NCBI RefSeq assembly: GCF_014195095.1
Contig: NZ_JACIBC010000004.1
Span: forward strand, 372,001-436,000
Direction: 5' to 3'
Length of the DNA stretch: 64,000 bases
From: Rhizobium sp. BK602
GTDB lineage: Bacteria > Pseudomonadota > Alphaproteobacteria > Rhizobiales > Rhizobiaceae
Below are positions 1 through 64,000 of the stretch, one piece after another (the first letter of the stretch is position 1; every line of letters starts with the position of its first letter). A model generated the notes under the pieces. That model had not been told where the DNA came from. It ran no database searches and saw only the letters and a program-made list of their open reading frames with translations. The position numbers and the translations under genes were made by a program.

Positions 1-446
1 ACGTCCCCCTGACCGAAAATTTCACCGACGGCATCGCGCATCTGGCACTACCCGTCTGCGTGATCTCCATCATCCTGATCGCCCATGTCTCGCGCATGGT
101 GCGCTCCGAACTCGTCGACGTGCTGCATACCGATTATGTCCGCGCCGCGCGGCTGAAGGGGCTTTCCGGCCCGCGAGTTCTCTTCGGCCATGCGCTGCGC
201 AACGCATTGCTGCCAACGATCACGGTCGTCGCCCTCGACGTCGGCTATTTGCTCGGTGGCATCATCGTCGTCGAGGAGATCTTCGCCATACCCGGCATCG
301 GGCGGCAACTGATCGTCGCCATCCAGACGCGCGACCTGCCCGCCATCCAGGCCGGCGTCCTGCTGATGGCCGCCACCTATTCCATCGTCAATTTCGCGGC
401 CGACATTCTCTATGCCTGGCTCGACAAGAGGATCCAATATGGTTGA
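1..446 (+). CDS. Dipeptide/oligopeptide ABC transporter permease, DppB type (5' end outside window)
   Basis: This is the C-terminal 147 residues of an inner-membrane permease of the DppB/OppB family; the reading frame is open from the first base, so the start lies upstream of the window. The visible part contains the cytoplasmic EAA-type coupling loop (residues resembling DYVRAARLKGLSG) and the conserved segment FAIPGIGRQLIVAI followed by a last membrane helix, both typical of peptide/nickel permeases. The stop overlaps the next permease start by 8 bp, so the two genes are translationally coupled. It would form the import channel with the downstream DppC-like protein. The substrate-binding protein is presumably encoded upstream, outside the window. 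Confidence 0.9.
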   Translation, partial: VPLTENFTDGIAHLALPVCVISIILIAHVSRMVRSELVDVLHTDYVRAARLKGLSGPRVLFGHALRNALLPTITVVALDVGYLLGGIIVVEEIFAIPGIGRQLIVAIQTRDLPAIQAGVLLMAATYSIVNFAADILYAWLDKRIQYG

Positions 447-1269
447 GCTTTTCAAGCGGCTGATGCGCACGCCGCAGGGCGCCACCGGCCTGATCCTGAT
501 CGTTCTGGTCTTCATCATCGTCGTCTTCGGCCCATGGCTCGCGCCGCACGATCCGGAAGCCATGTCGATCCTGTCGCGCTACAAGGGGCCAAGTGCGGCC
601 TTCCCGCTGGGGACCGACCAATATGGTCGCGACATCTTGAGCCGCCTGCTCATCGGGGCACGCGCCACCGTGACGACGGCCGTTCTGGCGACCCTTGCCG
701 GAACGCTGGCGGGCGCCCTGATCGGCACGATCTCGGCCTATCTCGGCGGCCGGGCGGACGAGATCATCATGCGCACCATCGACGCCATCATGGCGATCCC
801 GAACCTGCTGTTCGCGCTCCTGATCGTCAATCTGCTCGGCTCCGGCAGCGTCAATGCGCTGGTGGCCGTCGCCATCGCCTTCGCGCCCGGCATGGCGCGC
901 ATCACCCGCAGCGTCGCGCTCTCGATCCGCAAGCAGGACTATGTGAGCGCGGCGATCGCCCGCGGCGAAAGCTCGTCCTTCATCATCCTCAGGGAAATGC
1001 TGCCGAACGTCATCGCGCCGATCATCGTCGAGACGACCATCCGCGTCTCCTTCGCGGTCATGCTGTTCGCGACGCTCAGTTTCCTCGGGCTGGGCGCCCA
1101 GCCGCCGGCGACGGAATGGGGACTGATGATCTCCGAGGCACGCCAATACATGCACATCAGCGCCGGAATCCTGATCTGGCCGAGCCTCGCGATCGCGGTC
1201 GTCGCCGTCGGTTTCAATCTGCTCGGCGACGGTCTTCGCGATGCGCTGAACCCCCGCACGGGAGGATGA
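439..1269 (+). CDS. Dipeptide/oligopeptide ABC transporter permease, DppC type
   Basis: A 276-residue inner-membrane permease of the DppC/OppC family. It begins with an N-terminal helix (about residues 15-38), has the family hallmark PLGTDQYGRDILSRLL near residue 60, then five further hydrophobic segments and the coupling loop with FLGLGAQPPATEWG. The ATG at 439 is preferred over an upstream in-frame codon because AGAGGA sits just before it and it overlaps the preceding stop. The gene lies in a tight operon between the DppB-like permease and the fused ATPase, with only one base before the latter. The role is import of a peptide-like substrate; the actual ligand cannot be read from the sequence. 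Confidence 0.93.
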   Translation: MVELFKRLMRTPQGATGLILIVLVFIIVVFGPWLAPHDPEAMSILSRYKGPSAAFPLGTDQYGRDILSRLLIGARATVTTAVLATLAGTLAGALIGTISAYLGGRADEIIMRTIDAIMAIPNLLFALLIVNLLGSGSVNALVAVAIAFAPGMARITRSVALSIRKQDYVSAAIARGESSSFIILREMLPNVIAPIIVETTIRVSFAVMLFATLSFLGLGAQPPATEWGLMISEARQYMHISAGILIWPSLAIAVVAVGFNLLGDGLRDALNPRTGG

Positions 1270-1270
1270 C

Positions 1271-2902
1271 ATGAGCCAACCACAACAGAGCAGCGTTCTC
1301 CAGATCCGCGACTATTGCCTCGACTATCTGACGGCGAACGGCACGTTCCATGCGCTGAAGACCATCAATCTGGAGATCCGCGCCGGGGAAATCCTCGGTC
1401 TCGTCGGCGAATCCGGCTCGGGCAAGACCTCGCTTGCCTGGTCGATCATGCGCTACCTGCCGGGCAATGCCCGGGAGGTGGGCGGTTCCATCCGGCTGTT
1501 GGGCGAGGATCTGGCGGCCAAGACCGCCGCCGAGATCGGTCGCATGCGCGGCAGGCAGATCAGCATGGTCTTCCAGGACCCCGGCACGTCGCTCAATCCC
1601 ACCCTGTCGCTCGGCACGCAGCTTACCGAGGCGCTGACGCGCCATCGCGGCCTGACGAAAAGACAGGCATGGAGCGAGGGAGAGGCGATGCTTGCCCGCG
1701 TCGGACTGAAAAACCCGGCCCAGATGATGAGGCGCATGCCGCATGAAGCGTCGGGCGGCGAGAAGCAGCGCGTCGTCATCGCCACGGCCTTCGCCTGCAA
1801 TCCCGCCTGCATCATCTTCGACGAACCGACCACGGCCCTCGACGTGATCACCTCGCGGCAGATCCTCGACCTCTTCCTCGATCTTCAGGCCGAGACGGGC
1901 GTCGCCTCGCTCTACATCTCGCATGATCTGGCATTGCTGTCGCGCACGGCAAAGCGCGTCGCCGTCATCCGCAAGGGCGAGATCGTCGAGCAGGGTTCGG
2001 TTGCCGAGATTTTCGGCGCGCCGCGCCAGGATTATACGAAGGAACTTCTCGCCGCCGTGCCGCGTCCGGACAAGAGGCTGGTCGAAACCCGCCCGTCTTA
2101 CGAGACGGCACCGCTCATGGAGGTCGAGAACGTCAGCGTCCATTATGGCCGCAAGCCGTTTCTCTCGGCGCTGACGGGCCGTTCCTTCGAACGCTTCGCC
2201 GGCAATCGCGCCATCAGCCTCAGCATCCAGCCGGGCGAGATCCTCGGCATTGTCGGGGAATCCGGCTCGGGCAAATCGACCCTCGCCAAAGCGATGACCG
2301 GGCTCAATCCCTTCGAGGGCCGGATGAGTTTCGGCGGTCGGGCGATCACCGGTCTCGCCGACATGGACAAGGCATACCGCAAGGATGTCCAGCTCATCTT
2401 CCAGCATCCCGACGCCTCGCTCAATCCGCGGCAGAGGATCGATGAGATCCTGGGACGCCCGCTGAGGCTCTATGGCGACACCGGCTCCCGCCCGCAGCAG
2501 ATCGGCGAGCTGCTGGAGCAGGTCCGCCTGCCGCGCAGCTATGCGAACCGCTATCCGCATCAGCTCTCGGGCGGCGAAAAGCAGCGCGTCGCCATCGCCC
2601 GCGCCTTCGCCTCGCGGCCGAGGCTCGTCATTTGCGACGAAATCACCTCGGCGCTCGACGTTTCCGTGCAGGCCTCGATCGTGCAGTTGCTGCTCGAGCT
2701 GCACAGACGGCACGGCACGGCCTTCCTCTTCATCACCCACGATCTCAACCTCGTCCGCCAGATCGCCCATCGCATCGCGGTGATGTATCGCGGCGACCTG
2801 ATCGAGCTCGTGCCAACCGACCAGATCGCCAGCCCCGACCGCGCCGCCTATACCCGCCAGCTTATCGAGGCGGTTCCGGCACCGGCGGGAACATCGTTCT
2901 GA
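1271..2902 (+). CDS. Fused dipeptide ABC transporter ATP-binding protein (DppD-DppF type)
   Basis: A 543-residue protein containing two complete ABC ATPase domains, the usual DppD and DppF joined in one chain. The N-terminal half has Walker A GESGSGKTS, signature ASGGEKQR and Walker B IIFDEPTTALD; the C-terminal half has GESGSGKST, LSGGEKQR and VICDEITSALD. All catalytic residues look intact in both halves, so it should energise the two permeases encoded immediately upstream. A clear GGAGG ribosome-binding site precedes the ATG. The following M20-fold gene starts 23 bp after the stop and probably belongs to the same transcript, which suggests that the imported compound is hydrolysed by the downstream enzymes. 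Confidence 0.94.
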   Translation: MSQPQQSSVLQIRDYCLDYLTANGTFHALKTINLEIRAGEILGLVGESGSGKTSLAWSIMRYLPGNAREVGGSIRLLGEDLAAKTAAEIGRMRGRQISMVFQDPGTSLNPTLSLGTQLTEALTRHRGLTKRQAWSEGEAMLARVGLKNPAQMMRRMPHEASGGEKQRVVIATAFACNPACIIFDEPTTALDVITSRQILDLFLDLQAETGVASLYISHDLALLSRTAKRVAVIRKGEIVEQGSVAEIFGAPRQDYTKELLAAVPRPDKRLVETRPSYETAPLMEVENVSVHYGRKPFLSALTGRSFERFAGNRAISLSIQPGEILGIVGESGSGKSTLAKAMTGLNPFEGRMSFGGRAITGLADMDKAYRKDVQLIFQHPDASLNPRQRIDEILGRPLRLYGDTGSRPQQIGELLEQVRLPRSYANRYPHQLSGGEKQRVAIARAFASRPRLVICDEITSALDVSVQASIVQLLLELHRRHGTAFLFITHDLNLVRQIAHRIAVMYRGDLIELVPTDQIASPDRAAYTRQLIEAVPAPAGTSF

Positions 2903-2925
2903 CATTGCCTATCAAGGAGCACACA

Positions 2926-4146
2926 ATGGACCCGAAAGCACTCGTCGGCACAATCGACGAGAAGAAGTGCCTCGACTTCCTGTCGACCATGGTTCGTCAT
3001 AAGAGCCATTCGGAGACCGAAGGCGAGCGTGACCTCGCCCGTTTCATGACGCGCGAGATGGAAGCGATCGGGCTGCAATCCGAGCTGCAGCCCTTCGACA
3101 ACGGCCAACGCTTCAATGCCATCGGCCGGCTCAAAGGCGCCGGCGGCGGCAAGAGCCTGCTGTTCAACGGCCATCTCGACACCAATCCGGTCACCGAAGG
3201 CTGGACCGTCGATCCCTGGGGCGGCCTCGTCGACGACCGCTTCATCTACGGCATCGGCGTCTCCAACATGAAGGCGGGCGACGCAGCCTATTTCTGCGCC
3301 GTCAAGACGCTGCTGGAGGCCGGCGTGAAGCTCAAGGGCGATGTCATCCTGACCTATGTCGTCGGCGAGCTGCAGGGCGGCGTCGGCACGCTCGCGGCCA
3401 TCCGCGGCGGCGTGAAGGCCGATTATTTCATCAATAGCGAACCGAGCGACCTGACCGCCGTGACCATGCATGCAGCGGCATTGAGCTTCGTCATCGAGCT
3501 GACGGGCGATACCCGTCATCTTTCCAAGCGCGAGGATTCCGTCGATGCGATCGCGGCCGCCTGCGATATCATCCCGCGCATCAACGCCATGACCTTCAGC
3601 GGCGCGAAAAGCGAGGTTCATCGCTCGATCAACCGCGGCCATGTCGGCGTCGTGCGCGGCGCGCTCGGACGCGACCTCGAGGAATGGCGGCCGCCGCAGG
3701 TCGCCGATTTCGTGCGCATCAGGGGGTCCGCCCGCTATGCCCCCGGCCAGACGCAGGACGGCGTGCTTGCCGATCTTGCCGCCGAACTCGTCGAACTCGA
3801 AAAGCGCTTCCCGGGCCTCAAGGCCAAGCTGGTGCCGGAGATGATCGAGGGGCGTCCCCTCATGCCACCCTTCGAAGTATCGCCGACCTCGCGCATCGTC
3901 ACATCCATCAACGCGGCCTATGAGGCCGTGCGCGGCGAGAAGCAGCCCACTGGCGCCATCACGCCGACCCGCTTTTATGGAACCGATGCCGGCCATCTCT
4001 ATCACGAGCTCGGCATGGAAGGCATCGTCTGCGGCCCCGGCGGCCGCTACAACACCATGCCCGACGAACGCGTCGATATCGCCGACTATCTCGACATGAT
4101 CCGCATCTACATGCTGACCATTCTCGATATTTGCGAGGTCGCGTGA
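2926..4146 (+). CDS. M20-fold hydrolase with degenerate metal site
   Basis: A 406-residue protein with the ArgE/DapE/carboxypeptidase G2 fold. Family landmarks are NGHLDTNP (His83, Asp85), GVSNMKAG around residue 114, VGELQGGVGT around 148 and SEPSD at 172. Compared with canonical M20 enzymes, the bridging Asp is Asn114, the metal-binding second Glu of the EE pair is Leu149 and the C-terminal His is Asn (GGRYNTMPDE), while His83, the general-base Glu148 and Glu172 remain. Metal binding is therefore doubtful and the chemistry may differ from a normal deacylase or peptidase. AAGGAG precedes the ATG. It sits between a peptide importer and an M24-fold gene, so it probably processes the imported substrate; the reaction is unknown. 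Confidence 0.85.
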   Translation: MDPKALVGTIDEKKCLDFLSTMVRHKSHSETEGERDLARFMTREMEAIGLQSELQPFDNGQRFNAIGRLKGAGGGKSLLFNGHLDTNPVTEGWTVDPWGGLVDDRFIYGIGVSNMKAGDAAYFCAVKTLLEAGVKLKGDVILTYVVGELQGGVGTLAAIRGGVKADYFINSEPSDLTAVTMHAAALSFVIELTGDTRHLSKREDSVDAIAAACDIIPRINAMTFSGAKSEVHRSINRGHVGVVRGALGRDLEEWRPPQVADFVRIRGSARYAPGQTQDGVLADLAAELVELEKRFPGLKAKLVPEMIEGRPLMPPFEVSPTSRIVTSINAAYEAVRGEKQPTGAITPTRFYGTDAGHLYHELGMEGIVCGPGGRYNTMPDERVDIADYLDMIRIYMLTILDICEVA

Positions 4147-4152
4147 GGCTGC

Positions 4153-5274
4153 ATGTTCCCGCGTGACGAATTCGACTGGCGCATTGCCAAGGCGCATGCC
4201 GCGATGGACGCGGCCGGCGTCGATCTCCTCCTCATCGACAGCGGCGAGCTGCTGGCATGGCTGACGGGCTACACCGTCTCCGAGACCATGTATCGTGCCG
4301 CCCTGCTGCCGCGGCAGGGCTCGCCATGGTTCGTCCTGCGCGAGCTCGACGAGACGCCGTGCCGGCACAGGACATGGATCGAGGATGTCATCGGCTTTGC
4401 CGATACCGACGATCCTTGCCAGGCAGTGGCGGACAGTATCCGGGCGCGAGGCTTCGCCGCCGCCCGCATCGGGGCCGACGTCGACGGCTATGGCTTCAGC
4501 GCCGGCACCGCCGCGCGGCTGGCATCGCAGCTGCCGACGGCGCGTTTCATCCCCCTTTCCGGCATCAGCGACAGCCTCCGCTGGATCAAGTCACCCCGGG
4601 AAATCGCCGTCCTCGCCGATGCAGCCGCCATTGCCGACGAGGCCATGCTGGCGATTGCGCAGACGATCCGGGCCGGCATGTCGACGCGTGATGCCGCCGC
4701 CCTGGCGGCCGCCACCTTCCTGCAAGCGGGTGCCGACACCGGCGAAACCGGCCCGATCGTCAGGGCGAGCGGCAGCCACGAATTTCTTCATGGCGCCTTC
4801 CGAAACGAATTGCTGGCAGCCGGCGATATCCTGCATACGGAATTGATCCCGCGCATCGGCGGCTACGGCGCGCGCCTCATGCGGCCGCTCCATATCGGAA
4901 AGCCGGATGCCGCGCTGACCGACACCGCTGCCCGCATCATCGCCTTGCAGGACGAGCAGATCGGGGCGATGAAGCCAGGCGCCATCGCCCGGGATGTCGA
5001 CGCCATCGTCCGCAGCGGCCTTCTCAAATCCGGCCTGCGGCCCCGCTACGACAACGTCACCGCCTACACGCTCGGCCTCTATACCCGAACGCCGCGGACG
5101 AGCGATTTTTCCCGCGTGTTTCTCCCGATGGAGGAATGGCCGCTCGAAGAAGGGATGGTCTTTCATGTCTATGCGACCGCCAACCGCCTCGGCTTCAGCG
5201 AAACGGTGGTGGTGACGCCCCAGGGCGGCAAAAGGCTGACATCGACCGAAAGACGGCTTTTCGTCGCCGGCTAG
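4153..5274 (+). CDS. M24 (creatinase/prolidase) fold protein lacking metal ligands
   Basis: A 373-residue pita-bread-fold protein with an N-terminal creatinase-type domain (about 1-145) and a C-terminal M24 catalytic-type domain. Aligning its GDILHTELIPRIGGYG segment with normal prolidases shows the two Asp ligands replaced by Glu and Arg; the His ligand position is Tyr (TAYTLGLY) and one of the two C-terminal Glu ligands is Tyr, leaving only the Glu in FSETVVVT. This resembles metal-independent members such as creatinase rather than aminopeptidase P. The start lies 6 bp after the upstream M20-fold gene, so the two are probably co-transcribed and may act in sequence on an imported amide or N-substituted amino acid. 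The substrate is not identified. Confidence 0.83.
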   Translation: MFPRDEFDWRIAKAHAAMDAAGVDLLLIDSGELLAWLTGYTVSETMYRAALLPRQGSPWFVLRELDETPCRHRTWIEDVIGFADTDDPCQAVADSIRARGFAAARIGADVDGYGFSAGTAARLASQLPTARFIPLSGISDSLRWIKSPREIAVLADAAAIADEAMLAIAQTIRAGMSTRDAAALAAATFLQAGADTGETGPIVRASGSHEFLHGAFRNELLAAGDILHTELIPRIGGYGARLMRPLHIGKPDAALTDTAARIIALQDEQIGAMKPGAIARDVDAIVRSGLLKSGLRPRYDNVTAYTLGLYTRTPRTSDFSRVFLPMEEWPLEEGMVFHVYATANRLGFSETVVVTPQGGKRLTSTERRLFVAG

Positions 5275-5336
5275 CTCGTCAGGAGATCGTCGGGAGGCGG
5301 TCTCGAGCGGAAAGCGGCCGAATATTTCAATCGGCT

Positions 5337-5798
5337 CTAGATCGGCAATTCGGTCGAGGATTTCAGCTCGCGCAGCACGAAGCTCGATACGACCGTGCGC
5401 ACATGCGGGTTGCGCATGAGGTAGCGGGTCATGAAAGCCTCATAGCTTTCGACGTCCTTCGACCTGATCTTCAGCATGTAGTCGAAGGCGCCGGACAGGG
5501 CATAGCACTCCATGATCTCCGGCCGTTCCAGCACCACCGAGGCGAAGGAGGCGACCGCCTCCTCATGGTGATCTTCCAGCGTGACATGGGCGATCACGCA
5601 AAGCTTCAGATCGAGCTTTCCCGGATCGAGCAGCGTCACGCGCTTGCGGATAACGCCATCCGCCTCCAGCTCCTGGATCTTTCGCCAGGCCGAGCTTTGG
5701 GACATGCCGGCTTTTTCCGCCAGATCCGCCAACGAAAGGCTGCCATCGGCCTGAATCAGTTGCAAAAGCTTGCGCTGGAAATTCCCAGGTTCTTTCAT
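5337..5798 (-). CDS. Lrp/AsnC family transcriptional regulator
   Basis: A 153-residue regulator. The N-terminal winged helix-turn-helix (LADLAEKAGMSQSSAWRKIQELE, roughly residues 18-40) is followed by the RAM/AsnC ligand-binding domain, including the YALSGAFDYMLKI strand-turn typical of the effector site. The ATG at 5798 starts a chain of standard Lrp length; longer in-frame extensions would add a non-Lrp-like Trp/Cys-rich leader and were rejected. It is divergent from phhA across a 123-bp gap, so the likely role is control of phenylalanine hydroxylation and of its own promoter in response to an amino acid, probably aromatic. This is inference from gene order. Confidence 0.92.
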   Translation of the reverse strand: MKEPGNFQRKLLQLIQADGSLSLADLAEKAGMSQSSAWRKIQELEADGVIRKRVTLLDPGKLDLKLCVIAHVTLEDHHEEAVASFASVVLERPEIMECYALSGAFDYMLKIRSKDVESYEAFMTRYLMRNPHVRTVVSSFVLRELKSSTELPI

Positions 5799-5921
5799 TT
5801 TCGACGCCAGATCCGAGAATATTTGCCACCAGTATGGCGATATCCAGCAGGAAAGAAAAGAAAATCCGTCAAAGCCGGAGCATAATTGCATGGATATCGC
5901 GGCATCTGGGAGGATCGGCAC
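5799..5921. promoter_or_regulatory. Divergent lrp-phhA promoter region
   Basis: A 123-bp intergenic stretch that must hold both divergent promoters. An imperfect inverted repeat lies at 5819-5843 (ATATTTGCC facing GGCGATAT) within locally AT-rich DNA, a plausible Lrp-type site but not a clear consensus. A GGGAGGA ribosome-binding site lies a few bases before the phhA ATG. No confident -35/-10 pair could be assigned. Confidence 0.35.
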
Positions 5922-6713
5922 ATGACGAAGGAAAGCAGCTACACCGCCAAATTGCCCGGCCCGGACGGCCTATATCCCTACACTGCCGAAGAAGATGCGA
6001 TATGGGCCGAACTCTACGGACGCCAGATGAAGCTATTGGCCGATCTGGCCTGCCGCGAATATCTGGACGGCGTCAAAATCCTGGGGCTGAAGCCCGACAA
6101 GGTGCCGCAGCTTCTCGACGTCAACCGGCGTTTGAACGAGACCACCGGTTTCGGCGTGGAGGGCGTGCCGGCGCTCATTCCGCCCTCGCGCTTCTATGAA
6201 CTGCTGTCGCAGGGCAAGTTTCCGCTGGCGACCTTCCTGCGCCGGCGCGAGCATATCGACTATATCGAGGAGCCGGACCTGTTCCACGAGGTGTTCGGCC
6301 ATTGCCCGCTGCTCACCAACCAGAGCTATGCCAATTTCGTGCGGCATTTCGGCGAGACCGCCGTCCGCCTCGGCAAGGGCTATTCCTGGCATCTCTTCCG
6401 CATCTTCTGGTTCAGCGTCGAATTCGGCCTGATCAACACGCCCGAAGGCCGGCGCTGCTTCGGCGCCGGCATCGTCTCATCGCCAAGCGAAGCAAAGGCT
6501 GCGATGGAGGGGAAGGCATGCGAGTTCCGGCCCTTCGATCTCCTCGACGTCCTCAGGACGCCCTACCGGATCGATATCGTCCAGCCGATCTACTATGTCA
6601 TCGACAGCTTCGCCGACCTTGAAGCCATCGTCGAGCAGGATATCGGCGCCATGATCCTCAAGGCGAAATCGCTGGGTGATTTCCCGCCGGCTTTCGAAGC
6701 CAAGGCCTCGTGA
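5922..6713 (+). CDS. phhA: Phenylalanine 4-hydroxylase
   Basis: A 263-residue monomeric bacterial phenylalanine hydroxylase, which uses tetrahydrobiopterin, O2 and non-haem iron to convert phenylalanine to tyrosine in the cytoplasm. The iron triad is visible as His122 and His127 (HEVFGHCPLL) and Glu167 (FSVEFGL), and the conserved GYSWHLFRIFWF strand is present. Length matches the bacterial enzymes, which lack the eukaryotic regulatory and tetramerisation domains. The start was set at the ATG preceded by GGGAGGA; an upstream in-frame ATG lacks such a site. The divergent Lrp-type gene is the probable regulator. No carbinolamine dehydratase (phhB) gene lies adjacent. Confidence 0.96.
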   Translation: MTKESSYTAKLPGPDGLYPYTAEEDAIWAELYGRQMKLLADLACREYLDGVKILGLKPDKVPQLLDVNRRLNETTGFGVEGVPALIPPSRFYELLSQGKFPLATFLRRREHIDYIEEPDLFHEVFGHCPLLTNQSYANFVRHFGETAVRLGKGYSWHLFRIFWFSVEFGLINTPEGRRCFGAGIVSSPSEAKAAMEGKACEFRPFDLLDVLRTPYRIDIVQPIYYVIDSFADLEAIVEQDIGAMILKAKSLGDFPPAFEAKAS

Positions 6714-6732
6714 AGCGCCGCGTCTGTCGGCT

Positions 6733-7254
6733 TCAATGCGTCGACAGAGGCTGCGGCTGGCTCTGGCGGCTACGGGCCACGGTGAGCTCGGAGGTGGTGT
6801 GATTGAGGCGGTCCGCAAGGACGCGCATGATCTCGACGGCCATTTCGGGGAAATCGCTGAGCAGCTTCAGGAAGTGCTCCTTGCTGATCTTCAGGGCTTC
6901 CAATCGCGACGTCGCCTTGACGGTCGCGGTGCGGGAGACGTCGCAGAGAATGGCGATCTCGCCGACGATGGAATTGATGTCGACTTCTGCGACCTTGATC
7001 TCGCCTGCGGGACTGTCGACAAGAATATCAGCAGTTCCTGAAAGAACAACATAGGCCGCATCACCCTGATCGCCTTGATGAAACAGTGCCTGGCCGGCAT
7101 TGTAGCTGACGCGATCCGAGGTAAATGCCAAAAGCTTCAATTTTGCTGGCGCGATGCGCGAAAAAATCGGCACCCGTTTCAGCATTTCAACTTCGTCTTT
7201 CAGAAGCATGAGCTTCAAATCCCCAGTTTCAGGCCCCAGATACCCCTGCCCCAT
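6733..7254 (-). CDS. Stand-alone cyclic nucleotide-binding domain protein
   Basis: A 173-residue protein made almost entirely of one CRP-type cNMP-binding beta-roll (about residues 22-145) with no helix-turn-helix after it. The phosphate-binding cassette reads VGEIAILCDVSRTATV with the key Glu99 and Arg108 present, so binding of cAMP or cGMP is plausible. It starts 7 bp after the stop of the 904-residue ABC protein and is probably translated from the same message, so the likely job is to confer cyclic-nucleotide control on that protein or its neighbours. An internal ATG at 7209 is an alternative start that would remove 15 residues. It converges on phhA, 19 bp away. The partner is inferred from position only. 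Confidence 0.85.
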   Translation of the reverse strand: MGQGYLGPETGDLKLMLLKDEVEMLKRVPIFSRIAPAKLKLLAFTSDRVSYNAGQALFHQGDQGDAAYVVLSGTADILVDSPAGEIKVAEVDINSIVGEIAILCDVSRTATVKATSRLEALKISKEHFLKLLSDFPEMAVEIMRVLADRLNHTTSELTVARSRQSQPQPLSTH

Positions 7255-7261
7255 TAGGATA

Positions 7262-9976
7262 TTACGATAACAGTTCTTTGAACATACCGTTTTTTTCTAA
7301 AAGATCGCTCGTCGTGCCGCTTTCGACAAGACTGCCATGGTTGAACACCAGAACGCGGTCGAATAGCTCGGCGAAGCCAGGATTCGTCAGAACCCAGATG
7401 ACCGCGGGCGCATAATCCCCCCGGTCGAGTCCGGTCAGGATGGCGCGCGCAATCTGTTCCTGGACGCGGTGGTCCAATGCCGACAGCGGGCGGTTGCAGA
7501 TGATGTAGTCGGCGCGCTTCAGCAAGGCGCGGCTGAGATTGAGCTTCTGACGCTGCACGTTGGTCAGCCGCTTGCCGCCGGAGCCGACGTTGAAATCCAG
7601 CCCGATCGACAGCACGCTATCCTGCAAGCCCAGCCGTTCGAAGACGTCGTACATGATGGAATGGATGCGCTCCGGCGCATTGGCCTGCTGATGCGCGATC
7701 CTGCCGAACAGCACATTGTCCATCAAGGTCGCCGAGGCGGTGAAACGCTCGGGATCGTAGCGCTCGATCACCCGCGCGAGATCGGCGGGAATGTGCTCGT
7801 AGAACTTGATGCGCGTGGCAACGATCTTCTCCATCAGCGTCTGCGTCAGCAGACCGAAGCGGTGGCGGGGTTCGATATAGGAGAAGCTCAGGCGGATGAT
7901 GGCCGCCCGTTCGTCCGGTGTGGCCGCCGCGTAACCCTTGCCGTTCAGTTTCTGCAGCATCGCCTCATAGGTCGGAATATCTTCCGGCGTCATGAAGGTG
8001 AGCTGCTGGAAGAAGGGATGGTCCGGCGGCAGGTCGGTGAAGAGCTCGACCGCGTTCTCGGCGATCTCCAGACCCATGTCGTAGAGATCGTTGTTGAGGC
8101 CGGTCTCCGTGAACAATTGCCGGAAATAGGGATGGGCGGCAAGCTGGCGATTGGTCATCAGATGCCGGTTCAGCGTGCCGAACAGCAGGTTTTCGCCGAC
8201 GGTGGCCTGCGAATTATAGGCATCGAATTCGAAGGGAACGACGAGATCCTCGAGATGTTCCTCCTTCAGCCTGAGCCGCAGCGCCTGGCGCAGCTCGACG
8301 ATGCGCGAGGTGAGGTCCTCATGGGTGGCCACATCGACGGTCGAGCGCAACGCCATGTCGAGAATGTCCTGCGACATGGCAACGGCATCGAGCACCGGCC
8401 GGATGGCCGCATAGATATCGTTCGGTCCGGTGGCGCCGGCGGAGGCATAATCGACCCAATCGCTGTTGAGATCGAGTTCCGGATTGCCGGCACGGCGGGC
8501 TTCGGCCATCTGCCATTTCATCGCGCTGGCTTCGGCATCGTCATAGACGGCGGCGGCCAGGGGCGCATGTTTCAGGCCGTAAAGAAGGTTGCTGCGCAAC
8601 GTGCCATCGAAGAAGAACGTTTCCGACGAGGCATAGGCGATGCGCCGCCCGGTGAGCGATTCCGGCAGTTCCAGCAGATCGTGGCCGTCGATGGTGATGC
8701 GGCCGCTATCCGGCCAGATCAACCGTCCGAAGGCTTCGGCGAGGTATTCGCCACCGGCACCGCTCTCGCCGACGATCGCCACCTTCTCGCTCGGATTAAT
8801 CTCCACCGACACATGGTCCAGGACACGCGCGCCGCTGTCGTCGACAATGGTGAGGTTCGTCGCGACCAGCGGATGGGTCAGGCGGCCGGCGGGTGCCGGG
8901 GAGACAAGCTGGATCCTCGGCGCGATCAGGTCGTCGACGCTGAACTGCTCGACCACCTGATTGTACTTGACCTGCACGTCCTGGCGCGACTGATCCCAGT
9001 CGATCAGCTCCTTCAGCGGCCCCGGCAGATCCTTGTAGGCATTGATGACGGCCACGAGCTGACCGATATCCAGCCGGCCCTGCAGCGCGAAGAAACCGCC
9101 GATCGAATAGAAGAGGAACGGCGTCACCTGGGCGAGGAAGTTGTTGATGAATTTCACCAGGAACTTCCACTGATAGAGATCGTAGCGGATCTTGAAGATC
9201 AGCCCGAGGCGGTGGGCGATGTCGGCGCGCTCGAGATTGGTGGTGTCGTTGGCATGGATCATGCTGATGCCCTCGACGATCTCGCCGACGCGGCCCGACA
9301 GTTCGCGTGCCGTCAACTGCCGCTGGCGGCCGAGGTCGAGCAGTCGCTTGCGCATGCGCGGGATGACGATCGCCTGCACGGCAACGATTGCCGCGGCGAT
9401 CATACCCAGCCAGAAATTCTGCATGATGATGAAGACGAGCGCGGTGATCGCCTGGCCGCCGAGAAGCGCCGGCTGCACGAAGGCATCGCCGGTGAAGCCG
9501 CCCATCGGCTCCACCTCGTCCTTGATCATGGTGGCGATCTCGGCCGGCTTGACCCGCTTGAACTGCGACGGCGGGAAGCGCAGCACGCGGTCGATCAGCT
9601 CGAAGCGGATGCGGCGCAGCATGCGCTCGCCGAGCCGACCCTTATAGGTATTGATATAGAGCTTGAAGAGGCCGTTGAGGACGACGAGCGCCAGGAACAC
9701 CAGGCTGAGTGCGATCAGCATCCAGAACCGGGTGAGCTGCAGACCCTGAAACACCTCGACATGCCCGAGCAGCGGCAGATCGAAAGCGATATGCATGAAG
9801 GTCTGGGTATCGCCGGGATGCTCGAACCCCTTGCCCTGGATCGGTCCGTTGACGATCTGCTTCGGCAGGTCGAAGGACAGAAAGTAAGGGATCATCGAGG
9901 CCGCGACGATCGTCAGGATCCAGATCTGCTCCAGCCGGGTGTTCGACCAGATGTAACGCGCTAGGCTTTTTTCCAT
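7262..9976 (-). CDS. Atypical ABC half-exporter with degenerate, split ATPase domain
   Basis: A 904-residue protein. Residues 1-335 form an exporter-type ABC transmembrane domain with about six hydrophobic segments. The nucleotide-binding domain begins near 375, but Walker A is GESGAGGE at 403-410 (no Lys or Ser/Thr), the Walker B/catalytic region is IICNRPLSALD (Asn and Arg in place of Asp and Glu) and the H-loop His is Asn (LTNPGF). Between the Q-loop region (about 450) and the signature-like RLTNVQRQ (803) lies an insertion of about 280 residues. A motif of the type ATxxxNLLFG occurs three times, at about 458, 591 and 749, as if the Q-loop region had been copied. ATP hydrolysis looks unlikely. 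It is paired with a cNMP-binding protein and lies downstream of a glycosyltransferase trio. Confidence 0.85.
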   Translation of the reverse strand: MEKSLARYIWSNTRLEQIWILTIVAASMIPYFLSFDLPKQIVNGPIQGKGFEHPGDTQTFMHIAFDLPLLGHVEVFQGLQLTRFWMLIALSLVFLALVVLNGLFKLYINTYKGRLGERMLRRIRFELIDRVLRFPPSQFKRVKPAEIATMIKDEVEPMGGFTGDAFVQPALLGGQAITALVFIIMQNFWLGMIAAAIVAVQAIVIPRMRKRLLDLGRQRQLTARELSGRVGEIVEGISMIHANDTTNLERADIAHRLGLIFKIRYDLYQWKFLVKFINNFLAQVTPFLFYSIGGFFALQGRLDIGQLVAVINAYKDLPGPLKELIDWDQSRQDVQVKYNQVVEQFSVDDLIAPRIQLVSPAPAGRLTHPLVATNLTIVDDSGARVLDHVSVEINPSEKVAIVGESGAGGEYLAEAFGRLIWPDSGRITIDGHDLLELPESLTGRRIAYASSETFFFDGTLRSNLLYGLKHAPLAAAVYDDAEASAMKWQMAEARRAGNPELDLNSDWVDYASAGATGPNDIYAAIRPVLDAVAMSQDILDMALRSTVDVATHEDLTSRIVELRQALRLRLKEEHLEDLVVPFEFDAYNSQATVGENLLFGTLNRHLMTNRQLAAHPYFRQLFTETGLNNDLYDMGLEIAENAVELFTDLPPDHPFFQQLTFMTPEDIPTYEAMLQKLNGKGYAAATPDERAAIIRLSFSYIEPRHRFGLLTQTLMEKIVATRIKFYEHIPADLARVIERYDPERFTASATLMDNVLFGRIAHQQANAPERIHSIMYDVFERLGLQDSVLSIGLDFNVGSGGKRLTNVQRQKLNLSRALLKRADYIICNRPLSALDHRVQEQIARAILTGLDRGDYAPAVIWVLTNPGFAELFDRVLVFNHGSLVESGTTSDLLEKNGMFKELLS

Positions 9977-10197
9977 CGCTTATTGCATGCTTCCAAGTTC
10001 AACGAACTTCGCCGCGAGTATCGGCGCCGATGTTACAGAGGTGCGGGAGGAATTCATCGTGGATGTGCGGCCCTAGTTTGAAACGGGACGCCGCCCGGTC
10101 TTTTGCCCAGCTATCCTCCCGATTCATGATTTCGTATTTTATATCACAAGATTGCGGAAAACGAGGGGGGCAAAACGACGAGGCGGGTGACAGACCG
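9977..10197. other. Intergenic region between glycosyltransferase trio and atypical ABC gene
   Basis: About 220 bp with no convincing gene in any frame. It should hold the 3' end signal of the upstream glycosyltransferase message and a promoter for the atypical ABC gene. A short AT-rich patch at about 10120-10160 is the only compositional feature. No clear terminator hairpin was found. Confidence 0.3.
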
Positions 10198-11355
10198 TCA
10201 CCCCGATATTGACCGTAAATCACGCATGATCGCCGCTGTCCGCTCCGCACCGGAAAGGTCGATATCGGCGGTCGATGGCTTTGGCCGCGACAGCGCCTTG
10301 TCGATGGCGCCGACCAGCAGATCCGTCGTCAACCCCGCCTCCGGCAGGGCGAGCGCCAAGCCGAGTTTCTCGAGACGCTCGGCACGCACGGACTGTTCGG
10401 TTTCGCCACCGGCCGTAAATGGAACCAGAATGGAACGACAGCCGGTGACGAGGAGATCCCCGACCGTGTTATAACCCGCCTGCGAGATCGACAATTCCGC
10501 GCCGCGCAACAGCGACGGGAAATCCTTGCGGAACCGGACCACCGTCACATTGCCGGGCGCATCCGTCGCCAGGCCGGCAAAATCCTGTTCCGGCAGGTTC
10601 GGCCCGGTCACCAGCAGCCAGCGCCGATCGGTCGCGATGCGGCTTGCCGCCTCCAGCGAGGCGCGGATCAGGTCGCGCCCGACCGCGCCGCCGCCGGCCG
10701 ACACCACGATGTCGAAGACTTCGACCGGTTCCGGCGGCAAGGGCGGCGCCACGATGCCGGTATAGGTGATCTTGTCGGAAATCGCCGCCGTCAGCGGAAA
10801 GGTTTCCTCCAGCCGGACGAAGCCCGGATCGCCATGGACGAGAACACCGTCGAAATGCTCGCGGAGCAATTTCACCGTCTCCTCGTCGCGCCCCGGCTTC
10901 TTCTGCTGCTGCAGGATGTCGCGCACCGAGGTAAAGAGCTTCGGCCTGGGATCGGCCTTGGCGATGGCATCGAGCAGCGGCAGCAGTTCGAAGCGCATCT
11001 GGCGGCGACCGAAGGGGAAGGCTTCGATGATGACCACGTCGGGCTCGGCCGCGCGAAAAGCCTCCAGCAGCAGGTCGCGCCGCGCCGAGAGAAATTCCTC
11101 GCCGGCAGCCTCGCCCGCCTGATCGGCCAGGCCGGAAAAGCCGGCACTGCTGGCAACGACCGGCGGCAGGGTGACGGATGTGACATCGGGTCCGGGAAAA
11201 CCACTGACCGGCAAGCCGCCGGTGACCACCGTCACCTGGCAGCCGTCCCTAGCCATGGCACTGGCGATGCGGCTGGCGCGGGCGAGATGGCCGATGCCGA
11301 GCAGATGCTGGACGTAGAAGAATACCCGCGGAGACGATGTCTGGAGGGCCGTCAT
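10198..11355 (-). CDS. GT-B fold glycosyltransferase (MurG/family 28-like)
   Basis: A 385-residue cytoplasmic glycosyltransferase-like protein. The N-terminal half begins RVFFYVQHLLGIGHLARA, a glycine/histidine loop typical of GT-B acceptor domains; the C-terminal half has a sugar-nucleotide-binding signature region with SISQAGYNTVGDLL and VPFTAGGETEQSVRAERL, as in MurG-type C-terminal domains. The start was chosen because its ATG overlaps the upstream stop as ATGA (11352-11355), indicating translational coupling. It is the last of three consecutive glycosyltransferase genes that probably build one glycan or glycolipid. Donor and acceptor are unknown. Confidence 0.82.
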   Translation of the reverse strand: MTALQTSSPRVFFYVQHLLGIGHLARASRIASAMARDGCQVTVVTGGLPVSGFPGPDVTSVTLPPVVASSAGFSGLADQAGEAAGEEFLSARRDLLLEAFRAAEPDVVIIEAFPFGRRQMRFELLPLLDAIAKADPRPKLFTSVRDILQQQKKPGRDEETVKLLREHFDGVLVHGDPGFVRLEETFPLTAAISDKITYTGIVAPPLPPEPVEVFDIVVSAGGGAVGRDLIRASLEAASRIATDRRWLLVTGPNLPEQDFAGLATDAPGNVTVVRFRKDFPSLLRGAELSISQAGYNTVGDLLVTGCRSILVPFTAGGETEQSVRAERLEKLGLALALPEAGLTTDLLVGAIDKALSRPKPSTADIDLSGAERTAAIMRDLRSISG

Positions 11356-12611
11356 GCTGATTTCCGCCACTGCTCTTCCTTTTGCCACTGCTCCTCGAAC
11401 AGCCGCGTCAATTGCCGGATGCTGGAATGATGGTCGAAATGCTCGCGCACCCGCCGTTCGGCGGCGTCACCCAGCCGATGGCGCAGCGCCGGGTCGCGGA
11501 TCGCCCGTTCCAGTGCCACTGCCAGCGCTTGCGGGTCCTCCGGCGGCACCACGAAACCATTCTCACCATCGGTCAGAAGTTCCGGCACGCCGGAAATATG
11601 GGTCGACAGGCAGGGGAGACGCTGGCTCGAGGCTTCCACAAGCACGTTCGGCAAACCGTCGCGATCGCCATCGGCCGCGACCCGGCAGGCCAGCGCGAAA
11701 AGGTCCGCCTGGCGATAATGGGATAGCACCTCTTCCTGCGCCAGCGCCCCTTTCCAGGTGATGCGGTCGGCGATGCCGAGCGTGTCGGCCAGTCCCTTCA
11801 GCTTGGCCAGCCCGTCGCCGCCGCCGATGTGGGTGAAGCGCCAATGGAGGTCGGCAGGCAGCAGCGCCAGTGCCTTCAAGAGCACGTCATAACCCTTCTT
11901 CTCCACGGCGCGGCCGACGCTGAGAAGGAAGACGGGATCGGAGGCCTGCGAACCGTCGCGGTCGGAATGCGCGCCGGCAAAGGGGCCGAAGCGGGCGAGA
12001 TCGAGGCCGTGATAGCTCAGATGCACATGGTCGGGCACCGAGGCCAGATCGCGCATGTGCTCGTAGCCGCTGCGAGTGCAGGTCACCGCCCAGCGGGCGC
12101 GGTCGAGCTTTTCGGAAAGCTCCCAGTCCGGCGAGGTCCAGATATCCTTGGCATGCGCCGAGCAGGTCCAGGGAATACCGGTCATGATGCTCGCATAGGC
12201 CGTCACCGAGGCCGGCGTGTGGATGAAATGCGCATGCAGCCATTCGCCATTGTCCGGCCACTCATGCGCCAGCACCAGCGCCTGTCCGAAGCGGCGCACG
12301 CGGTTCGGGGTGATATCGCGCTTCAGGTCGGCCCAGAACTGCTTCAGCAGCGGCTTGAAGCCCGGCTTGCGAATACCGGCGAAGAAGGCGCGCAGGACGC
12401 GCAGCGGCTCGTCATGGAGATATTCCGGCAGATAGACCACCCGCGCCTTGATCTCGTCATGGACGGGATGGCGCTTCTTGTCGGTCGGCCTGCGCATCGA
12501 GATCAGCGTCAGGTCGAAGCCGGCCTTTTCCAGGCCGAGCAACTCCTGCGCGATGAATGTCTCGGACAGGCGGGGATAGCCCTTGAGGACCACCAGGATC
12601 TTTTTGCGCAT
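11352..12611 (-). CDS. Family 4-like glycosyltransferase
   Basis: A 419-residue GT-B enzyme of the GT4 type. The N-terminus starts RKKILVVLKGYPRLSETFIAQE, characteristic of exopolysaccharide/colanic-acid-type transferases, and the C-terminal domain has LLSVGRAVEKKGYDVLLKAL and the E-x7-E region around LPNVLVEASSQRLPCLST followed by SGVPELLTDGENGFVVPPED. It should use a nucleotide sugar and retain the anomeric configuration. It lies 17 bp after the upstream MurG-like gene and overlaps the downstream transferase by 4 bp, so the trio is one operon. The product could be a surface polysaccharide or glycolipid; the sequence does not say which. Confidence 0.88.
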   Translation of the reverse strand: MRKKILVVLKGYPRLSETFIAQELLGLEKAGFDLTLISMRRPTDKKRHPVHDEIKARVVYLPEYLHDEPLRVLRAFFAGIRKPGFKPLLKQFWADLKRDITPNRVRRFGQALVLAHEWPDNGEWLHAHFIHTPASVTAYASIMTGIPWTCSAHAKDIWTSPDWELSEKLDRARWAVTCTRSGYEHMRDLASVPDHVHLSYHGLDLARFGPFAGAHSDRDGSQASDPVFLLSVGRAVEKKGYDVLLKALALLPADLHWRFTHIGGGDGLAKLKGLADTLGIADRITWKGALAQEEVLSHYRQADLFALACRVAADGDRDGLPNVLVEASSQRLPCLSTHISGVPELLTDGENGFVVPPEDPQALAVALERAIRDPALRHRLGDAAERRVREHFDHHSSIRQLTRLFEEQWQKEEQWRKSA

Positions 12612-12628
12612 CGACAGGTTCCGATGCT

Positions 12629-13843
12629 CTATTCGGCGACGATCGACAGCGGCGGATATTGCTCGCGGTCGTCGAACCATTCGCCGACGATGCGGGAAAT
12701 ATGCACCAGTCCTTCCAGCCGCATATTCTCGCCGCTCGCCGAGGGCGGCGCGCGCTCCGGCAGGCGCTTCAGCGCCGCGGCAAGCTGCTTCGGATCGGCC
12801 GATTCTTCCGGCAGGAGCATATCGACGAGGCCAAGCTCGCTTGCCCGCTGGGCCCGGATCAGCTGCTCCTCGCGCGGCCGCGTGCGCGGGATGATCAGCG
12901 CCGGCTTGTCGAAGGACAGGATCTCGCAATAGGTGTTGTAGCCGCCCATGGCGACCACGCCCTTGGCGCCGGCGATCAGTTCCTCCATCTTGTTGTCGAA
13001 TTCGATCACCTGAAGACAGGCAATCTTGCTGGCACGCTCCAGAAGCTGGATACGCTCCTTGGCGGGCATATAGGGGCCGAGCACGATCAAGGTCTTGTGC
13101 TGCAGGGTGTCGTCCTGCTCATAGGCGCTGACGACATCCTTGACGAGATCGGCGCCATCGCCGCCGCCGCCGGTGGTGACCAGCAGGTAGTCTTCATCCG
13201 GCACATGTTCGGACTTGGTGCCCTGCGAGGAGACGCTGCGCTGCAGGAAGCCGACGAACTCCATCTTCCGGCGCACGCCGGCGGGCACATCGAGACCGGC
13301 GAGCGGATCGTAGAAATCCGGCGGACCGTAGACCCAGACGCGGTCGTAGAACTGGTCGATCTTCTGCAGCGCGTTGTTCTTCTTCCATTCGGCGTCGAGC
13401 AGATAGGGAGCGTCCATGACGTCGCGCATGCCGAGCACCAGCGTCGTGCCGCGCGCCTTCAGATATTGCAGGGTCTCCTCGACCTCGCCCTTGAGGCCCA
13501 TCGGCTCCTTGTCGACGATGAAGATGTCGGGCTGGAAGGTCTCGGCCGTGTGGCGGATGATCGACTGGCGCATCTTCAGCGTTTCCTGAAGATCGACATG
13601 GCTCGCCATCGACGTATATTCGCCGTCGCGCAGCTTGATGACGCTCGGCACCTTCACGAAATCGACCCGCGCCCGATAATCGAAAGCGCCGGCGATGGTC
13701 GCGCCGGAAATGATCAGAACCTTCAGCCCGCGATAGTTCTCGACAAGCGCATGCGCGATCGTCCGGCATCGCCTCAGATGACCCAGCCCGAACGTGTCGT
13801 GACTGTACATGAGGATTCGAGCATCTTCTAAGCGCCGCTTCAT
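12629..13843 (-). CDS. MurG-like glycosyltransferase (family 28 C-terminal type)
   Basis: A 404-residue GT-B protein. The N-terminus has ILMYSHDTFGLGHLRRCRTIAH, and the C-terminal domain has YLLVTTGGGGDGADLV, then GVVAMGGYNTYCEILSF and ALIIPRTRPREEQLIRAQRA, the donor-site architecture of MurG and related glycolipid transferases. The ATG at 13843 is preferred over a TTG six bases upstream because GAGG lies 9 bases before it. It is first in the glycosyltransferase trio and shares a similar N-terminal histidine loop with the third member, suggesting an old duplication. The substrate is unknown; a lipid-linked acceptor is plausible for this family. Confidence 0.85.
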   Translation of the reverse strand: MKRRLEDARILMYSHDTFGLGHLRRCRTIAHALVENYRGLKVLIISGATIAGAFDYRARVDFVKVPSVIKLRDGEYTSMASHVDLQETLKMRQSIIRHTAETFQPDIFIVDKEPMGLKGEVEETLQYLKARGTTLVLGMRDVMDAPYLLDAEWKKNNALQKIDQFYDRVWVYGPPDFYDPLAGLDVPAGVRRKMEFVGFLQRSVSSQGTKSEHVPDEDYLLVTTGGGGDGADLVKDVVSAYEQDDTLQHKTLIVLGPYMPAKERIQLLERASKIACLQVIEFDNKMEELIAGAKGVVAMGGYNTYCEILSFDKPALIIPRTRPREEQLIRAQRASELGLVDMLLPEESADPKQLAAALKRLPERAPPSASGENMRLEGLVHISRIVGEWFDDREQYPPLSIVAE

Positions 13844-13945
13844 GGGCAAAAACCTCGGGGGTGGAAGTCATTTTCGCGGGGTGCTGGCACGCGCCGCCCG
13901 CAGCCGCTCTTCAAATTGCAATCCATGTCCTGGCCACGTTTTCCG

Positions 13946-15121
13946 CTATTTGTAGGGATCGGCCGCGTCGCGCAAGCCATCTCCTAAAAAGTTGAACGCC
14001 AGAATGACCAAAATGACCGGCACCATCGGGAAAAGGAGCCAGGGATAAAATGCAATGACGCTGACGCTCCTCGCCTCGGTCAAAAGGATGCCCCAGCTCG
14101 TGATCGGCGGGCGAAGGCCGAGGCCCAGGAAGCTCAGCGCGGTTTCGCCGAGGATCATGCTGGGAATCGAAATCGTCGCCGTCGCGATCAGGTGCGACAT
14201 GAACCCCGGCACCAGATGACGGCCGATGACCCGCGGCGTGCTCGCACCCATGAGCTGCGCAGCAAGAACATAGTCTTCCTCGCGCAAAGACAAGAGCTTG
14301 GAACGTACGGCGCGCGCAAGGCCGGTCCAGTCGAGGATGCCGAGGATGATGGTGATGCCGAAATAGATGAGGATCGGGCTCCAGCTCACCGGCATGATGG
14401 CGGCGAGCGCCATCCACAAGGGTAGGCTCGGCAGCGATTGCAGCACTTCGATGACACGCTGCACCAGCAGATCGAAAAGCCCGCCATGGTAGCCCGCAAG
14501 ACCGCCGATGACGATGCCCAGCACGAAACTGATGGCAATGCCGATCAGCCCGATCGTCAGCGAGATGCGCGCACCGTAGATGATGCGCGACAGGACGTCG
14601 CGCCCCAGGCGGTCGGTGCCGAGCAGATACATCTGGCCGCCGACGGCCGGACAGACCAGATGGACGTTCGAATCCACCAGGCCCCAGAAGCGATAGGCGT
14701 CGCCGCGGCAGAAGAAGCGGATCGGCTGAACATCCGCGGTATTGTCGGTATAGACCCGCCGCAGCGTATCGAGGTCGAGCGTCATCTTGCGGCCGTAGAC
14801 GAAAGGCCCGACGAACCGGCCCTTGTCGAAGAAATGGACGGCCTGCGGCGGCGAATGGATATACTCGACATTGCGCGTATGCAGACCATAGGGCGCCAGG
14901 AACTCGACGATCAGGGTCATGCCGTAAAGCAGCAACAGGAAGATGCCGGAGGCAAGCGCGAGCTTGTGCCGCTTGAACTTCCACCACATGAGCTGCTTCT
15001 GCGAGGCCATGTAATAACGCGCCTGACCGGCGGACATGGCTTCGAACTGCTCCGGATCGAAAGCGGCTGTCGAAACGTAGTGTTCGAGAGGGGCGCCGGG
15101 GCGCGGCAGGGGTGCGGTCAC
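13946..15121 (-). CDS. Peptide ABC transporter permease, YejE/DppC type with long loop
   Basis: A 391-residue permease. After the first helix (about 60-80) comes a periplasmic stretch of roughly 100 residues containing YIHSPPQAVHFFD, VYGRKMTLDLDTLRRVY and PIRFFCRGDAYRFWGL, an extension typical of the YejE-like branch and absent from ordinary DppC. The family motif LLGTDRLGRDVLSRIIYGAR follows, then the membrane domain with FLGLGLRPPITSWG. Translation starts at a GTG that overlaps the stop of the YejB-like gene as GTGA (15118-15121). It functions with the neighbouring permease, binding protein and double ATPase in uptake of an oligopeptide or peptide-conjugate. Confidence 0.92.
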   Translation of the reverse strand: MTAPLPRPGAPLEHYVSTAAFDPEQFEAMSAGQARYYMASQKQLMWWKFKRHKLALASGIFLLLLYGMTLIVEFLAPYGLHTRNVEYIHSPPQAVHFFDKGRFVGPFVYGRKMTLDLDTLRRVYTDNTADVQPIRFFCRGDAYRFWGLVDSNVHLVCPAVGGQMYLLGTDRLGRDVLSRIIYGARISLTIGLIGIAISFVLGIVIGGLAGYHGGLFDLLVQRVIEVLQSLPSLPLWMALAAIMPVSWSPILIYFGITIILGILDWTGLARAVRSKLLSLREEDYVLAAQLMGASTPRVIGRHLVPGFMSHLIATATISIPSMILGETALSFLGLGLRPPITSWGILLTEARSVSVIAFYPWLLFPMVPVILVILAFNFLGDGLRDAADPYK

Positions 15122-16116
15122 TTCGTGCTCCTGCCTTGCAAGCGGATACGGGGATCGAGGAAGCCGAGCGCGATATCCGAGATCAGCACGCCGACGACGT
15201 TCAGGAAGGCGAGGAACATCAGGAAGGAGCCGGCCAGATACATGTCCTGGCTCTGCAGCGACTTGATCAGCATCGGCCCTGTGGTCTCCAGCGACAATAC
15301 GATGGCGGTGATTTCCGCTCCCGAGATGATCGACGGCAGGATCGAGCCAATGTCGGCGACGAAGAAGTTCAGCGCCATGCGCAACGGATATTTCACCAGC
15401 GCCTTCAGGGGATGCAGCCCCTTGGCGCGAGCGGTGATGACATATTGCTTCTGCATCTCGTCGAGCAGGTTGGCGCGCAGGCGGCGGATCATGCCGGCGG
15501 TCCCCGCCGTGCCGACGATGATGACCGGTATCCACAGATGCGACAGGATCGAACGCGCCTTTTCCCAGCTCATCGGCTGCGACAGGTATTTCTGATCCAT
15601 CAGATGGCCGATGGAGACGCCGAACCAGACATTGGCGAAATACATCAGGATCAGCGCCAGCATGAAATTCGGGATGGCGATGCCGAGCAGGCCGAGGAAG
15701 GTCAAGCCGTAGTCGCCCCAGCTATATTGATGGGTGGCGGAATAGATGCCGATGGGAAACGCGATCAGCCAGGTCAGCAGGATCGTCGTCATCGACACCA
15801 GGATCGTCAGCCACAGCCTGTCGCCGACGACCTCGGAGACCGGAAGCTGATATTCGAAGGAATAGCCGAAATCGCCGTGCAGCATGCCGGCGGCCCAATA
15901 GACATATTGCAGGGCGATCGGCTTATCGAGCCCGTATTCGTGGCGAAGGGTCTCGATCTCCTGCAGGTTGGCGGTCTCGCCCTGCGCGCGCAGCTCGGCG
16001 AGCTGGCTTTCGAAGAAGTCGCCGGGCGGCAGCTGGATGATGGTGAAGACCAGTATCGAGATGACGATCAGCGTCGGGACCATCACCGCAAGGCGCCAGA
16101 GGATGTATTTAAGCAT
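15118..16116 (-). CDS. Peptide ABC transporter permease, YejB/DppB type
   Basis: A 332-residue inner-membrane permease with an N-terminal helix (residues 8-30, LAVMVPTLIVISILVFTIIQ) and the DppB-type motif PPGDFFESQ, then five more helices and the coupling segment VITARAKGLHPLKALVKYPLR. The C-terminal DIALGFLDPRIRLQG is conserved in the family. It overlaps the upstream binding-protein gene by 8 bp and the downstream permease by 4 bp, so stoichiometric translation is likely. With its partner permease it would form the membrane channel of the importer. Confidence 0.93.
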   Translation of the reverse strand: MLKYILWRLAVMVPTLIVISILVFTIIQLPPGDFFESQLAELRAQGETANLQEIETLRHEYGLDKPIALQYVYWAAGMLHGDFGYSFEYQLPVSEVVGDRLWLTILVSMTTILLTWLIAFPIGIYSATHQYSWGDYGLTFLGLLGIAIPNFMLALILMYFANVWFGVSIGHLMDQKYLSQPMSWEKARSILSHLWIPVIIVGTAGTAGMIRRLRANLLDEMQKQYVITARAKGLHPLKALVKYPLRMALNFFVADIGSILPSIISGAEITAIVLSLETTGPMLIKSLQSQDMYLAGSFLMFLAFLNVVGVLISDIALGFLDPRIRLQGRSTK

Positions 16117-18025
16117 GGGGCTTATCCTCCTTCAGCCAGAAAGTATCGGGCATATAGACGCCGAGATAGCAGGTCGGATCGAAACCGAAGAGCGCTTTCT
16201 CCGGCACGTTTTGCAGGCTGGTGGCATGAAGGATCGGCTGCATCGTGCCGTTGATCAGGCCGATGGAGAAGACCTGGTCGGTATAGATCGCCAGCATCTG
16301 ATGCCATATCTGGGCACGCTCGAAGGAGGACGCCGCCTTTCCCCATTCGCCGAGAAGCCTGACCAGCTCCACCGCCTCCGGCACGTCCGGCGCGACGCCC
16401 TGAGTCTGGCGGGAAAGATAATACATGCCCCAGAGCGGCCATTGCATCTGGTCGTCCATTGTCGGCGCGAGCTGACCGGGATTCATGTCGGCGGTCGCCA
16501 CACCATTGTCGAGGCCGTACCAGATCGACATCATGATGCGGCCGCCCATGGCGCGGCTGCGGAAAATATCGCGCTGCGAGACGCGCGTGAACAGCGCGAT
16601 GCCGATCTTGCGCCAATGATCGGTGATCAGTTCCAGGACATCCGTGTCGAGCGTGCTTTCGCCGGGGGTCTCGACCGTGATCTCCGCCGGCCGGCCGTCC
16701 GGCAGCAGGCGGATGCCGTCCTCGTCGCGCTTGTCGAGGCCTGCGGCATCGAGCAGCGCATTGGCCTGATCGGGATCATGCGAAATCCACGCCGCGGCAT
16801 ATTCCGGCCTGTAGAGCGGACTGTCGGGCAGGACGGTGTCGGCGCTCTCCGTGCCGAGACCATAGAAGACGGCCATGTTGATCTCGTGGCGGTCGATCGC
16901 CAGCGACAAGGCCCGGCGAACGCGTACGTCGCGCAGCACTGCCCGCCAGACCTCATCGGCGCTGTTGAGGTTCGGCAGCAGAGCGACGCGTGAACCGCGC
17001 GTCGATTTCCAGAGATTGACCTTCACCGGATAGTGCTTCTCCGCCTCCTTGAGGAGGGTATAGTCGTTGAAGTCCATGCCGGTCGCCTGCAGGTCGCTTT
17101 CGCCGGCATTGGCCTTGGCCGTTATGATCGACGGCGAGCTGATGCTCAGCACGAAACGATCGACATAGGGCAGCTGCCGGCCATTCTCGTCGACGCGGTG
17201 GAAATAGGGATTGCGCTCGAAAACGAATTGCTCGGCCGGCGGCGCCGTCGTATTGCGCCAGGGATCGAGCACGGGCAGCTTGGGGTTTTCCGGCCTGTAG
17301 GCGCGGCCCTTCTTGATGTGCATGTCCTGCCACTTGCGCACGCGCGCTTCCTGCATCAGCGAGGCGAGCCGGATACTGTCCTGATATTTCTTGTGGAACT
17401 GCTTCAGGTAGTGCGCCGGGCCGGAGATCACCAGCGGCTGCGGCGCGGCCAGGCTCGGCAGGAAATCCGGATTGGGCTCGTCCCACGTATAGCGCACCGT
17501 CAGATCGTCGAGCACCTCGAAGCGCGGCAGGCTGCCATGCGGGCGCAGCTCCAGCGCGCCGCCGCCCGGCGTCAGCTCCTTGTTGAGGATGACGTCTTCC
17601 CACCAGTAGCGGAAATCCTCCGAGGTAAAGGGCTTACCATCCGACCACTTGTGGCCCGCACGCAGTTTGAAGGTGAAGACGCAATCGTTGAGGGCGGAAT
17701 AGGATTCGAGAATATCCGGCTGCAGCGTCAATGTCTGGTCGTAACCGACAAGACGGGCATAGCCATAGATGGTCATGAAACGGATATCGTTCTGGCTGCC
17801 GATGATGGTGCGCACCGTGCCGCCATAATGACCGGGCACGCGCCCGAGCGCCTTGACGTTGACGACGCGCGGAAATTTCGGGATGCGCTTGACCAGCGGC
17901 GGCATCTGGCCGGCACGCAGCCAATCGGCCAGAAACTCCGGTTCGTTGTCCACTTCCGCCGCTCTCAGCTGAAACGGCAGTAGGCTGGAGGCCATGAGGC
18001 CAAGGAAGGTTCGACGGCTTACCAC
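16109..18025 (-). CDS. Family 5 extracellular solute-binding protein with Tat-type signal
   Basis: A 638-residue periplasmic binding protein of the peptide/nickel-binding family (SBP_bac_5). The N-terminus MVSRRTFLGLMASSLLPF carries a twin-arginine (SRRTFLGL) signal followed by a hydrophobic stretch and an LRAAE-like cleavage region, so folded export by Tat is likely. The mature protein has the family pattern FKLRAGHKWSDGKPFTSEDF and, later, RRALSLAIDRHEINMAVFYG. At about 640 residues it is in the long YejA-like class. It is encoded in an operon with its ATPase upstream and permeases downstream. The substrate is not evident. Confidence 0.92.
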   Translation of the reverse strand: MVSRRTFLGLMASSLLPFQLRAAEVDNEPEFLADWLRAGQMPPLVKRIPKFPRVVNVKALGRVPGHYGGTVRTIIGSQNDIRFMTIYGYARLVGYDQTLTLQPDILESYSALNDCVFTFKLRAGHKWSDGKPFTSEDFRYWWEDVILNKELTPGGGALELRPHGSLPRFEVLDDLTVRYTWDEPNPDFLPSLAAPQPLVISGPAHYLKQFHKKYQDSIRLASLMQEARVRKWQDMHIKKGRAYRPENPKLPVLDPWRNTTAPPAEQFVFERNPYFHRVDENGRQLPYVDRFVLSISSPSIITAKANAGESDLQATGMDFNDYTLLKEAEKHYPVKVNLWKSTRGSRVALLPNLNSADEVWRAVLRDVRVRRALSLAIDRHEINMAVFYGLGTESADTVLPDSPLYRPEYAAAWISHDPDQANALLDAAGLDKRDEDGIRLLPDGRPAEITVETPGESTLDTDVLELITDHWRKIGIALFTRVSQRDIFRSRAMGGRIMMSIWYGLDNGVATADMNPGQLAPTMDDQMQWPLWGMYYLSRQTQGVAPDVPEAVELVRLLGEWGKAASSFERAQIWHQMLAIYTDQVFSIGLINGTMQPILHATSLQNVPEKALFGFDPTCYLGVYMPDTFWLKEDKPHA

Positions 18026-19917
18026 GTGCGCAGTTCCTGAACATCGGCGCCGCGGCGAGCGCGCACGAAATGACCGCCGCCAAGATCGGCATAGGCAAGA
18101 TCCCCATCCTCGCTTTCCGCGAATTGCGGCCCCCAGCTCTGCTTGGCGGCCGGACCTTCGCTGTTCAAGGCGGAGAAATCAAGCGGCCGGTCGAGATCGG
18201 GGAATGGCACCGCGGCGAGCAGCGAGCGGGTATAGGGATGAACGGGATCGCGCAGGATGATCTCGCGCGGGGCAATCTCGACGATGCGGCCGCGCGCCAT
18301 GACGGCGATGCGGTCGGCCATATAGTCGACGACGGCGAGATTGTGCGAAATGAACAGATAGGTCAGACCAAGCTGCTTCTGCAAATCCTTGAGAAGATTG
18401 AGGATCTGCGCCTGGACGGAGACGTCGAGCGCCGAGACGGGCTCGTCGAGGATCAGCAGCTTCGGCCCCAGCGCCAGGGCGCGGGCGATGCCGATGCGCT
18501 GGCGCTGGCCGCCGGAAAAGCTGTGGGGATAGCGGCTCAGATAGTGCTGATCGAGCCCGATCGCCTGCATCAGCCCCTTGACCTTCTCCTGGCGCTCGGC
18601 GCTGTCGCCGTGCCCGTGGATCTCCAGCGGCTCGCTCAGGATATTGCGGATCGTCATGCGCGGCGACAGGGAGGAGACCGGGTCCTGGAACACCATCTGG
18701 ATCTTCGTGCGCAGATCCATCAGCGCGTCGCCCTTGGCGGCAAGCACGTCGATCTTGCCGTCGCCGTCGTCGAAGGACACCGAGCCGCCATCGGCGGTGA
18801 CAGCACGCATCAGGATCTTGCTGACCGTCGTCTTGCCGCAGCCGCTTTCGCCGACGAGGCCAAGACACTCGCCGCGGCGGATATCGAAGCTCACGTCGTC
18901 GACGGCGCGAAACGTCGTGCCCTCGCGCCGGCCGAACAGCCCGCTTCCCTTCGACGTATAGGTCTTGGAAAGATTGCGCACGCTCAGCAGCACCTCGGGC
19001 GCTGCCGCAACATCGGCCTTGGCCTTCTTCTTGCCGGAGAAGGTGCCGAGATTGACCGGCACGTCGCGCAGCGATTTCAGCCGCTCGCCCGGCTTCATGT
19101 CGAAATGCGGCACAGCCGACATCAGCGCCTTGAGATAGCGGTGCTTGGGTTGGCGGAAGATCGTCTCGACCGGCCCGGCCTCCATGATCTCACCGTGATA
19201 GATGACCACGACCTCGTCGGCCATGTTGGCGACGACGCCGAGATCATGGGTGATCAGCAGGATCGCCATGTTGAACTTTTGCTGCAGATTGCGCAGCAGA
19301 CCGAGGATCTGCGCCTGGATGGTGACGTCGAGCGCCGTCGTCGGCTCGTCGGCGATCAGAAGCGCGGGATTGCAGATCAGCGCCATGGCGATCATCGCGC
19401 GCTGGCGCATGCCGCCCGACAGTTCGAAAGGATACATGTCGAAGGTGCGCTGCGGATTCTGGAAGCCGACGAGGCTCAGCATCTCCTCGGTCTTTTCGCG
19501 CTGCTCCGCCTTGCTGCTGGCGGGATCGTGGATGCGGAGCGCCTCGCTGATCTGATTGCCGACGGTGTGCAGCGGCGACAGCGACGTCATCGGTTCCTGG
19601 AAGATGTTGGCCATGCGCGCACCGCGCAACTGACGTATCTCAACGCCGTCGCGCGGCAATTGCAGAATGTCGGTGGTGCGGCCGTCGAGCGGGTCGGTGA
19701 ACAGGATGCGGCCGCTCGCCTGCGCCGGCGTCGGCAGAATGCCCATGATCGACTGACTGATGATCGACTTGCCGGAGCCGGACTCGCCGACCAATGCCGT
19801 CACCTTTCCGGGCAGGACCCGCAGGTTGGCATTCTTGACCACGCGAAGCTTGTCCCCATAGATGGAGAAGGCGACGTCGAGGTTCTCGATACGCAATAAA
19901 TCAGTCCCTGACGCCAT
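18019..19917 (-). CDS. Fused double ATP-binding protein of peptide ABC transporter (YejF-like)
   Basis: A 632-residue protein with two ABC ATPase domains. Domain 1 has GESGSGKSI, LSGGMRQRAM and IADEPTTALD; domain 2 has GESGCGKTT, FSGGQRQRIG and ILDEPVSALD, both with intact Walker B and H-loop regions (ITHDLG, ISHNLA). A linker of about 50 residues rich in Lys and Ala (GKKKAKADVAAAPE) separates them. It is first in the transporter operon and overlaps the binding-protein start by 7 bp, an order (ATPase first) that differs from the usual binding-protein-first arrangement. It powers the importer formed by the next three genes. Confidence 0.93.
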   Translation of the reverse strand: MASGTDLLRIENLDVAFSIYGDKLRVVKNANLRVLPGKVTALVGESGSGKSIISQSIMGILPTPAQASGRILFTDPLDGRTTDILQLPRDGVEIRQLRGARMANIFQEPMTSLSPLHTVGNQISEALRIHDPASSKAEQREKTEEMLSLVGFQNPQRTFDMYPFELSGGMRQRAMIAMALICNPALLIADEPTTALDVTIQAQILGLLRNLQQKFNMAILLITHDLGVVANMADEVVVIYHGEIMEAGPVETIFRQPKHRYLKALMSAVPHFDMKPGERLKSLRDVPVNLGTFSGKKKAKADVAAAPEVLLSVRNLSKTYTSKGSGLFGRREGTTFRAVDDVSFDIRRGECLGLVGESGCGKTTVSKILMRAVTADGGSVSFDDGDGKIDVLAAKGDALMDLRTKIQMVFQDPVSSLSPRMTIRNILSEPLEIHGHGDSAERQEKVKGLMQAIGLDQHYLSRYPHSFSGGQRQRIGIARALALGPKLLILDEPVSALDVSVQAQILNLLKDLQKQLGLTYLFISHNLAVVDYMADRIAVMARGRIVEIAPREIILRDPVHPYTRSLLAAVPFPDLDRPLDFSALNSEGPAAKQSWGPQFAESEDGDLAYADLGGGHFVRARRGADVQELRTW

Positions 19918-20079
19918 GCCTGAGTAGTCCCGCTTCCACGACCATTATGGTCCTGCGCGGCACACTAACGTAGGCCATAACAGGTGTCCAGTTGGGTCAA
20001 AGAAGGACCTGAAACTGTTAAGAAACTGTCGTTTTTCCAGCGCGCCAGCGAAAGATGCTTCACTAAGTCTGCCTTAATA
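19918..20079. other. Intergenic region upstream of the YejABEF-like operon
   Basis: About 160 bp between the end of the cyclase gene and the ATPase start, with AT-rich stretches near 20020-20100. It likely carries the promoter of the transporter operon, read on the minus strand. No strong terminator or clear operator palindrome was found. Confidence 0.3.
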
Positions 20080-21420
20080 TCATTGAATAAACTTTTCGAC
20101 TTGCGGACGCTTCTCGAATTTCTTTGCATCGCGATGGAGAAGAATGACCTGCTCGGCCTCCGACAGACCGTCGATCGCGGTATCGTGAAAAACATCCGCC
20201 ATCCTGCCAGTCGCGGCATTGGCCTTGGGATGCACGACGGTGAAGCGCTGGCGCACGCCGCGCAGCTTCTCCTCGCCGAGCGTGACCCATTCGCAGTCGG
20301 TATAGCCGGAGAAAGCCTGGCTCGCGACCACTTCCGTCACATATTTCTTCGTCAGGCCCTGCAATCGCTGCACCTCATTGACGGCGGCGCCGAAGGCGGA
20401 GAAGGTCAAGCGATCCTTCAGCCCGACATTGCCGAACATCACATTGCCGACATGCAGGCCTATGCCGTAGCGGACTTCGCCGAGGCCTCTTGCCTGGCGA
20501 TCCTTGTTGAGCGCGGTCACCCGGCTCTGTGCCTGGAAGACGGCCGACAGCGCCGCCTCGCAAGCGACCTTCGAGGGGTCCTTGTGCCGGCCGCAGGGAT
20601 AGACGGCGAGGAAGCCATCGCCGAGGAAACTCAGGATCTCGCCGCCATTGCGGTTGAACGGCGCGGCGATGGCGTCGAAAAACTCGTTCAACGTATCGAT
20701 ATAGGCCTGGCGGCCTTCCTTTTCGGCATAGACGGTGGATTGCCGCATGTCGCCCATGACCAGAGCGGCCCGGATCGTCTCGCCGTCGCCACGGCGGATC
20801 TGGCCGTTCAGCACGCGCTTGCCGGCATCGCCACCGAGATAGGTGGTGAGCATGTTGTTGGCGAGCTTGCCGAGAACCGCCATCTTGGCGGCCATGGCGA
20901 GATGGTTCTGCAGGCGCATCAGCGCGCCGATCATTTCCTCGCTGAAACCGCTCATGCTGTCGGTCGACCAGGAGCCCATCATCCCCTGCGCCGAACCCGC
21001 GTCGAAGGTCTGGACGAAGGCGATATAGTCGGTGATCTTTTCCTGGCGCAGATCCTCGAAGACGGGGAATTCCAGCGGTCCGTCGGCATCGATCCGGCGG
21101 CGCAGATGCAGAAGATTGTTGGCGAGCAGGTAATAATAAGGGCTTCGTACGAAGCGCTCCGGCTTGTCGTCCGCATGCCGATAGCCCTCGATCGTCAACC
21201 CGCCGGCACGCCGCCAGGTAAAGCCGAGCGCATCATAGAGCGGATGCAGCATCGAAAAGGTCAGGTGCACGCGGGCGATCGGCAGGCCGGCGGCGGCAAT
21301 GCGTTCGCAGAAGCCACGAACGATCGTCTCCAGATTCTCGCCCGTCAGCGCCGCTTGGGTCAGCCATTCGGCGACCTTGTCCAGAAAAATATCCGAAACA
21401 CTCGAATGGACTGTCATCAT
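20080..21420 (-). CDS. Class III nucleotide cyclase with N-terminal sensor-like region
   Basis: A 446-residue soluble protein. Residues 1-190 form an uncharacterised N-terminal region (HLTFSMLHPLYDALGFTWRR is recurrent in alphaproteobacterial cyclases), and residues 210-395 form a class III cyclase domain. Both metal-binding Asp are visible (Asp224 in MGDMRQST, Asp268 in FLGDGFLAV), and the transition-state Asn348 and Arg352 are present (VNEVQRL). The base-recognition positions are unusual: the normal Lys is Ser264 and the normal Asp is Ala at about 345, so it matches neither classical adenylate nor guanylate cyclases. It lies upstream of the peptide transporter and near two further cyclase-like genes. 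The product nucleotide is uncertain. Confidence 0.85.
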   Translation of the reverse strand: MMTVHSSVSDIFLDKVAEWLTQAALTGENLETIVRGFCERIAAAGLPIARVHLTFSMLHPLYDALGFTWRRAGGLTIEGYRHADDKPERFVRSPYYYLLANNLLHLRRRIDADGPLEFPVFEDLRQEKITDYIAFVQTFDAGSAQGMMGSWSTDSMSGFSEEMIGALMRLQNHLAMAAKMAVLGKLANNMLTTYLGGDAGKRVLNGQIRRGDGETIRAALVMGDMRQSTVYAEKEGRQAYIDTLNEFFDAIAAPFNRNGGEILSFLGDGFLAVYPCGRHKDPSKVACEAALSAVFQAQSRVTALNKDRQARGLGEVRYGIGLHVGNVMFGNVGLKDRLTFSAFGAAVNEVQRLQGLTKKYVTEVVASQAFSGYTDCEWVTLGEEKLRGVRQRFTVVHPKANAATGRMADVFHDTAIDGLSEAEQVILLHRDAKKFEKRPQVEKFIQ

Positions 21421-21747
21421 CCCCGCAGCCTATCCTTGTCATCAAGATTAACCGACCCGTCACCGATGCCGGAGGATGGAACGCGGCCGCGTCCATGTCC
21501 AAGCCTATCGGCACTGATCGGAGAGCAAATATGCGACAAGCGACGGCCGTTGTCTCCCTCGCGGGTTCGCATGCATGTCGTCGCCTTAAAAGATTTCACC
21601 ATGTCCTCGCGCCGTCCGGTTTGGATACCACACGGCGGAAAGACTCGCCGGAACGGCGAATCTCGTTTTGTTCTTCTTACATAGGCGCAGCATCTCGCTG
21701 AAACAATGGCTGAAAACAGTAGGAGGCAGAAATTTCGATCGCTATCG
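21421..21747. other. Gene-free gap between cyclase and DUF3095 genes
   Basis: 327 bp in which no frame shows convincing coding character; the short open frames lack ribosome-binding sites and recognisable protein features. It presumably holds the cyclase promoter, the end of the DUF3095 transcript or both. No repeat or strong hairpin was found. Confidence 0.4.
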
Positions 21748-22947
21748 TCACGATATGCCGGCCGCCGGCCGCGAAGCGGAAAGGCCTTCGCCATCGCGCA
21801 GCTTGTCACGCAGCGCCATGGCGGCCATGGCGTAGCCGCCATCGGCGCCGTCGATGAAATGCATGTGATCGCGCATCAGCGGCGTCGGCACGAAGCAGGT
21901 CATCAGGGCGCTGTCCTGCCGGTGCAGGCCGTAGCGGCAGACGCCTTCCGCCTCCGCCTCGCGCAAGCGCGCCTCGATGCGCGCGAGGTGGGATGCATCG
22001 ACATCGATGGTCATCTTCAGCCCGTCGTCGAACTTGCGGAAATCCGAATTCGCGGCGAGATCGCGCCGATAGATCTTGGCGTCGAAGGTCGCGGCGCGGA
22101 TGCCGAACTTGTCGAGAATGTAAACGAGCACGATCTGGGCCGCGATCGAAAGCTTGCGCCACCAGCGATGGGCGACCGGCATCGTGGCGCGGGCCTCGAT
22201 CTCGGCTCCCTCGAAAGCGAGCACCGGCGTCGGTCCTTCGACAGGCACGGGATGGGCGTCGCGGTTCTGCTCCGCGGAAATGGTTATGATATCGGCGACG
22301 AGGCGGCGGAATTCGGGACCGCTGCCGGCCGCATCCGGCACGGCGATGATCGAAACGATCTCGCCATTATGCGCCGCGATCGGGTTCCATCGGCAGGAAA
22401 GGCCGGTCAGATCGGGCCGTATCTCCGGCGGCGCGGCTTCGACGGCGAAACGGCCGGCCTTCATCTGCTTTTCCGCCCAGCTCGCGCCGCCGCCGACGAA
22501 CATGGCGTAGGAGACGAATTCGCTGGGGCTGAAGCGGGCGACCCGCACGTCCAGCCCCTCGGCCCGGATATCGGCCATGGACACCAGCGCGGCGCGCAGG
22601 CTGAGCCGCAGCTCTTCCGCAACCCATGTCCGCACCGCCGCCAGCGCTGCGCGCGTGCGGCTTTCGCCGGAGGGCGGAATGGCGACCAGGGCACCGTCGC
22701 CGCCGAAGACAAAGGGATAGTCGCCATGATCTAGCGCGTTGAGCACGGCCGAAATCACGCTGGCGCCGGCCATGTTGACGGACTTGTATTGACCGGAGGC
22801 AATCGCCTGCGTCGAACTGACGATATCGGCCACCGCCAGGAACCAGTCATCCGGAAGCGGGTGGTAGTTGCCGCCATCGGTCACGCCCTCGAACCGGGTG
22901 AAGCCCGGCAAGGTCCGGAAGAAATCGTCCTTCGATGGATCGGTCAT
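21748..22947 (-). CDS. DUF3095 family protein, cyclase-like
   Basis: A 399-residue protein of the DUF3095 family. The N-terminal part resembles a nucleotide-cyclase/GGDEF palm: VADIVSSTQAIASGQYKSVN carries an Asp where class III cyclases bind metal, and FVFGGDGALVAIP carries a second GGD turn. The C-terminal third (FDDGLKMTIDVDASHLARIE and QDSALMTCFVP) is family-specific. The ATG at 22947 is preferred over one six bases upstream because the AGGGGG site is then correctly spaced. The family function is unpublished as far as I know. Its position between a class III cyclase and a membrane Fe-S cyclase supports a nucleotide-related role. Confidence 0.8.
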   Translation of the reverse strand: MTDPSKDDFFRTLPGFTRFEGVTDGGNYHPLPDDWFLAVADIVSSTQAIASGQYKSVNMAGASVISAVLNALDHGDYPFVFGGDGALVAIPPSGESRTRAALAAVRTWVAEELRLSLRAALVSMADIRAEGLDVRVARFSPSEFVSYAMFVGGGASWAEKQMKAGRFAVEAAPPEIRPDLTGLSCRWNPIAAHNGEIVSIIAVPDAAGSGPEFRRLVADIITISAEQNRDAHPVPVEGPTPVLAFEGAEIEARATMPVAHRWWRKLSIAAQIVLVYILDKFGIRAATFDAKIYRRDLAANSDFRKFDDGLKMTIDVDASHLARIEARLREAEAEGVCRYGLHRQDSALMTCFVPTPLMRDHMHFIDGADGGYAMAAMALRDKLRDGEGLSASRPAAGIS

Positions 22948-23095
22948 GATCATCCCCCTTCACCGACGAGCGCCGCGACAACTTATCCCTATAGCAACCG
23001 CATCGAAAAGCCAGCGGGCGGTCGACGCGGCGATACCACCCATGATACTCCGGCTGCGGGAGAGAGACCACGATGCCAAAGACGAGACAGATACG
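22948..23095. promoter_or_regulatory. Divergent promoter region between DUF3095 and methyltransferase genes
   Basis: About 150 bp between two divergent starts, so promoters for both should lie here. No clear operator or sigma-70 boxes could be assigned by eye. Confidence 0.3.
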
Positions 23096-23575
23096 ATGAG
23101 CCGCCTGGACAGTTTCATCCGCCGCCTGACCGCGCAGCGCGACATTCTCAACGCCATTGCCGGCGAGGTCGAAGCGCTTGACGGTCCCATACTGGAGCTC
23201 GGGCTCGGCAATGGCCGCACCTTCGATCACCTGCGTGAACTGTTTCCCGATCGCCGCATCGTCGCCTTCGATCGCGCCGCCAACGCCTATGGCCCTTCCA
23301 TGCCGGAGGCAGGCAATCTGGTGCTTGGCGAGATCAAGGATACGGCGGCGGACTTTGTCGGCATCGGCGCGGCGCTTGCCCATGCCGATATCGGCACCGG
23401 CTACGAGGACAAGGATGCCATCACCCTGACCTGGCTGCCGCGGATCATGGCCGGCGTGCTTGCGTCCGGCGGCATCGCCGTCAGCGGCCTGCCGATCGAT
23501 CATCCGCAACTCGATGCGCTGCCGCTGCCGCCGAGCGTGAAGCCAGGCCGCTATTTCATCTATCGGCGCAAATAG
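23096..23575 (+). CDS. Small SAM-dependent methyltransferase-like protein
   Basis: A 159-residue protein with a Rossmann-type SAM-binding beginning: ILELGLGNGRTFDHL (motif I, about residues 32-46) followed by RRIVAFDRAANAYG with an acidic residue at the end of strand 2. The chain is short for a full methyltransferase, and the C-terminal half (LTWLPRIMAGVLASGGIAVSGLPID) resembles the distal part of the fold. The ATG at 23096 was chosen; an in-frame ATG at 23042 would add 18 residues with no better ribosome-binding site. It is followed directly by a RIME-like repeat. The substrate is unknown. Confidence 0.7.
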   Translation: MSRLDSFIRRLTAQRDILNAIAGEVEALDGPILELGLGNGRTFDHLRELFPDRRIVAFDRAANAYGPSMPEAGNLVLGEIKDTAADFVGIGAALAHADIGTGYEDKDAITLTWLPRIMAGVLASGGIAVSGLPIDHPQLDALPLPPSVKPGRYFIYRRK

Positions 23576-23636
23576 AGCATTTGTTTCCACGCAATTGCGG
23601 ACGGAAAGCCGCTGCGCACTTTTCCCGGAATTGCTC
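23576..23636. repeat. RIME-type intergenic repeat, partial copy
   Basis: The stretch following the methyltransferase stop closely matches the right half of the element at 46070-46169: the core GGACGGAAAGCCGCTGCGCAC is shared with few changes and the right end is GGAATTGCTC in both. The left portion is shortened here. Such elements are abundant mobile-like intergenic palindromes in rhizobial genomes. Confidence 0.7.
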
Positions 23637-23641
23637 CGGCA

Positions 23642-24520
23642 TCAGCCGAAAAACAGCACGTCGAACTGCTCGCCCTCGATCGGTAGGTCGACGACCTTCA
23701 TCGCCGCGCTGCGATCCCCGAAAAAGGCAAGGCATTCGTCATAGTGACCGGCGAGGTCGGCGATGAAGGCCCTGGCCTGTTCCGGGCCGTAGAAGGCTGG
23801 CGTGAATTCCATGTAGAGCGGTGTCTTGCGGGCCATCAGGGCCTGCATCGACCTTGCGGCAACGGGCTCGTAGCCTTCGATATCCATCCAGACCAGCCCG
23901 ACATCGGCGGCTTCGACGCCGGCTTTCGCGAGAATATCGCCGACCGGCTGGACCGGCACGGAGATCCTATCGTCGCTGGCGCTTTGGCGAAGCGCGCTGC
24001 TTTTGCCGTGGTTCTTGCGGTTCAGATAGAAATCGAGCTGCCCGCTCCGGTCGCCGGCGGCGCAGTTGACCGCAGTCACCAGATCCTGCAGCCCGTTATC
24101 GGCGATATTGATCGACAGCAGCCGGAAATTGCGGGGATCGGGCTCGACGCTGACGATCCGCCGATAGGCGCCGCTGAGCGCGAAATAGCAGGTCTGCGTG
24201 CCGATATTGCCGCCGAGTTCGAGCAGCACCGTGCCCCTGCGCTGCAGGCCGCGCTCGCGCAGCACCGCCAGCAGCCGATCGACGTGATCGCGCTCGAAAT
24301 GTCCTTTGCGGAACACCTTGCGGCCGATGTAGTCGGCCGGCGAGAAGCTCATGACATGATCGCCGCAATCCACCGTCATCGTCTGCACGCGCGGCCCGAT
24401 GGCACTGATGAGGATGTCACGGCCGAGGCGGGTATCGAACAGGCGCGTGGCGACGCGATCCCTCATCTTTCGAAGGGCGCGTTTCCAATATTTTGTTGTC
24501 AGTCTCTTGGCGTTCGGCAT
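23642..24520 (-). CDS. FkbM family methyltransferase
   Basis: A 292-residue protein of the FkbM SAM-dependent O-methyltransferase family. Motif I is VLLELGGNIGTQTCYFAL (about residues 98-115), the acidic SAM-ribose residue lies in IVSVEPDPRNF, and WMDIEGYEPVAARSM is the family's characteristic D-x-EG motif. Family members methylate hydroxyls on sugars, polyketides or lipids and often sit in glycan loci. Its neighbours here are glycosyltransferases and cyclases, so modification of a surface sugar is plausible. It lies 29 bp after the membrane cyclase gene on the same strand and is probably co-transcribed with it. Confidence 0.88.
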   Translation of the reverse strand: MPNAKRLTTKYWKRALRKMRDRVATRLFDTRLGRDILISAIGPRVQTMTVDCGDHVMSFSPADYIGRKVFRKGHFERDHVDRLLAVLRERGLQRRGTVLLELGGNIGTQTCYFALSGAYRRIVSVEPDPRNFRLLSINIADNGLQDLVTAVNCAAGDRSGQLDFYLNRKNHGKSSALRQSASDDRISVPVQPVGDILAKAGVEAADVGLVWMDIEGYEPVAARSMQALMARKTPLYMEFTPAFYGPEQARAFIADLAGHYDECLAFFGDRSAAMKVVDLPIEGEQFDVLFFG

Positions 24521-24549
24521 AGGGCGCCATCCCTACACCGCTTGCATGC

Positions 24550-26283
24550 TCATGCAAAGCGGCGGCTTTCCTCCTTCGACACGATATAGACGCGCAGCGG
24601 CTCGCCGCGGCCGCGAACGGCGATCTCACGGCTTTCGATCCCGGCTATGTCGACGCCGGAAAGCTGCGCCACCGGTTCGGAGAAGACGAGGGTGCGATTG
24701 AATTCCTTGGCGACGCTTTCGAGCCGGCTCGCCACATTCACGGTATCGCCGATCGCAGTCACGTTCTTGACGCTGCCGTAACCCATCGAACCGACCACCG
24801 CCAGGCCGGTATGCAGTCCGATGGCGATCTCGAGCGGCGCCGCCAGATCATCGGCCAGTTCGGTGCTCAGCCTGTCGATTTCCCGGACGATCTCGGCGGT
24901 CGCCTTCAGGGCCTGCCGGTTGGCCTCCTCCGGCGTGGTGCGCAGGCCGAACAGGGCCATGGCGCCATCGCCGATGAACTTGTCCATCCTGCCGCCATTC
25001 TCCTCGACGATACGGCCGACGATGGCGAAATAGCGATTGAGCAGGAAGACGATGTCGAAGGGCAGGCGCGATTCCGTCAGCGAGGTGAAGTGGCGCAGGT
25101 CGCAGAAGAAGACGACGATCTCGCGCTCACGGCCGGGGCTTGCAGCCTGGCTGTAGACGGGAATCGTCGATTCCGCCATCGGCGTCAGAAGCGGCAGGAC
25201 GCTGACATCCGATGTCGGCCGCAGCTGGCAGGCGAGACGGACGTCCGGCGTCGCACCGATCCGGTCCAGTGTCTTCCGTTCCAGCGCATCGGGCGGCGGC
25301 AGCTTGTCCAGTCCCTCGATGATCTGCACGCGGCAGGTGGAACATTGTCCCTTGCCGCCGCAAACCGAATAATGCGGAATGCCGCCGAGGCGGCTCGCTT
25401 CCAGCACGGTGAAGCCGCGCGGAGCATGCACGACCTCGCCACCGCCATAGCGGATCGCCACCTGATGCTGCCGCTCGCGCAGCCTGCGATGGGCGCGGAA
25501 GGCAAAGAGCCCGATGATCGATGCGCTGAAGGCGCCGTAGAAGCCGACGCGATAAGGCCATAGAGCGCTGGATGCCTTGACGCCCGGTGTCGAGCCGCTT
25601 TCGCGGAAGCTGCGCACATCGCTGTAATAGCCGCCGCGATAGCCGCGCTCGTCTTCCTGCGCGACCTCATGCGCCACCGTCTTTCCCATCGCGGCGAACC
25701 CCAAGAGCGCAAGCACCGGCAGGGTAATAGCGAAAGACAGCATGACCGGCGCGATGGCCATGTACCAGGAGCGATAGCGCAGCCAGAAATGAATGCCGAT
25801 GCAACCATGAACCCAGACGAGCAGCAGCACAATCGACTGGCGCAGGCCGTTGAGCGGCGACGTCACCCAGAGGCTGCGGACGATGGTGCGGTAGTTGTCC
25901 TGAGCGCCGTAGATCTCATGAACGATGCGCGTGGCGATGATGTGGTCGATCAGCAGCAGAGGCACCAGCAGGCCGGTGACGATCTGGAACGCCTCGCCCG
26001 CCGGCATGACCAGGGTGCGCCGCCGGTAAAGCATGCGCAGCACGAGGAGAATATGGACGATCAGCGCACCGTAAAGCAGGACCGTGCCGATCGGATTGCG
26101 CCAGACGACCAGGAACAGGCGCTGCGCATGATCGGCGACGCTGAGAGAAATCAGTCCGAGGGAATGATTGGCCAGATGCATGATCACGAAAATGAAGATG
26201 ATCAAACCGGAGCCGAGCCGGAATTTTCGCACAAGACGATCGGAAATAAAGGGTTTTCTCGCCTCGGTCGTCATCAAGCCCAT
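24550..26283 (-). CDS. Membrane adenylate cyclase with [2Fe-2S] ferredoxin domain
   Basis: A 577-residue three-part protein. Residues 20-265 hold about six membrane helices with many histidines (36, 40, 77, 114, 122, 159, 165), resembling an SdhC-like cytochrome b module. Residues 275-365 are a plant-type ferredoxin with Cys308, Cys314, Cys317 and Cys352 (CGGKGQCSTC, LACQ). Residues 388-570 are a class III cyclase domain with metal Asp395 and Asp439, adenine-specifying Lys435 and Asp513, and Asn516/Arg520, so cAMP is the expected product. It should couple a redox or haem signal to cAMP synthesis. Start choice is uncertain: ATG at 26283 or 26274, or GTG at 26301, none with a strong ribosome-binding site. 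Confidence 0.9.
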   Translation of the reverse strand: MGLMTTEARKPFISDRLVRKFRLGSGLIIFIFVIMHLANHSLGLISLSVADHAQRLFLVVWRNPIGTVLLYGALIVHILLVLRMLYRRRTLVMPAGEAFQIVTGLLVPLLLIDHIIATRIVHEIYGAQDNYRTIVRSLWVTSPLNGLRQSIVLLLVWVHGCIGIHFWLRYRSWYMAIAPVMLSFAITLPVLALLGFAAMGKTVAHEVAQEDERGYRGGYYSDVRSFRESGSTPGVKASSALWPYRVGFYGAFSASIIGLFAFRAHRRLRERQHQVAIRYGGGEVVHAPRGFTVLEASRLGGIPHYSVCGGKGQCSTCRVQIIEGLDKLPPPDALERKTLDRIGATPDVRLACQLRPTSDVSVLPLLTPMAESTIPVYSQAASPGREREIVVFFCDLRHFTSLTESRLPFDIVFLLNRYFAIVGRIVEENGGRMDKFIGDGAMALFGLRTTPEEANRQALKATAEIVREIDRLSTELADDLAAPLEIAIGLHTGLAVVGSMGYGSVKNVTAIGDTVNVASRLESVAKEFNRTLVFSEPVAQLSGVDIAGIESREIAVRGRGEPLRVYIVSKEESRRFA

Positions 26284-26344
26284 TTTACATTGTCCGTTCA
26301 CAAGGGAACGGAAAAGGGTTATCGCCTAATCCTCTAGCCGCAAT

Positions 26345-26368
26345 GCCGCATCCTGTCGAGGATGCGGC
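26345..26368. repeat. Perfect hairpin between cyclase and glycosyltransferase starts
   Basis: A 10-bp perfect inverted repeat (GCCGCATCCT, loop GTCG, AGGATGCGGC) lies in the divergent interval between the membrane cyclase and the plus-strand glycosyltransferase. No T-run follows on either strand, so it is not a clear intrinsic terminator. It could be a protein-binding palindrome or a structured 5' leader. Confidence 0.5.
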
Positions 26369-26474
26369 CACCGTGGCCAGGGCCTTATTTGTCAAGCAAA
26401 CTGTCGGAATTCGGGCGTTTTTCTCACATTTCCTGGCTGAACCATCACTTAATCGTCAACGATCGGCTCGCGCC

Positions 26475-27578
26475 ATGAAGATCGCCTTCTACGCTCCGTT
26501 GAAATCGCCCGGACACCCGGTACCCTCGGGAGACCGCTTGATGGCGCGCCTGATCATCGCAGCCCTCGAAATGGCCGGGCATCGGGTCGAACTCGCCTCC
26601 GAACTGCGTAGCTTCACCCCGACGCCGGCGGCGGAGCCACGCGCCGAAATCGCCGCAAAAGCCCAAGAGGAAATCGACCGGCTGCTCAGCAAATGGCGGG
26701 ACGAACCGCCGCCGGATCTCTGGTTCACCTATCATCCCTATTACAAGACGCCCGACATGATCGGGCCGCGCGTCGCCGCCCGCCTCGGCATCGCCTATGT
26801 CACCGCCGAAGCCTCCTACGGCCGACGGCATGACGAGAGCGGCTGGGGCGACAATCAGCGGCTGGTGGCCGACGCCGTACGGCAGGCCGCCGTCAACCTG
26901 TGCTTCACCGAGCGCGACCGGGCCGGTCTCGCCGATGCCATTCCCGAGGGCCGGTACGAGCGCTTCCTGCCCTTCATCGACACCGCGCCCTTCGGTCCTG
27001 TCATCGAAGCGCATGCGCCACATCGGCTGATCACCGTCGCGATGCTGCGCCGTGGCGACAAGTTCGACAGCTATGTGATGCTGGCACGGGCGCTGGAGCT
27101 GATCCGCGATCGCGACTGGACCCTGACCGTCATCGGCGACGGGCCGATGCGCGCGGAGGTGCGCGCGCTGTTTTCGACCTTTGGCGACGCGCGCATTTCC
27201 TGGCTCGGGGAACGAACCACCCCACAGATCGCGGAGGCGCTGCGGGCCGGCGGCATCTATGTCTGGCCCGGCTGCGGCGAAGCCTATGGCCTTGCCTATC
27301 TGGAGGCGCAGGCGGCAGGCCTGCCCGTGGTGGCGCAGGCGACCGCCGGCGTGCCGGAAGTGGTGATGGACGAGGTCACCGGCCTGTTGACGCCGGACGG
27401 CGATCTGAGAGCCTATGCCGATGCCATCGCGCGGCTCCTGGACGACGACCGCGAACGGCAGGCCATGGCGAAGGCCGCCCATCGCTTCGTCCATGAGGAG
27501 CGGTCGCTGACGGCGGCCTCGGCGCGACTTGAGACCATCCTGCGCAAACATCTGGGAGAAACCTATTATGAGCGATAG
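26475..27578 (+). CDS. Family 4-like glycosyltransferase
   Basis: A 367-residue GT-B fold protein beginning MKIAFYAPLKSPGHPVPSGDR, with a C-terminal donor domain showing LTVIGDGPMRAEVRAL, ARISWLGERTTPQIAEALR and the catalytic-region motif WPGCGEAYGLAYLEAQAAGLPVV. It overlaps the polysaccharide deacetylase start by 11 bp, so the two are co-translated and likely act on the same glycan. The ATG at 26475 starts exactly at the conserved N-terminal strand; in-frame upstream sequence shows no homology-like features. The acceptor is unknown. Confidence 0.88.
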   Translation: MKIAFYAPLKSPGHPVPSGDRLMARLIIAALEMAGHRVELASELRSFTPTPAAEPRAEIAAKAQEEIDRLLSKWRDEPPPDLWFTYHPYYKTPDMIGPRVAARLGIAYVTAEASYGRRHDESGWGDNQRLVADAVRQAAVNLCFTERDRAGLADAIPEGRYERFLPFIDTAPFGPVIEAHAPHRLITVAMLRRGDKFDSYVMLARALELIRDRDWTLTVIGDGPMRAEVRALFSTFGDARISWLGERTTPQIAEALRAGGIYVWPGCGEAYGLAYLEAQAAGLPVVAQATAGVPEVVMDEVTGLLTPDGDLRAYADAIARLLDDDRERQAMAKAAHRFVHEERSLTAASARLETILRKHLGETYYER

Positions 27579-28314
27579 AGCCGAATGGCAGCCCCTGCGC
27601 GACGAATTGCGGCGCTGGGCCGATGCGGGCCGCAAGGCGCAACTATGGTTCCGCGACGACGACGCCATCGAGCCGACCGACGCGCTCGATCGGCTGCTGG
27701 CACTTTCCAAGGATTTCGACCTGCCCATGACACTGGCGGTCATTCCGGCCCCGACGGGCCAGCCGCTCGTCGAGCGCCTCCTCCCAGAGAAGCGCGTGAC
27801 GGTAACCGTACACGGCTGGACGCACCGCAATTACGCGCCGGACGAGGCCAAGAAGCAGGAACTCGGCCTGCATCGCCCGCAGGCCGTCGTGCTCGACGAA
27901 CTGCGGGAGGGGTTCGACAAGCTGAAAGGCCTCTATCCCGGCCAGTTCGCACCGATGCTGGTGCCGCCGTGGAACCGGATCGACAAGGCGCTGCTGCCGG
28001 AGCTTGCCGCCTTCGGCTATCGCGCCGTTTCCGTCTACGGACTGGCGAAGCCGAGGCCGATCCCGCTGGTCAACACCCATGTCGACATCATGGACTGGCA
28101 CGGCACGCGCGGCGGCCGGCCGCATGCGGAGCTGGTGGAGCTATTGGTCGGCGAGCTCCGGAACCGCTTCGAGGGCAATGAGGAGCCGATCGGCATCCTC
28201 ACCCATCATCTCGTCCATGATACCCTGGCCTGGAGCTTCATCGAAACGCTGTTCGACGAAACGGCTGCGCACGCAGCCGTCGATTGGCGTCCGGTCGGCG
28301 ATTTCATGAATTGA
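27568..28314 (+). CDS. Polysaccharide deacetylase-like protein
   Basis: A 248-residue protein with the NodB-type deacetylase pattern: the acidic motif FRDDD at residues 28-32 and the metal-binding HGWTH at 82-86, then VPPWNRID (about 143-150), which corresponds to the conserved Arg/Trp/Pro active-site region. No signal peptide is seen, so action at the cytoplasmic side is suggested. GGGAGAA precedes the ATG. The reading frame overlaps the upstream glycosyltransferase, which supports action on the sugar that this transferase adds. The substrate is probably an N-acetylated sugar, by family; this is inference. Confidence 0.85.
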   Translation: MSDRAEWQPLRDELRRWADAGRKAQLWFRDDDAIEPTDALDRLLALSKDFDLPMTLAVIPAPTGQPLVERLLPEKRVTVTVHGWTHRNYAPDEAKKQELGLHRPQAVVLDELREGFDKLKGLYPGQFAPMLVPPWNRIDKALLPELAAFGYRAVSVYGLAKPRPIPLVNTHVDIMDWHGTRGGRPHAELVELLVGELRNRFEGNEEPIGILTHHLVHDTLAWSFIETLFDETAAHAAVDWRPVGDFMN

Positions 28315-28336
28315 ACACCCAGCCCGAAGCCGGGTC

Positions 28337-29167
28337 TCAGAGCACCAGAACCTGGCGGTCGAAAGCGGCAAAGGCGCCGGGGAAGCTTGCCTGCGCCTCG
28401 CGCTGCATCTCGTCCAGATCCTTGTCCGTGCGCCACTGCGCGTGATGGAAGAGCGCGATGCGCTTGGCGCCCGCCTTCTTTGCCAGCTTGATGCCCTCCT
28501 GCCAGGTGGAGTGACCGAAGCCCAGATGCTTCGGCATCTCCGCTTCGGTATAGGTCGTGTCGTAGACGACGAGATCGGCGCCGGCCATCAGCGACAGGGC
28601 GTTTTCGTCCAGCTGGCCTTCCACATGCTCGGTATCATAGACCAGCGCGATGACGCGGCCGGCCCATTCGACGCGATAGCCGATGCAGCCACCCGGATGA
28701 TTGAGCCTGGCGGTGTGGATCACGATGTCAGGATGCGGCTTCAGCGTCTCGCCGGCCGAGAAGTCGCGAAAACCCATTGTCGCGCGACAGATATCGGGCT
28801 CGACCGGAAACCACGGCGGACGCATGAACTGGCTGATGAGCTCGCGCGTCGTAGTCTTGTCGGTGAGATGGCCCGACCAGAGATCGACGCTGACATTGGG
28901 ATCGTAGATCGCCTTGAAGAAGGGCAGGCCGATAATGTGGTCGTAATGCGAGTGGGTGAAGAAGATATCGACATTGCGCACGCCATCCTTGGCCAGCGCC
29001 GTCGCCGCTTCCCGTAAGCCGGTCCCGGCATCGAAAATGATATGCCTGTCGCCATGCCGTAATTCGATGCAGGACGTATTCCCGCCATAACGCTCGAAGT
29101 CCGGTCCTGATACGGGGATACTTCCCCGCACACCCCAGAATTTGAGCTCGAAACTATCGTTTTTCAT
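28337..29167 (-). CDS. MBL-fold metallohydrolase (phosphodiesterase-like)
   Basis: A 276-residue metallo-beta-lactamase-fold enzyme. The zinc motif is THSHYDH at 71-77, with further candidate ligands in LNHPGGCIGY and VYDTEH. The N-terminal VRGSIPVSGPDFERYGGNTSC is typical of a phosphodiesterase-like subgroup related to RNase Z/PhnP-type proteins. Because it sits within a set of nucleotide-cyclase genes, a 3',5'-cyclic nucleotide phosphodiesterase is an attractive hypothesis; other small phosphodiester or lactone substrates remain possible. It converges on the deacetylase gene with 22 bp between stops. A perfect inverted repeat lies about 70-100 bp upstream of its start. Confidence 0.82.
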   Translation of the reverse strand: MKNDSFELKFWGVRGSIPVSGPDFERYGGNTSCIELRHGDRHIIFDAGTGLREAATALAKDGVRNVDIFFTHSHYDHIIGLPFFKAIYDPNVSVDLWSGHLTDKTTTRELISQFMRPPWFPVEPDICRATMGFRDFSAGETLKPHPDIVIHTARLNHPGGCIGYRVEWAGRVIALVYDTEHVEGQLDENALSLMAGADLVVYDTTYTEAEMPKHLGFGHSTWQEGIKLAKKAGAKRIALFHHAQWRTDKDLDEMQREAQASFPGAFAAFDRQVLVL

Positions 29168-29235
29168 AGAAGTTTTGACACCGTACCCCTTTCCATCAAG
29201 GTAAGCACACTTTTCCTATCGTGCGAAGCCAGCAA

Positions 29236-29264
29236 TTTTCACAAAGATCACACTGTTGTGAAAA
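29236..29264. promoter_or_regulatory. Perfect inverted repeat upstream of MBL gene (candidate operator)
   Basis: TTTTCACAA at 29236-29244 and TTGTGAAAA at 29256-29264 form perfect 9-bp arms with an 11-bp spacer. The repeat lies upstream of the minus-strand MBL-fold gene in an AT-rich patch, as expected for an operator. The half-sites contain TCACA/TGTGA, the core of CRP-type sites, but in the opposite orientation to the canonical TGTGA-N6-TCACA. Confidence 0.5.
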
Positions 29265-29463
29265 CAAATCCTTTCGGCTCACCAACGCGGATACGCGATT
29301 GATGTTCGGCCGCGGTTCGCATGCACCTAATATAGGTATGCGGTGGCAAACAAACGAATCCACTGGTTTTTCGGGTAAAACGGCCGAAATCCGGCACCGG
29401 ATCGGTCGCCCGCAACGGCTTCACCAGCCCGCTGCTGCGCCGGTGGATCGATATCTGTCAAAA

Positions 29464-31023
29464 TCAAAAGGAGTTGATGATCCGGCCGCCGTCCTTCATC
29501 TGCCGCATCATCAAATGGGCATGATAATGCATGGCGCATTTGATGGCATAGATCTGGAGCATGAGCGGCGAGCCGCGGCGGCCAAGGAGTTTCCAGACGC
29601 GCCGGCGGTAGAGGCGCCGAAGATCGGCATCCTCGACGGTTCGCATCAGCCGGACGAATATCCCCATGGCTTCCACGGCCCAGCCTACATTCAGGGCGAG
29701 CAAGCGAAAGGGGTGGCGGCGAAGATGGGTCAGCCGCGTCCGTTCCGGCTGAATGCGGGCATCGAGATAAAGCGCGTCCAGCCTGTCGAAATAAGCCGTC
29801 GCCGCGTTCAAATCATCCAAGACGTCGAGATATCCGTCCCGCAGGCTTTCGCGGCTGAGATTGAGGGGAATGACGTTGGTGCCGAATGCGGGGGGATCGG
29901 CATGATCGAGCCGGCCTTCCTTGTCCAACCGCGTGTATAGCGGCGTCTTGGGTATCGCTGCCAGCATGCCGATCATGGCATTGACGATCCTGGACTCCCG
30001 GATGAAGGCCCGTTGAGCGTCGAAAATGGATGCGTCATCGCTGTCGAAGCCGAGGATCATGCCGCACCAGATCTCGATGCCAGCCTCCTGGATGCGATGG
30101 ATCTTCTCCAGCATGGTGGCGCCCTTGCGTACATTCTGCAGCTTCTTCGTCTCCTTCAGCGCCGCCTCGTTCGGCGTTTCGACACCGATGAAGACGACCC
30201 GCACATTGGCATCCACCATCAGCTGCGTAAGCTCGGGATCGTCGGCAAGGTCGATGGAGGCCTCCGTCAGGAAGGTCATCGGGTAATGATGGCGCTCCTG
30301 CCAGGCGATGACCTCATGGAGAACCTCCTTGATCGCCTTCTTGTTGCCGATCAGATTGTCGTCGACGATGAAGGCCGTATCCATGCCGGCCGATAGCAGC
30401 GCCTCGATCTCGGCGATGATCTGCGCGCTCGTCTTGATCCTCGGCCGCCGGCCGAAGACGACGATGATGTCGCAGAACTCGCACGTGAACGGACAACCGC
30501 GCGAAAACTGGATGCTGCCGACCGCGTAATCGTCCATCTTCAATAGATCGAAGCGCGGTATCGGCACCGTGCTCATATCGGTCCTGTCCGCCTGCTCGTA
30601 TCGGCCGACATGGCGCCCTTGTTTCCATTCCCGCAGGAATCGCGGCCAGGTCTCCTCGGCCTCGCCGATGAAGGTCACATCCGCAAGCCCTTCGAAATAG
30701 GCCTCGTTGACGGTGATCCAGGGACCGCCGACCACGGTGAAGCAGCCGCGCCGCTTCAGCTCCTCCAAAACTTCCCGCATGCGGAAGCGCTGGACGATCA
30801 TGCCGGTCAGGCCGACGATGTCGGCGCTCACACAAAGTTCGTAGTCGATCGGCTCGACATTTTCATCGATCAGCGTGACGACATGTTCGTCGGGGGTCAG
30901 CGCCGCCAGCAGCGGAAGACAGGCCACCGGAAGATTGGCCTTGGCGCCGAAGATCGGCAGCACATGCTCGAGGCCCCAATACGACGTCTCGAAGCGCGGG
31001 TTGATGATAACGATATGCGCCAT
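29464..31023 (-). CDS. B12-binding domain radical SAM protein (DUF4070 type)
   Basis: A 519-residue enzyme with an N-terminal cobalamin-binding-type Rossmann domain (about 1-140, including ADIVGLTGMIVQRF and VVGGPWITVNEAYF) and a radical SAM core with Cys177, Cys181 and Cys184 in CPFTCEFC. The segment VVFGRRPRIKTSAQIIAEIE and the C-terminal region resemble the DUF4070-containing group that includes the hopanoid C-2 methylase HpnP, but the N-terminus differs from HpnP. It probably methylates or rearranges an unactivated carbon of a lipid or other natural product. AAGGGGCGG precedes the ATG. It stands at the edge of the cyclic-nucleotide/glycan locus. Confidence 0.87.
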   Translation of the reverse strand: MAHIVIINPRFETSYWGLEHVLPIFGAKANLPVACLPLLAALTPDEHVVTLIDENVEPIDYELCVSADIVGLTGMIVQRFRMREVLEELKRRGCFTVVGGPWITVNEAYFEGLADVTFIGEAEETWPRFLREWKQGRHVGRYEQADRTDMSTVPIPRFDLLKMDDYAVGSIQFSRGCPFTCEFCDIIVVFGRRPRIKTSAQIIAEIEALLSAGMDTAFIVDDNLIGNKKAIKEVLHEVIAWQERHHYPMTFLTEASIDLADDPELTQLMVDANVRVVFIGVETPNEAALKETKKLQNVRKGATMLEKIHRIQEAGIEIWCGMILGFDSDDASIFDAQRAFIRESRIVNAMIGMLAAIPKTPLYTRLDKEGRLDHADPPAFGTNVIPLNLSRESLRDGYLDVLDDLNAATAYFDRLDALYLDARIQPERTRLTHLRRHPFRLLALNVGWAVEAMGIFVRLMRTVEDADLRRLYRRRVWKLLGRRGSPLMLQIYAIKCAMHYHAHLMMRQMKDGGRIINSF

Positions 31024-31220
31024 GCTGAACCGCCCCTTCGCCTGAAGAAACTTCGTTTGGCTCTCCGGGGTGGCTCCGTGCGGAAGCCGGCCCCGTATTC
31101 GTTTCAAAGCGGCGGTGTAACATCCTAAAATGAGCCTGAAATGAGTTCGGGCGCAGCGACAGCAACGGTTTCGTATTGGCTTCCATCTTGCGGCGGAGCG
31201 ATATGCGGCTGTCTATCCGC

Positions 31221-31937
31221 CTAATGCAACCCGCCGACGCCGAGCAGGCGCTCGACCGTGGCATGATCCTCGGAGAGGGCGCCTGGCGTCCCCTGCCAGG
31301 CAAGCCGCCCGCGCTCGAGGATGATCACCCGGTCGGCGAAATCGAGCGCGCTCTGGATGCGCTGCTCCACCAGGAGGATGGTCATGTCGCCGGTTTTGGC
31401 AAGATTGGCGAAGGCCGCCATCAATTCCTCGCAAATGACCGGCGCCAGGCCCTCCAGCGGTTCGTCGAGCAGCAGCACGGAGGGGCGGCCGAGAATGGTG
31501 CGGGCGGTCGACAGCATCTGCTGCTCACCGCCCGAAAGCTGGTTGCCGAGGTTGCGGCGCCGCTCCTTCAGGCGCGGAAACATGTCATAGGCTTCCTGCA
31601 GCGCCGCCTTCGGCCGGCCCTTCAGCCCGACGGAGAGATTTTCCTCCACCGTCAGCGTCGGGAAGACGTCGCGGGTCTGCGGCACATAGCCGAGGCCATG
31701 ATGTGCCCGCCTTGCGCTCGGCAGCGCCGTGACATCGGCGGCCCCCAGGCGGATGCGGCCGTCATAGCGGCGCGTCTGGCCGGCAAGCGTTGCAAGCAGC
31801 GTCGTCTTGCCCATGCCGTTGCGGCCGAGCACCGCAAGCCGCGCGCCGGCCGGCACGGAGAAGGACACGCCTTCGAGCACCCGGGTCGGCCCGTAACCGG
31901 CCGACAGGTTTTCCACGTCAAGCGGCGCGGCCGGCAT
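31221..31937 (-). CDS. Branched-chain amino acid type ABC transporter ATPase, LivF-like
   Basis: A 238-residue ATPase of the HAAT/LivF family with Walker A GRNGMGKTT, signature LSGGEQQMLS, Walker B LLLDEPLEGLAP and H-loop-like LLVEQ, all typical of LivF. The second of two nearby ATGs is preferred because GGGGAG is correctly spaced from it; it overlaps the end of the LivG-like gene by 20 bp. It is the last gene of a five-gene importer operon directly preceding the protocatechuate genes, so it may serve aromatic acid rather than amino acid uptake (compare PcaMNVWX of Sinorhizobium meliloti). Confidence 0.9.
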   Translation of the reverse strand: MPAAPLDVENLSAGYGPTRVLEGVSFSVPAGARLAVLGRNGMGKTTLLATLAGQTRRYDGRIRLGAADVTALPSARRAHHGLGYVPQTRDVFPTLTVEENLSVGLKGRPKAALQEAYDMFPRLKERRRNLGNQLSGGEQQMLSTARTILGRPSVLLLDEPLEGLAPVICEELMAAFANLAKTGDMTILLVEQRIQSALDFADRVIILERGRLAWQGTPGALSEDHATVERLLGVGGLH

Positions 31938-32682
31938 CGGCATAGCTCCCCAGATAGGCTTCGCGCACCCGCGCATCCTTGGTGACATCGGCGGGCGAAC
32001 CGTCGAAGATGATGGTTCCGGCGGCCAGCACGACGACGCGCCTGGCGAAGCGGAAGACCAGATCCATGTCGTGCTCGATCATCAGCACGGCGAGATCGGC
32101 CGGCAGATCGGCCAGCGCCTGCTCGATGCGGCCGGTATCGCTCTGCGGCACGCCGGCGGCGGGCTCGTCGAGCAGCAATACTTTCGGCTTCAACGCCATG
32201 GCAACGGCGATCTCCAGCAGCCGCTGCTGGCCATAGGCGATTTCGCTCACCTTGCGGTGCATGAGGTCACCGAGGCCGAGCGTGTCGAGCAGATCGGCGG
32301 CTTCGGCCATGACGTCGCGCATGGCGAGGAAATTGCCGAACATGCGGCCACTGCGACCACTGCGCTGCAGAATGGCGAGGCCGACATGCTCGGCCGGCGT
32401 CATGTCCTGGAAAAGCCGGGTCACTTGGAAGGAACGCACCAGTCCGCGCCGCACGCGGCCGATCGCATCCAGCCCGGTGACCACCTCGCCCGCAAGGCGG
32501 ACCTCGCCCGAATCGGCGCGCAGGTTGCCGGTGACCAGATTGACGAAGCTGGTCTTGCCCGCGCCATTCGGCCCGATCAGCGCGACGCGATCGCCCGGCG
32601 CCATCGACAGGCTGACATCGTTGGTGACCGTCAAGCCGCCGAAGGATTTTCTCAGACGGCTGACCTCGAAGATCGCGCTCAT
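31918..32682 (-). CDS. Branched-chain amino acid type ABC transporter ATPase, LivG-like
   Basis: A 254-residue ATPase with Walker A GPNGAGKTS, signature-like IAYGQQRLLEIA, Walker B LLLDEPAAGV and the H-loop IEHDMDLV characteristic of LivG. It overlaps the LivM-like permease stop as ATGA and runs into the LivF-like gene, so the ATPases are made in a coupled fashion. In HAAT systems LivG and LivF form a heterodimer under the LivHM channel; the same is expected here. Confidence 0.92.
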   Translation of the reverse strand: MSAIFEVSRLRKSFGGLTVTNDVSLSMAPGDRVALIGPNGAGKTSFVNLVTGNLRADSGEVRLAGEVVTGLDAIGRVRRGLVRSFQVTRLFQDMTPAEHVGLAILQRSGRSGRMFGNFLAMRDVMAEAADLLDTLGLGDLMHRKVSEIAYGQQRLLEIAVAMALKPKVLLLDEPAAGVPQSDTGRIEQALADLPADLAVLMIEHDMDLVFRFARRVVVLAAGTIIFDGSPADVTKDARVREAYLGSYADAGRAA

Positions 32683-33683
32683 GGGCGGGCCTCCCGGCGA
32701 CGGGCGAAATAGGCCGCCGCCGTTCCATAGATCCCCTTTGGCGCGAACAGCACCACGAGGATCAGCAGCAGGCCGACGATGGTCAGCCAGTGAAAGGGAT
32801 TGGCGGCCGAGACATAATCCTCGAACAGCATGAAGATCAAGGTGCCGGCGAGCGCCCCGAACAGCGAGCCGGTGCCACCGAGCACGAGCATGACGAGGGC
32901 TTCGGCCGATTGCGTGAAGGAGAGACTGTCGAGACCGACCACCTGGGTCGAGATCGCGTTCAACGCGCCGCCGGTACCGGCGACGGCACCCGAAATCACA
33001 TACATCTTGATCAGCGCCGCCTTGGGCGAGGCCCCCATGGCGCGGATACGCAGCGGGTCCTGCCGGATGCCGCGGCAGAGCATGCCGAACGGCGAACGCA
33101 CGAGGATGCGCAGCAGGACGAGCACCACCAGCAGCAGCGCCACGCCATAGAAATAGGCCGTATGCCCATAGAGGTCGAATTCGAACAGGCCGAACAGCGG
33201 ATCGGTGGAAATGCCGGACAGTCCGTCACTGCCGCCCGTCCAGCTCGATGCCTTGTTGGCGAATTCGTGGAAGAGATAGATCAGCGCGATCGACAGCACG
33301 AGCTGCGGCAGGCCATGGGCTCTGAGAATGACGATGCCGCAGACCAGCCCCGCGACCGCGCCGGCGACGATGCCGACCAGCGTCATGACGAGAGGATCGC
33401 TGATGCCGTAATGCGCCGAGGCGATGCCGGCCGCATAGGCGCCGGCGCCGAACAGGGCTGCGTGACCGAGCGTCGCCACGCCGCAATAACCGGTAACAAG
33501 GTCGAGCGACAGGACGAGCAGGGCGATGGCGATCAGCCGGGTCAGCAGGGCGAGGTTGTCGGGAAACAGCAGGTAACCGGCAGCGGCCAGAACGATGATG
33601 ACCGCGACGGCGGTCGCATCGCGTCCGAAGGCACGGCGATTGCTCGCCGCCGCCACAGCATCTCTCTCCAGGGTCAGCGCCAT
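32679..33683 (-). CDS. Branched-chain amino acid type ABC transporter permease, LivM-like
   Basis: A 334-residue permease with about nine hydrophobic segments, including TGYCGVATLGHAALFGAGAYAAG, the LivM signature, and the cytoplasmic loop RSPFGMLCRGIRQDPLRIRAMG. The chain ends with a helix and the short basic tail ARRREARP. It starts one base after the LivH-like stop. It pairs with that permease to form the channel of the importer. Confidence 0.92.
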   Translation of the reverse strand: MALTLERDAVAAASNRRAFGRDATAVAVIIVLAAAGYLLFPDNLALLTRLIAIALLVLSLDLVTGYCGVATLGHAALFGAGAYAAGIASAHYGISDPLVMTLVGIVAGAVAGLVCGIVILRAHGLPQLVLSIALIYLFHEFANKASSWTGGSDGLSGISTDPLFGLFEFDLYGHTAYFYGVALLLVVLVLLRILVRSPFGMLCRGIRQDPLRIRAMGASPKAALIKMYVISGAVAGTGGALNAISTQVVGLDSLSFTQSAEALVMLVLGGTGSLFGALAGTLIFMLFEDYVSAANPFHWLTIVGLLLILVVLFAPKGIYGTAAAYFARRREARP

Positions 33684-33684
33684 A

Positions 33685-34548
33685 TCACTTCATCCTTCCG
33701 GCAAGACCGCGCGGGAAGACGCAGATGATGGCAATGACGGCGAGATAGAAAAAGAACTCGCCATATTCCGGCATCAGATAACGGCCGGTCGTATCGATGC
33801 AGCCGAGGACGAGGCAGGCCAGCAGCGCGCCTGAGATCGAACCGGCGCCGCCAACCGAGACCACAACGAGAAAGGTCACCATGTAGCGCAGCGCATAATA
33901 GGGCTCGACCGGCAGGAGTTCGGCACCGATGACCCCGCCGAAGGCCGCAAGCCCGACGGCCGCGGCGAAACTGACGGCATAGACGATCTCTGTGCGTACC
34001 CCGAGAGCCGCCGCCATCGCCGCATTGTCGACGGAGGCGCGAAGCTTCACCCCGAACGAGGTTCTCTCGATCGTGTACCAGAGCGCCAGGGCGACGATGA
34101 GGCCGCAGGCGATGGCGAAGATGCGATGCGTGCCGATGGTGCGAAAGCCGAGATCGACCGATCCTTGCAGGTCGGCCGGCAGCGGGATGGTCTTCAGCGT
34201 CGGGCCGAAGACATAATTGGCGATACCGATGATGCAGAAGGTGATGCCGATCGTCATCAGGACCTGCGTCAGCTCCGGCGCGCCGTAGATGCGGCGATAA
34301 AGCAAGCGCTCGATCGGAATCGAGATCATGACCGTGCCGACGACGGCGAGAAGAACAGCCGCCGCATATCCGAGACCGAGATCGCGCGCCGCGTAGGAGG
34401 CGATATAGCCGCCGATCATGGCGAAAGCGCCATGCGCCAGGTTGACGACGCGCATGAGGCCCATGGTGACCGAAAGACCGATCGAAATCACAAACAACAC
34501 CATGCCATAGGCAAGGGCGTCGACTGCTATGCTGAGCACGGTTTGCAT
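33685..34548 (-). CDS. Branched-chain amino acid type ABC transporter permease, LivH-like
   Basis: A 287-residue permease with eight or so hydrophobic segments, the LivH pattern GLSVTMGLMRVVNLAHGAFAMIGGY near the N-terminus and the coupling loop TSFGVKLRASVDNAAMAAALGV. The C-terminal LAVIAIICVFPRGLAGR is also conserved. It lies about 100 bp after the binding-protein gene on the same strand, and that gap may allow higher expression of the binding protein. Confidence 0.92.
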   Translation of the reverse strand: MQTVLSIAVDALAYGMVLFVISIGLSVTMGLMRVVNLAHGAFAMIGGYIASYAARDLGLGYAAAVLLAVVGTVMISIPIERLLYRRIYGAPELTQVLMTIGITFCIIGIANYVFGPTLKTIPLPADLQGSVDLGFRTIGTHRIFAIACGLIVALALWYTIERTSFGVKLRASVDNAAMAAALGVRTEIVYAVSFAAAVGLAAFGGVIGAELLPVEPYYALRYMVTFLVVVSVGGAGSISGALLACLVLGCIDTTGRYLMPEYGEFFFYLAVIAIICVFPRGLAGRMK

Positions 34549-34652
34549 GAAATGACCGGTCCGTTTGATCCTGGCTCTGCGTTAATCCTCTCGGCGGGAA
34601 CGGACGCAAATCGCCCGTTCGCCAAGGCGCGACAGGATTGACGCTAGGGCGC

Positions 34653-35825
34653 TTACTTTACCGCCGCCAGACCCGGATCGCCCTGCTTTTCGAATGTCTG
34701 GATTTCCTTGTTGTAGTAGCTGCCGTCCGCGGCCTTGGTGACCTCGCGCAGATAGATGTTCTGCGTGATATGCCGGCTTTCCGGATCGATGATCACCGGG
34801 CCGCGCGGGCTTGCCCAGGAGAGGCCTTTGACCGCATCGACGGCCTTTTGCGCATCCTGCTTGCCACCGGTCGCCTCGATCATCTTGTAGATGACATGCA
34901 TGCCGTCGAAGGCGCCGACCGCCGGGAAGGTCAACTCCGCCGGATTGCCGATCGCCTTGCCGGCCGCGGCGACGAAGGTCTTGTTTTCCGCAGAATCATG
35001 CGAGATGGCGTAGTGGAAGCTGGTCTGCATGCCGAGCGCGGCATCGCCCAGCGCCGGCAGGTCGGATTCCTGCGTCAGGTCGCCGGGCGCAAACAGCTTG
35101 ATGCCGGCAGCCTTCAGGCCGTTTTCATTATAGGCCTTGACGAAGCCGAGCGTGGTCGGGCCGGACGGCAGGAAGGCGAAGACGCCCTGCGCGCCGGAAT
35201 CCTTGATACGCTGCATGATCGGGCTGAAATCATTGGTCGACAGCGGCATGCGCACGGCCTCGACCACCTGGCCGCCCGCCTTTTCGAAACCCGTCTTGAA
35301 GGCATTTTCGGCGTCGACGCCGGGACCATAGTCGCTGACGACGGAGATGACTTTCTTCACGCCCGCATCATAGGCGACCTTGGCGATCGGCGTCGATGTC
35401 TGCCAGGTGGTAAACGAAGTCCGCACCACGAGCGGGCTCTTCGTCACGATCGCCGACGTCGCGGCGTTGAAAACCACCATCGGTACATTGGCCTGCTTGA
35501 GGATCGGCGTCACGGCCATCGCGTCGGGGGTGAAGTAGAAGCCCGCCAGATATTGCACATGCTCCTTGACCACCAGCTCCTGCGCCGAGGATTTCGACTG
35601 TGCCGGATCGGCCTGCGGCACATCGCGGTAGATCACCTCGACCTCATGACCGCCGACGCTCTTGCCGTTCAGCGCCATATAGGCATCGATGCCGGCCTTG
35701 AAATTCTTGCCCTGCAGGGCGAAAGGCCCCGAAAACGGCCCGATGACGCCGACCTTGATCGTGTCGGCATAGGCGGCGCTGCTGATGGCGATAGCCGCGA
35801 TCGCGGCCAGAATAACCCGTTTCAT
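34653..35825 (-). CDS. Periplasmic ligand-binding protein of Liv-type ABC importer
   Basis: A 390-residue periplasmic binding protein of the LivJ/K (type I Leu/Ile/Val) fold. A Sec signal peptide MKRVILAAIAAIAISSAAYA is followed by the mature start DTIKVGVIGPFSGPFALQGK. Later landmarks are the GSPL-like ligand loop region and YDAGVKKVISVVSDYGPG. It is first in the five-gene importer operon, which ends with the LivF-like ATPase. Its position beside the pca genes suggests an aromatic ligand such as protocatechuate (as for PcaM), but the fold alone would equally fit amino acids or amides. A PcaQ-like palindrome lies about 115 bp upstream. Confidence 0.9.
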   Translation of the reverse strand: MKRVILAAIAAIAISSAAYADTIKVGVIGPFSGPFALQGKNFKAGIDAYMALNGKSVGGHEVEVIYRDVPQADPAQSKSSAQELVVKEHVQYLAGFYFTPDAMAVTPILKQANVPMVVFNAATSAIVTKSPLVVRTSFTTWQTSTPIAKVAYDAGVKKVISVVSDYGPGVDAENAFKTGFEKAGGQVVEAVRMPLSTNDFSPIMQRIKDSGAQGVFAFLPSGPTTLGFVKAYNENGLKAAGIKLFAPGDLTQESDLPALGDAALGMQTSFHYAISHDSAENKTFVAAAGKAIGNPAELTFPAVGAFDGMHVIYKMIEATGGKQDAQKAVDAVKGLSWASPRGPVIIDPESRHITQNIYLREVTKAADGSYYNKEIQTFEKQGDPGLAAVK

Positions 35826-35940
35826 GATGTTTCCTCCCCCTGCCGGCCTGCTCCCCGGGCCGGCTTGCTTTGCGCATTTTCAGCCAATGCCAATCTGGCA
35901 TACGGAATGGTGATGTAAAATGAAATAAGGGCTCGCATTT

Positions 35941-35956
35941 ATAATTGTTCAGTTAT
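35941..35956. promoter_or_regulatory. Degenerate PcaQ/LysR-type box upstream of Liv-type operon
   Basis: ATAATTGTTCAGTTAT keeps the ATAA-N8-TTAT frame and T-N11-A spacing of the clear PcaQ box at 40452-40467 (ATAACC-N4-GGTTAT), with three differing positions. It lies in AT-rich DNA about 115 bp upstream of the binding-protein start. If real it would tie the importer to protocatechuate control. Confidence 0.35.
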
Positions 35957-36030
35957 GAATTATGGCAACAAAAGCTTAGGACGATCCCTCAGTTTTTGGA
36001 ATTGCCTCTCGATCAGAGTGTTGAACAAAA

Positions 36031-36045
36031 TAGCACCAGGTGCTA
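36031..36045. promoter_or_regulatory. Palindromic operator of toxin-antitoxin pair
   Basis: TAGCACC-A-GGTGCTA is a perfect 7-bp-arm palindrome ending 9 bp before the toxin ATG, where an autoregulatory antitoxin operator would be expected. Antitoxins of this helix-turn-helix type normally repress their own operon. Confidence 0.65.
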
Positions 36046-36054
36046 CATGCGATC

Positions 36055-36420
36055 ATGGTCGCACGGGTATTCAAAACAAGCTGGTTCAGCAAGGCCGCCC
36101 GCAAAGCGCATATTTCGGATAAGCATCTCGCGAACGCGATCAGACAAGTCGCGGAAGGCAAAGCCGATGATCTTGGAGGTGGCGTTTTCAAGAAGCGGTT
36201 AAATGACAATAGGCATCGATCGATCATATTGGCAAATGCCGGACGCTTCTGGGTTTACGAGTATCTGTTCGCCAAGCAGGGCCGGGCGAACATCGAAAAC
36301 GACGAATTGCTCAATTTCAGGAAGCTCGTCAAATCCTACGCCAGCCTTTCGGATGAGCAGCTTCGAAAGTTGATTGAAATCGGGCATTTCGTGGAGATCA
36401 GCGATGACAAAGATGCGTAA
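36055..36420 (+). CDS. RelE-like toxin of a type II toxin-antitoxin system
   Basis: A 121-residue basic protein of the RelE/HigB-like group that is paired with NadS-type antitoxins. It has VFKTSWFSKAARKAHISDKHLANAI at the N-terminus and the core FKKRLNDNRHRSIILANAGRFWVYEYLFAKQGRANI, which matches the Arg-rich strand and loop of RelE-fold mRNA interferases. The ATG at 36055 is placed just after the operator palindrome. The toxin gene comes first and overlaps the antitoxin by 17 bp, the order usual for HigBA/NadS-type pairs. Base composition is lower in GC than the neighbouring pca genes, consistent with acquisition by transfer. mRNA cleavage is inferred. Confidence 0.85.
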   Translation: MVARVFKTSWFSKAARKAHISDKHLANAIRQVAEGKADDLGGGVFKKRLNDNRHRSIILANAGRFWVYEYLFAKQGRANIENDELLNFRKLVKSYASLSDEQLRKLIEIGHFVEISDDKDA

Positions 36421-36727
36421 ATACAAAAGCGATGCTTTTGAGGCGATCCACAGCTCTGCCGAAGCCCTTTACACGGTGGGAGCAATCGACAAACAGACCT
36501 TGCGTTCCTTCGACAAGGATTGCCTGGTTATGCCCACGGAATTCGAGCCGGCGGAGATCAAGGCGCTTCGCGAGCAAAATCATGTGAGCCAGCCGATTTT
36601 TGCGCGCTATCTCAACACCAGCGAGTCGACCGTGCAGAAGTGGGAAAGCGGTGCCAAGCGACCAAGCGGCATGGCGTTGAAGCTGCTGTCGATCGTCAAG
36701 AAGCATGGCCTGGAAGTGCTGAACTGA
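36404..36727 (+). CDS. Helix-turn-helix antitoxin (NadS-like)
   Basis: A 107-residue DNA-binding antitoxin. The C-terminal half is an XRE/NadS-type helix-turn-helix: EIKALREQNHVSQPIFARYLNTSESTVQKWE, followed by SGAKRPSGMALKLLSIVKKHG. GGAGATC precedes the ATG inside the toxin reading frame. It should neutralise the upstream toxin and repress the pair through the palindrome at 36031-36045. It ends 14 bp from the convergent pcaB stop, so the pair sits exactly between the importer and the pca operon. Confidence 0.87.
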   Translation: MTKMRKYKSDAFEAIHSSAEALYTVGAIDKQTLRSFDKDCLVMPTEFEPAEIKALREQNHVSQPIFARYLNTSESTVQKWESGAKRPSGMALKLLSIVKKHGLEVLN

Positions 36728-36741
36728 GCAAAAGCAGGCGG

Positions 36742-37791
36742 TTAGATAGCTGTCCCCAGCCGCCTCACCTTCCCAATCAACTCCCGCGCCGTTCGCAGCG
36801 ACGCCGCCGTTGCCATCGCCATCGAAGGCAAGAGCAGCCATTCGAGCGTCCAGGCAGCACCCGAGCGCTCCTGCTCGTGCACCATGGACTGATGCATGCC
36901 GGAAAGCTGGACGGCATTGAAGCGGGCGAGCACCACCAGCGTTTCGGCGGCAACCGGGTTCTGCTTGTGCGGCATGGCCGAGGAACCGCCGCCGCCGGCA
37001 AGCTCGATTTCCTCGCCGGTCTGGGCCAGAAGCGCGACATCCTGGCCGATCTTGCCGAGGCTGCCCGAAATCAAGGAGAGCAGGCCGGCGAACTCGGCGA
37101 TCCCTCCCCGCTGGCTCTGCCATTGCGGTGCGTCGGTCAGGTCGAGTTCCTGCGCCAGCGATGCGCGGACGGCCGCGGCGTTCGATCCCAGTTTTTCCAG
37201 CGTGCCGACCGCGCCGCCGAACTGCAGGGGGAAGGTCTGTTGCGTCAACCGGTCGCGATAGGTCTCCAGAGGATCGCGCCAGGAGCGCAGCCGGTCGGAC
37301 ACGGTCATCGGAATGGCCGCCTGCATGCGGGTACGGCCCATAAGCCTGTTCGCACCCCATTGCTTGTCGAGCGTAGCGAGTGCCGCCGTCACCTGGGACA
37401 GACGGCCGGCGAACAGGAAGGCGACCGCCTTCAGGCGGATCATCAGGCTGGTGTCGATGACGTCCTGACTGGTGGCACCGACATGCACATGCTGCGCGGC
37501 CTCGCCGCCGACCGCCTTGCGCAACTGCCTGACAAGGTCGGGAATGACGACGCCGTCCGTGGCCGTCGCCGATTTCAGGCTGGCGATGTCGGGCTGGAAC
37601 GCCGCGCAGACATCGGCGATCTGCTCCGCTGACACCGCCGGAATGAGGCCATGCCGCGCCTCGGCCTTGGCGAGTGCCGCCTCGAAGGCAAGCATGGCGC
37701 GGATATCGGCTTGCGCCGAAAAATAGGCGGAAACCTCCTCGTCGCCGAGGAGGCCGGAGAGAAACGGATGGTCGAAGGCGAAAATGCTCAT
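36742..37791 (-). CDS. pcaB: 3-Carboxy-cis,cis-muconate cycloisomerase
   Basis: A 349-residue member of the fumarase/aspartase superfamily with the signature GGGSSAMPHKQNPVAAE near residue 255 and the upstream HVGATSQDVIDT region containing the catalytic His. It converts 3-carboxy-cis,cis-muconate to gamma-carboxymuconolactone, the second step after ring cleavage. It is the last gene of pcaDCHGB and begins 3 bp after pcaG. The length is close to rhizobial PcaB and shorter than the roughly 450 residues of Pseudomonas PcaB. Confidence 0.95.
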   Translation of the reverse strand: MSIFAFDHPFLSGLLGDEEVSAYFSAQADIRAMLAFEAALAKAEARHGLIPAVSAEQIADVCAAFQPDIASLKSATATDGVVIPDLVRQLRKAVGGEAAQHVHVGATSQDVIDTSLMIRLKAVAFLFAGRLSQVTAALATLDKQWGANRLMGRTRMQAAIPMTVSDRLRSWRDPLETYRDRLTQQTFPLQFGGAVGTLEKLGSNAAAVRASLAQELDLTDAPQWQSQRGGIAEFAGLLSLISGSLGKIGQDVALLAQTGEEIELAGGGGSSAMPHKQNPVAAETLVVLARFNAVQLSGMHQSMVHEQERSGAAWTLEWLLLPSMAMATAASLRTARELIGKVRRLGTAI

Positions 37792-37794
37792 GGC

Positions 37795-38409
37795 CTATAT
37801 ATCGAGGAAAACCGTTTCCTTGTCGCCCTGCAAATGCACGTCGAACGTATAGGTCGATCCCTCCTGGCTGGCGATCAGGGTGGCGACACGCTCGCGATGC
37901 TCGATGCGGGCAAGCAGCGGATCTTCCGCATTGGCCGCGGCCTCGTCCGGAAAATACATGCGCGTATGCAGGCCGATATTGATGCCGCGCGCCACGATCC
38001 AGAGAGTGATATGCGGCGCCATTTTGCGCCCGTCCTTGAAGGGGACGCGGCCGGGCTTCACCGTCTCGAAAGAAAAGACGCCATCGGTGGCGCTGGTCGG
38101 GCAGCGGCCCCAGCCGGTGAAATTGGGATCGGCCGTTCCCCGCATTTCCGAAGGGCTGTTGTAGAGCCCGGTGCTGTCGGCCTGCCATATCTCGATGACG
38201 GCATCCTTCACCGGCGCGCCGGCACCATCGATGATGCGGCCCTTGACCGTGATGCGTTCTCCCAGCGTCTTGTCGTTGACCATGGCCGTACCGAGGTCGA
38301 CATCGTAGACGCCGCCGATCTCGCTGTAGTTCGGCGTGAGGCCGATATGGACATAGGGACCGGCCGTCTGCGACGGCGTTTCCTTGAGGTAGCCGAGTTC
38401 CTGCACCAT
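37795..38409 (-). CDS. pcaG: Protocatechuate 3,4-dioxygenase alpha subunit
   Basis: A 204-residue alpha subunit of the intradiol dioxygenase. Typical features are TAGPYVHIGL near the N-terminus, GRIIDGAGAPVKDAVIEIWQAD, and IGLHTRMYFPDEAAANAEDPLL near the C-terminus. As expected, the alpha chain lacks the iron-binding Tyr/His set found in the beta chain, but it contributes to the active-site wall. Its ATG overlaps the pcaH stop by one base (TGATG), so the two subunits are coupled in translation. Confidence 0.96.
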   Translation of the reverse strand: MVQELGYLKETPSQTAGPYVHIGLTPNYSEIGGVYDVDLGTAMVNDKTLGERITVKGRIIDGAGAPVKDAVIEIWQADSTGLYNSPSEMRGTADPNFTGWGRCPTSATDGVFSFETVKPGRVPFKDGRKMAPHITLWIVARGINIGLHTRMYFPDEAAANAEDPLLARIEHRERVATLIASQEGSTYTFDVHLQGDKETVFLDI

Positions 38410-39158
38410 CAGTTCCCCTCCAGCCGGTTTTCGAACAGGGTCGAGCGCCGCCCGCGCAGCACGATATCGAATTTATAGGCGCGCGCATCCATCGGGATCG
38501 TATTGCCCCAGTCGAGCGGCGCAATCAGCTGCTCGATCGCCGCCTTGTCCGGGATCGTGCCGACGATCGGACATTTCCAGATCATCGGGTCGCCCTCGAA
38601 ATACATCTGCGTGATCAGCCGCTGAGCGAAGCCGTGGCCGAAGATCGAGAAATGGATATGCGCCGGCCGCCAGTCGTTGACGCCGTTCGGCCAGGGATAG
38701 GCGCCCGGCCGGATGGTGCGGAAGGCGTAGCGACCCTCGTCATCGGTGATGGCGCGGCCGCAACCGCCGAAATTCGGGTCGATGGCGGCGAGATAGGTTT
38801 CCTTCTTGTGGCGATACCGCCCGCCGGCATTGGCCTGCCAGAACTCCAGAAGCGCTCCCGGCACCGGCCGGTTGCGCTCGTCGAGCACGCGGCCATGCAC
38901 GATGATACGCTCGCCGATGGCGCTTTCGCCGGGTCTCGCGAAATTGTGGATCAGGTCATTGTCCAGTTCGCCGATGATCGAATGGCCGAAGACCGGGCCG
39001 GTGATTTCGGAGATCGTGCCGTCGAGAGATAGAAGCGCGCGCTGCGGCGAACGCAGCACCGAAGTCTTGTAGCCCGGCGTGAAGGCCGGCGCGTGCCAGG
39101 CGCGGTCGCGAGCGAAAAAGGCGCCCGTTTCGGGCCTGCTGTTGCTTTTGTCAGACAT
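38409..39158 (-). CDS. pcaH: Protocatechuate 3,4-dioxygenase beta subunit
   Basis: A 249-residue beta subunit that carries the Fe(III) site. The ligands are visible as Tyr in [13 protein letters not shown], Tyr in PGAYPWPNG and two His in [11 protein letters not shown]. With PcaG it cleaves protocatechuate between the hydroxylated carbons to 3-carboxy-cis,cis-muconate. The N-terminus [18 protein letters not shown] is typical of the beta chain. The gene follows pcaC by 12 bp in the operon. Confidence 0.97.
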
Positions 39159-39170
39159 ACTTGCCTCGCT

Positions 39171-39575
39171 TCAAGCCGCCTTCTCGGCGTCCATCTGTTC
39201 GAAAACCTGCTTTGCGATCTTGATCGCGTGATTGGCCGCCGGCACGCCGGCATAGATCGCCACATGCAGGAGCGCCTCGCAGATATCCTCACGCGTCGCG
39301 CCGGTATTGCTGGTGGCGCGGACATGCATGGCCACCTCCTCATCCTGGCCGAGTGCTGCCAGAAGCGCGATCGTGACGATCGAGCGCTCGCGCTTGCTGA
39401 GCGTCGGCCGCGACCAGACATGGCCCCAGGCGGCTTCGGTGATCAGCTCCTGGAACGGCCGGTCGAACTCCGTCGATCCCGCCTGCGCGCGGTCGACATG
39501 ACTGTCGCCGAGAACGGCGCGGCGTGTCGCCATGCCCTGGCGATAGCGCTCGGACGGAACGAGGGGTTCACTCAT
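39171..39575 (-). CDS. pcaC: 4-Carboxymuconolactone decarboxylase
   Basis: A 134-residue protein of the CMD/AhpD-like fold, the usual length for a stand-alone PcaC. Typical segments are ALGDSHVDRAQ, AWGHVWSRPTLSKRERSIVTIALLAALG and ATREDICEALLHVAIYAGVPAANHA. It decarboxylates gamma-carboxymuconolactone to beta-ketoadipate enol-lactone. Its ATG overlaps the pcaD stop by 4 bp (ATGA). It is not fused to PcaD as it is in some actinobacteria. Confidence 0.96.
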   Translation of the reverse strand: MSEPLVPSERYRQGMATRRAVLGDSHVDRAQAGSTEFDRPFQELITEAAWGHVWSRPTLSKRERSIVTIALLAALGQDEEVAMHVRATSNTGATREDICEALLHVAIYAGVPAANHAIKIAKQVFEQMDAEKAA

Positions 39576-40381
39576 GGGCTCTTGTCTCCCTGCAGGGCAA
39601 AATCGACGAAGGCGCGAATGACGGCCGTCAGCGCCTCGGGCTGTTCGACGCAGGGAATGTGCCCCGCATCCTTGATCACTTCATAGCGCGCATTCGGAAT
39701 GAGTTTTGCGGTCGACAATACCACCTCCGGCGGCGTCGAACCGTCCTGATCGCCGACGATGCAGATGGTCGGCACGGCGATCTTCTTGGCCGCCTCGGTG
39801 AGATCGGCGTCGCGCAGTGCCGCGCAGGTTGCCGCATAGCCCGCCGCCGGCTGCCGGATCAGCATGTTGCAATAGCCGGCGAAGGCCATGTTCTCAGGAC
39901 GACGGAAGGCAGGCGTGAACCAGCGCTCCATCACCGCATCGACGATCGATTCGATGCCATGCGCCTCCACCTGCGCGATGCGGGCATTCCAGCTCTCGAT
40001 CGTGCCGATCTTGTGCGCGGTGTCGCAGAGGATCAGCGCCCGCACCAGATCCGGGCGTCGCTGGTAGAGCGACTGGGCGATCAGTCCGCCGACCGACAGG
40101 CCGCAGATGACCGCATTCTTCACCGAGAGAAAATCGAGAAGCCCGGCAAGATCGTTGGCATGATCCTCGATCGCATAGGGCACCTGGCCGATATCGGAGA
40201 GGCCATGGCCGCGCTTGTCGTAGAGCACGATGGCGAAATCGCCAGCAAGGCGGACAATCACGTCGCGCCAGATGCGGAAATCCGTACCGAGCGAATTGGC
40301 AAAGACCAGCACCGGCTTGTCACCGGCAGCGCCGATGATCTGATAGTGAATCGTGACGTCGTTGATACGGGCGAACTGCAC
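39572..40381 (-). CDS. pcaD: 3-Oxoadipate enol-lactonase
   Basis: A 269-residue alpha/beta hydrolase. The nucleophile elbow is CGLSVGGLIAQ, the acid is in VGDQDGSTPPEV and the catalytic His in DAGHIPCVEQPEAL. It hydrolyses beta-ketoadipate enol-lactone to beta-ketoadipate. Translation starts at a GTG with GAGGAG correctly spaced upstream. It is the first gene of pcaDCHGB and is divergent from pcaQ; the PcaQ box lies about 70 bp before the start. Confidence 0.96.
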   Translation of the reverse strand: MQFARINDVTIHYQIIGAAGDKPVLVFANSLGTDFRIWRDVIVRLAGDFAIVLYDKRGHGLSDIGQVPYAIEDHANDLAGLLDFLSVKNAVICGLSVGGLIAQSLYQRRPDLVRALILCDTAHKIGTIESWNARIAQVEAHGIESIVDAVMERWFTPAFRRPENMAFAGYCNMLIRQPAAGYAATCAALRDADLTEAAKKIAVPTICIVGDQDGSTPPEVVLSTAKLIPNARYEVIKDAGHIPCVEQPEALTAVIRAFVDFALQGDKSP

Positions 40382-40451
40382 TGAAAATCTCCTCGACAGC
40401 GAGATTGAATGTTTAATCTGGTTAGGTAAAATGATATTTTATGGACTTCCG

Positions 40452-40467
40452 ATAACCATAAGGTTAT
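40452..40467. promoter_or_regulatory. PcaQ operator between pcaD and pcaQ
   Basis: ATAACC-ATAA-GGTTAT is a perfect palindrome matching the PcaQ box reported for Sinorhizobium (ATAACC-N4-GGTTAA) at all but the last base. It lies between the divergent pcaD and pcaQ genes and overlaps an alternative pcaQ ATG at 40466, so binding could both activate pcaD and repress pcaQ. Confidence 0.85.
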
Positions 40468-40474
40468 GAAAATC

Positions 40475-41401
40475 ATGATCGACACGCGCGTGAAGTTCCG
40501 TCATCTCCAGACTTTTGTCGAGGTCGCGCGCCAGAAAAGCGTGGTGAAGGCAGCCGAACTCCTGCATGTCAGCCAGCCGGCGGTGACCAAGACTATCCGC
40601 GAGCTGGAGGAGGCGCTGGGGGTCGCGGTGTTCGAGCGCGAAGGGCGCGGCATCCGGATCACGCGCTACGGCGAAGTCTTCCTGCGCTATGCGGGCGCGG
40701 CGCTGACGGCGATGCGCCAAGGCTTCGATTCCGTGTCCCAGGAGCGGTCCGGCGAGGCGCCGCCGATCCGGATCGGCGCGCTTCCGACGGTCTCGACGCG
40801 GATCATGCCGCGCGCCATGGAGCTGTTCCTGAAGGAAGACACCTGGAGCCGCATCAAGATCGTCACTGGCGAAAATGCCGTGCTTCTCGAGCAATTGCGG
40901 GTTGGCGACCTCGATCTCGTCGTCGGACGGCTGGCAAGCCCCGACAAGATGGCGGGCTTTTCCTTCGAACATCTCTACTCCGAGCAGGTCGTCTTCGCCG
41001 TCCGGGCCGGACATCCGCTGCTGAAGGCCGGAAAATCCCTGTTTGCCGAGCTCGACAAATATACGATCCTGATGCCGACGCGCGGCTCGATCATCCGGCC
41101 GTTCGTCGAGAGTTTTCTCATCGTCAACGGCGTCGCCGGCCTGCCGAACCAGATCGAGACGGTCTCGGATTCCTTCGGCCGCGCCTTCGTGCGCGCCAGC
41201 GACGCCATCTGGATCATCTCGACCGGCGTCGTCGCCGGCGATGTCAAGGACGGCTTGTTGAGCCTGCTGCCGATCGACACCAGCGAAACCAGAGGTCCCG
41301 TCGGACTCACCATGCGCACCGACGCCATTCCCACGATGCCGCTGTCGATCCTGATGCAGACGATCCGCGAGGCGGCCGGCGAGGTGGCGAAAAAGCCTTA
41401 G
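40475..41401 (+). CDS. pcaQ: LysR-type regulator of protocatechuate genes
   Basis: A 308-residue LysR-family activator. The N-terminal helix-turn-helix reads HLQTFVEVARQKSVVKAAELLHVSQPAVTKTIRELE, followed by the GVAVFEREGRGIRITRYGE wing and a substrate-binding-type effector domain. The orthologues in Agrobacterium and Sinorhizobium activate pcaDCHGB with carboxymuconolactone as the signal. The ATG at 40475 is preferred because the in-frame ATG at 40466 lies inside the PcaQ operator and has its AAGG only two bases away. It is divergent from pcaD and converges on pobA. Confidence 0.95.
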   Translation: MIDTRVKFRHLQTFVEVARQKSVVKAAELLHVSQPAVTKTIRELEEALGVAVFEREGRGIRITRYGEVFLRYAGAALTAMRQGFDSVSQERSGEAPPIRIGALPTVSTRIMPRAMELFLKEDTWSRIKIVTGENAVLLEQLRVGDLDLVVGRLASPDKMAGFSFEHLYSEQVVFAVRAGHPLLKAGKSLFAELDKYTILMPTRGSIIRPFVESFLIVNGVAGLPNQIETVSDSFGRAFVRASDAIWIISTGVVAGDVKDGLLSLLPIDTSETRGPVGLTMRTDAIPTMPLSILMQTIREAAGEVAKKP

Positions 41402-41407
41402 GCCGGT

Positions 41408-43581
<2,174 letters not shown>

Positions 43582-43604
43582 GCAGGGCAGAGTCCGATCA
43601 CCCG

Positions 43605-43649
43605 CCCTCGTGCTTCGAGACGGCCCTGCGGGCCTCCGCAGCATGAGGG
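43605..43649. repeat. Intergenic palindromic repeat after pobR
   Basis: An imperfect palindrome with outer arms CCCTCGTGCT and AGCATGAGGG and an inner GGCC-ctgc-GGGCC hairpin, between the convergent pobR and pcaR genes. Elements with this look are common between genes in alphaproteobacteria. It may double as a bidirectional terminator. Confidence 0.45.
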
Positions 43650-43711
43650 CTAGTCACCAGCGCCTAGCCCTCCGTCGGATAGCACTCTGCCTTGATCACG
43701 GAGGCCACTCC

Positions 43712-43743
43712 ACCCTCACCCTGAGCCTGTCGAAGGGCGAGAG
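43712..43743. repeat. CCTGAGCCTGTCGAAGG-type intergenic repeat
   Basis: Contains the motif CCTGAGCCTGTCGAAGG flanked by CTCACCCT and AGGGCGAG arms, forming a hairpin. This short repeat is widely dispersed in proteobacterial intergenic DNA. Here it lies just beyond the pcaR stop and could terminate that transcript. Confidence 0.5.
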
Positions 43744-43772
43744 TGGCCCCGGAAAGCTAGAAAGCCTGAAGC

Positions 43773-44528
43773 TTACGGCAAAACCAGCCGCAACGCCTTT
43801 TGGGTCTCCCGCAGCAGCGGCAGGAACCGCTCCGCCATCTCGGCGGCGGCGACGTAGGCGGCAGGCGCCCCTATGTTGATGGCCGCGACTGTCTGGCCGC
43901 GATCGTTCTCGACCGGCACGGCAATCGAGCAGAGGCCGATTTCCAGTTCCTGGTCGATGACGGCATAGCCCTGCGACCGCACCCGGCGGAACTCGGCCAG
44001 CAGCTCTTCCGGATCGGTCCTGGTGTTCGGCGTATTGGCCTTGAGGTCCGTGCGCTGAAGGATCGAGCGCGCCTCGCTTTCCGGCAGGGCGGCGAGCAGG
44101 ACACGGCCCATCGAGGCGCAGAAGGCCGGCAGGCGGCTGCCGGGCGTCAGGTTGATCGACATCACCCGGCGCTGCGAGGCGCGGGCGATATAGACGACCT
44201 CGGTGCCATCCAGCACGGACGCCGAGGCATTCTGGCCAGCACGCTCGGCAAGCTGGTCGAGGTGCGGCTGGATGATCGTCGGCAGCGGCGTCGCCGCAAG
44301 ATAGGCATGGCCGAGCCGCAGGATCTTCGGCGTCAGCGTGAAGAACTTGCCGTCATAGACGGCGTAGCCGAGTTCGGCCAAGGTCAGCAGCGAACGACGC
44401 ACGGTGGCGCGGTCGAGCCCCGTCAGTTTCGACGCCTCGGCGATCGTCAGGCGCTGCTGCGTCTCACCAAAGGCCTCGATGACCTTCAGTCCCTTGGCAA
44501 AGCCACTGACGAAATCACCTTCCCGCAT
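43773..44528 (-). CDS. pcaR: IclR-family regulator of beta-ketoadipate genes
   Basis: A 251-residue IclR-type regulator. The N-terminal winged helix reads LTIAEASKLTGLDRATVRRSLLTLAELGY and the effector domain includes SINLTPGSRLPAFCASMGRVLLAALPE. The start is supported by GGAGGG five bases upstream. It is divergent from pcaIJF, the arrangement of PcaR/PcaU-type regulators that sense beta-ketoadipate or its precursor and control the late pathway genes. A perfect inverted repeat in the intergenic region is the likely binding site. Confidence 0.93.
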   Translation of the reverse strand: MREGDFVSGFAKGLKVIEAFGETQQRLTIAEASKLTGLDRATVRRSLLTLAELGYAVYDGKFFTLTPKILRLGHAYLAATPLPTIIQPHLDQLAERAGQNASASVLDGTEVVYIARASQRRVMSINLTPGSRLPAFCASMGRVLLAALPESEARSILQRTDLKANTPNTRTDPEELLAEFRRVRSQGYAVIDQELEIGLCSIAVPVENDRGQTVAAINIGAPAAYVAAAEMAERFLPLLRETQKALRLVLP

Positions 44529-44554
44529 GATGCCCTCCAGATTCCCGCCTTCGT

Positions 44555-44593
44555 TTTGTGCGATATATGAACAAATATCAAATAACGCACAAA
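44555..44593. promoter_or_regulatory. Inverted repeat in pcaR-pcaI interval (candidate PcaR operator)
   Basis: TTTGTGCG at 44555-44562 and CGCACAAA at 44586-44593 are perfect 8-bp inverted arms separated by 23 bp, in an AT-rich patch just upstream of pcaR and about 85-120 bp upstream of pcaI. Size and position fit an IclR-family operator serving both divergent promoters. Confidence 0.6.
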
Positions 44594-44675
44594 TCAATTG
44601 CCGTCCAGCCCAGGCTGATTTATTCGAGAGGCAGAGGACGGGTCGTCTTAATCCGCCCGCAACGGGAGATTTCGC

Positions 44676-45383
44676 ATGGACAAGACAATTGCGAGCACGG
44701 CGGCGGCCGTCTCGGACATCGGCGATGGCGCGACCGTCATGATCGGCGGCTTCGGCGGCTCCGGCGCACCGATCGAACTCATTCATGCCCTGATCGACAA
44801 AGGCCCAAAGAACCTGACCGTCATCAACAACAATGCCGGCAACGGCCGCATCGGCATCGCGGCGATGATCGATGCCGGCATGGTCCGGAAGATGATCTGT
44901 TCCTTCCCGCGCTCCTCCGATCCGCGTGCTTTCACGGATCGCTATCTGGCCGGCGAAATCGAGCTGGAACTGGTGCCGCAGGGGACACTCGCCGAACGCA
45001 TCCGCGCCGGCGGCGCCGGCATCCCGGCCTTCTATACGCCCACCGCCTATGGGACCGAGCTCGCACAGGGCAAGGTCATCGCCGAATTCGACGGCCGCCA
45101 CTATGTTCAGGAGCGCTGGCTGAAGGCGGATTTCGCCATCGTCAAGGCCCAGGTCGGCGACGTGCACGGCAACCTCCTCTACAACAAGGCCGGCCGCAAC
45201 TTTAATCCGCTGATGTGCATGGCCGCGGCCAAGACGATCGCGCAGGTCTCGAAGATCGTCGCCGCCGGCGAGCTCGATCCCGAGCACATCGTCACCCCCG
45301 GCATCTTCGTCAACGGCGTCGTCGAAGTCGCCGATCCGCAGCAGGAAGAAGCGCTCATTCGGGCCGGAGTGGTATACGCATGA
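44676..45383 (+). CDS. pcaI: 3-Oxoadipate CoA-transferase subunit A
   Basis: A 235-residue alpha subunit of the family I CoA-transferase that moves CoA from succinyl-CoA to beta-ketoadipate. The glycine-rich VMIGGFGGSGAPIELIHAL is the conserved CoA-transferase 1 signature, and QGTLAERIRAGGAGIPAFYTP the second landmark. The gene leads the pcaIJF operon and overlaps pcaJ as ATGA. Confidence 0.96.
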   Translation: MDKTIASTAAAVSDIGDGATVMIGGFGGSGAPIELIHALIDKGPKNLTVINNNAGNGRIGIAAMIDAGMVRKMICSFPRSSDPRAFTDRYLAGEIELELVPQGTLAERIRAGGAGIPAFYTPTAYGTELAQGKVIAEFDGRHYVQERWLKADFAIVKAQVGDVHGNLLYNKAGRNFNPLMCMAAAKTIAQVSKIVAAGELDPEHIVTPGIFVNGVVEVADPQQEEALIRAGVVYA

Positions 45384-46069
45384 CCATCGACACACGCGAC
45401 GACATCAAGCTCTCCAACGCCCAGATCGCCTGGCGCGCCGCACAGGATATCCAGGATGGCGCCTATGTTAACCTCGGCATCGGCTTCCCGGAAATGGTCG
45501 CCCGCTACCAGCCTCCCGGCCGTCAGGCAATCTTCCACACGGAAAACGGCATCCTGAATTTCGGCGAGCCGCCGGCGGAAGGTGAAGAGGACTGGGACCT
45601 GATCAATGCCGGCAAGAAGGCCGTGACGCTGAAGCCGGGCGCATCTTTCTTCCATCATGCCGATAGCTTCGCCATGGTGCGCGGCGGTCATCTCGACGTG
45701 GCGATCCTCGGTGCCTATCAGGTGGCACAGAATGGCGACCTAGCCAACTGGCGCGTCGGCTCCAAGGGCGTGCCCGCCGTCGGCGGCGCCATGGATCTGG
45801 TGCATGGCGCCAAGCAGGTTTTTGTCATCACCGAACATGTGACGAAGGACGGCAAGCCGAAACTGGTGGAGGCCTGCACCTTCCCGCTGACCGGCGTCGG
45901 CTGCATCACCCGCGTCTACACCAGCCATGCCGTCATCGATATCGCCAATGGCGGCTTCGTCGTACGGGAGAAGCTGGCGGCCATGACGATGGACGAGCTG
46001 CAGGCAATGACCGGCGCTCCGCTCCATGTCGACGGCCCCGTCGCCGACCTCGTCGTCCCGGCGCTCTAG
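45380..46069 (+). CDS. pcaJ: 3-Oxoadipate CoA-transferase subunit B
   Basis: A 229-residue beta subunit. The catalytic glutamate lies in FHTENGILNFGEPP, and AYVNLGIGFPEMVARY is the N-terminal family motif; GGAMDLVHGAKQVFVITEH is also conserved. It starts within the pcaI stop (ATGA). The product, beta-ketoadipyl-CoA, is cleaved by the thiolase encoded next. A RIME-type repeat of about 100 bp separates it from pcaF. Confidence 0.96.
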   Translation: MTIDTRDDIKLSNAQIAWRAAQDIQDGAYVNLGIGFPEMVARYQPPGRQAIFHTENGILNFGEPPAEGEEDWDLINAGKKAVTLKPGASFFHHADSFAMVRGGHLDVAILGAYQVAQNGDLANWRVGSKGVPAVGGAMDLVHGAKQVFVITEHVTKDGKPKLVEACTFPLTGVGCITRVYTSHAVIDIANGGFVVREKLAAMTMDELQAMTGAPLHVDGPVADLVVPAL

Positions 46070-46169
46070 AGCATTTCCGCTTTTCTTCGAACCGCGAAAA
46101 CGCTCTATCCCTTTGTTTTTAAGCAATTCCGGACGGAAAACCGCTACGCACTTTTCCTGGAATTGCTCT
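46070..46169. repeat. RIME-type rhizobial intergenic repeat, fuller copy
   Basis: The element occupies nearly the whole pcaJ-pcaF gap. Its first half (AGCATTTCCGC to CGCTCTATCC) and second half (AGCAATTCC to GGAATTGCT at 46122-46167) are each palindromic. The second half matches the copy at 23576-23636. Rhizobial RIME elements have this two-hairpin design. It lies inside an operon, so it should be transcribed into the message. Confidence 0.75.
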
Positions 46170-46181
46170 AAGGAGAAGACC

Positions 46182-47387
<1,206 letters not shown>

Positions 47388-47409
47388 TCTCCTCACGATG
47401 AATTGACGG

Positions 47410-47447
47410 CGGGCCGCCCGGAACGTCCGGGCGGCCCGCTTTTGTTT
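47410..47447 (+). terminator. Intrinsic terminator of pcaIJF
   Basis: A perfect 13-bp stem (CGGGCCGCCCGGA with TCCGGGCGGCCCG, 3-base loop) followed by CTTTTGTTTG, located 22 bp after the pcaF stop. This is a textbook Rho-independent terminator. Confidence 0.9.
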
Positions 47448-47539
47448 GCCGCGCGCGCATTGCCGCGCCGCGCTTCCGCCTGATATTACAGTCGCGATTT
47501 CGTCGTATGATTTATTGTCGACTTTCAGGAGGAGCCGTC

Positions 47540-48334
47540 ATGACAGAACTCGCGCAATCCCTCGCATCCATCCGCATTCCCGATCTCGCCGGCAAGCGCG
47601 TGCTGATCACCGGCGCCTCGACCGGCATTGGTGCGGCGCTGGCCCGTGCCTTCGCCCAGCAGGGCATGAAGGTCGGCATCCACTTCAACGCCAGCCGCGA
47701 GCCGGCCGAAAGGCTTGCCGCCGAGATCACCGCCGCCGGCGGGCAAGTGCATCTGGTTCAGGGTGACGTCTCGCAGGATGGCGAGACCGAGCGGGTCGTC
47801 GAGGAGACGGCGGAAGCCTTCGGCGGGCTCGACGGGCTCGTCAACAATGCCGGCGGCATGCTCGGCCGCGTGCCGACTTCGGCGATGACCGACGAGCACT
47901 ATGAGCGGGTGATGAACCTCAATGCCCGCTCGGTGCTGGCCGCGACCCGCGCCGCCCATCCACATCTGAAAAAGCAGGGCGGCTTCATCATCAACACCAC
48001 CTCGATCGCCGCCCGCAACGGCGGCGGCAACGGCGCGATCCTCTATGCAGCCTCCAAGGGTTTCGTCTCCACGATCACCCATGGCCATGCCAAGGAATTC
48101 GTCGCCGACAAGATCCGTGTCAACGCGGTCGCGCCCGGCGTCATCGCCACACCGTTCCATGAGCGCTATACCAATGACGAGCAGATGGAATTGCAGCGCA
48201 GGACCATTCCCATGGGCTTCGTCGGCACCTCGGAAGACTGCGTCGGCGCCTATCTGTTCCTCGCTTCTCCCACCCTGTCCGGCTATATTACCGGCCAGGT
48301 CATCGAGGTGAACGGCGGCCAGCTGATGCCCTGA
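47540..48334 (+). CDS. Short-chain dehydrogenase/reductase
   Basis: A 264-residue classical SDR. The cofactor motif is TGASTGIGAALA, the structural NNAG lies in LVNNAGGML, and the catalytic Ser (NTTSIAARNGGG), Tyr and Lys (LYAASKG) are present. The C-terminus ITGQVIEVNGGQLMP is typical. AGGAGGAGCC precedes the ATG. It follows the pcaF terminator and appears to be a separate unit; the specific alcohol or ketone substrate cannot be told, although a sugar or 3-oxoacyl compound is common in this class. Confidence 0.88.
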   Translation: MTELAQSLASIRIPDLAGKRVLITGASTGIGAALARAFAQQGMKVGIHFNASREPAERLAAEITAAGGQVHLVQGDVSQDGETERVVEETAEAFGGLDGLVNNAGGMLGRVPTSAMTDEHYERVMNLNARSVLAATRAAHPHLKKQGGFIINTTSIAARNGGGNGAILYAASKGFVSTITHGHAKEFVADKIRVNAVAPGVIATPFHERYTNDEQMELQRRTIPMGFVGTSEDCVGAYLFLASPTLSGYITGQVIEVNGGQLMP

Positions 48335-48434
48335 GTGCGGGCAGCGCCATCGACTTTTCCGCCGGGCCATGCAACTCCATGTCCGGCGCAATCGTTTCAA
48401 GGTCGGACCAGCTTGGCGATGGAGCATACACGGC

Positions 48435-49322
48435 ATGGTAAAGACGCCTACCCCGGATCATGCGAAGACCTCCGTGCAACTGACGCATCCGGAGCGGATC
48501 TACTGGCCGGACGACGGCGTCAGCAAGCAGGATCTTGTCGACTACTACGCCCTCGCCTTCGAGCGCATGGCCCCCTTCGTCGTCGACCGGCCGCTGGCGC
48601 TGCTGCGGTGCCCCGACGGGATCAAGGGGCCGCGCTTCTTCCAGAAACATGCCTGGAAAGGTATCAATCCGCATATCGAGGAGATCGCCGATCCGCAGGA
48701 CAAGGACGGTGAAAAACTGCTGCGGATCAGGGATCTCGACGGACTGGCCGCGCTCGTCCAATCCGCCGCCCTTGAAATCCATCCCTGGGGTACGACCACG
48801 GCGCATTGGGAAAAGCCCGACATGATCATCATGGATCTCGATCCCGGCGAAGATGTCGCCTGGAGCGCGGTCATCGCCGGCGCGCAGGACATAAGGGATC
48901 GATTTTCGGCCATGGGCCTTGCCTCCTATGTCAAGACCTCGGGAGGCAAGGGACTGCATGTCGTCGCTCCCCTGACGCCGAAGGCCGAGTGGCCGGATGT
49001 CAAGAAGGCGGCGGAAGCCATTGCCGGCGGCATGAGCGCCGACAGCCCGGAAAAATATCTCTCGGTCGCCACGAAAGCGAAGCGGACGGGCCACATCTTC
49101 GTCGACTATCTGCGCAACGGGCGCGGCAATACCGCTGTCGCCCCCTATTCGACCCGCGCAAGGCCGGGTGCCGCGATTTCGATGCCGCTAGCCTGGGAGG
49201 AGTTGACCGAAGAGACCGGCCCGGCATCCTTCACCGTCAAGAACGCGGCATCGCGGCTGCAGCAGGGCGCCGCCAACCCCTGGGCCGATTTCTTCGAGGC
49301 GGCGCGACCCTTGAAGAGCTAA
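48435..49322 (+). CDS. Stand-alone LigD-type polymerase domain (primase-polymerase)
   Basis: A 295-residue protein corresponding to the polymerase (PolDom) module of DNA ligase D, with no ligase or phosphoesterase domain. The catalytic aspartates are Asp134 and Asp136 (MDLDPGED) and Asp224 (HIFVDYLRNGRG), with SGGKGLHVV containing the nucleotide-binding His175, so activity should be intact. The family fills gaps and adds nucleotides during non-homologous end joining. No Ku gene or ligase lies in the window. There is no strong ribosome-binding site before the ATG; an in-frame GTG or ATG further upstream is possible. Confidence 0.9.
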   Translation: MVKTPTPDHAKTSVQLTHPERIYWPDDGVSKQDLVDYYALAFERMAPFVVDRPLALLRCPDGIKGPRFFQKHAWKGINPHIEEIADPQDKDGEKLLRIRDLDGLAALVQSAALEIHPWGTTTAHWEKPDMIIMDLDPGEDVAWSAVIAGAQDIRDRFSAMGLASYVKTSGGKGLHVVAPLTPKAEWPDVKKAAEAIAGGMSADSPEKYLSVATKAKRTGHIFVDYLRNGRGNTAVAPYSTRARPGAAISMPLAWEELTEETGPASFTVKNAASRLQQGAANPWADFFEAARPLKS

Positions 49323-49324
49323 GT

Positions 49325-49891
49325 TCAGGCTACGAAGGGGATCAATGCCCGCGTGTGGGCCTTGTAGTCGGCATAGGCCTGGCCGAAGGTTTCGCTCATC
49401 CAGCTTTCCTCGATGCGCACCCGGCGCAGGACGGCGTAGAGCATGAACGCGATCGCCAGCAGGGCGGCGAGATCGCCACGTGCGAGCGCCGAGCCGATGA
49501 TGGCAAGCATCAGGCCGGAATAGATCGGATGGCGGACAATGGCATAGGGGCCGGTGCGAACCAGAGCATGGTCTTGCTTGACGGTGATGACACCGCTCCA
49601 GTTGCGGCCGATGTGATAACGCGCCCAGATGGCGAAGCCCAGACCGGCGACCGTCATCGCCGCGCCAATACAATAGGTCGCCAGATCATGCGGGATCAGC
49701 CGGACCTGCAAAGGCCCCAGCCAGGCCGGCGGCGCCGAGAGCAGAAAGCCGCCTATCCAGAGCGGCGCGGTATTTTCGAGCCGCGACAGCGGCTCCTCCT
49801 GGCGGGCGGTCTTCTTGACGCCGAAGGCGGCGAGGAGCCAGATCGAGCCCCAGATGATCCAGCAGGCGGGGATGAACAGATCCAGCAACAT
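49325..49891 (-). CDS. Isoprenylcysteine carboxyl methyltransferase-like membrane protein
   Basis: A 188-residue integral membrane protein of the ICMT/PEMT-like methyltransferase family. Four or five hydrophobic segments are followed by the C-terminal cofactor region VRTGPYAIVRHPIYSGLML and RIEESWMSETFGQAYADYK, in which the RHP and E-E elements bind SAM in relatives. Bacterial members have unknown lipid or cysteine substrates. A TTG at 49900, overlapping the GST stop, is an alternative start; the ATG at 49891 was chosen. It is co-directional and essentially contiguous with the GST gene. Confidence 0.85.
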   Translation of the reverse strand: MLLDLFIPACWIIWGSIWLLAAFGVKKTARQEEPLSRLENTAPLWIGGFLLSAPPAWLGPLQVRLIPHDLATYCIGAAMTVAGLGFAIWARYHIGRNWSGVITVKQDHALVRTGPYAIVRHPIYSGLMLAIIGSALARGDLAALLAIAFMLYAVLRRVRIEESWMSETFGQAYADYKAHTRALIPFVA

Positions 49892-49896
49892 TTCGC

Positions 49897-50634
49897 TCAA
49901 TCCATCTCTTTGTCCAATTCCGGATAATGCCGGAAGATACCGTTCTCATTGAAGGGGATTCGGCGGTCGGATGCAAGATAGCGAGCAATATTGGGCAAGG
50001 TCATGACAGCGCCGCGCAGCGCGGCCAGATGCGGATAGCGCTCGTCCAGATGCGCGGTGGCGCGCGGAAAGGCATAGCGCAAGCCTTCATGGATCTGGAA
50101 CAGCGAGAGATCGACGTAAGTAAGCCGATCGCCGAAAATATGCGCCGGTCCATGCGGGTTCTGCCTGAGGACGCGCTCGAAATAGCCGAGGAATTTCGGC
50201 ATGCGATTGTCGAGGAATTCCGCTGTCCGCGCCTTGGCCTCCTGTCTCTGCTCCTCGTAATATTTCGACACCGCGATCGGATGATGCGTATCGTGCACCT
50301 CGGCGACGAGATCGGTGATCGTCAGCTGCAGGCCGTTCAGGATATGGCGCTCCGCCTGATCTTCCGGCGCAAGACCGAGTTTCGGGCCGAGATACATCAG
50401 GATATTGGCGACATGCGAGATGATGAGATCGCCATCCCTGAGGAAGGGCGGGGCGAGCGGGATATCGGGGAGCGACTTGCTTTCCATCACCGCGAACATC
50501 GCTCCTACGCCCTGGCCCTTGCTCTCCGGACCACGGCTGACGTCGATATAATCAGCGCCTGCCTGTTCCAATGCGAGGCGCACGAATTCGCCGCGACCCT
50601 GGATGCTGTCCCAATAGTAAAGCTCATAGGTCAT
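49897..50634 (-). CDS. Glutathione S-transferase-like protein
   Basis: A 245-residue protein with a thioredoxin-fold N-terminal domain (YELYYWDSIQGRGEFVRLALEQAG, DGDLIISHVANILMYLG with the cis-Pro region APPFLRDG) and an all-helical C-terminal domain (about 95-235). FGDRLTYVDLSLFQIHEGL is the N-capping box and hydrophobic-staple region of the GST fold. It is likely a cytosolic conjugation or peroxide-detoxifying enzyme; the exact class is unclear. It precedes the ICMT-like gene and is probably co-transcribed with it. Confidence 0.87.
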   Translation of the reverse strand: MTYELYYWDSIQGRGEFVRLALEQAGADYIDVSRGPESKGQGVGAMFAVMESKSLPDIPLAPPFLRDGDLIISHVANILMYLGPKLGLAPEDQAERHILNGLQLTITDLVAEVHDTHHPIAVSKYYEEQRQEAKARTAEFLDNRMPKFLGYFERVLRQNPHGPAHIFGDRLTYVDLSLFQIHEGLRYAFPRATAHLDERYPHLAALRGAVMTLPNIARYLASDRRIPFNENGIFRHYPELDKEMD

Positions 50635-50659
50635 CAAATCCTCCCGTCCCTCGGTCAAG

Positions 50660-50860
50660 CTATTTCGGTTCGCGGCCAAAATCCTTGCGCAGCTCGTTCT
50701 TGGCGGCTTCGAGCGTCCGTCTGCGCCGGCAGCCAAGATGATCGCCGGCACGACTGATGCAGAAGCTTAGCATCGACATGGCGGAACGGAAGGGGTCGAA
50801 CTTGCGGCGATCGCTGGTCTCGGTCAACTCGCGCGACCATTTTTTGGATCGAGCCGCGAC
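50660..50860 (-). pseudogene. Decayed DUF3175-like gene
   Basis: This minus-strand frame, too short for a normal search and lacking a start codon, reads ARSKKWSRELTETSD, then RRKFDPFRSAMSML, and ends AKNELRKDFGREPK before the stop. These blocks match the two ends of small DUF3175 proteins, but the roughly 30 residues normally between them are missing. An AAAGGAG site lies just upstream, yet the codon at the expected start (50855-50857) is GCG instead of ATG and no ATG/GTG/TTG occurs between the preceding stop and this point. An internal ATG (SAMSML) could only give a 39-residue fragment. I read it as a deleted, start-less remnant. Confidence 0.6.
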
Positions 50861-50903
50861 CGGCTCCTTTCCATATGGACAGGGCTAATGATGAGCCTGT
50901 TGC

Positions 50904-51131
50904 TCATGCCGCTTGCGGGTTGCCGCCGCCTTTTTCGGACGATGCATGGTTCTCGGGATGGCCTCGACCGGAGCCGGATTTCTTGCCGCCGCCGCTCTCC
51001 TTGTTCTCGGTCGCCCAGGCGCGGCGTTCAGCCTCATCCTCGGAAACGCCACGGCTTTCATAGCTCTTCTCAATATGCTCGGCCTTGCGCTTCTGCTTGT
51101 CGGTGTAAGCGGATTTGTCTCCTCTTGGCAT
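50904..51131 (-). CDS. Small hydrophilic stress-type protein
   Basis: A 75-residue, highly charged protein: MPRGDKSAYTDKQKRKAEHIEKS at the N-terminus, then ERRAWATENKESGGGKKSGSG and a Gly/His-rich tail. The family is common in proteobacteria and is often misnamed plasmid stabilisation protein; its role is unknown. GAGGAGAAAGACC precedes the ATG, and an RpoE2/EcfG-like promoter (GGAAC-N18-TT) lies 32-56 bp upstream, consistent with general stress control. No signal peptide or membrane segment is seen, and the protein is likely intrinsically disordered in its second half. Confidence 0.8.
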   Translation of the reverse strand: MPRGDKSAYTDKQKRKAEHIEKSYESRGVSEDEAERRAWATENKESGGGKKSGSGRGHPENHASSEKGGGNPQAA

Positions 51132-51162
51132 GGTCTTTCTCCTCGTTGCGGATGAGGAGACC

Positions 51163-51187
51163 AACCCGTCGGCATAGAAAAAGTTCC
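51163..51187 (-). promoter_or_regulatory. RpoE2/EcfG-type general stress promoter
   Basis: On the minus strand GGAAC is followed after 18 bases by TT, the consensus reported for the rhizobial general stress sigma factor RpoE2 (GGAAC-N18-19-TT). It sits directly upstream of the small hydrophilic protein gene. Confidence 0.55.
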
Positions 51188-51191
51188 GGCT

Positions 51192-51362
51192 TCAACGGGA
51201 GGCTGGTGACTGTTTCGCGATATCGGAATGCGGCGGCCGGGCTGTGGCGCCCGCTTCCTTGCCCGAGACGGGAAAAAGGATGCCCACGGAACGGTCGATG
51301 ACGAGGATCAGCGCCAGGGCTGCCAGGAGATAGAGGCTCGCGAGGATGAGGAGCGCGGTCAT
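51192..51362 (-). CDS. Small single-pass membrane protein, hypothetical
   Basis: A 56-residue frame with one strong hydrophobic helix: MTALLILASLYLLAALALIL at the N-terminus, then VIDRSVGILFPVSGK and a polar tail. The composition and third-position GC look coding. The ribosome-binding site is weak, and no family is recognised. It lies between the stress-type gene and the DUF2934 gene on the same strand. It may be anchored in the inner membrane by its N-terminus; the function is unknown. Confidence 0.5.
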   Translation of the reverse strand: MTALLILASLYLLAALALILVIDRSVGILFPVSGKEAGATARPPHSDIAKQSPASR

Positions 51363-51604
51363 GACATCACATCGGCACGGTCACGAACCGGCACAACCGG
51401 CCGAACCAAGACGTTTACGCAATCCATACAACGACCATTCATGGTGAAGTCCCCTCTTCACCACTAGCATCGATGTGTGACATCTGTTTGCGTGCGCCGG
51501 AATTCCGCTAATTTTTTGCGGTAAACGGGCCCAAAGACAACGGCCCGGCGCCGGGCACCGGGCCGCTCCTATCACCAACTGCGTCATCAGACGCAGCGCC
51601 CGGC
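51363..51604. other. Intergenic region with possible terminator of DUF2934 gene
   Basis: About 240 bp without a gene. Just past the DUF2934 stop on the minus strand lie a 7-bp perfect hairpin (CTGCGTC-TGAT-GACGCAG, 51581-51598) and a GC-rich hairpin with GGCCCGG arms (about 51540-51563) followed by a weak T-rich stretch, plausible transcript ends. Confidence 0.4.
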
Positions 51605-51877
51605 TCAGGCCTTGGCGCTGGCCACCTTCTTCGACACCCGCTTGGCCGCGACCTTTGGCGCCACATCGCCAGCCACTTTGGCGGCGGCAACCGGTGCCTT
51701 GCGCTTTGCCTTCGGCTTCACATCGACCTTGGGGCTCTTGCCATTGCTTTTTTCGAGCGCAACAAACTCGCTGCTTGCCAGCTCCCAGTGAACCGTATCG
51801 CGACCGGAAGGATAGCCTTCCGCTTCCCATATGGCGTAAGCCCGTTTCTGGACCCATTCATCCCGCGATTCCAACAT
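51605..51877 (-). CDS. DUF2934 domain protein with Lys/Ala-rich tail
   Basis: A 90-residue protein. The N-terminal 35 residues match DUF2934: WVQKRAYAIWEAEGYPSGRD followed by TVHWELASSE. The rest is a low-complexity basic tail rich in Lys, Ala, Pro and Val (KPKAKRKAP, KRVSKKVASAKA) that resembles histone-H1-like or nucleoid-associated tails. DNA binding is conceivable but unproven. Members are frequently found near stress genes in rhizobia. Confidence 0.8.
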   Translation of the reverse strand: MLESRDEWVQKRAYAIWEAEGYPSGRDTVHWELASSEFVALEKSNGKSPKVDVKPKAKRKAPVAAAKVAGDVAPKVAAKRVSKKVASAKA

Positions 51878-52203
51878 TGCCGATCTCCGTTCGCATCATT
51901 GATCATGGTTGATGAAAAATACCCGTTCTTGAAACGCGGGTTTTCACGCCTCCCCCGAGCAACCGGGACGCCAGCCCTGAAATTCCGAAAGTCCCGACCC
52001 TCGAACCACTACAGGCACTTCGCACGCCAAACATGACGTCCCGCAACGGACATCGGCGAAGCGGCCGAACCACCACTATGACGACAGCACGACCTTCGTT
52101 CAATTGAAAATATCCGATACACAACCTATCCACACCGCGGCGAACGATGCGAGCAGCGCGTGTGCTCGATTGCAGCTTTCGCCGGCAAAGTTATACTCCG
52201 CGC
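51878..52203. other. Gene-free interval upstream of PLD-type gene
   Basis: 326 bp between divergent genes with no credible coding frame. It should contain promoters for both. A small hairpin-like pair (ACCCG and CGGGT around 51920-51944) followed by TTTT is present but weak. No EcfG-type promoter was found here. Confidence 0.4.
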
Positions 52204-53667
52204 ATGTTCGACCTGCTGATTGCCCATTGGGGCCAAATCCTCGCCGTCCTGTCCATCGCCATGGGAACGGCGGCCGCCATTCATGCGGCCATGACGAAAG
52301 AGGAGGTTCGCGCCGCGATCGGCTGGGTCGGCGTCATCATCCTGTCGCCGATCGTCGGGGCGCTGCTCTATGCCGTCGCCGGCATCAACCGTATCCGCCG
52401 GGCATCGCTCAGCCTGCAGCGTGACGTGCTGTTCCAGAAGGACGCGACCGGCGCGCTCGCCAGTTTCGATGCCCAGGACGATATGGTCCGCCGCAACTTC
52501 GGGGCGCGCTTCCGCTCGATGAAGACGCTCGGCGACCGGGTGGCGCGCTATCCGATGAGCACCGGCAACACCATCGAGATGCTGGAAAGCGGCGACGCCG
52601 CCTATGCCGCCATCAAGGCCGCCATCGACGGCGCCGAGCGCAGCATCCTGCTGGAAACCTACATCTTCGACCGCGACCCCATCGGCTTGCGGATCGCCGA
52701 CAGCCTGATCGCCGCCGTCAAGCGCGATGTCGACGTGCGCGTGCTGGTCGATGCCGTCGGCGCCCGCTACTCGGTGCCCAGCATCATGGGCTATCTCCGC
52801 GATGGCGGCGTCGAGGTGGATGTCTTCAACGGCAATGTCATCATGGGCCTTCGCCTGCCCTATGCCAACCTGCGCACCCACCGCAAGATCGTGATCGTCG
52901 ACGGCCGCATCGCCTTTACCGGCGGCATGAACATCCGCCAGGGGTTCACCCGGGAATTCGCCGCCGATCAATGCGCGCGCGACACGCATTTCTGCGTCAC
53001 CGGTCCCGCCGTCGCCGATCTTTTCAACACCGCCGCCGAGGACTGGCGCTTTGCGACCGGCGAGATATTGGAGGGCGATCCCTGGCGGATCGCCACACCC
53101 GCAAACGAGCCGGGGGCGCCGGTCTTCATGCGCGTCATCGTCTCCGGGCCGGACCGCAGCCTCGAGACGAACCACAAGATGCTCATCGGCGCGCTGTCGA
53201 TCGCCCGCACCTCCATCCGCATCATGTCGCCCTATTTCCTGCCGGATCGCGAGCTGATCAGCGCGCTGGTGACAGCGGCAAGGCGCGGCGTCGAGGTGGA
53301 TATCGTCGTGCCGGCCGCCAACAATCTCGTGCTCGTCGACCGCGCCATGACGGCGCAGTTCGACCAGATGCTGAAGAATTATTGCCGCATCTGGCGGGCC
53401 GAGGGAGCCTTCGACCATTCGAAGCTGATGGCGATCGACGGCACCTGGGCCTATGTCGGCTCCTCCAATCTCGATCCGCGCTCGCTGCGGCTGAATTTCG
53501 AAGTGGATCTCGAGGTCATGGACCGTGGTTTCGCCCATACCATCGAGACCCGCATCGGACACGTCCTCGACACGGCCACCCCCGTCGATCTCGCCAAGCT
53601 CAGGGCCCGTCCCTTCATCATCCGGCTGATCGAAAAGATCCTCTGGCTCGGATCGCCCTATCTCTGA
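52204..53667 (+). CDS. Cardiolipin synthase-like phospholipase D family protein
   Basis: A 487-residue membrane-anchored PLD-superfamily protein. Two N-terminal membrane helices (about 5-30 and 38-60) precede two HKD motifs: THRKIVIVDGRIAFTGGMN near residue 225 and DHSKLMAIDGTWAYVGSSNLD near 405. This layout matches bacterial cardiolipin synthases (ClsA-type), which condense two phosphatidylglycerols. Both catalytic sites are intact. It is monocistronic in appearance, with an EEP-family gene about 100 bp downstream. Confidence 0.9.
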   Translation: MFDLLIAHWGQILAVLSIAMGTAAAIHAAMTKEEVRAAIGWVGVIILSPIVGALLYAVAGINRIRRASLSLQRDVLFQKDATGALASFDAQDDMVRRNFGARFRSMKTLGDRVARYPMSTGNTIEMLESGDAAYAAIKAAIDGAERSILLETYIFDRDPIGLRIADSLIAAVKRDVDVRVLVDAVGARYSVPSIMGYLRDGGVEVDVFNGNVIMGLRLPYANLRTHRKIVIVDGRIAFTGGMNIRQGFTREFAADQCARDTHFCVTGPAVADLFNTAAEDWRFATGEILEGDPWRIATPANEPGAPVFMRVIVSGPDRSLETNHKMLIGALSIARTSIRIMSPYFLPDRELISALVTAARRGVEVDIVVPAANNLVLVDRAMTAQFDQMLKNYCRIWRAEGAFDHSKLMAIDGTWAYVGSSNLDPRSLRLNFEVDLEVMDRGFAHTIETRIGHVLDTATPVDLAKLRARPFIIRLIEKILWLGSPYL

Positions 53668-53769
53668 GCCGAATGCCGCGACTTGTGATTTCCGGTGCGC
53701 GCCTTTTCACATGACAAGGCCGGTCATCGCTTCCTATACTCGCGACGACCTGGCTCGCCGGACCCGGCA

Positions 53770-54630
53770 ATGGAAACGGTCGACGGACATATGCGGAAGA
53801 AGAACGAAACACTCCGTGCAAGCATTTTCGAATCCCTGAAGAACCGCAGAAAGTCGCGGGCGGCGCAGACGCGCGAGCACACGCGTCCCGCAGGCACGCT
53901 GATCGCCTCCTATAATGTCCACAAATGCGTCGGCGCCGACCGCCGCTTCGACCCGGAACGGATCAGCCGGGTCATCCACGAGATCGATGCCGATGTCATC
54001 GGCCTGCAGGAGGCCGATACCCGCTTCGGCGAACGCACCGGCCTGCTCGACCTGCGGCGGCTGGAACTCGAAACCGGCCTCATCCCCGTGCCGGTGAGCG
54101 GCGTTGCCAAGGCGCATGGCTGGCACGGCAATGTCGTGCTGTTCAAGCAAGGAACGGTGCGCGACGTGCACCAGATCAGCCTGCCGGGGCTGGAGCCGCG
54201 CGGCGCGCTGCTGGCCGAGATCGAGCTTGCCCGCGGCGGCACGCTTCGCATCATCGCCGCCCATCTCGGTCTGCTGCATCGCTCACGCGCGCAGCAGGCG
54301 CGCCTGATCGTCGAGCTGATGCGCCGCGACAACGACACGCCGACCATCCTGCTCGGCGACCTCAACGAATGGCGGCTCGGCGACCGCTCCTCGCTCAACA
54401 CCTTCCAGGCCGCCTTCGGTCCCCTGCCCCCGGCGGTCCCCAGCTTTCCATCCACCCTGCCGCTTCTGGCGCTCGACCGCATCATGGCCAACCGCAGTGG
54501 TCTGATCTCGACCGTCGAGGTCCATGATTCCCCGCTGGCGCGCGTCGCCTCGGACCATCTGCCGATCAAGGCGGTGATCAGCCTGGAAACATTGAGGGCG
54601 GAAACGGAGGCGCGGGCCGAATCCGCGTGA
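53770..54630 (+). CDS. Endonuclease/exonuclease/phosphatase (EEP) family protein
   Basis: A 286-residue protein of the EEP (DNase I-like) fold. Landmarks are SYNVHKCVG (Asn), VIGLQEADTRFG (metal-binding Glu), LLGDLNEW (Asp/Asn) and SDHLPIKAVISL (catalytic Asp-His), all conserved. No signal peptide is seen. The basic N-terminus (about 40 residues, rich in Lys and Arg) precedes the domain; an ATG at 53791 is an alternative start. Substrates in this family range from nucleic acids to phospholipids. The position after a cardiolipin synthase-like gene fits a lipid or nucleic acid role but does not prove one. Confidence 0.85.
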   Translation: METVDGHMRKKNETLRASIFESLKNRRKSRAAQTREHTRPAGTLIASYNVHKCVGADRRFDPERISRVIHEIDADVIGLQEADTRFGERTGLLDLRRLELETGLIPVPVSGVAKAHGWHGNVVLFKQGTVRDVHQISLPGLEPRGALLAEIELARGGTLRIIAAHLGLLHRSRAQQARLIVELMRRDNDTPTILLGDLNEWRLGDRSSLNTFQAAFGPLPPAVPSFPSTLPLLALDRIMANRSGLISTVEVHDSPLARVASDHLPIKAVISLETLRAETEARAESA

Positions 54631-54707
54631 CATGGGAAGTACGTTGCGCGCAATGCGCATCCCATCCATGATGGCCTCGAATCTTCATTCGACAACGCGG
54701 ACTGCTG

Positions 54708-55454
54708 ATGCGCATCTTTCTCGTTCGACACGGCGAATCCCTCGGTAACATCAGCGATCAGGCCTATCGGCAGTTCGGCGATCACAACGTTCCCCTGACG
54801 CAGTGGGGCTACCGGCAGGCGCTTGAGGCCGGCCGCGTGATCGCCTCCTATCTGGAGGGATTGCCGGATGCCGACGCGCTGAAACTGAGCGTCTGGTATT
54901 CGCCCTATCTCAGAACGCGGCAGAGCAAGGAAGCCCTGCTCGAAGCGCTGCCGAGCGCGGCGGTCGCAGATATCCGCGAGGATTACCTGCTGCGGGAGCA
55001 GGATTTCGGCCTGTTCACCGAAATCTACGACCACGCCGAACAGAAGCGCAAGTTTCCGGAAGAGTTCGAAAAATGGGCGCGGCTGCGCAACAGCAACGGG
55101 AAATTCTATGCACGGCCGCCGGATGGCGAAAGCAGGGCGGATGTGTCGCAGCGGGTTCGACTTTTCCTGCAGACGGTCATGCATGACGCCAAGGGCGGCC
55201 GCAACACTGTCATCATCGTCGGCCACGGCGTCACCAACAGGGCCTTCGAGATGAACTTCCTGCACCATTCGGTCGACTGGTTCGAGCGCTCGGACAATCC
55301 GGGGAATGCCGATGTCACCCTGATCGAAGGCAGCGCCAGGGAAGGCTATGCGTCAACCCTGCTGCACAAGGCCGCCGACCGGTTGCCGGGGCAGGACGAA
55401 TTGCGCGATGCCTACGGGTCCGAGCTGGTGGTGGCGCCGAAGATCGGGCCATGA
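54708..55454 (+). CDS. Histidine phosphatase family protein
   Basis: A 248-residue member of the phosphoglycerate mutase/histidine phosphatase superfamily. The phosphohistidine motif is FLVRHGESLGN at residues 4-14, the second catalytic segment is SPYLRTRQS and the distal His lies in IIVGHGVTNRAF. All catalytic residues are present. The protein could act on a small phosphate ester or on phosphoprotein. Its stop overlaps the next gene by 4 bp (ATGA), which suggests co-translation with an unknown protein. Confidence 0.9.
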   Translation: MRIFLVRHGESLGNISDQAYRQFGDHNVPLTQWGYRQALEAGRVIASYLEGLPDADALKLSVWYSPYLRTRQSKEALLEALPSAAVADIREDYLLREQDFGLFTEIYDHAEQKRKFPEEFEKWARLRNSNGKFYARPPDGESRADVSQRVRLFLQTVMHDAKGGRNTVIIVGHGVTNRAFEMNFLHHSVDWFERSDNPGNADVTLIEGSAREGYASTLLHKAADRLPGQDELRDAYGSELVVAPKIGP

Positions 55455-56047
55455 ACAAAGCGTCAAGGCAAATGCCCGACAAAGTTACTCATACCTATGA
55501 TCCGCATGGCCCCTTTCTGGCGAACATTTGTGATCTGAGCCATGAAGAAGCCGAGAAGGTGCTTCAGCGTATACGGGATACAGGTCACCGAGCAATTAAG
55601 ACCAACTATCTGCGCAGGCGCCATGAAACAGAAAATTGGCTGATCAGGGAGCGCCATCGTCTGTTAGGCCACACGCAGCGGATGAGGCCAATCTATTTTT
55701 TCCTTGGAAACTTTGCAGACGGTAAAGATCACTCGCGGCCCAATTCCCTCGTCATGCCGCTGACAGCCTTTCCCAAGGGCACTATCACTTTCACCTTCCC
55801 GGACAGTATGGCGAGCCTACCTATCGCAACGCATAAGAAGTATGAGTTTGAGCGACAACCTTACCATGGACAGGTGTTCTCCTTGGAGGAAATCCGACAC
55901 GTCATCGCCAAGTTCGGGATGCCGAACGAAAGTTGGGCGGTTGATCCTCGCCGGCGCTTTGATCGCTTCGTAGAAGTCCAAGTTTGGGATGACAGGCCTA
56001 TTGTCGAATACTTACGCGGATTGGAAGCTATTGCCCACAATGGATGA
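55451..56047 (+). CDS. Hypothetical protein, AT-richer than neighbours
   Basis: A 198-residue protein with no family that I recognise. The sequence is hydrophilic and mixed, with many Arg, His and aromatic residues (RRRHETENWLIRERHRLLG, MRPIYFFLGNFADGKDHSRP); no signal peptide, membrane segment or catalytic motif is evident. Codon third positions are clearly more AT-rich than in the flanking genes. The ATG overlaps the histidine phosphatase stop as ATGA, so it is likely expressed with it. The composition suggests acquisition by transfer. Confidence 0.75.
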   Translation: MNKASRQMPDKVTHTYDPHGPFLANICDLSHEEAEKVLQRIRDTGHRAIKTNYLRRRHETENWLIRERHRLLGHTQRMRPIYFFLGNFADGKDHSRPNSLVMPLTAFPKGTITFTFPDSMASLPIATHKKYEFERQPYHGQVFSLEEIRHVIAKFGMPNESWAVDPRRRFDRFVEVQVWDDRPIVEYLRGLEAIAHNG

Positions 56048-56179
56048 CCTGGAGCAGTGACGCTTAGCCGCGGTATCTCGCATTCCCAGATTTTCAGGCG
56101 CGAGCGATGCGGATAGTTGATGACGAGCGAAAATCCATCTTATAGGTTCCGCTTCGATGAGACCCATAGGGAGGAAACC

Positions 56180-56977
56180 ATGCTCAAGACTCTGTTGCTG
56201 ACCGGCGCGGCCGGCGGCGTCGGCCAGGCGCTGAGACCGCTGCTTTCGCAGGTCGCGGAAAGGGTCGTGCTCTCCGACATCGCCCCGGTCGACAACCTGC
56301 GCCCGAGCGAACGGTTCGTCGGCTGCGACCTTGCCGACCGTGATGGGGTCGCCGAGCTGGTCAAGGGCGTCGATGGCATCATCCATCTCGGCGGCATCTC
56401 AACCGAGAAACCTTTCGACCTGATCCTGCAGGGCAATATCGTCGGCCTCTACAATCTCTATGAAGCGGCCCGCCGTGCCGGCCAGCCGCGCATCATCTTT
56501 GCCAGCTCCAACCACACGATCGGCTATTACCGCCGCGACGAGCGCATCGACAGCAGCGTGCCGACGCGGCCGGACTCGTTCTACGGCGTCTCCAAGGTTT
56601 TCGGCGAGGCCGTGGCCAGCCTCTATTTCGACAAGTTCGGACAGGAGACCCTGTCTGTGCGCATCGGCTCCTGCTTTCCCGAGCCGCGCAACACGCGCAT
56701 GCTGGCGACCTGGCTCAGCGTCCGCGATTTCCTCTCCCTTTGCGCGCGCGCCTTCGAGGCGCCGCGGCTTGGCCATACCGTCGTCTACGGCGCCTCCAAC
56801 AATGACGAGCAATGGTGGGACAACCGCAATGCCGCATTCCTCGGCTGGAAACCGCAGGACAGCTCCGCCGCCTGGCGCGAGCAGATCCTGTCGAGTGCCG
56901 AACCGGACGATCCGAACGACCCGGCCGTCATCTTCCAAGGCGGCGGCTTCGCCGCGTCCGGGCATCCGGAGGACTGA
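56180..56977 (+). CDS. udh: Uronate dehydrogenase
   Basis: A 265-residue SDR-fold enzyme that oxidises D-galacturonate or D-glucuronate to the aldaro-lactone with NAD+. It matches the Agrobacterium tumefaciens enzyme in length and in key segments: LLLTGAAGGVGQAL, HLGGISTEKPFD, SSNHTIGYY, FYGVSKVFGE (catalytic Tyr135, Lys139) and VRIGSCFPEP. GGAGGAAACC precedes the ATG. It likely participates in pectin-sugar catabolism. No transporter or downstream dehydratase gene is adjacent. Confidence 0.93.
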   Translation: MLKTLLLTGAAGGVGQALRPLLSQVAERVVLSDIAPVDNLRPSERFVGCDLADRDGVAELVKGVDGIIHLGGISTEKPFDLILQGNIVGLYNLYEAARRAGQPRIIFASSNHTIGYYRRDERIDSSVPTRPDSFYGVSKVFGEAVASLYFDKFGQETLSVRIGSCFPEPRNTRMLATWLSVRDFLSLCARAFEAPRLGHTVVYGASNNDEQWWDNRNAAFLGWKPQDSSAAWREQILSSAEPDDPNDPAVIFQGGGFAASGHPED

Positions 56978-57012
56978 AGCCGACGCATCACGGAAGCGCC
57001 GTCAGTTCCCTC

Positions 57013-58269
57013 TCATGCAGGACCGGATGGCGCATCTTCGAGCGCGAGACGGCGAACGACGTCGAGGAGAATATCGGCTCCGGCGACCAGCTCCCTGTCG
57101 GTGGTAAACTCCCTGGGATTGTGACTGATACCGCCGCTGCTCGGAACGAAGATCATGGCGGCCGGCGCGATGCGGGCGATCATCTGCGCGTCATGTCCCG
57201 CGCCTGAGGTCATCCGCCGGCAGGCAAGGCCGCGCTCCCGCGCCGCCTGCTCCACCAGTTCCACGATCGCGCGGTCGAACGTCACCGGTTCGAACCGGGC
57301 CAGCCGCTCGACGGACACGCCGACCTGCTCTTCGGCGCTCACGGCTTCCAGAAATGCGGCAAGCGCCGCTTCCTCTTCCCGCAGCCGGTCCTCGTGCGGA
57401 TCGCGCAGATCGACGGTAAAGCTGGCGCGCGAGGGAATGACATTGATGGCATTGGGCTCGAAGGCGATGCAGCCGACGGTGGCGACCGTCGGTGTGTTCG
57501 AGGCCTTCGCCCGATCACGCAGGAAGATGATGACGCGCGCGGCGGCATGGCCGGCATCGCGGCGCATCGAGATCGGCGTCGTGCCGGCATGATTGGCATC
57601 GCCGACAATGGTCACCCTCTGCCAGGAAATGCCTTGCAGGTTCTCGACGGCACCGACCGGAATGCCCTCGCGTTCCAGAACCGGACCCTGCTCGACATGC
57701 AGCTCGATATAGGCATGCGGCGTCATGAAGCCCGGCGCATCTGTACCCGCATAACCGATACGCTCCAGCTCCTCGCCGAGGACCGTGCCGTCGATACCGA
57801 TAGTGGCGAGCGCCAGATCCACGTCAAAACCGCCGGCATAGACGAGCGACCCCATCATGTCGGGCGCATAGCGGACACCCTCCTCGTTGGTGAAGGCCGC
57901 CACGACGAGGGGGCGCGATGGGAGGAGGCCCTCTTCCTTCAGCGTCTGGATCACCTCGAGCCCGGACAGCACACCATAACACCCGTCATAGATGCCGGCA
58001 TCGATCACGGTATCGATGTGCGAGCCAAGCATCAGCGGTGGCCTGCCGTCCGTCCCGTCAGGACTCCAGATGCCGAATATGTTGCCGATGCGATCGACGG
58101 CGGTCCGAAGCCCCGCTTCCTCGAGCCAGGTGACGAGACAGTCGCGGCCGAGCTTTTCCGTATCGGAGGCGGCAAGGCGTATCAGCCTGCCCTCCCCATC
58201 GCGGCCAATCGCTCCCAGGGTTCGGATGCGACCGAGGAGACGCCCGGCATCGATCGAGGAATTGCTCAT
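57013..58269 (-). CDS. N-carbamoyl-L-amino acid hydrolase / allantoate amidohydrolase family (M20)
   Basis: A 418-residue Zn-dependent amidohydrolase of the HyuC/AllC subgroup. The metal and catalytic landmarks are complete: GSHIDTV, DAGIYDGCYGVL, FTNEEGVRYAP, LHVEQGPVLE, GDANHAGTTPISMRRDA and GAGHDAQ, with GGISHNPREF near the C-terminus. It hydrolyses N-carbamoyl amino acids, allantoate or a related ureide; distinguishing these needs structural comparison. It converges on udh. The ATG at 58269 starts at the usual family position. Confidence 0.9.
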   Translation of the reverse strand: MSNSSIDAGRLLGRIRTLGAIGRDGEGRLIRLAASDTEKLGRDCLVTWLEEAGLRTAVDRIGNIFGIWSPDGTDGRPPLMLGSHIDTVIDAGIYDGCYGVLSGLEVIQTLKEEGLLPSRPLVVAAFTNEEGVRYAPDMMGSLVYAGGFDVDLALATIGIDGTVLGEELERIGYAGTDAPGFMTPHAYIELHVEQGPVLEREGIPVGAVENLQGISWQRVTIVGDANHAGTTPISMRRDAGHAAARVIIFLRDRAKASNTPTVATVGCIAFEPNAINVIPSRASFTVDLRDPHEDRLREEEAALAAFLEAVSAEEQVGVSVERLARFEPVTFDRAIVELVEQAARERGLACRRMTSGAGHDAQMIARIAPAAMIFVPSSGGISHNPREFTTDRELVAGADILLDVVRRLALEDAPSGPA

Positions 58270-58497
58270 GTTTCGGCTCCGTTTTGCTCTTTGCGGAGGT
58301 GGCGTCCGACATCCTTTGCCCCACGGCATCGCGCGGTTTCGACGGTCCTCATCGATGTCGATGCGGAGGACGACCACTCCTTCTTTTGCCGCTGGAAGAT
58401 AGTGCAACGCCGCCGAAATGAGCGCTGATATTCAGCCGCCATTTTGCAAGTTTGTTTCGTTGAAATATGGAAAGGACTGGCGAGTCCTGTCGCATCC

Positions 58498-58926
58498 CTA
58501 GAAAGGTTTTACGACCGCCAGCAAGGCAATCAGAACGAAACAGGCGAAAATGATCGGTGCGGACTGTCGCAACATGCCTGGCAATTCGCCGCCCGGCTCT
58601 TGCGCCAGTCGTCTAAGCATGCCCGCTTCCATGCCATGCAGGGCGCTCAGCACCAGAACGGGCACGAGCTTGATCCATAACCATGGCGCCCAGTACCATT
58701 GCCCGATGATCGCCATTGAAATGCCCGCCGCCCAGACGAGGCCGAGCGCCGGCACCGTGACCATGCGGTCCCAATGCTGAATGCGGGCGACGAACCGCGC
58801 TTCCCCTTCGCTCAACGCGTCACGCCTGCCGGCAACGAGCGTCAGCGCGAAGGCAAGCACCAGCATGCCGCCGATCAGGGCGATCACCGCCATGACATGA
58901 ATGGCTTTCAGATAGATATAGGTCAT
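58498..58926 (-). CDS. Small four-helix membrane protein (CopD/HemJ-like)
   Basis: A 142-residue protein with four hydrophobic segments. The N-terminal MTYIYLKAIHVMAVIALIGG has the conserved helix-1 His, and HWDRMVTVPALGLVWAAG and WLWIKLVPVLVLSALHGMEAG follow. The pattern resembles CopD and HemJ-type membrane proteins that bind haem or copper with His residues. The function is uncertain. It is 56 bp from the convergent-free end of the cysA-like gene and may be downstream of it in the same direction. Confidence 0.7.
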   Translation of the reverse strand: MTYIYLKAIHVMAVIALIGGMLVLAFALTLVAGRRDALSEGEARFVARIQHWDRMVTVPALGLVWAAGISMAIIGQWYWAPWLWIKLVPVLVLSALHGMEAGMLRRLAQEPGGELPGMLRQSAPIIFACFVLIALLAVVKPF

Positions 58927-58982
58927 GCCCCTCTCCCGAATGGCGCGCTCATCATTGGCAAACCATCCGGAAAAGCAAGGTC

Positions 58983-60029
58983 TCAATCGCCGTTGCGGAA
59001 GAGCTTCCAGCGGGTCGGGCGGAAAGCGATGCGGTTGCGGTCGAGCGCGCCGGCCTTGTCCGGCGGCAGCTCGATTTCGATGGTCTCGTGCCCCTCGCCG
59101 ATATTGATTTCGATATGGCGGGTGCCGGCCACGCGGCGGCTGGAGGTCAAGAGGCCGGCGATACAACCGCCGTCGCCGTCATGCAGTTCGATATCGTGCG
59201 GACGGAAATAGAGATAGGCCTCGCCTTCCGGTTCCTGCGGCGTGCTCAGGCCGAGCGGCCGGTCCTCGAACCAGATCTCGCCGTTCAGAACGCGCACCTT
59301 GACGCGGTTCGACTGGCCGATGAACCCGTAGACGAAGGGCGAATTCGGCGTGTCGTAGATCTCGTCGGGCGTGCCCACCTGCTCGATCGCACCCTTGTTG
59401 AGCACGACGACGCGGTCGGCCAGTTCCAGCGCCTCTTCCTGGTCGTGCGTGACGAAAACGGTGGTATGGCCGGTGCGGTCGTGAATCTCGCGCAGCCACT
59501 TGCGCAGATCCTTGCGCACCTGCGCATCGAGCGCACCGAAGGGCTCGTCGAGAAGCAGCACGTTCGGCTCGACCGCCATGGCGCGAGCGAGCGCCACGCG
59601 CTGCCGCTGGCCGCCGGATAGCTGCGCGGGATAGCGCTTTTCAAGGCCGTTGAGCTGCACCAGTTCCAGCAATTCCAGCGCACGGCGATGGATCTCGGCG
59701 CGCGGCGGGCGACGCGAGGCCGAGCGGACCTTCAGGCCGAAGGCGATATTGTCCAGCACCGTCATATGGCGAAACAGCGCATAATGCTGAAACACGAAGC
59801 CGATATTGCGCTGCTGCACCGTCTTCTTCGACGCATCCTCGTCGCCGAAGAAAATCTTACCCTCGGTTGGCGATTCAAGCCCGGCGATGAGGCGCAGCAA
59901 CGTCGTCTTGCCCGAACCGGAAGGGCCGAGAAGCGCGATCAGTTCGCTGGAACGGATATCCAGGGAGACGTCATGCAACGCGGGAAAGCGACCGAATTCC
60001 TTGCGCAGGTTTTGAACGCGAACTTCCAT
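58983..60029 (-). CDS. cysA: Sulfate/thiosulfate ABC transporter ATP-binding protein
   Basis: A 348-residue CysA-type ATPase. Walker A is GPSGSGKTT, the signature [16 protein letters not shown] and Walker [12 protein letters not shown], followed by H-loop FVTHDQEEA. The C-terminal roughly 110 residues form the TOBE-like domain with [15 protein letters not shown]. The ATG at 60029 is preferred because AAGGA is correctly spaced; a TTG six bases upstream lies too close to it. It is the last gene of the sbp-cysT-cysW-cysA operon. Confidence 0.94.
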
Positions 60030-60040
60030 TAACAATTCCT

Positions 60041-60913
60041 TCAGTGACGCCGGCTGGCTGCGATCTCTTCGCTATAGCGCATTTCCAGCAGCGTCTTCAG
60101 TATAAGTGTGACAAGGGCGAGCAGGGCGAGAAGCGTGGCAACCGCGAAGGCCCCCGAGAAATTATATTCATTATAGAGAATTTCGACCTGCAGCGGCATG
60201 GTGTTGGTCTCGCCGCGAATATGACCGGAGACGACCGACACGGCGCCGAACTCGCCCATGGCGCGGGCATTGCAGAGCAGCACGCCGTAAAGCAGGCCCC
60301 ATTTGATGTTCGGCAGCGTCACATACCAGAAGGTCTGCCAGCCATTGGCGCCGAGGGAGAGCGCCGCCTCTTCGTCCGCGGTTCCCTGCTCCTGCATCAG
60401 CGGGACGAGCTCGCGCGCCACGAAGGGGAAGGTGACGAACATCGTCGCCAGAACCAGGCCGGGCACCGCGAAGAGAACCTGAACGCCGTGGCTCTGCAGC
60501 CAGGGGCCAAGGACGCTGTTCGAACTGAACAGCAGCACGAAGACCAGACCCGAGATGACCGGCGACACGGAGAACGGCAGGTCGATAAGCGTCGTCAGGA
60601 ACGCCTTGCCCTTGAACTCGAACTTGGCGATCGCCCAGGCGGCTGCGACACCGCAGACGAGATTGAGCGGCACGCTGATGCCGGCGACGATCAGCGTCAG
60701 CCGGATCGCGGCGAAGGTTTCCGCGTCCAGCAGCGAGCTGAAGAAAGCTTCGATCCCCTTGCGGAAGGCCTCGACAAAGACGGCAGCGAGCGGAAGCAGC
60801 ACCATCAAGGTCAGAAAGACGAGCGAGATCGCCACGAAAACCCACCGCGCGAGCCTGCTCTCGGTGATGACGGAATGAACGGCGTCCGAGGAAGAGACGG
60901 CATCATGCGCCAT
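60041..60913 (-). CDS. cysW: Sulfate/thiosulfate ABC transporter permease CysW
   Basis: A 290-residue permease with six membrane segments. Landmarks are [29 protein letters not shown], the coupling EAA loop [47 protein letters not shown] and a C-terminal helix. It overlaps the cysT stop by 11 bp. With CysT it forms the channel for sulfate entry in the operon following the binding protein. Confidence 0.94.
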
Positions 60914-61760
60914 AGCCGTATCTCCGTCTGCTCCAGGATTGAATGAGATTGATGACCAGCAGCATGATGAAGGAAATGACCAGCATCATCGTCGCAATCG
61001 CCGTCGCCGCCGCGTAATTATATTCCTCGAGCTTGATGACGATGAGCAATGGCGCGATTTCCGAGACATAGGGCCGGTTGCCGGCGATGAAGATCACCGA
61101 ACCGTATTCGCCGGCCGCACGCGCGAAGGCGAGCGCAAAACCGGTGAGCGCCGCCGGCGCCAGGCCCGGCAGCAGCACGCGGGTGATCGTCTGGAAACGG
61201 CTGGCTCCGAGCGTGGCCGCGGCCTCCTCGACCTCGCGGTCGATCTCCTCCATGACCGGCTGCGCCGTGCGCACCACGAAGGGCAGGCCGACGAAGATCA
61301 ACGCGATGACGATGCCGACCGGGGTGAAGGCGATCTTGATGCCGAGCGGCGTCAGGAACTGCCCGATCCAGCCATTCGGCGCATAGAGCGTCGTCAGCGC
61401 GATGCCGGCGACCGCGGTCGGCAGCGCAAAGGGCAGGTCGACCATGGCGTCGATGATGCGCTTGCCCGGAAAGCGGTAGCGCACCAGCACCCAGGCCATG
61501 ATCAGTCCGAAGACGGCATTGACGACCGCGGCGATGAAGGCGCCGCCAAAGCTCATGCGCAAGGCATTGAGCGTGCGTAGATCAAGCGCGATGGCCCAGA
61601 ATTGGGACCAGCCGAGAGAACTGCTCTTCCACAGCAATCCCGTGAGCGGGATGAGAACGATCAGGATGAGCCAAGTCAAGGTAACGCCGAGCGCCAATCC
61701 GAAGCCCGGAATGACACTCGGCTGCCGAAACCGCCACCGTTTGCGGGTTATTGCATGCAT
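60903..61760 (-). CDS. cysT: Sulfate/thiosulfate ABC transporter permease CysT (CysU)
   Basis: A 285-residue permease starting [21 protein letters not shown], with six membrane helices. The family motifs [20 protein letters not shown] and [32 protein letters not shown] are present, and [12 protein letters not shown] lies near residue 220. It starts 7 bp after the binding protein stop. It pairs with CysW. Confidence 0.94.
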
Positions 61761-61766
61761 TCAGAA

Positions 61767-62798
61767 TTATTGTCCCGGCTTGTAGATCTGGTCGAAGACG
61801 CCGCCATCGGCGAAGAACTTCGGCTGAGCTTGAGACCATCCGCCGAAATCGTCAATGGTTGCGAGCTTCAGGGCCGGGAACCGGGCAATATCCTTCGGGT
61901 CGGCCGCTTCCGGCTTGATCGGCCGGTAATAGTGCTTGGCGGCGATCTTCTGACCCTCGTCGGAATAGAGGTAGTTCAGATAGGCTTCGGCCTCCTTGCG
62001 GGTGCCCTTGGTGTCGACATTGCCATCGACGACGGCGACCGGCGGGTCGGCGCGGATCGAAACGGTCGGCGTCACGATTTCGAACTTGTCGGGGCCGAGT
62101 TCTTCAAGCGAGAGGTAGGCTTCGTTTTCCCAGGCAAGCAGAACGTCGCCGAGACCGCGCTGGACGAAGGTGGTGGTCGCGCCGCGCGCACCGGTATCGA
62201 GCACCGGCACATGCTTCAGAAGCTGGGCGACATAGTCCTGCGCCTTGGCGTCATCGCCGCCGTTCGCCTGCTTGGCCCAAGCCCAGGCCGCCAGGATGTT
62301 CCAGCGCGCGCCGCCGGAAGTCTTCGGGTTCGGCGTGATGACTTCGACGCCGTCCTTGACGAGATCCGACCAATCCTTGATGCCCTTCGGATTGCCCTTG
62401 CGCACCAGGAAGACGATGGTCGAGGTATAGGGAACGGAATTGTTCGGGAACTTGGTCTTCCAGTCGGCCGGGATCTTCTTCGTCGCCTTGGCGATGGCGT
62501 CGATATCGCCTTCCAGCGCCAGCGTCACGACATCGGCGTCGAGACCGTCGATGACCGAGCGGGCCTGGGCGCCGGAGCCGCCATGCGAAGCCTTGATATT
62601 GATGGTCTCACCCGTGTCCTTCTTCCACTTGGCGGCGAAGGCTGCGTTGAAATCCTTGTACAGCTCACGCGTCGGGTCGTAGGAAACATTGAGAAGCGTC
62701 TTGTCGGCCGCCCATGTCGGCGCCACGGCACCAGCCAGAGAGAAACTGCCAATCAGGACCGCGGTGGCGAGAAGCCGGGAAAGCTTTATCGTCTGCAT
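61767..62798 (-). CDS. Sulfate-binding periplasmic protein
   Basis: A 343-residue periplasmic sulfate/thiosulfate-binding protein (Sbp/CysP family). An N-terminal signal peptide (about 30 residues, ending PTWAADKTL) is followed by [35 protein letters not shown] and [16 protein letters not shown], which include sulfate-contacting Ser and Gly residues in relatives. It heads the cysTWA operon. The length suits either Sbp or CysP. A long inverted repeat lies upstream. Confidence 0.92.
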
Positions 62799-62816
62799 GG
62801 GTGGACCTCCTTCGTT

Positions 62817-62853
62817 GTTACTAAACCCTATCAACTTGGTCGTATAAAGTAAC
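62817..62853. promoter_or_regulatory. Inverted repeat upstream of sulfate operon
   Basis: GTTACT at 62817-62822 and AGTAAC at 62848-62853 are perfect inverted arms, and the flanks (CTTCGTT and AACGAAG) extend the symmetry imperfectly. The element lies 20-55 bp upstream of the sulfate-binding protein start on the minus strand, in AT-rich DNA, and could be an operator or leader structure. Confidence 0.4.
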
Positions 62854-62957
62854 GAAGATTGTTCCCGCTTGGCGCCGTTACATAGAACAGCATCCCATAG
62901 AATCAAGGAAAGTGAAATTGCATTCTCGCAGATCGCTCACAACTGCCCCGTGCCCCC

Positions 62958-63413
62958 TCAAAGGGTCGAGCTGGACATGAAAATCGAATAGAGTTCATCG
63001 GCACCTTTCGCCTGCCGCATGGCCGTCAGCACGCCGTCGGCCCGCAGGCGCCGGGCGGTGGCGGCCAGGACGTTCAAATACTCGCTGCGGCCGTTTTCGC
63101 CGAACAGCAGAACGAAGACCAGATCGATCGGAATGTCGTCGATCGCCTCGAAATCGACGGGATGGGCGAAACGGACCATCAGCCCGCGCGGGCGTGTCAT
63201 GCCTGAGATCGCCGCATGCGGAACGGCGATGCCATTGCCGATGCCGGTGGTTCCCAGTTTTTCGCGACCCTCCAGTGCCCGCAGGACGGATGCCTCATCA
63301 AGCCCGAGACACTGCGCCGCCTTGAGGGACAGGATCTGCAAGGCCCGCCATTTGGTCGGCGCCGAGAGGCCGACAAAGACGTGCTCAGGCAGGATGATGG
63401 TCGAAAGGTCCAT
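62958..63413 (-). CDS. PTS EIIA(Ntr)-like protein (PtsN paralogue)
   Basis: A 151-residue PtsN-type EIIA domain. The phosphorylatable His lies in GIGNGIAVPHAAI, and VDLSTIILPEHV plus PIDLVFVLLFGEN are typical. It does not carry a sugar-specific transporter. Rhizobia usually have a ptsN near rpoN; this copy lies 100 bp after kdpE and is probably transcribed with it, consistent with the known contact of EIIA(Ntr) with KdpD in Escherichia coli. An ATG at 63425 would add four residues. Confidence 0.87.
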   Translation of the reverse strand: MDLSTIILPEHVFVGLSAPTKWRALQILSLKAAQCLGLDEASVLRALEGREKLGTTGIGNGIAVPHAAISGMTRPRGLMVRFAHPVDFEAIDDIPIDLVFVLLFGENGRSEYLNVLAATARRLRADGVLTAMRQAKGADELYSIFMSSSTL

Positions 63414-63513
63414 GGTCACTCTCATGCTTGCAGGTCGATGATGTCGGCACGGTTTGGCGGCGTCTGCCCGGTCGATTCGAAGCCGGCGCATCGAAAGGAT
63501 CGAAAGCGCGATA

Positions 63514-64000
63514 TCATTCCGGCTCACGCAGACGGTAGCCGACACCGGTCTCGGTCGTGATGTAGTGCGGCTGGTCGGGGATCTGCTCGACCTTCTGGCG
63601 GAGCTGGCGGACATAGACGCGCAGATATTGCACATCCGCCGCCGGTCCCCAGACCTGCTTCAACAGGAACTGATGCGTCAGCACCTTGCCGGCATGCTGC
63701 GCCAGGACCCGGAGGATGTCGTATTCCTTCGGCGAGAGCTTGATCTCCCTACCGTCGACCTTGACGATGCGCTTGACGAGGTCGATGGTGAGGCCGCCGG
63801 TCTGGAAGATCGCCTTCTCGCCCTGCTGCTGCAGGCGATGGCGCAGCGCGACGCGAATGCGCGCGCCGAGTTCGTTCACGCCGAAGGGCTTGGTGACATA
63901 GTCGTCGGCACCGCTTTCCAAGGCCTTGACGATACCCGCCTCGTCGGTGCGGCTCGACAGGATGACCACCGGGACCGAGATCCCGTCCTCACGCCATTCC
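63514..64000 (-). CDS. kdpE: Potassium-response regulator KdpE (5' end outside window)
   Basis: The 3' part (about 160 residues) of an OmpR/PhoB-type response regulator. The visible receiver end includes VVILSSRTDEAGIVKALESGADDYVTKPFGVNELGARIR, which is typical of KdpE, and the winged-helix DNA-binding domain follows with KLSPKEYDILRVLAQHAGKVLTHQFLL and TETGVGYRL at the C-terminus. The receiver phosphorylation Asp lies beyond the window edge. It activates the kdpFABC K+ ATPase with the sensor KdpD, which should be encoded just outside. Confidence 0.92.
   Translation of the reverse strand, partial: EWREDGISVPVVILSSRTDEAGIVKALESGADDYVTKPFGVNELGARIRVALRHRLQQQGEKAIFQTGGLTIDLVKRIVKVDGREIKLSPKEYDILRVLAQHAGKVLTHQFLLKQVWGPAADVQYLRVYVRQLRQKVEQIPDQPHYITTETGVGYRLREPE

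Follow-up and report, generated by a model that had tools for sequence, protein, structure and literature searches.

What can an exporter of the ABC type still do once its ATP site is lost? The use of ATP is the defining trait of ABC proteins, and the question is raised by one open frame in the window, the 64,000-nucleotide stretch analyzed here (Rhizobium sp. BK602, contig NZ_JACIBC010000004.1, positions 372,001 to 436,000). An initial annotation, made from the letters alone, read this frame as an ABC half-exporter with a dead and interrupted ATPase domain. The 904-codon frame is open and Pfam recovers both domains: ABC_membrane (E = 1.2e-17, 64.9 bits against a cut-off of 28) and ABC_tran (PF00005), the latter as a split match (E = 4.9e-14, 53.5 bits against a cut-off of 25). 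At an E-value of 0.01 these were the only families matched; neither SbmA/BacA nor any peptidase family was found in the protein. The features of the locus are listed in table 1.

Table 1. Features of the ABC protein and of its neighborhood (window coordinates; res, residues of the ABC protein).
Feature	Position	Strand	Basis
Cyclic-nucleotide-binding (cNMP) protein (173 aa), encoded downstream of the ABC gene after a 7-bp gap	6733..7254	-	Pfam PF00027
ABC half-exporter with degenerate ATPase motifs, P0001, 904 aa	7262..9976	-	Open frame; Pfam ABC_membrane and ABC_tran
Transmembrane domain (TMD), res 1-345; the family's most conserved region	8942..9976	-	Pfam PF00664; region identities
Nucleotide-binding domain (NBD), first part, res 370-467	8576..8869	-	ABC_tran match; model and structure alignment
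Degenerate Walker A GESGAGGEY, res 403-411	8744..8770	-	
Motif copy 1 GTLRSNLLYG, res 458-467, within original Q-loop segment	8576..8605	-	
Insertion, res 468-746, with extra Q-loop segment copies	7739..8575	-	
Motif copy 2 ATVGENLLFG, res 591-600	8177..8206	-	
Motif copy 3 ATLMDNVLFG, res 749-758, runs into signature	7703..7732	-	
Degenerate signature LTNVQRQ, res 804-810	7547..7567	-	
Degenerate Walker B, res 824-829	7490..7507	-	
Switch-His position, Thr864	7385..7387	-	Alignment to relatives
GT28a, glycosyltransferase with GT28 C-terminal domain	10198..11388	-	Pfam PF04101
GT4-type glycosyltransferase, longest ORF	11352..12929	-	Pfam PF00534
GT28b, glycosyltransferase co-occurring with the ABC family	12629..13849	-	Pfam; co-occurrence
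Oligopeptide-type ABC importer (two permease ORFs, binding protein, fused ATPase)	13946..19917	-	
Importer binding protein	16109-18025	-	Pfam SBP_bac_5
Importer fused ATPase	18019-19917	-	Pfam ABC_tran in two stretches, oligo_HPY
Class III adenylate/guanylate cyclase	20080..21420	-	Pfam PF00211
DUF3095 protein, recurs beside Rhizobiales loci	21748..22953	-	Pfam PF11294

The ATP-site motifs, like the cNMP cassette described below, were located by their textbook definitions. As first reported, Walker A lacks its Lys and its Ser/Thr, which are Gly409 and Glu410, and Asn828-Arg829 is read at the sites of the Walker B Asp and the catalytic Glu. LTNVQRQ stands in place of the LSGGQ signature, and the Q-loop Gln position is Ser451 in the alignment. 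The switch His, which had been read as Asn, is indeed missing, but the site itself is Thr864 and the earlier reading was off by one: Asn865 comes next and corresponds to the Arg of the relatives' "HR". A search of homologs, the check that had been proposed, recovered the insertion and the motif losses across relatives. We found 290 member ORFs, many of them the same gene retrieved twice and four of them under 700 aa; 139 representatives of 700 aa or longer, sharing less than 80% identity, were used for motif counts. The Walker A Ser/Thr position is Glu in 62 of them and Asp in 42, and the Walker B Asp position is Asn in 73 and Ser in 23. ATPase residues are lost in the window protein and family-wide, and from its motifs the window protein probably has no ATPase activity.

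The split of the domain by about 280 residues holds on measurement, the insertion being 279 aa long in the window protein and 236 to 351 aa across the 139 representatives. The motif resembling ATxxxNLLFG does occur three times, and its Asn is conserved at copies 1, 2, and 3 in 133, 139, and 138 representatives, respectively. Profile-profile alignments, including alignments to canonical exporters, bear out the suggestion that the Q-loop region was repeatedly copied, with two additional copies for a total of three. Copies 2 and 3 align with an hhalign probability of 99.1% (E = 1e-18), and copy 1 aligns with copies 2 and 3 at 94.6% and 92.6%. Unrelated control slices gave 2.3% or less, with the exception of one pair at 94.0% whose slices share residues 430-445; nested slices likewise score high. 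The triplication of the Q-loop segment is beyond chance. In ordinary ABC exporters, the segment containing the Q-loop contacts the TMD.

Structure prediction, also proposed initially and run on residues 355-904, recovered a complete NBD fold. Among the 50 matches listed, 237 to 250 residues of the model align with solved NBDs (Z 24.5-26.4, rmsd 2.2-2.9); the ComA NBD (3vx4) gives Z 26.4 and rmsd 2.2 over 240 residues. As only 237 to 250 of the 550 modeled residues align, about 300 residues are additional. The best of five models has a pLDDT of 86 and a pTM of 0.79, and the other four have pLDDTs of 63 to 75. Over the TMD, the model of the entire protein is of low quality (overall pLDDT 69), and its whole-chain Foldseek superpositions are poor, with rmsd of about 20 Å or more; our structural claims therefore rest on the model of residues 355-904. 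With the homodimeric type I exporters MsbA, PCAT1, and ComA (NBD), the window protein shares the TMD family, the NBD fold, and the TMD-NBD order. Unlike them, it has lost the ATP motifs, carries the Q-loop segment three times, and has a TMD that is better conserved than its NBD.

The 173-aa neighbor matches PF00027 at E = 4.1e-19 (68.8 bits) and is predicted to bind a cyclic nucleotide, its ligand-site residues being conserved. Gly98, Glu99, and Arg108 are all present in its cassette (about residues 96-111), and among 94 relatives the Arg and the Gly are invariant and the Glu is found in 88. We tallied the neighborhoods of 100 representative loci, excluding the window itself, with at least 9 kb of context each. 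The cNMP protein is encoded immediately downstream in 76 (same strand, ends overlapping or separated by 200 bp at most, with a median of 4 bp when ORFs are taken stop to stop) and is fused to the ABC protein in 14. It is absent from five loci, one of which stops at a contig edge. Eight proteins were submitted to Pfam, and all five longer than 1,000 aa contain PF00027. The window also encodes a cyclase, as do loci of R. johnstonii, Mesorhizobium, and S. meliloti. Cyclase relatives are found in the examined context of only 17 of the 100 loci, which counts against the explanation that we prefer below.

Three glycosyltransferases are also encoded near the ABC gene. Among 385 genomes, 124 encode both GT28b and the ABC protein, seven the ABC protein only, three the glycosyltransferase only, and 251 neither (Fisher's p = 7e-88, computed without regard to phylogeny); of the seven genomes with the ABC protein alone, two have a completeness of 63% and 82%. 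Relatives of GT28a and GT4 lie near 53 and 62 of the 100 family loci, as raw counts. The true start of the GT4 gene probably lies later than that of its longest ORF, since its domain matches start near residue 118. Also against our preferred explanation, GT28a, GT28b, and GT4 are all absent from the examined context of 36 of the 100 loci.

The initial annotation proposed a channel, scaffold, or receptor in place of a pump, which may hold; given the cNMP partner and the glycan context, a device in the membrane that answers to a signal is likelier than a pump driven by ATP. With middling confidence, we favor an ABC-fold membrane device that acts in a glycan pathway under cyclic-nucleotide control and is not powered by its own ATP hydrolysis. 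The ABC protein would be one half of a homodimer, shaped as an exporter and working without ATP hydrolysis. Its TMD would keep a specific task in the pathway, most likely the passing or flipping of a glycan or glycolipid made by the neighboring GT28 and GT4 enzymes. The NBD would have structural and regulatory roles, its size increased by the two added copies of the TMD-contacting segment. The cNMP domain, adjacent or in some lineages fused, might take over the input of ATP, at least as a switch, and the triplicated segment might couple it to the TMD. A more specific scenario remains tentative: a class-wide family in which an exporter was rebuilt to let through or flip a surface glycan under cNMP gating, its ATP site being abandoned, its TMD-contacting segment triplicated, and a cNMP domain recruited and repeatedly fused to provide the signal. 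The anatomy is established; transport, ligand, and coupling we infer. Co-occurrence and purifying selection fall short of demonstrating transport.

Two known systems are partly comparable. SbmA/BacA (SLiPT) is a precedent for an ABC-type membrane domain functioning without ATP hydrolysis (PMC13316013). It consists of a TMD only, as do comparable short relatives of the window family; SbmA has no NBD, whereas the window protein retains a large one and matches ABC_membrane, not the SbmA/BacA family. HetC of Nostoc is a peptidase-containing ABC exporter joined to a cNMP domain that is required for function and binds ppGpp (PMC10986499). Its cNMP domain is N-terminal, and HetC has a C39 peptidase and an essential ATPase residue, whereas the window protein matches no peptidase family and has lost the ATP motifs. 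The family described here is large and strongly selected, with the ABC architecture whole, the chemistry lost, and, adjoining, a conserved site that would receive a different nucleotide. It raises the questions of second-messenger gating of an ABC membrane domain and of what an NBD does when it no longer uses ATP. A glycan pathway retained from Rhizobium to Azospirillum and Sulfitobacter is indicated as well; a literature search, judged largely by titles, found no description of the ABC family, of the locus, or of this pathway.

Alternatively, the protein may be a receptor or scaffold, anchored in the membrane, that transports nothing. The NBD and the triplicated segment would tether the glycosyltransferases and the cNMP sensor, and the cyclic nucleotide would switch glycan synthesis. 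The dead ATP motifs, the near-obligate GT28b partner, the enlarged NBD, and the conserved cNMP cassette all fit this possibility, to which we give limited credence. Against it stand the conservation of the TMD, higher than that of any other part, and the existence of short relatives with a TMD only. Identity is higher in the TMD than in the NBD in 8,941 of 9,591 family pairs, whereas NBD identity is the higher in all ten pairs of five canonical exporters, three of which are closely related. The pattern is reversed relative to these five exporters. The nearest TMD relatives outside the family are proteins of 323 to 425 aa (8 of 115 genomes in the class sample), a length that leaves no space for an NBD. 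Together, TMD conservation and these relatives favor a function inside the membrane domain. At 14 loci of the TMD-only relatives, none of the cluster's glycosyltransferases was found nearby. These loci show one weak cNMP match, one importer-ATPase-like ORF, and one ABC-like ORF of 276 aa.

Unlike the nonhydrolyzing device that we prefer, a residual nucleotide machine would bind ATP without the normal Mg2+ ligands and drive the TMD by binding alone or by very slow hydrolysis. The NBD fold is intact, the Walker A Lys position is Lys in 65 of the 139 representatives and Arg in another 44 (109 in all), and two keep all four of the Walker A Lys and Ser/Thr, the Walker B Asp, and the catalytic Glu. 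The catalytic Glu is present in 58, the switch His in 35, and the signature Ser/Thr in 100. As part of the family keeps such residues, nucleotide binding may persist in some members, a point against our preferred explanation. However, the window protein is altered at all four positions, and the TMD tree requires at least 21 changes of state at the Lys position and 15 at the Asp position, a pattern as under relaxed constraint. We consider this machine unlikely.

Still less probable is a degenerate half paired with a competent exporter, as in TM287/288 or TmrAB, both of which are among the structural matches to the model of residues 355-904. One review presents TM287/288, TmrAB, ABCB11, and CFTR, whose nucleotide-site motifs are noncanonical like those of the window protein, as exporters with a degenerate site, and eukaryotic exporters as often having such sites (PMC7756269). 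The TM287/288 type combines one degenerate and one working site, whereas both would be dead in a homodimer of the window protein. Other exporters are encoded in its genome, where a canonical exporter has six matches (E ≤ 1e-80). Against such a pairing, an ABC-exporter-like ORF lies near only three of the 100 loci, two of these being weak. Sequencing error, a chimera, or a decaying pseudogene, which degenerate motifs in a single sequence could suggest, has a negligible probability and is ruled out, as the gene runs its full length uninterrupted by stops in 35 of 36 genomes of the genus, dN/dS is 0.05 to 0.16 in the TMD, the NBD parts, and the insertion (five pairs), and the insertion is found in 131 of 385 sampled Alphaproteobacteria genomes.

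A phage origin was rejected, the only matches being weak exporter matches (21-24% identity, 27-39% query coverage) in four phage records. A scan for promoters and terminators gave a number of sites not above that of shuffled sequences. SMb20804 and SMb20805 affect the K-antigen capsule according to a published study (PMC5539429), and we draw no tie to this locus. The permeases of the oligopeptide-type importer were assigned by similarity to an annotated locus, and the importer gene order is identical in R. johnstonii and S. meliloti.

The ABC gene of the window (table) is an open frame encoding a predicted pseudo-ATPase ABC half-exporter of 904 residues. Pfam recognizes an ABC exporter membrane domain (TMD) at residues 85–311, and its ABC_tran match is confined to residues 386–492. 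NCBIfam profiles of canonical exporters match the protein in two stretches (e.g., MsbA best at residues 85–481, a CydD model best at residues 748–903), in agreement with the split nucleotide-binding domain (NBD) described in the initial annotation. The degenerate Walker motifs reported there are also present: Walker A reads GESGAGGEY and Walker B ends in Asn828-Arg829. The switch His, assigned there to an Asn, was off by one, as it aligns with Thr864 and the Asn is the residue after. The signature reads LTNVQRQ, and the Q-loop Gln position aligns with Ser451.

Coordinates of the ABC gene and of its neighbors in the window
Feature	Position	Strand	Remarks
Lrp/AsnC-type regulator	5337–5921	−	Divergent from the monooxygenase gene; the pair adjoins the cNMP gene
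Phenylalanine 4-monooxygenase	5886–6713	+	
Cyclic-nucleotide-binding (cNMP) protein	6733–7254	−	173 aa
ABC gene	7262–9976	−	904 aa
Glycosyltransferase GT28a	10198–11388	−	
Glycosyltransferase GT4	11352–12929	−	
Glycosyltransferase GT28b	12629–13849	−	
Importer	13946–19917	−	
Class III cyclase	20080–21420	−	
DUF3095 protein	21748–22953	−	
ORF	22868–23575	+	Resembles, by eye only, a Methyltransf_17 protein recurrent near the ABC gene elsewhere
FkbM-type methyltransferase	23642–24520	−	Pfam assignment
Second class III cyclase	24550–26301	−	Pfam 2Fe-2S ferredoxin domain, hydrophobic N-terminal region; relatives near the ABC gene at 10 of 100 loci

A stop-free full-length relative was found in 35 of 36 genomes of the same genus, and in the 36th it is split over two contig pieces. 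Across the TMD, the two NBD parts, and the insertion between them, dN/dS ranges from 0.05 to 0.16 (five close pairs), and of 385 class genomes searched with a profile of this insertion alone, 131 have homologs sharing it. These observations rule out sequencing error as the source of the unusual motifs. Beyond this bacterial family but within its order, 8 of 24 genomes have long relatives (from query residue 1 to at least 828) with 32–53% identity. Among the carriers with names are species of Rhizobium, Phyllobacterium, Agrobacterium, Neorhizobium, and Brucella/Ochrobactrum, and 262 plasmid records carry a relative at E ≤ 1e-80, with Sinorhizobium, Azospirillum, Ruegeria, and Sulfitobacter among the hosts. 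Among 398 genomes sampled from the phylum, with no stated out-of-class share, 31 have the insertion, all from the same class or nearer.

Loss of ATP-site residues, noted initially for the window protein, recurs to varying degrees among 139 family representatives (<80% identity, at least 700 aa). The Walker A Lys position holds Lys in 65 and Arg in 44, and the Ser/Thr position holds Glu in 62 and Asp in 42, Ser/Thr being retained in 12. The Walker B Asp position is Asp in 26, Asn in 73, and Ser in 23; the catalytic Glu is retained in 58 and the switch His in 35. Only two representatives retain Lys, Ser/Thr, Asp, and Glu together. A quick TMD tree requires a minimum of 21 state changes for Lys, 15 for Asp, 23 for Glu, and 20 for His. 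The trend shared by most members is the loss of both predicted Mg2+-binding side chains, to which the Rhizobium branch seems to have added the loss of Lys. The window protein sits at the extreme of the family, with these four residues and the switch His all changed.

The full-length structural model is mediocre (pLDDT 69), with a poor TMD. Residues 355–904, which include the region (375–904) singled out in the initial annotation, gave a best model with pLDDT 86 and pTM 0.79 when modeled alone (63–75 for the remaining four models). Its best structural match is the ComA NBD (3vx4; Z 26.4, rmsd 2.2, 240 residues), followed among the matches listed by IrtAB, TmrAB, TM287/288, MsbA, SUR, and TAP (Z 24.5–25.5, mostly 244–250 residues aligned). 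Most aligned ranges span the model from its first to its last residue. As modeled, these residues contain a complete exporter NBD; since about 240–250 aligned residues make up the whole domain, some 300 are extra.

The initial annotation had proposed repeated copying of the Q-loop region. We compared slices of the family alignment pairwise with hhalign: copy 1 (residues 430–555, including the original Q-loop), copy 2 (556–690), and copy 3 (705–800). Copies 2 and 3 match with a probability of 99.1% (E 1e-18, 79 columns), copies 1 and 2 with 94.6% (E 7e-8, 55 columns), and copies 1 and 3 with 92.6% (E 5e-7, 70 columns). Control slices from the TMD and other NBD parts gave at most 2.3%, bar one pair sharing columns by design. 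A slice from five canonical exporters that extends from the Q-loop in the direction of the signature aligns with copy 1 at a probability of 97.5% (23 columns), copy 2 at 86.3% (20 columns, hardly beyond the motif), and copy 3 at 92.2% over 47 columns (95.8% using slice 733–812), versus <1% for unrelated slices. The copy-to-copy alignments extend beyond the ten-residue motif into the helices after it. These matches bear out the proposal: by profile comparison, the insertion, 236–351 residues long in the representatives, is a triplication of the Q-loop segment. The insertion profile matches copy 3 separately in four genomes of the class (E 1e-7 to 1e-6). More than one match was obtained for 191 of the 290 member ORFs, many at marginal scores, and the 40 extra matches among those listed all correspond to copy 3.

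The TMD averages 50% pairwise identity, against 36–38% in the NBD parts and insertion (1500 sampled pairs), and TMD identity exceeds NBD identity in 8941 of 9591 family pairs. Five canonical exporters of this genus and order show the opposite, with NBD identity the higher in all ten pairs. A TMD-profile search of the class revealed, in 8 of 115 genomes, proteins of 323–425 aa, too short for an NBD (E 1e-32 to 1e-93); exporter-length proteins outside the family match more weakly, at only ~1e-17. Short relatives also occur in some Rhizobium genomes (five examined, 349–417 aa). This type of membrane domain thus persists without an NBD. Near the short TMD-only proteins (~320–425 aa) of loci L296–L300 and L306–L314, the cluster glycosyltransferases were not found.

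Among 100 representative loci with ≥9 kb of surrounding sequence, window excluded, a cNMP protein is encoded immediately downstream of the ABC gene in 76 (same strand, ends overlapping or at most 200 bp apart). Fifteen of the other 24 encode an ABC protein of >1000 aa, with the cNMP domain fused at the C-terminus in 14; PF00027 was found in all five such proteins among eight submitted to Pfam. Of the last ten loci, four have their cNMP match in a different ORF, which in three overlaps the ABC gene; five have no match, and one stops at a contig edge. The window's 6.3-Mb genome has six PF00027 matches, so chance adjacency is negligible. The predicted binding cassette conserves Gly (94/94), Arg (94/94), and Glu (88/94).

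In raw counts over the same loci, several of the families being common in general, relatives of GT28b (62), GT4 (62), a second GT4 (55), GT28a (53), a histidine phosphatase (45), the importer ATPase (43), a deacetylase-like protein (42), cyclases (17), an MBL-fold hydrolase (12), a nucleotide-sugar dehydrogenase (4), and DUF3095 (3) lie nearby. GT28a, GT28b, and GT4 all lack a relative nearby in 36. The deacetylase-like protein, named after its record annotation, matched no Pfam family in the single example tested. Rhizobium johnstonii pRL11 has the annotated order cyclase, importer, three glycosyltransferases, ABC, cNMP, as has Sinorhizobium meliloti pSymB by similarity; a Mesorhizobium locus additionally encodes the MBL hydrolase, deacetylase, nucleotide-sugar dehydrogenase, and DUF3095 protein. 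In S. meliloti 1021 (L192:16667–19433) the ABC gene lies in two overlapping frames, and other S. meliloti records give a full-length match. Of the 385 class genomes, 124 have both GT28b (E ≤ 1e-60) and the insertion (E ≤ 1e-5), 3 have GT28b alone, 7 the insertion alone, and 251 neither; the 124 include genomes with both on separate contigs (e.g., G327 and G101). This near-obligate pairing is a stronger tie between the ABC protein and a glycosyltransferase than gene order.

In ancestry and fold the window protein is an ABC exporter, but not in the chemistry that defines one. Taken together, four features suggest that it is a membrane gate or flippase in a glycan pathway, with a cyclic nucleotide as its switch: the ATP site is dead, the cNMP site next to it is conserved, the TMD is constrained, and the partner is a glycosyltransferase. 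The main rival is that the ABC protein serves as a receptor or scaffold. A pure gate would need no driving force. In exporters, the segment triplicated here forms the NBD surface facing the coupling helices; we conjecture that it may therefore provide a broader contact with the membrane domain, or dock the cNMP protein. A literature search, mostly at title level and with subscription papers largely outside it, returned no title on the family or locus. SbmA has an ABC-type membrane domain able to run on the proton gradient (PMC13316013), the ABC exporter HetC depends on a cNMP domain that binds ppGpp in vitro (PMC10986499), and many eukaryotic exporters have a degenerate site, though only as one site of two (PMC7756269). 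The two representatives retaining all four Walker residues (L184:7851–11249, also cNMP-fused, and L222:8655–11351) are useful for asking how ATPase loss began.
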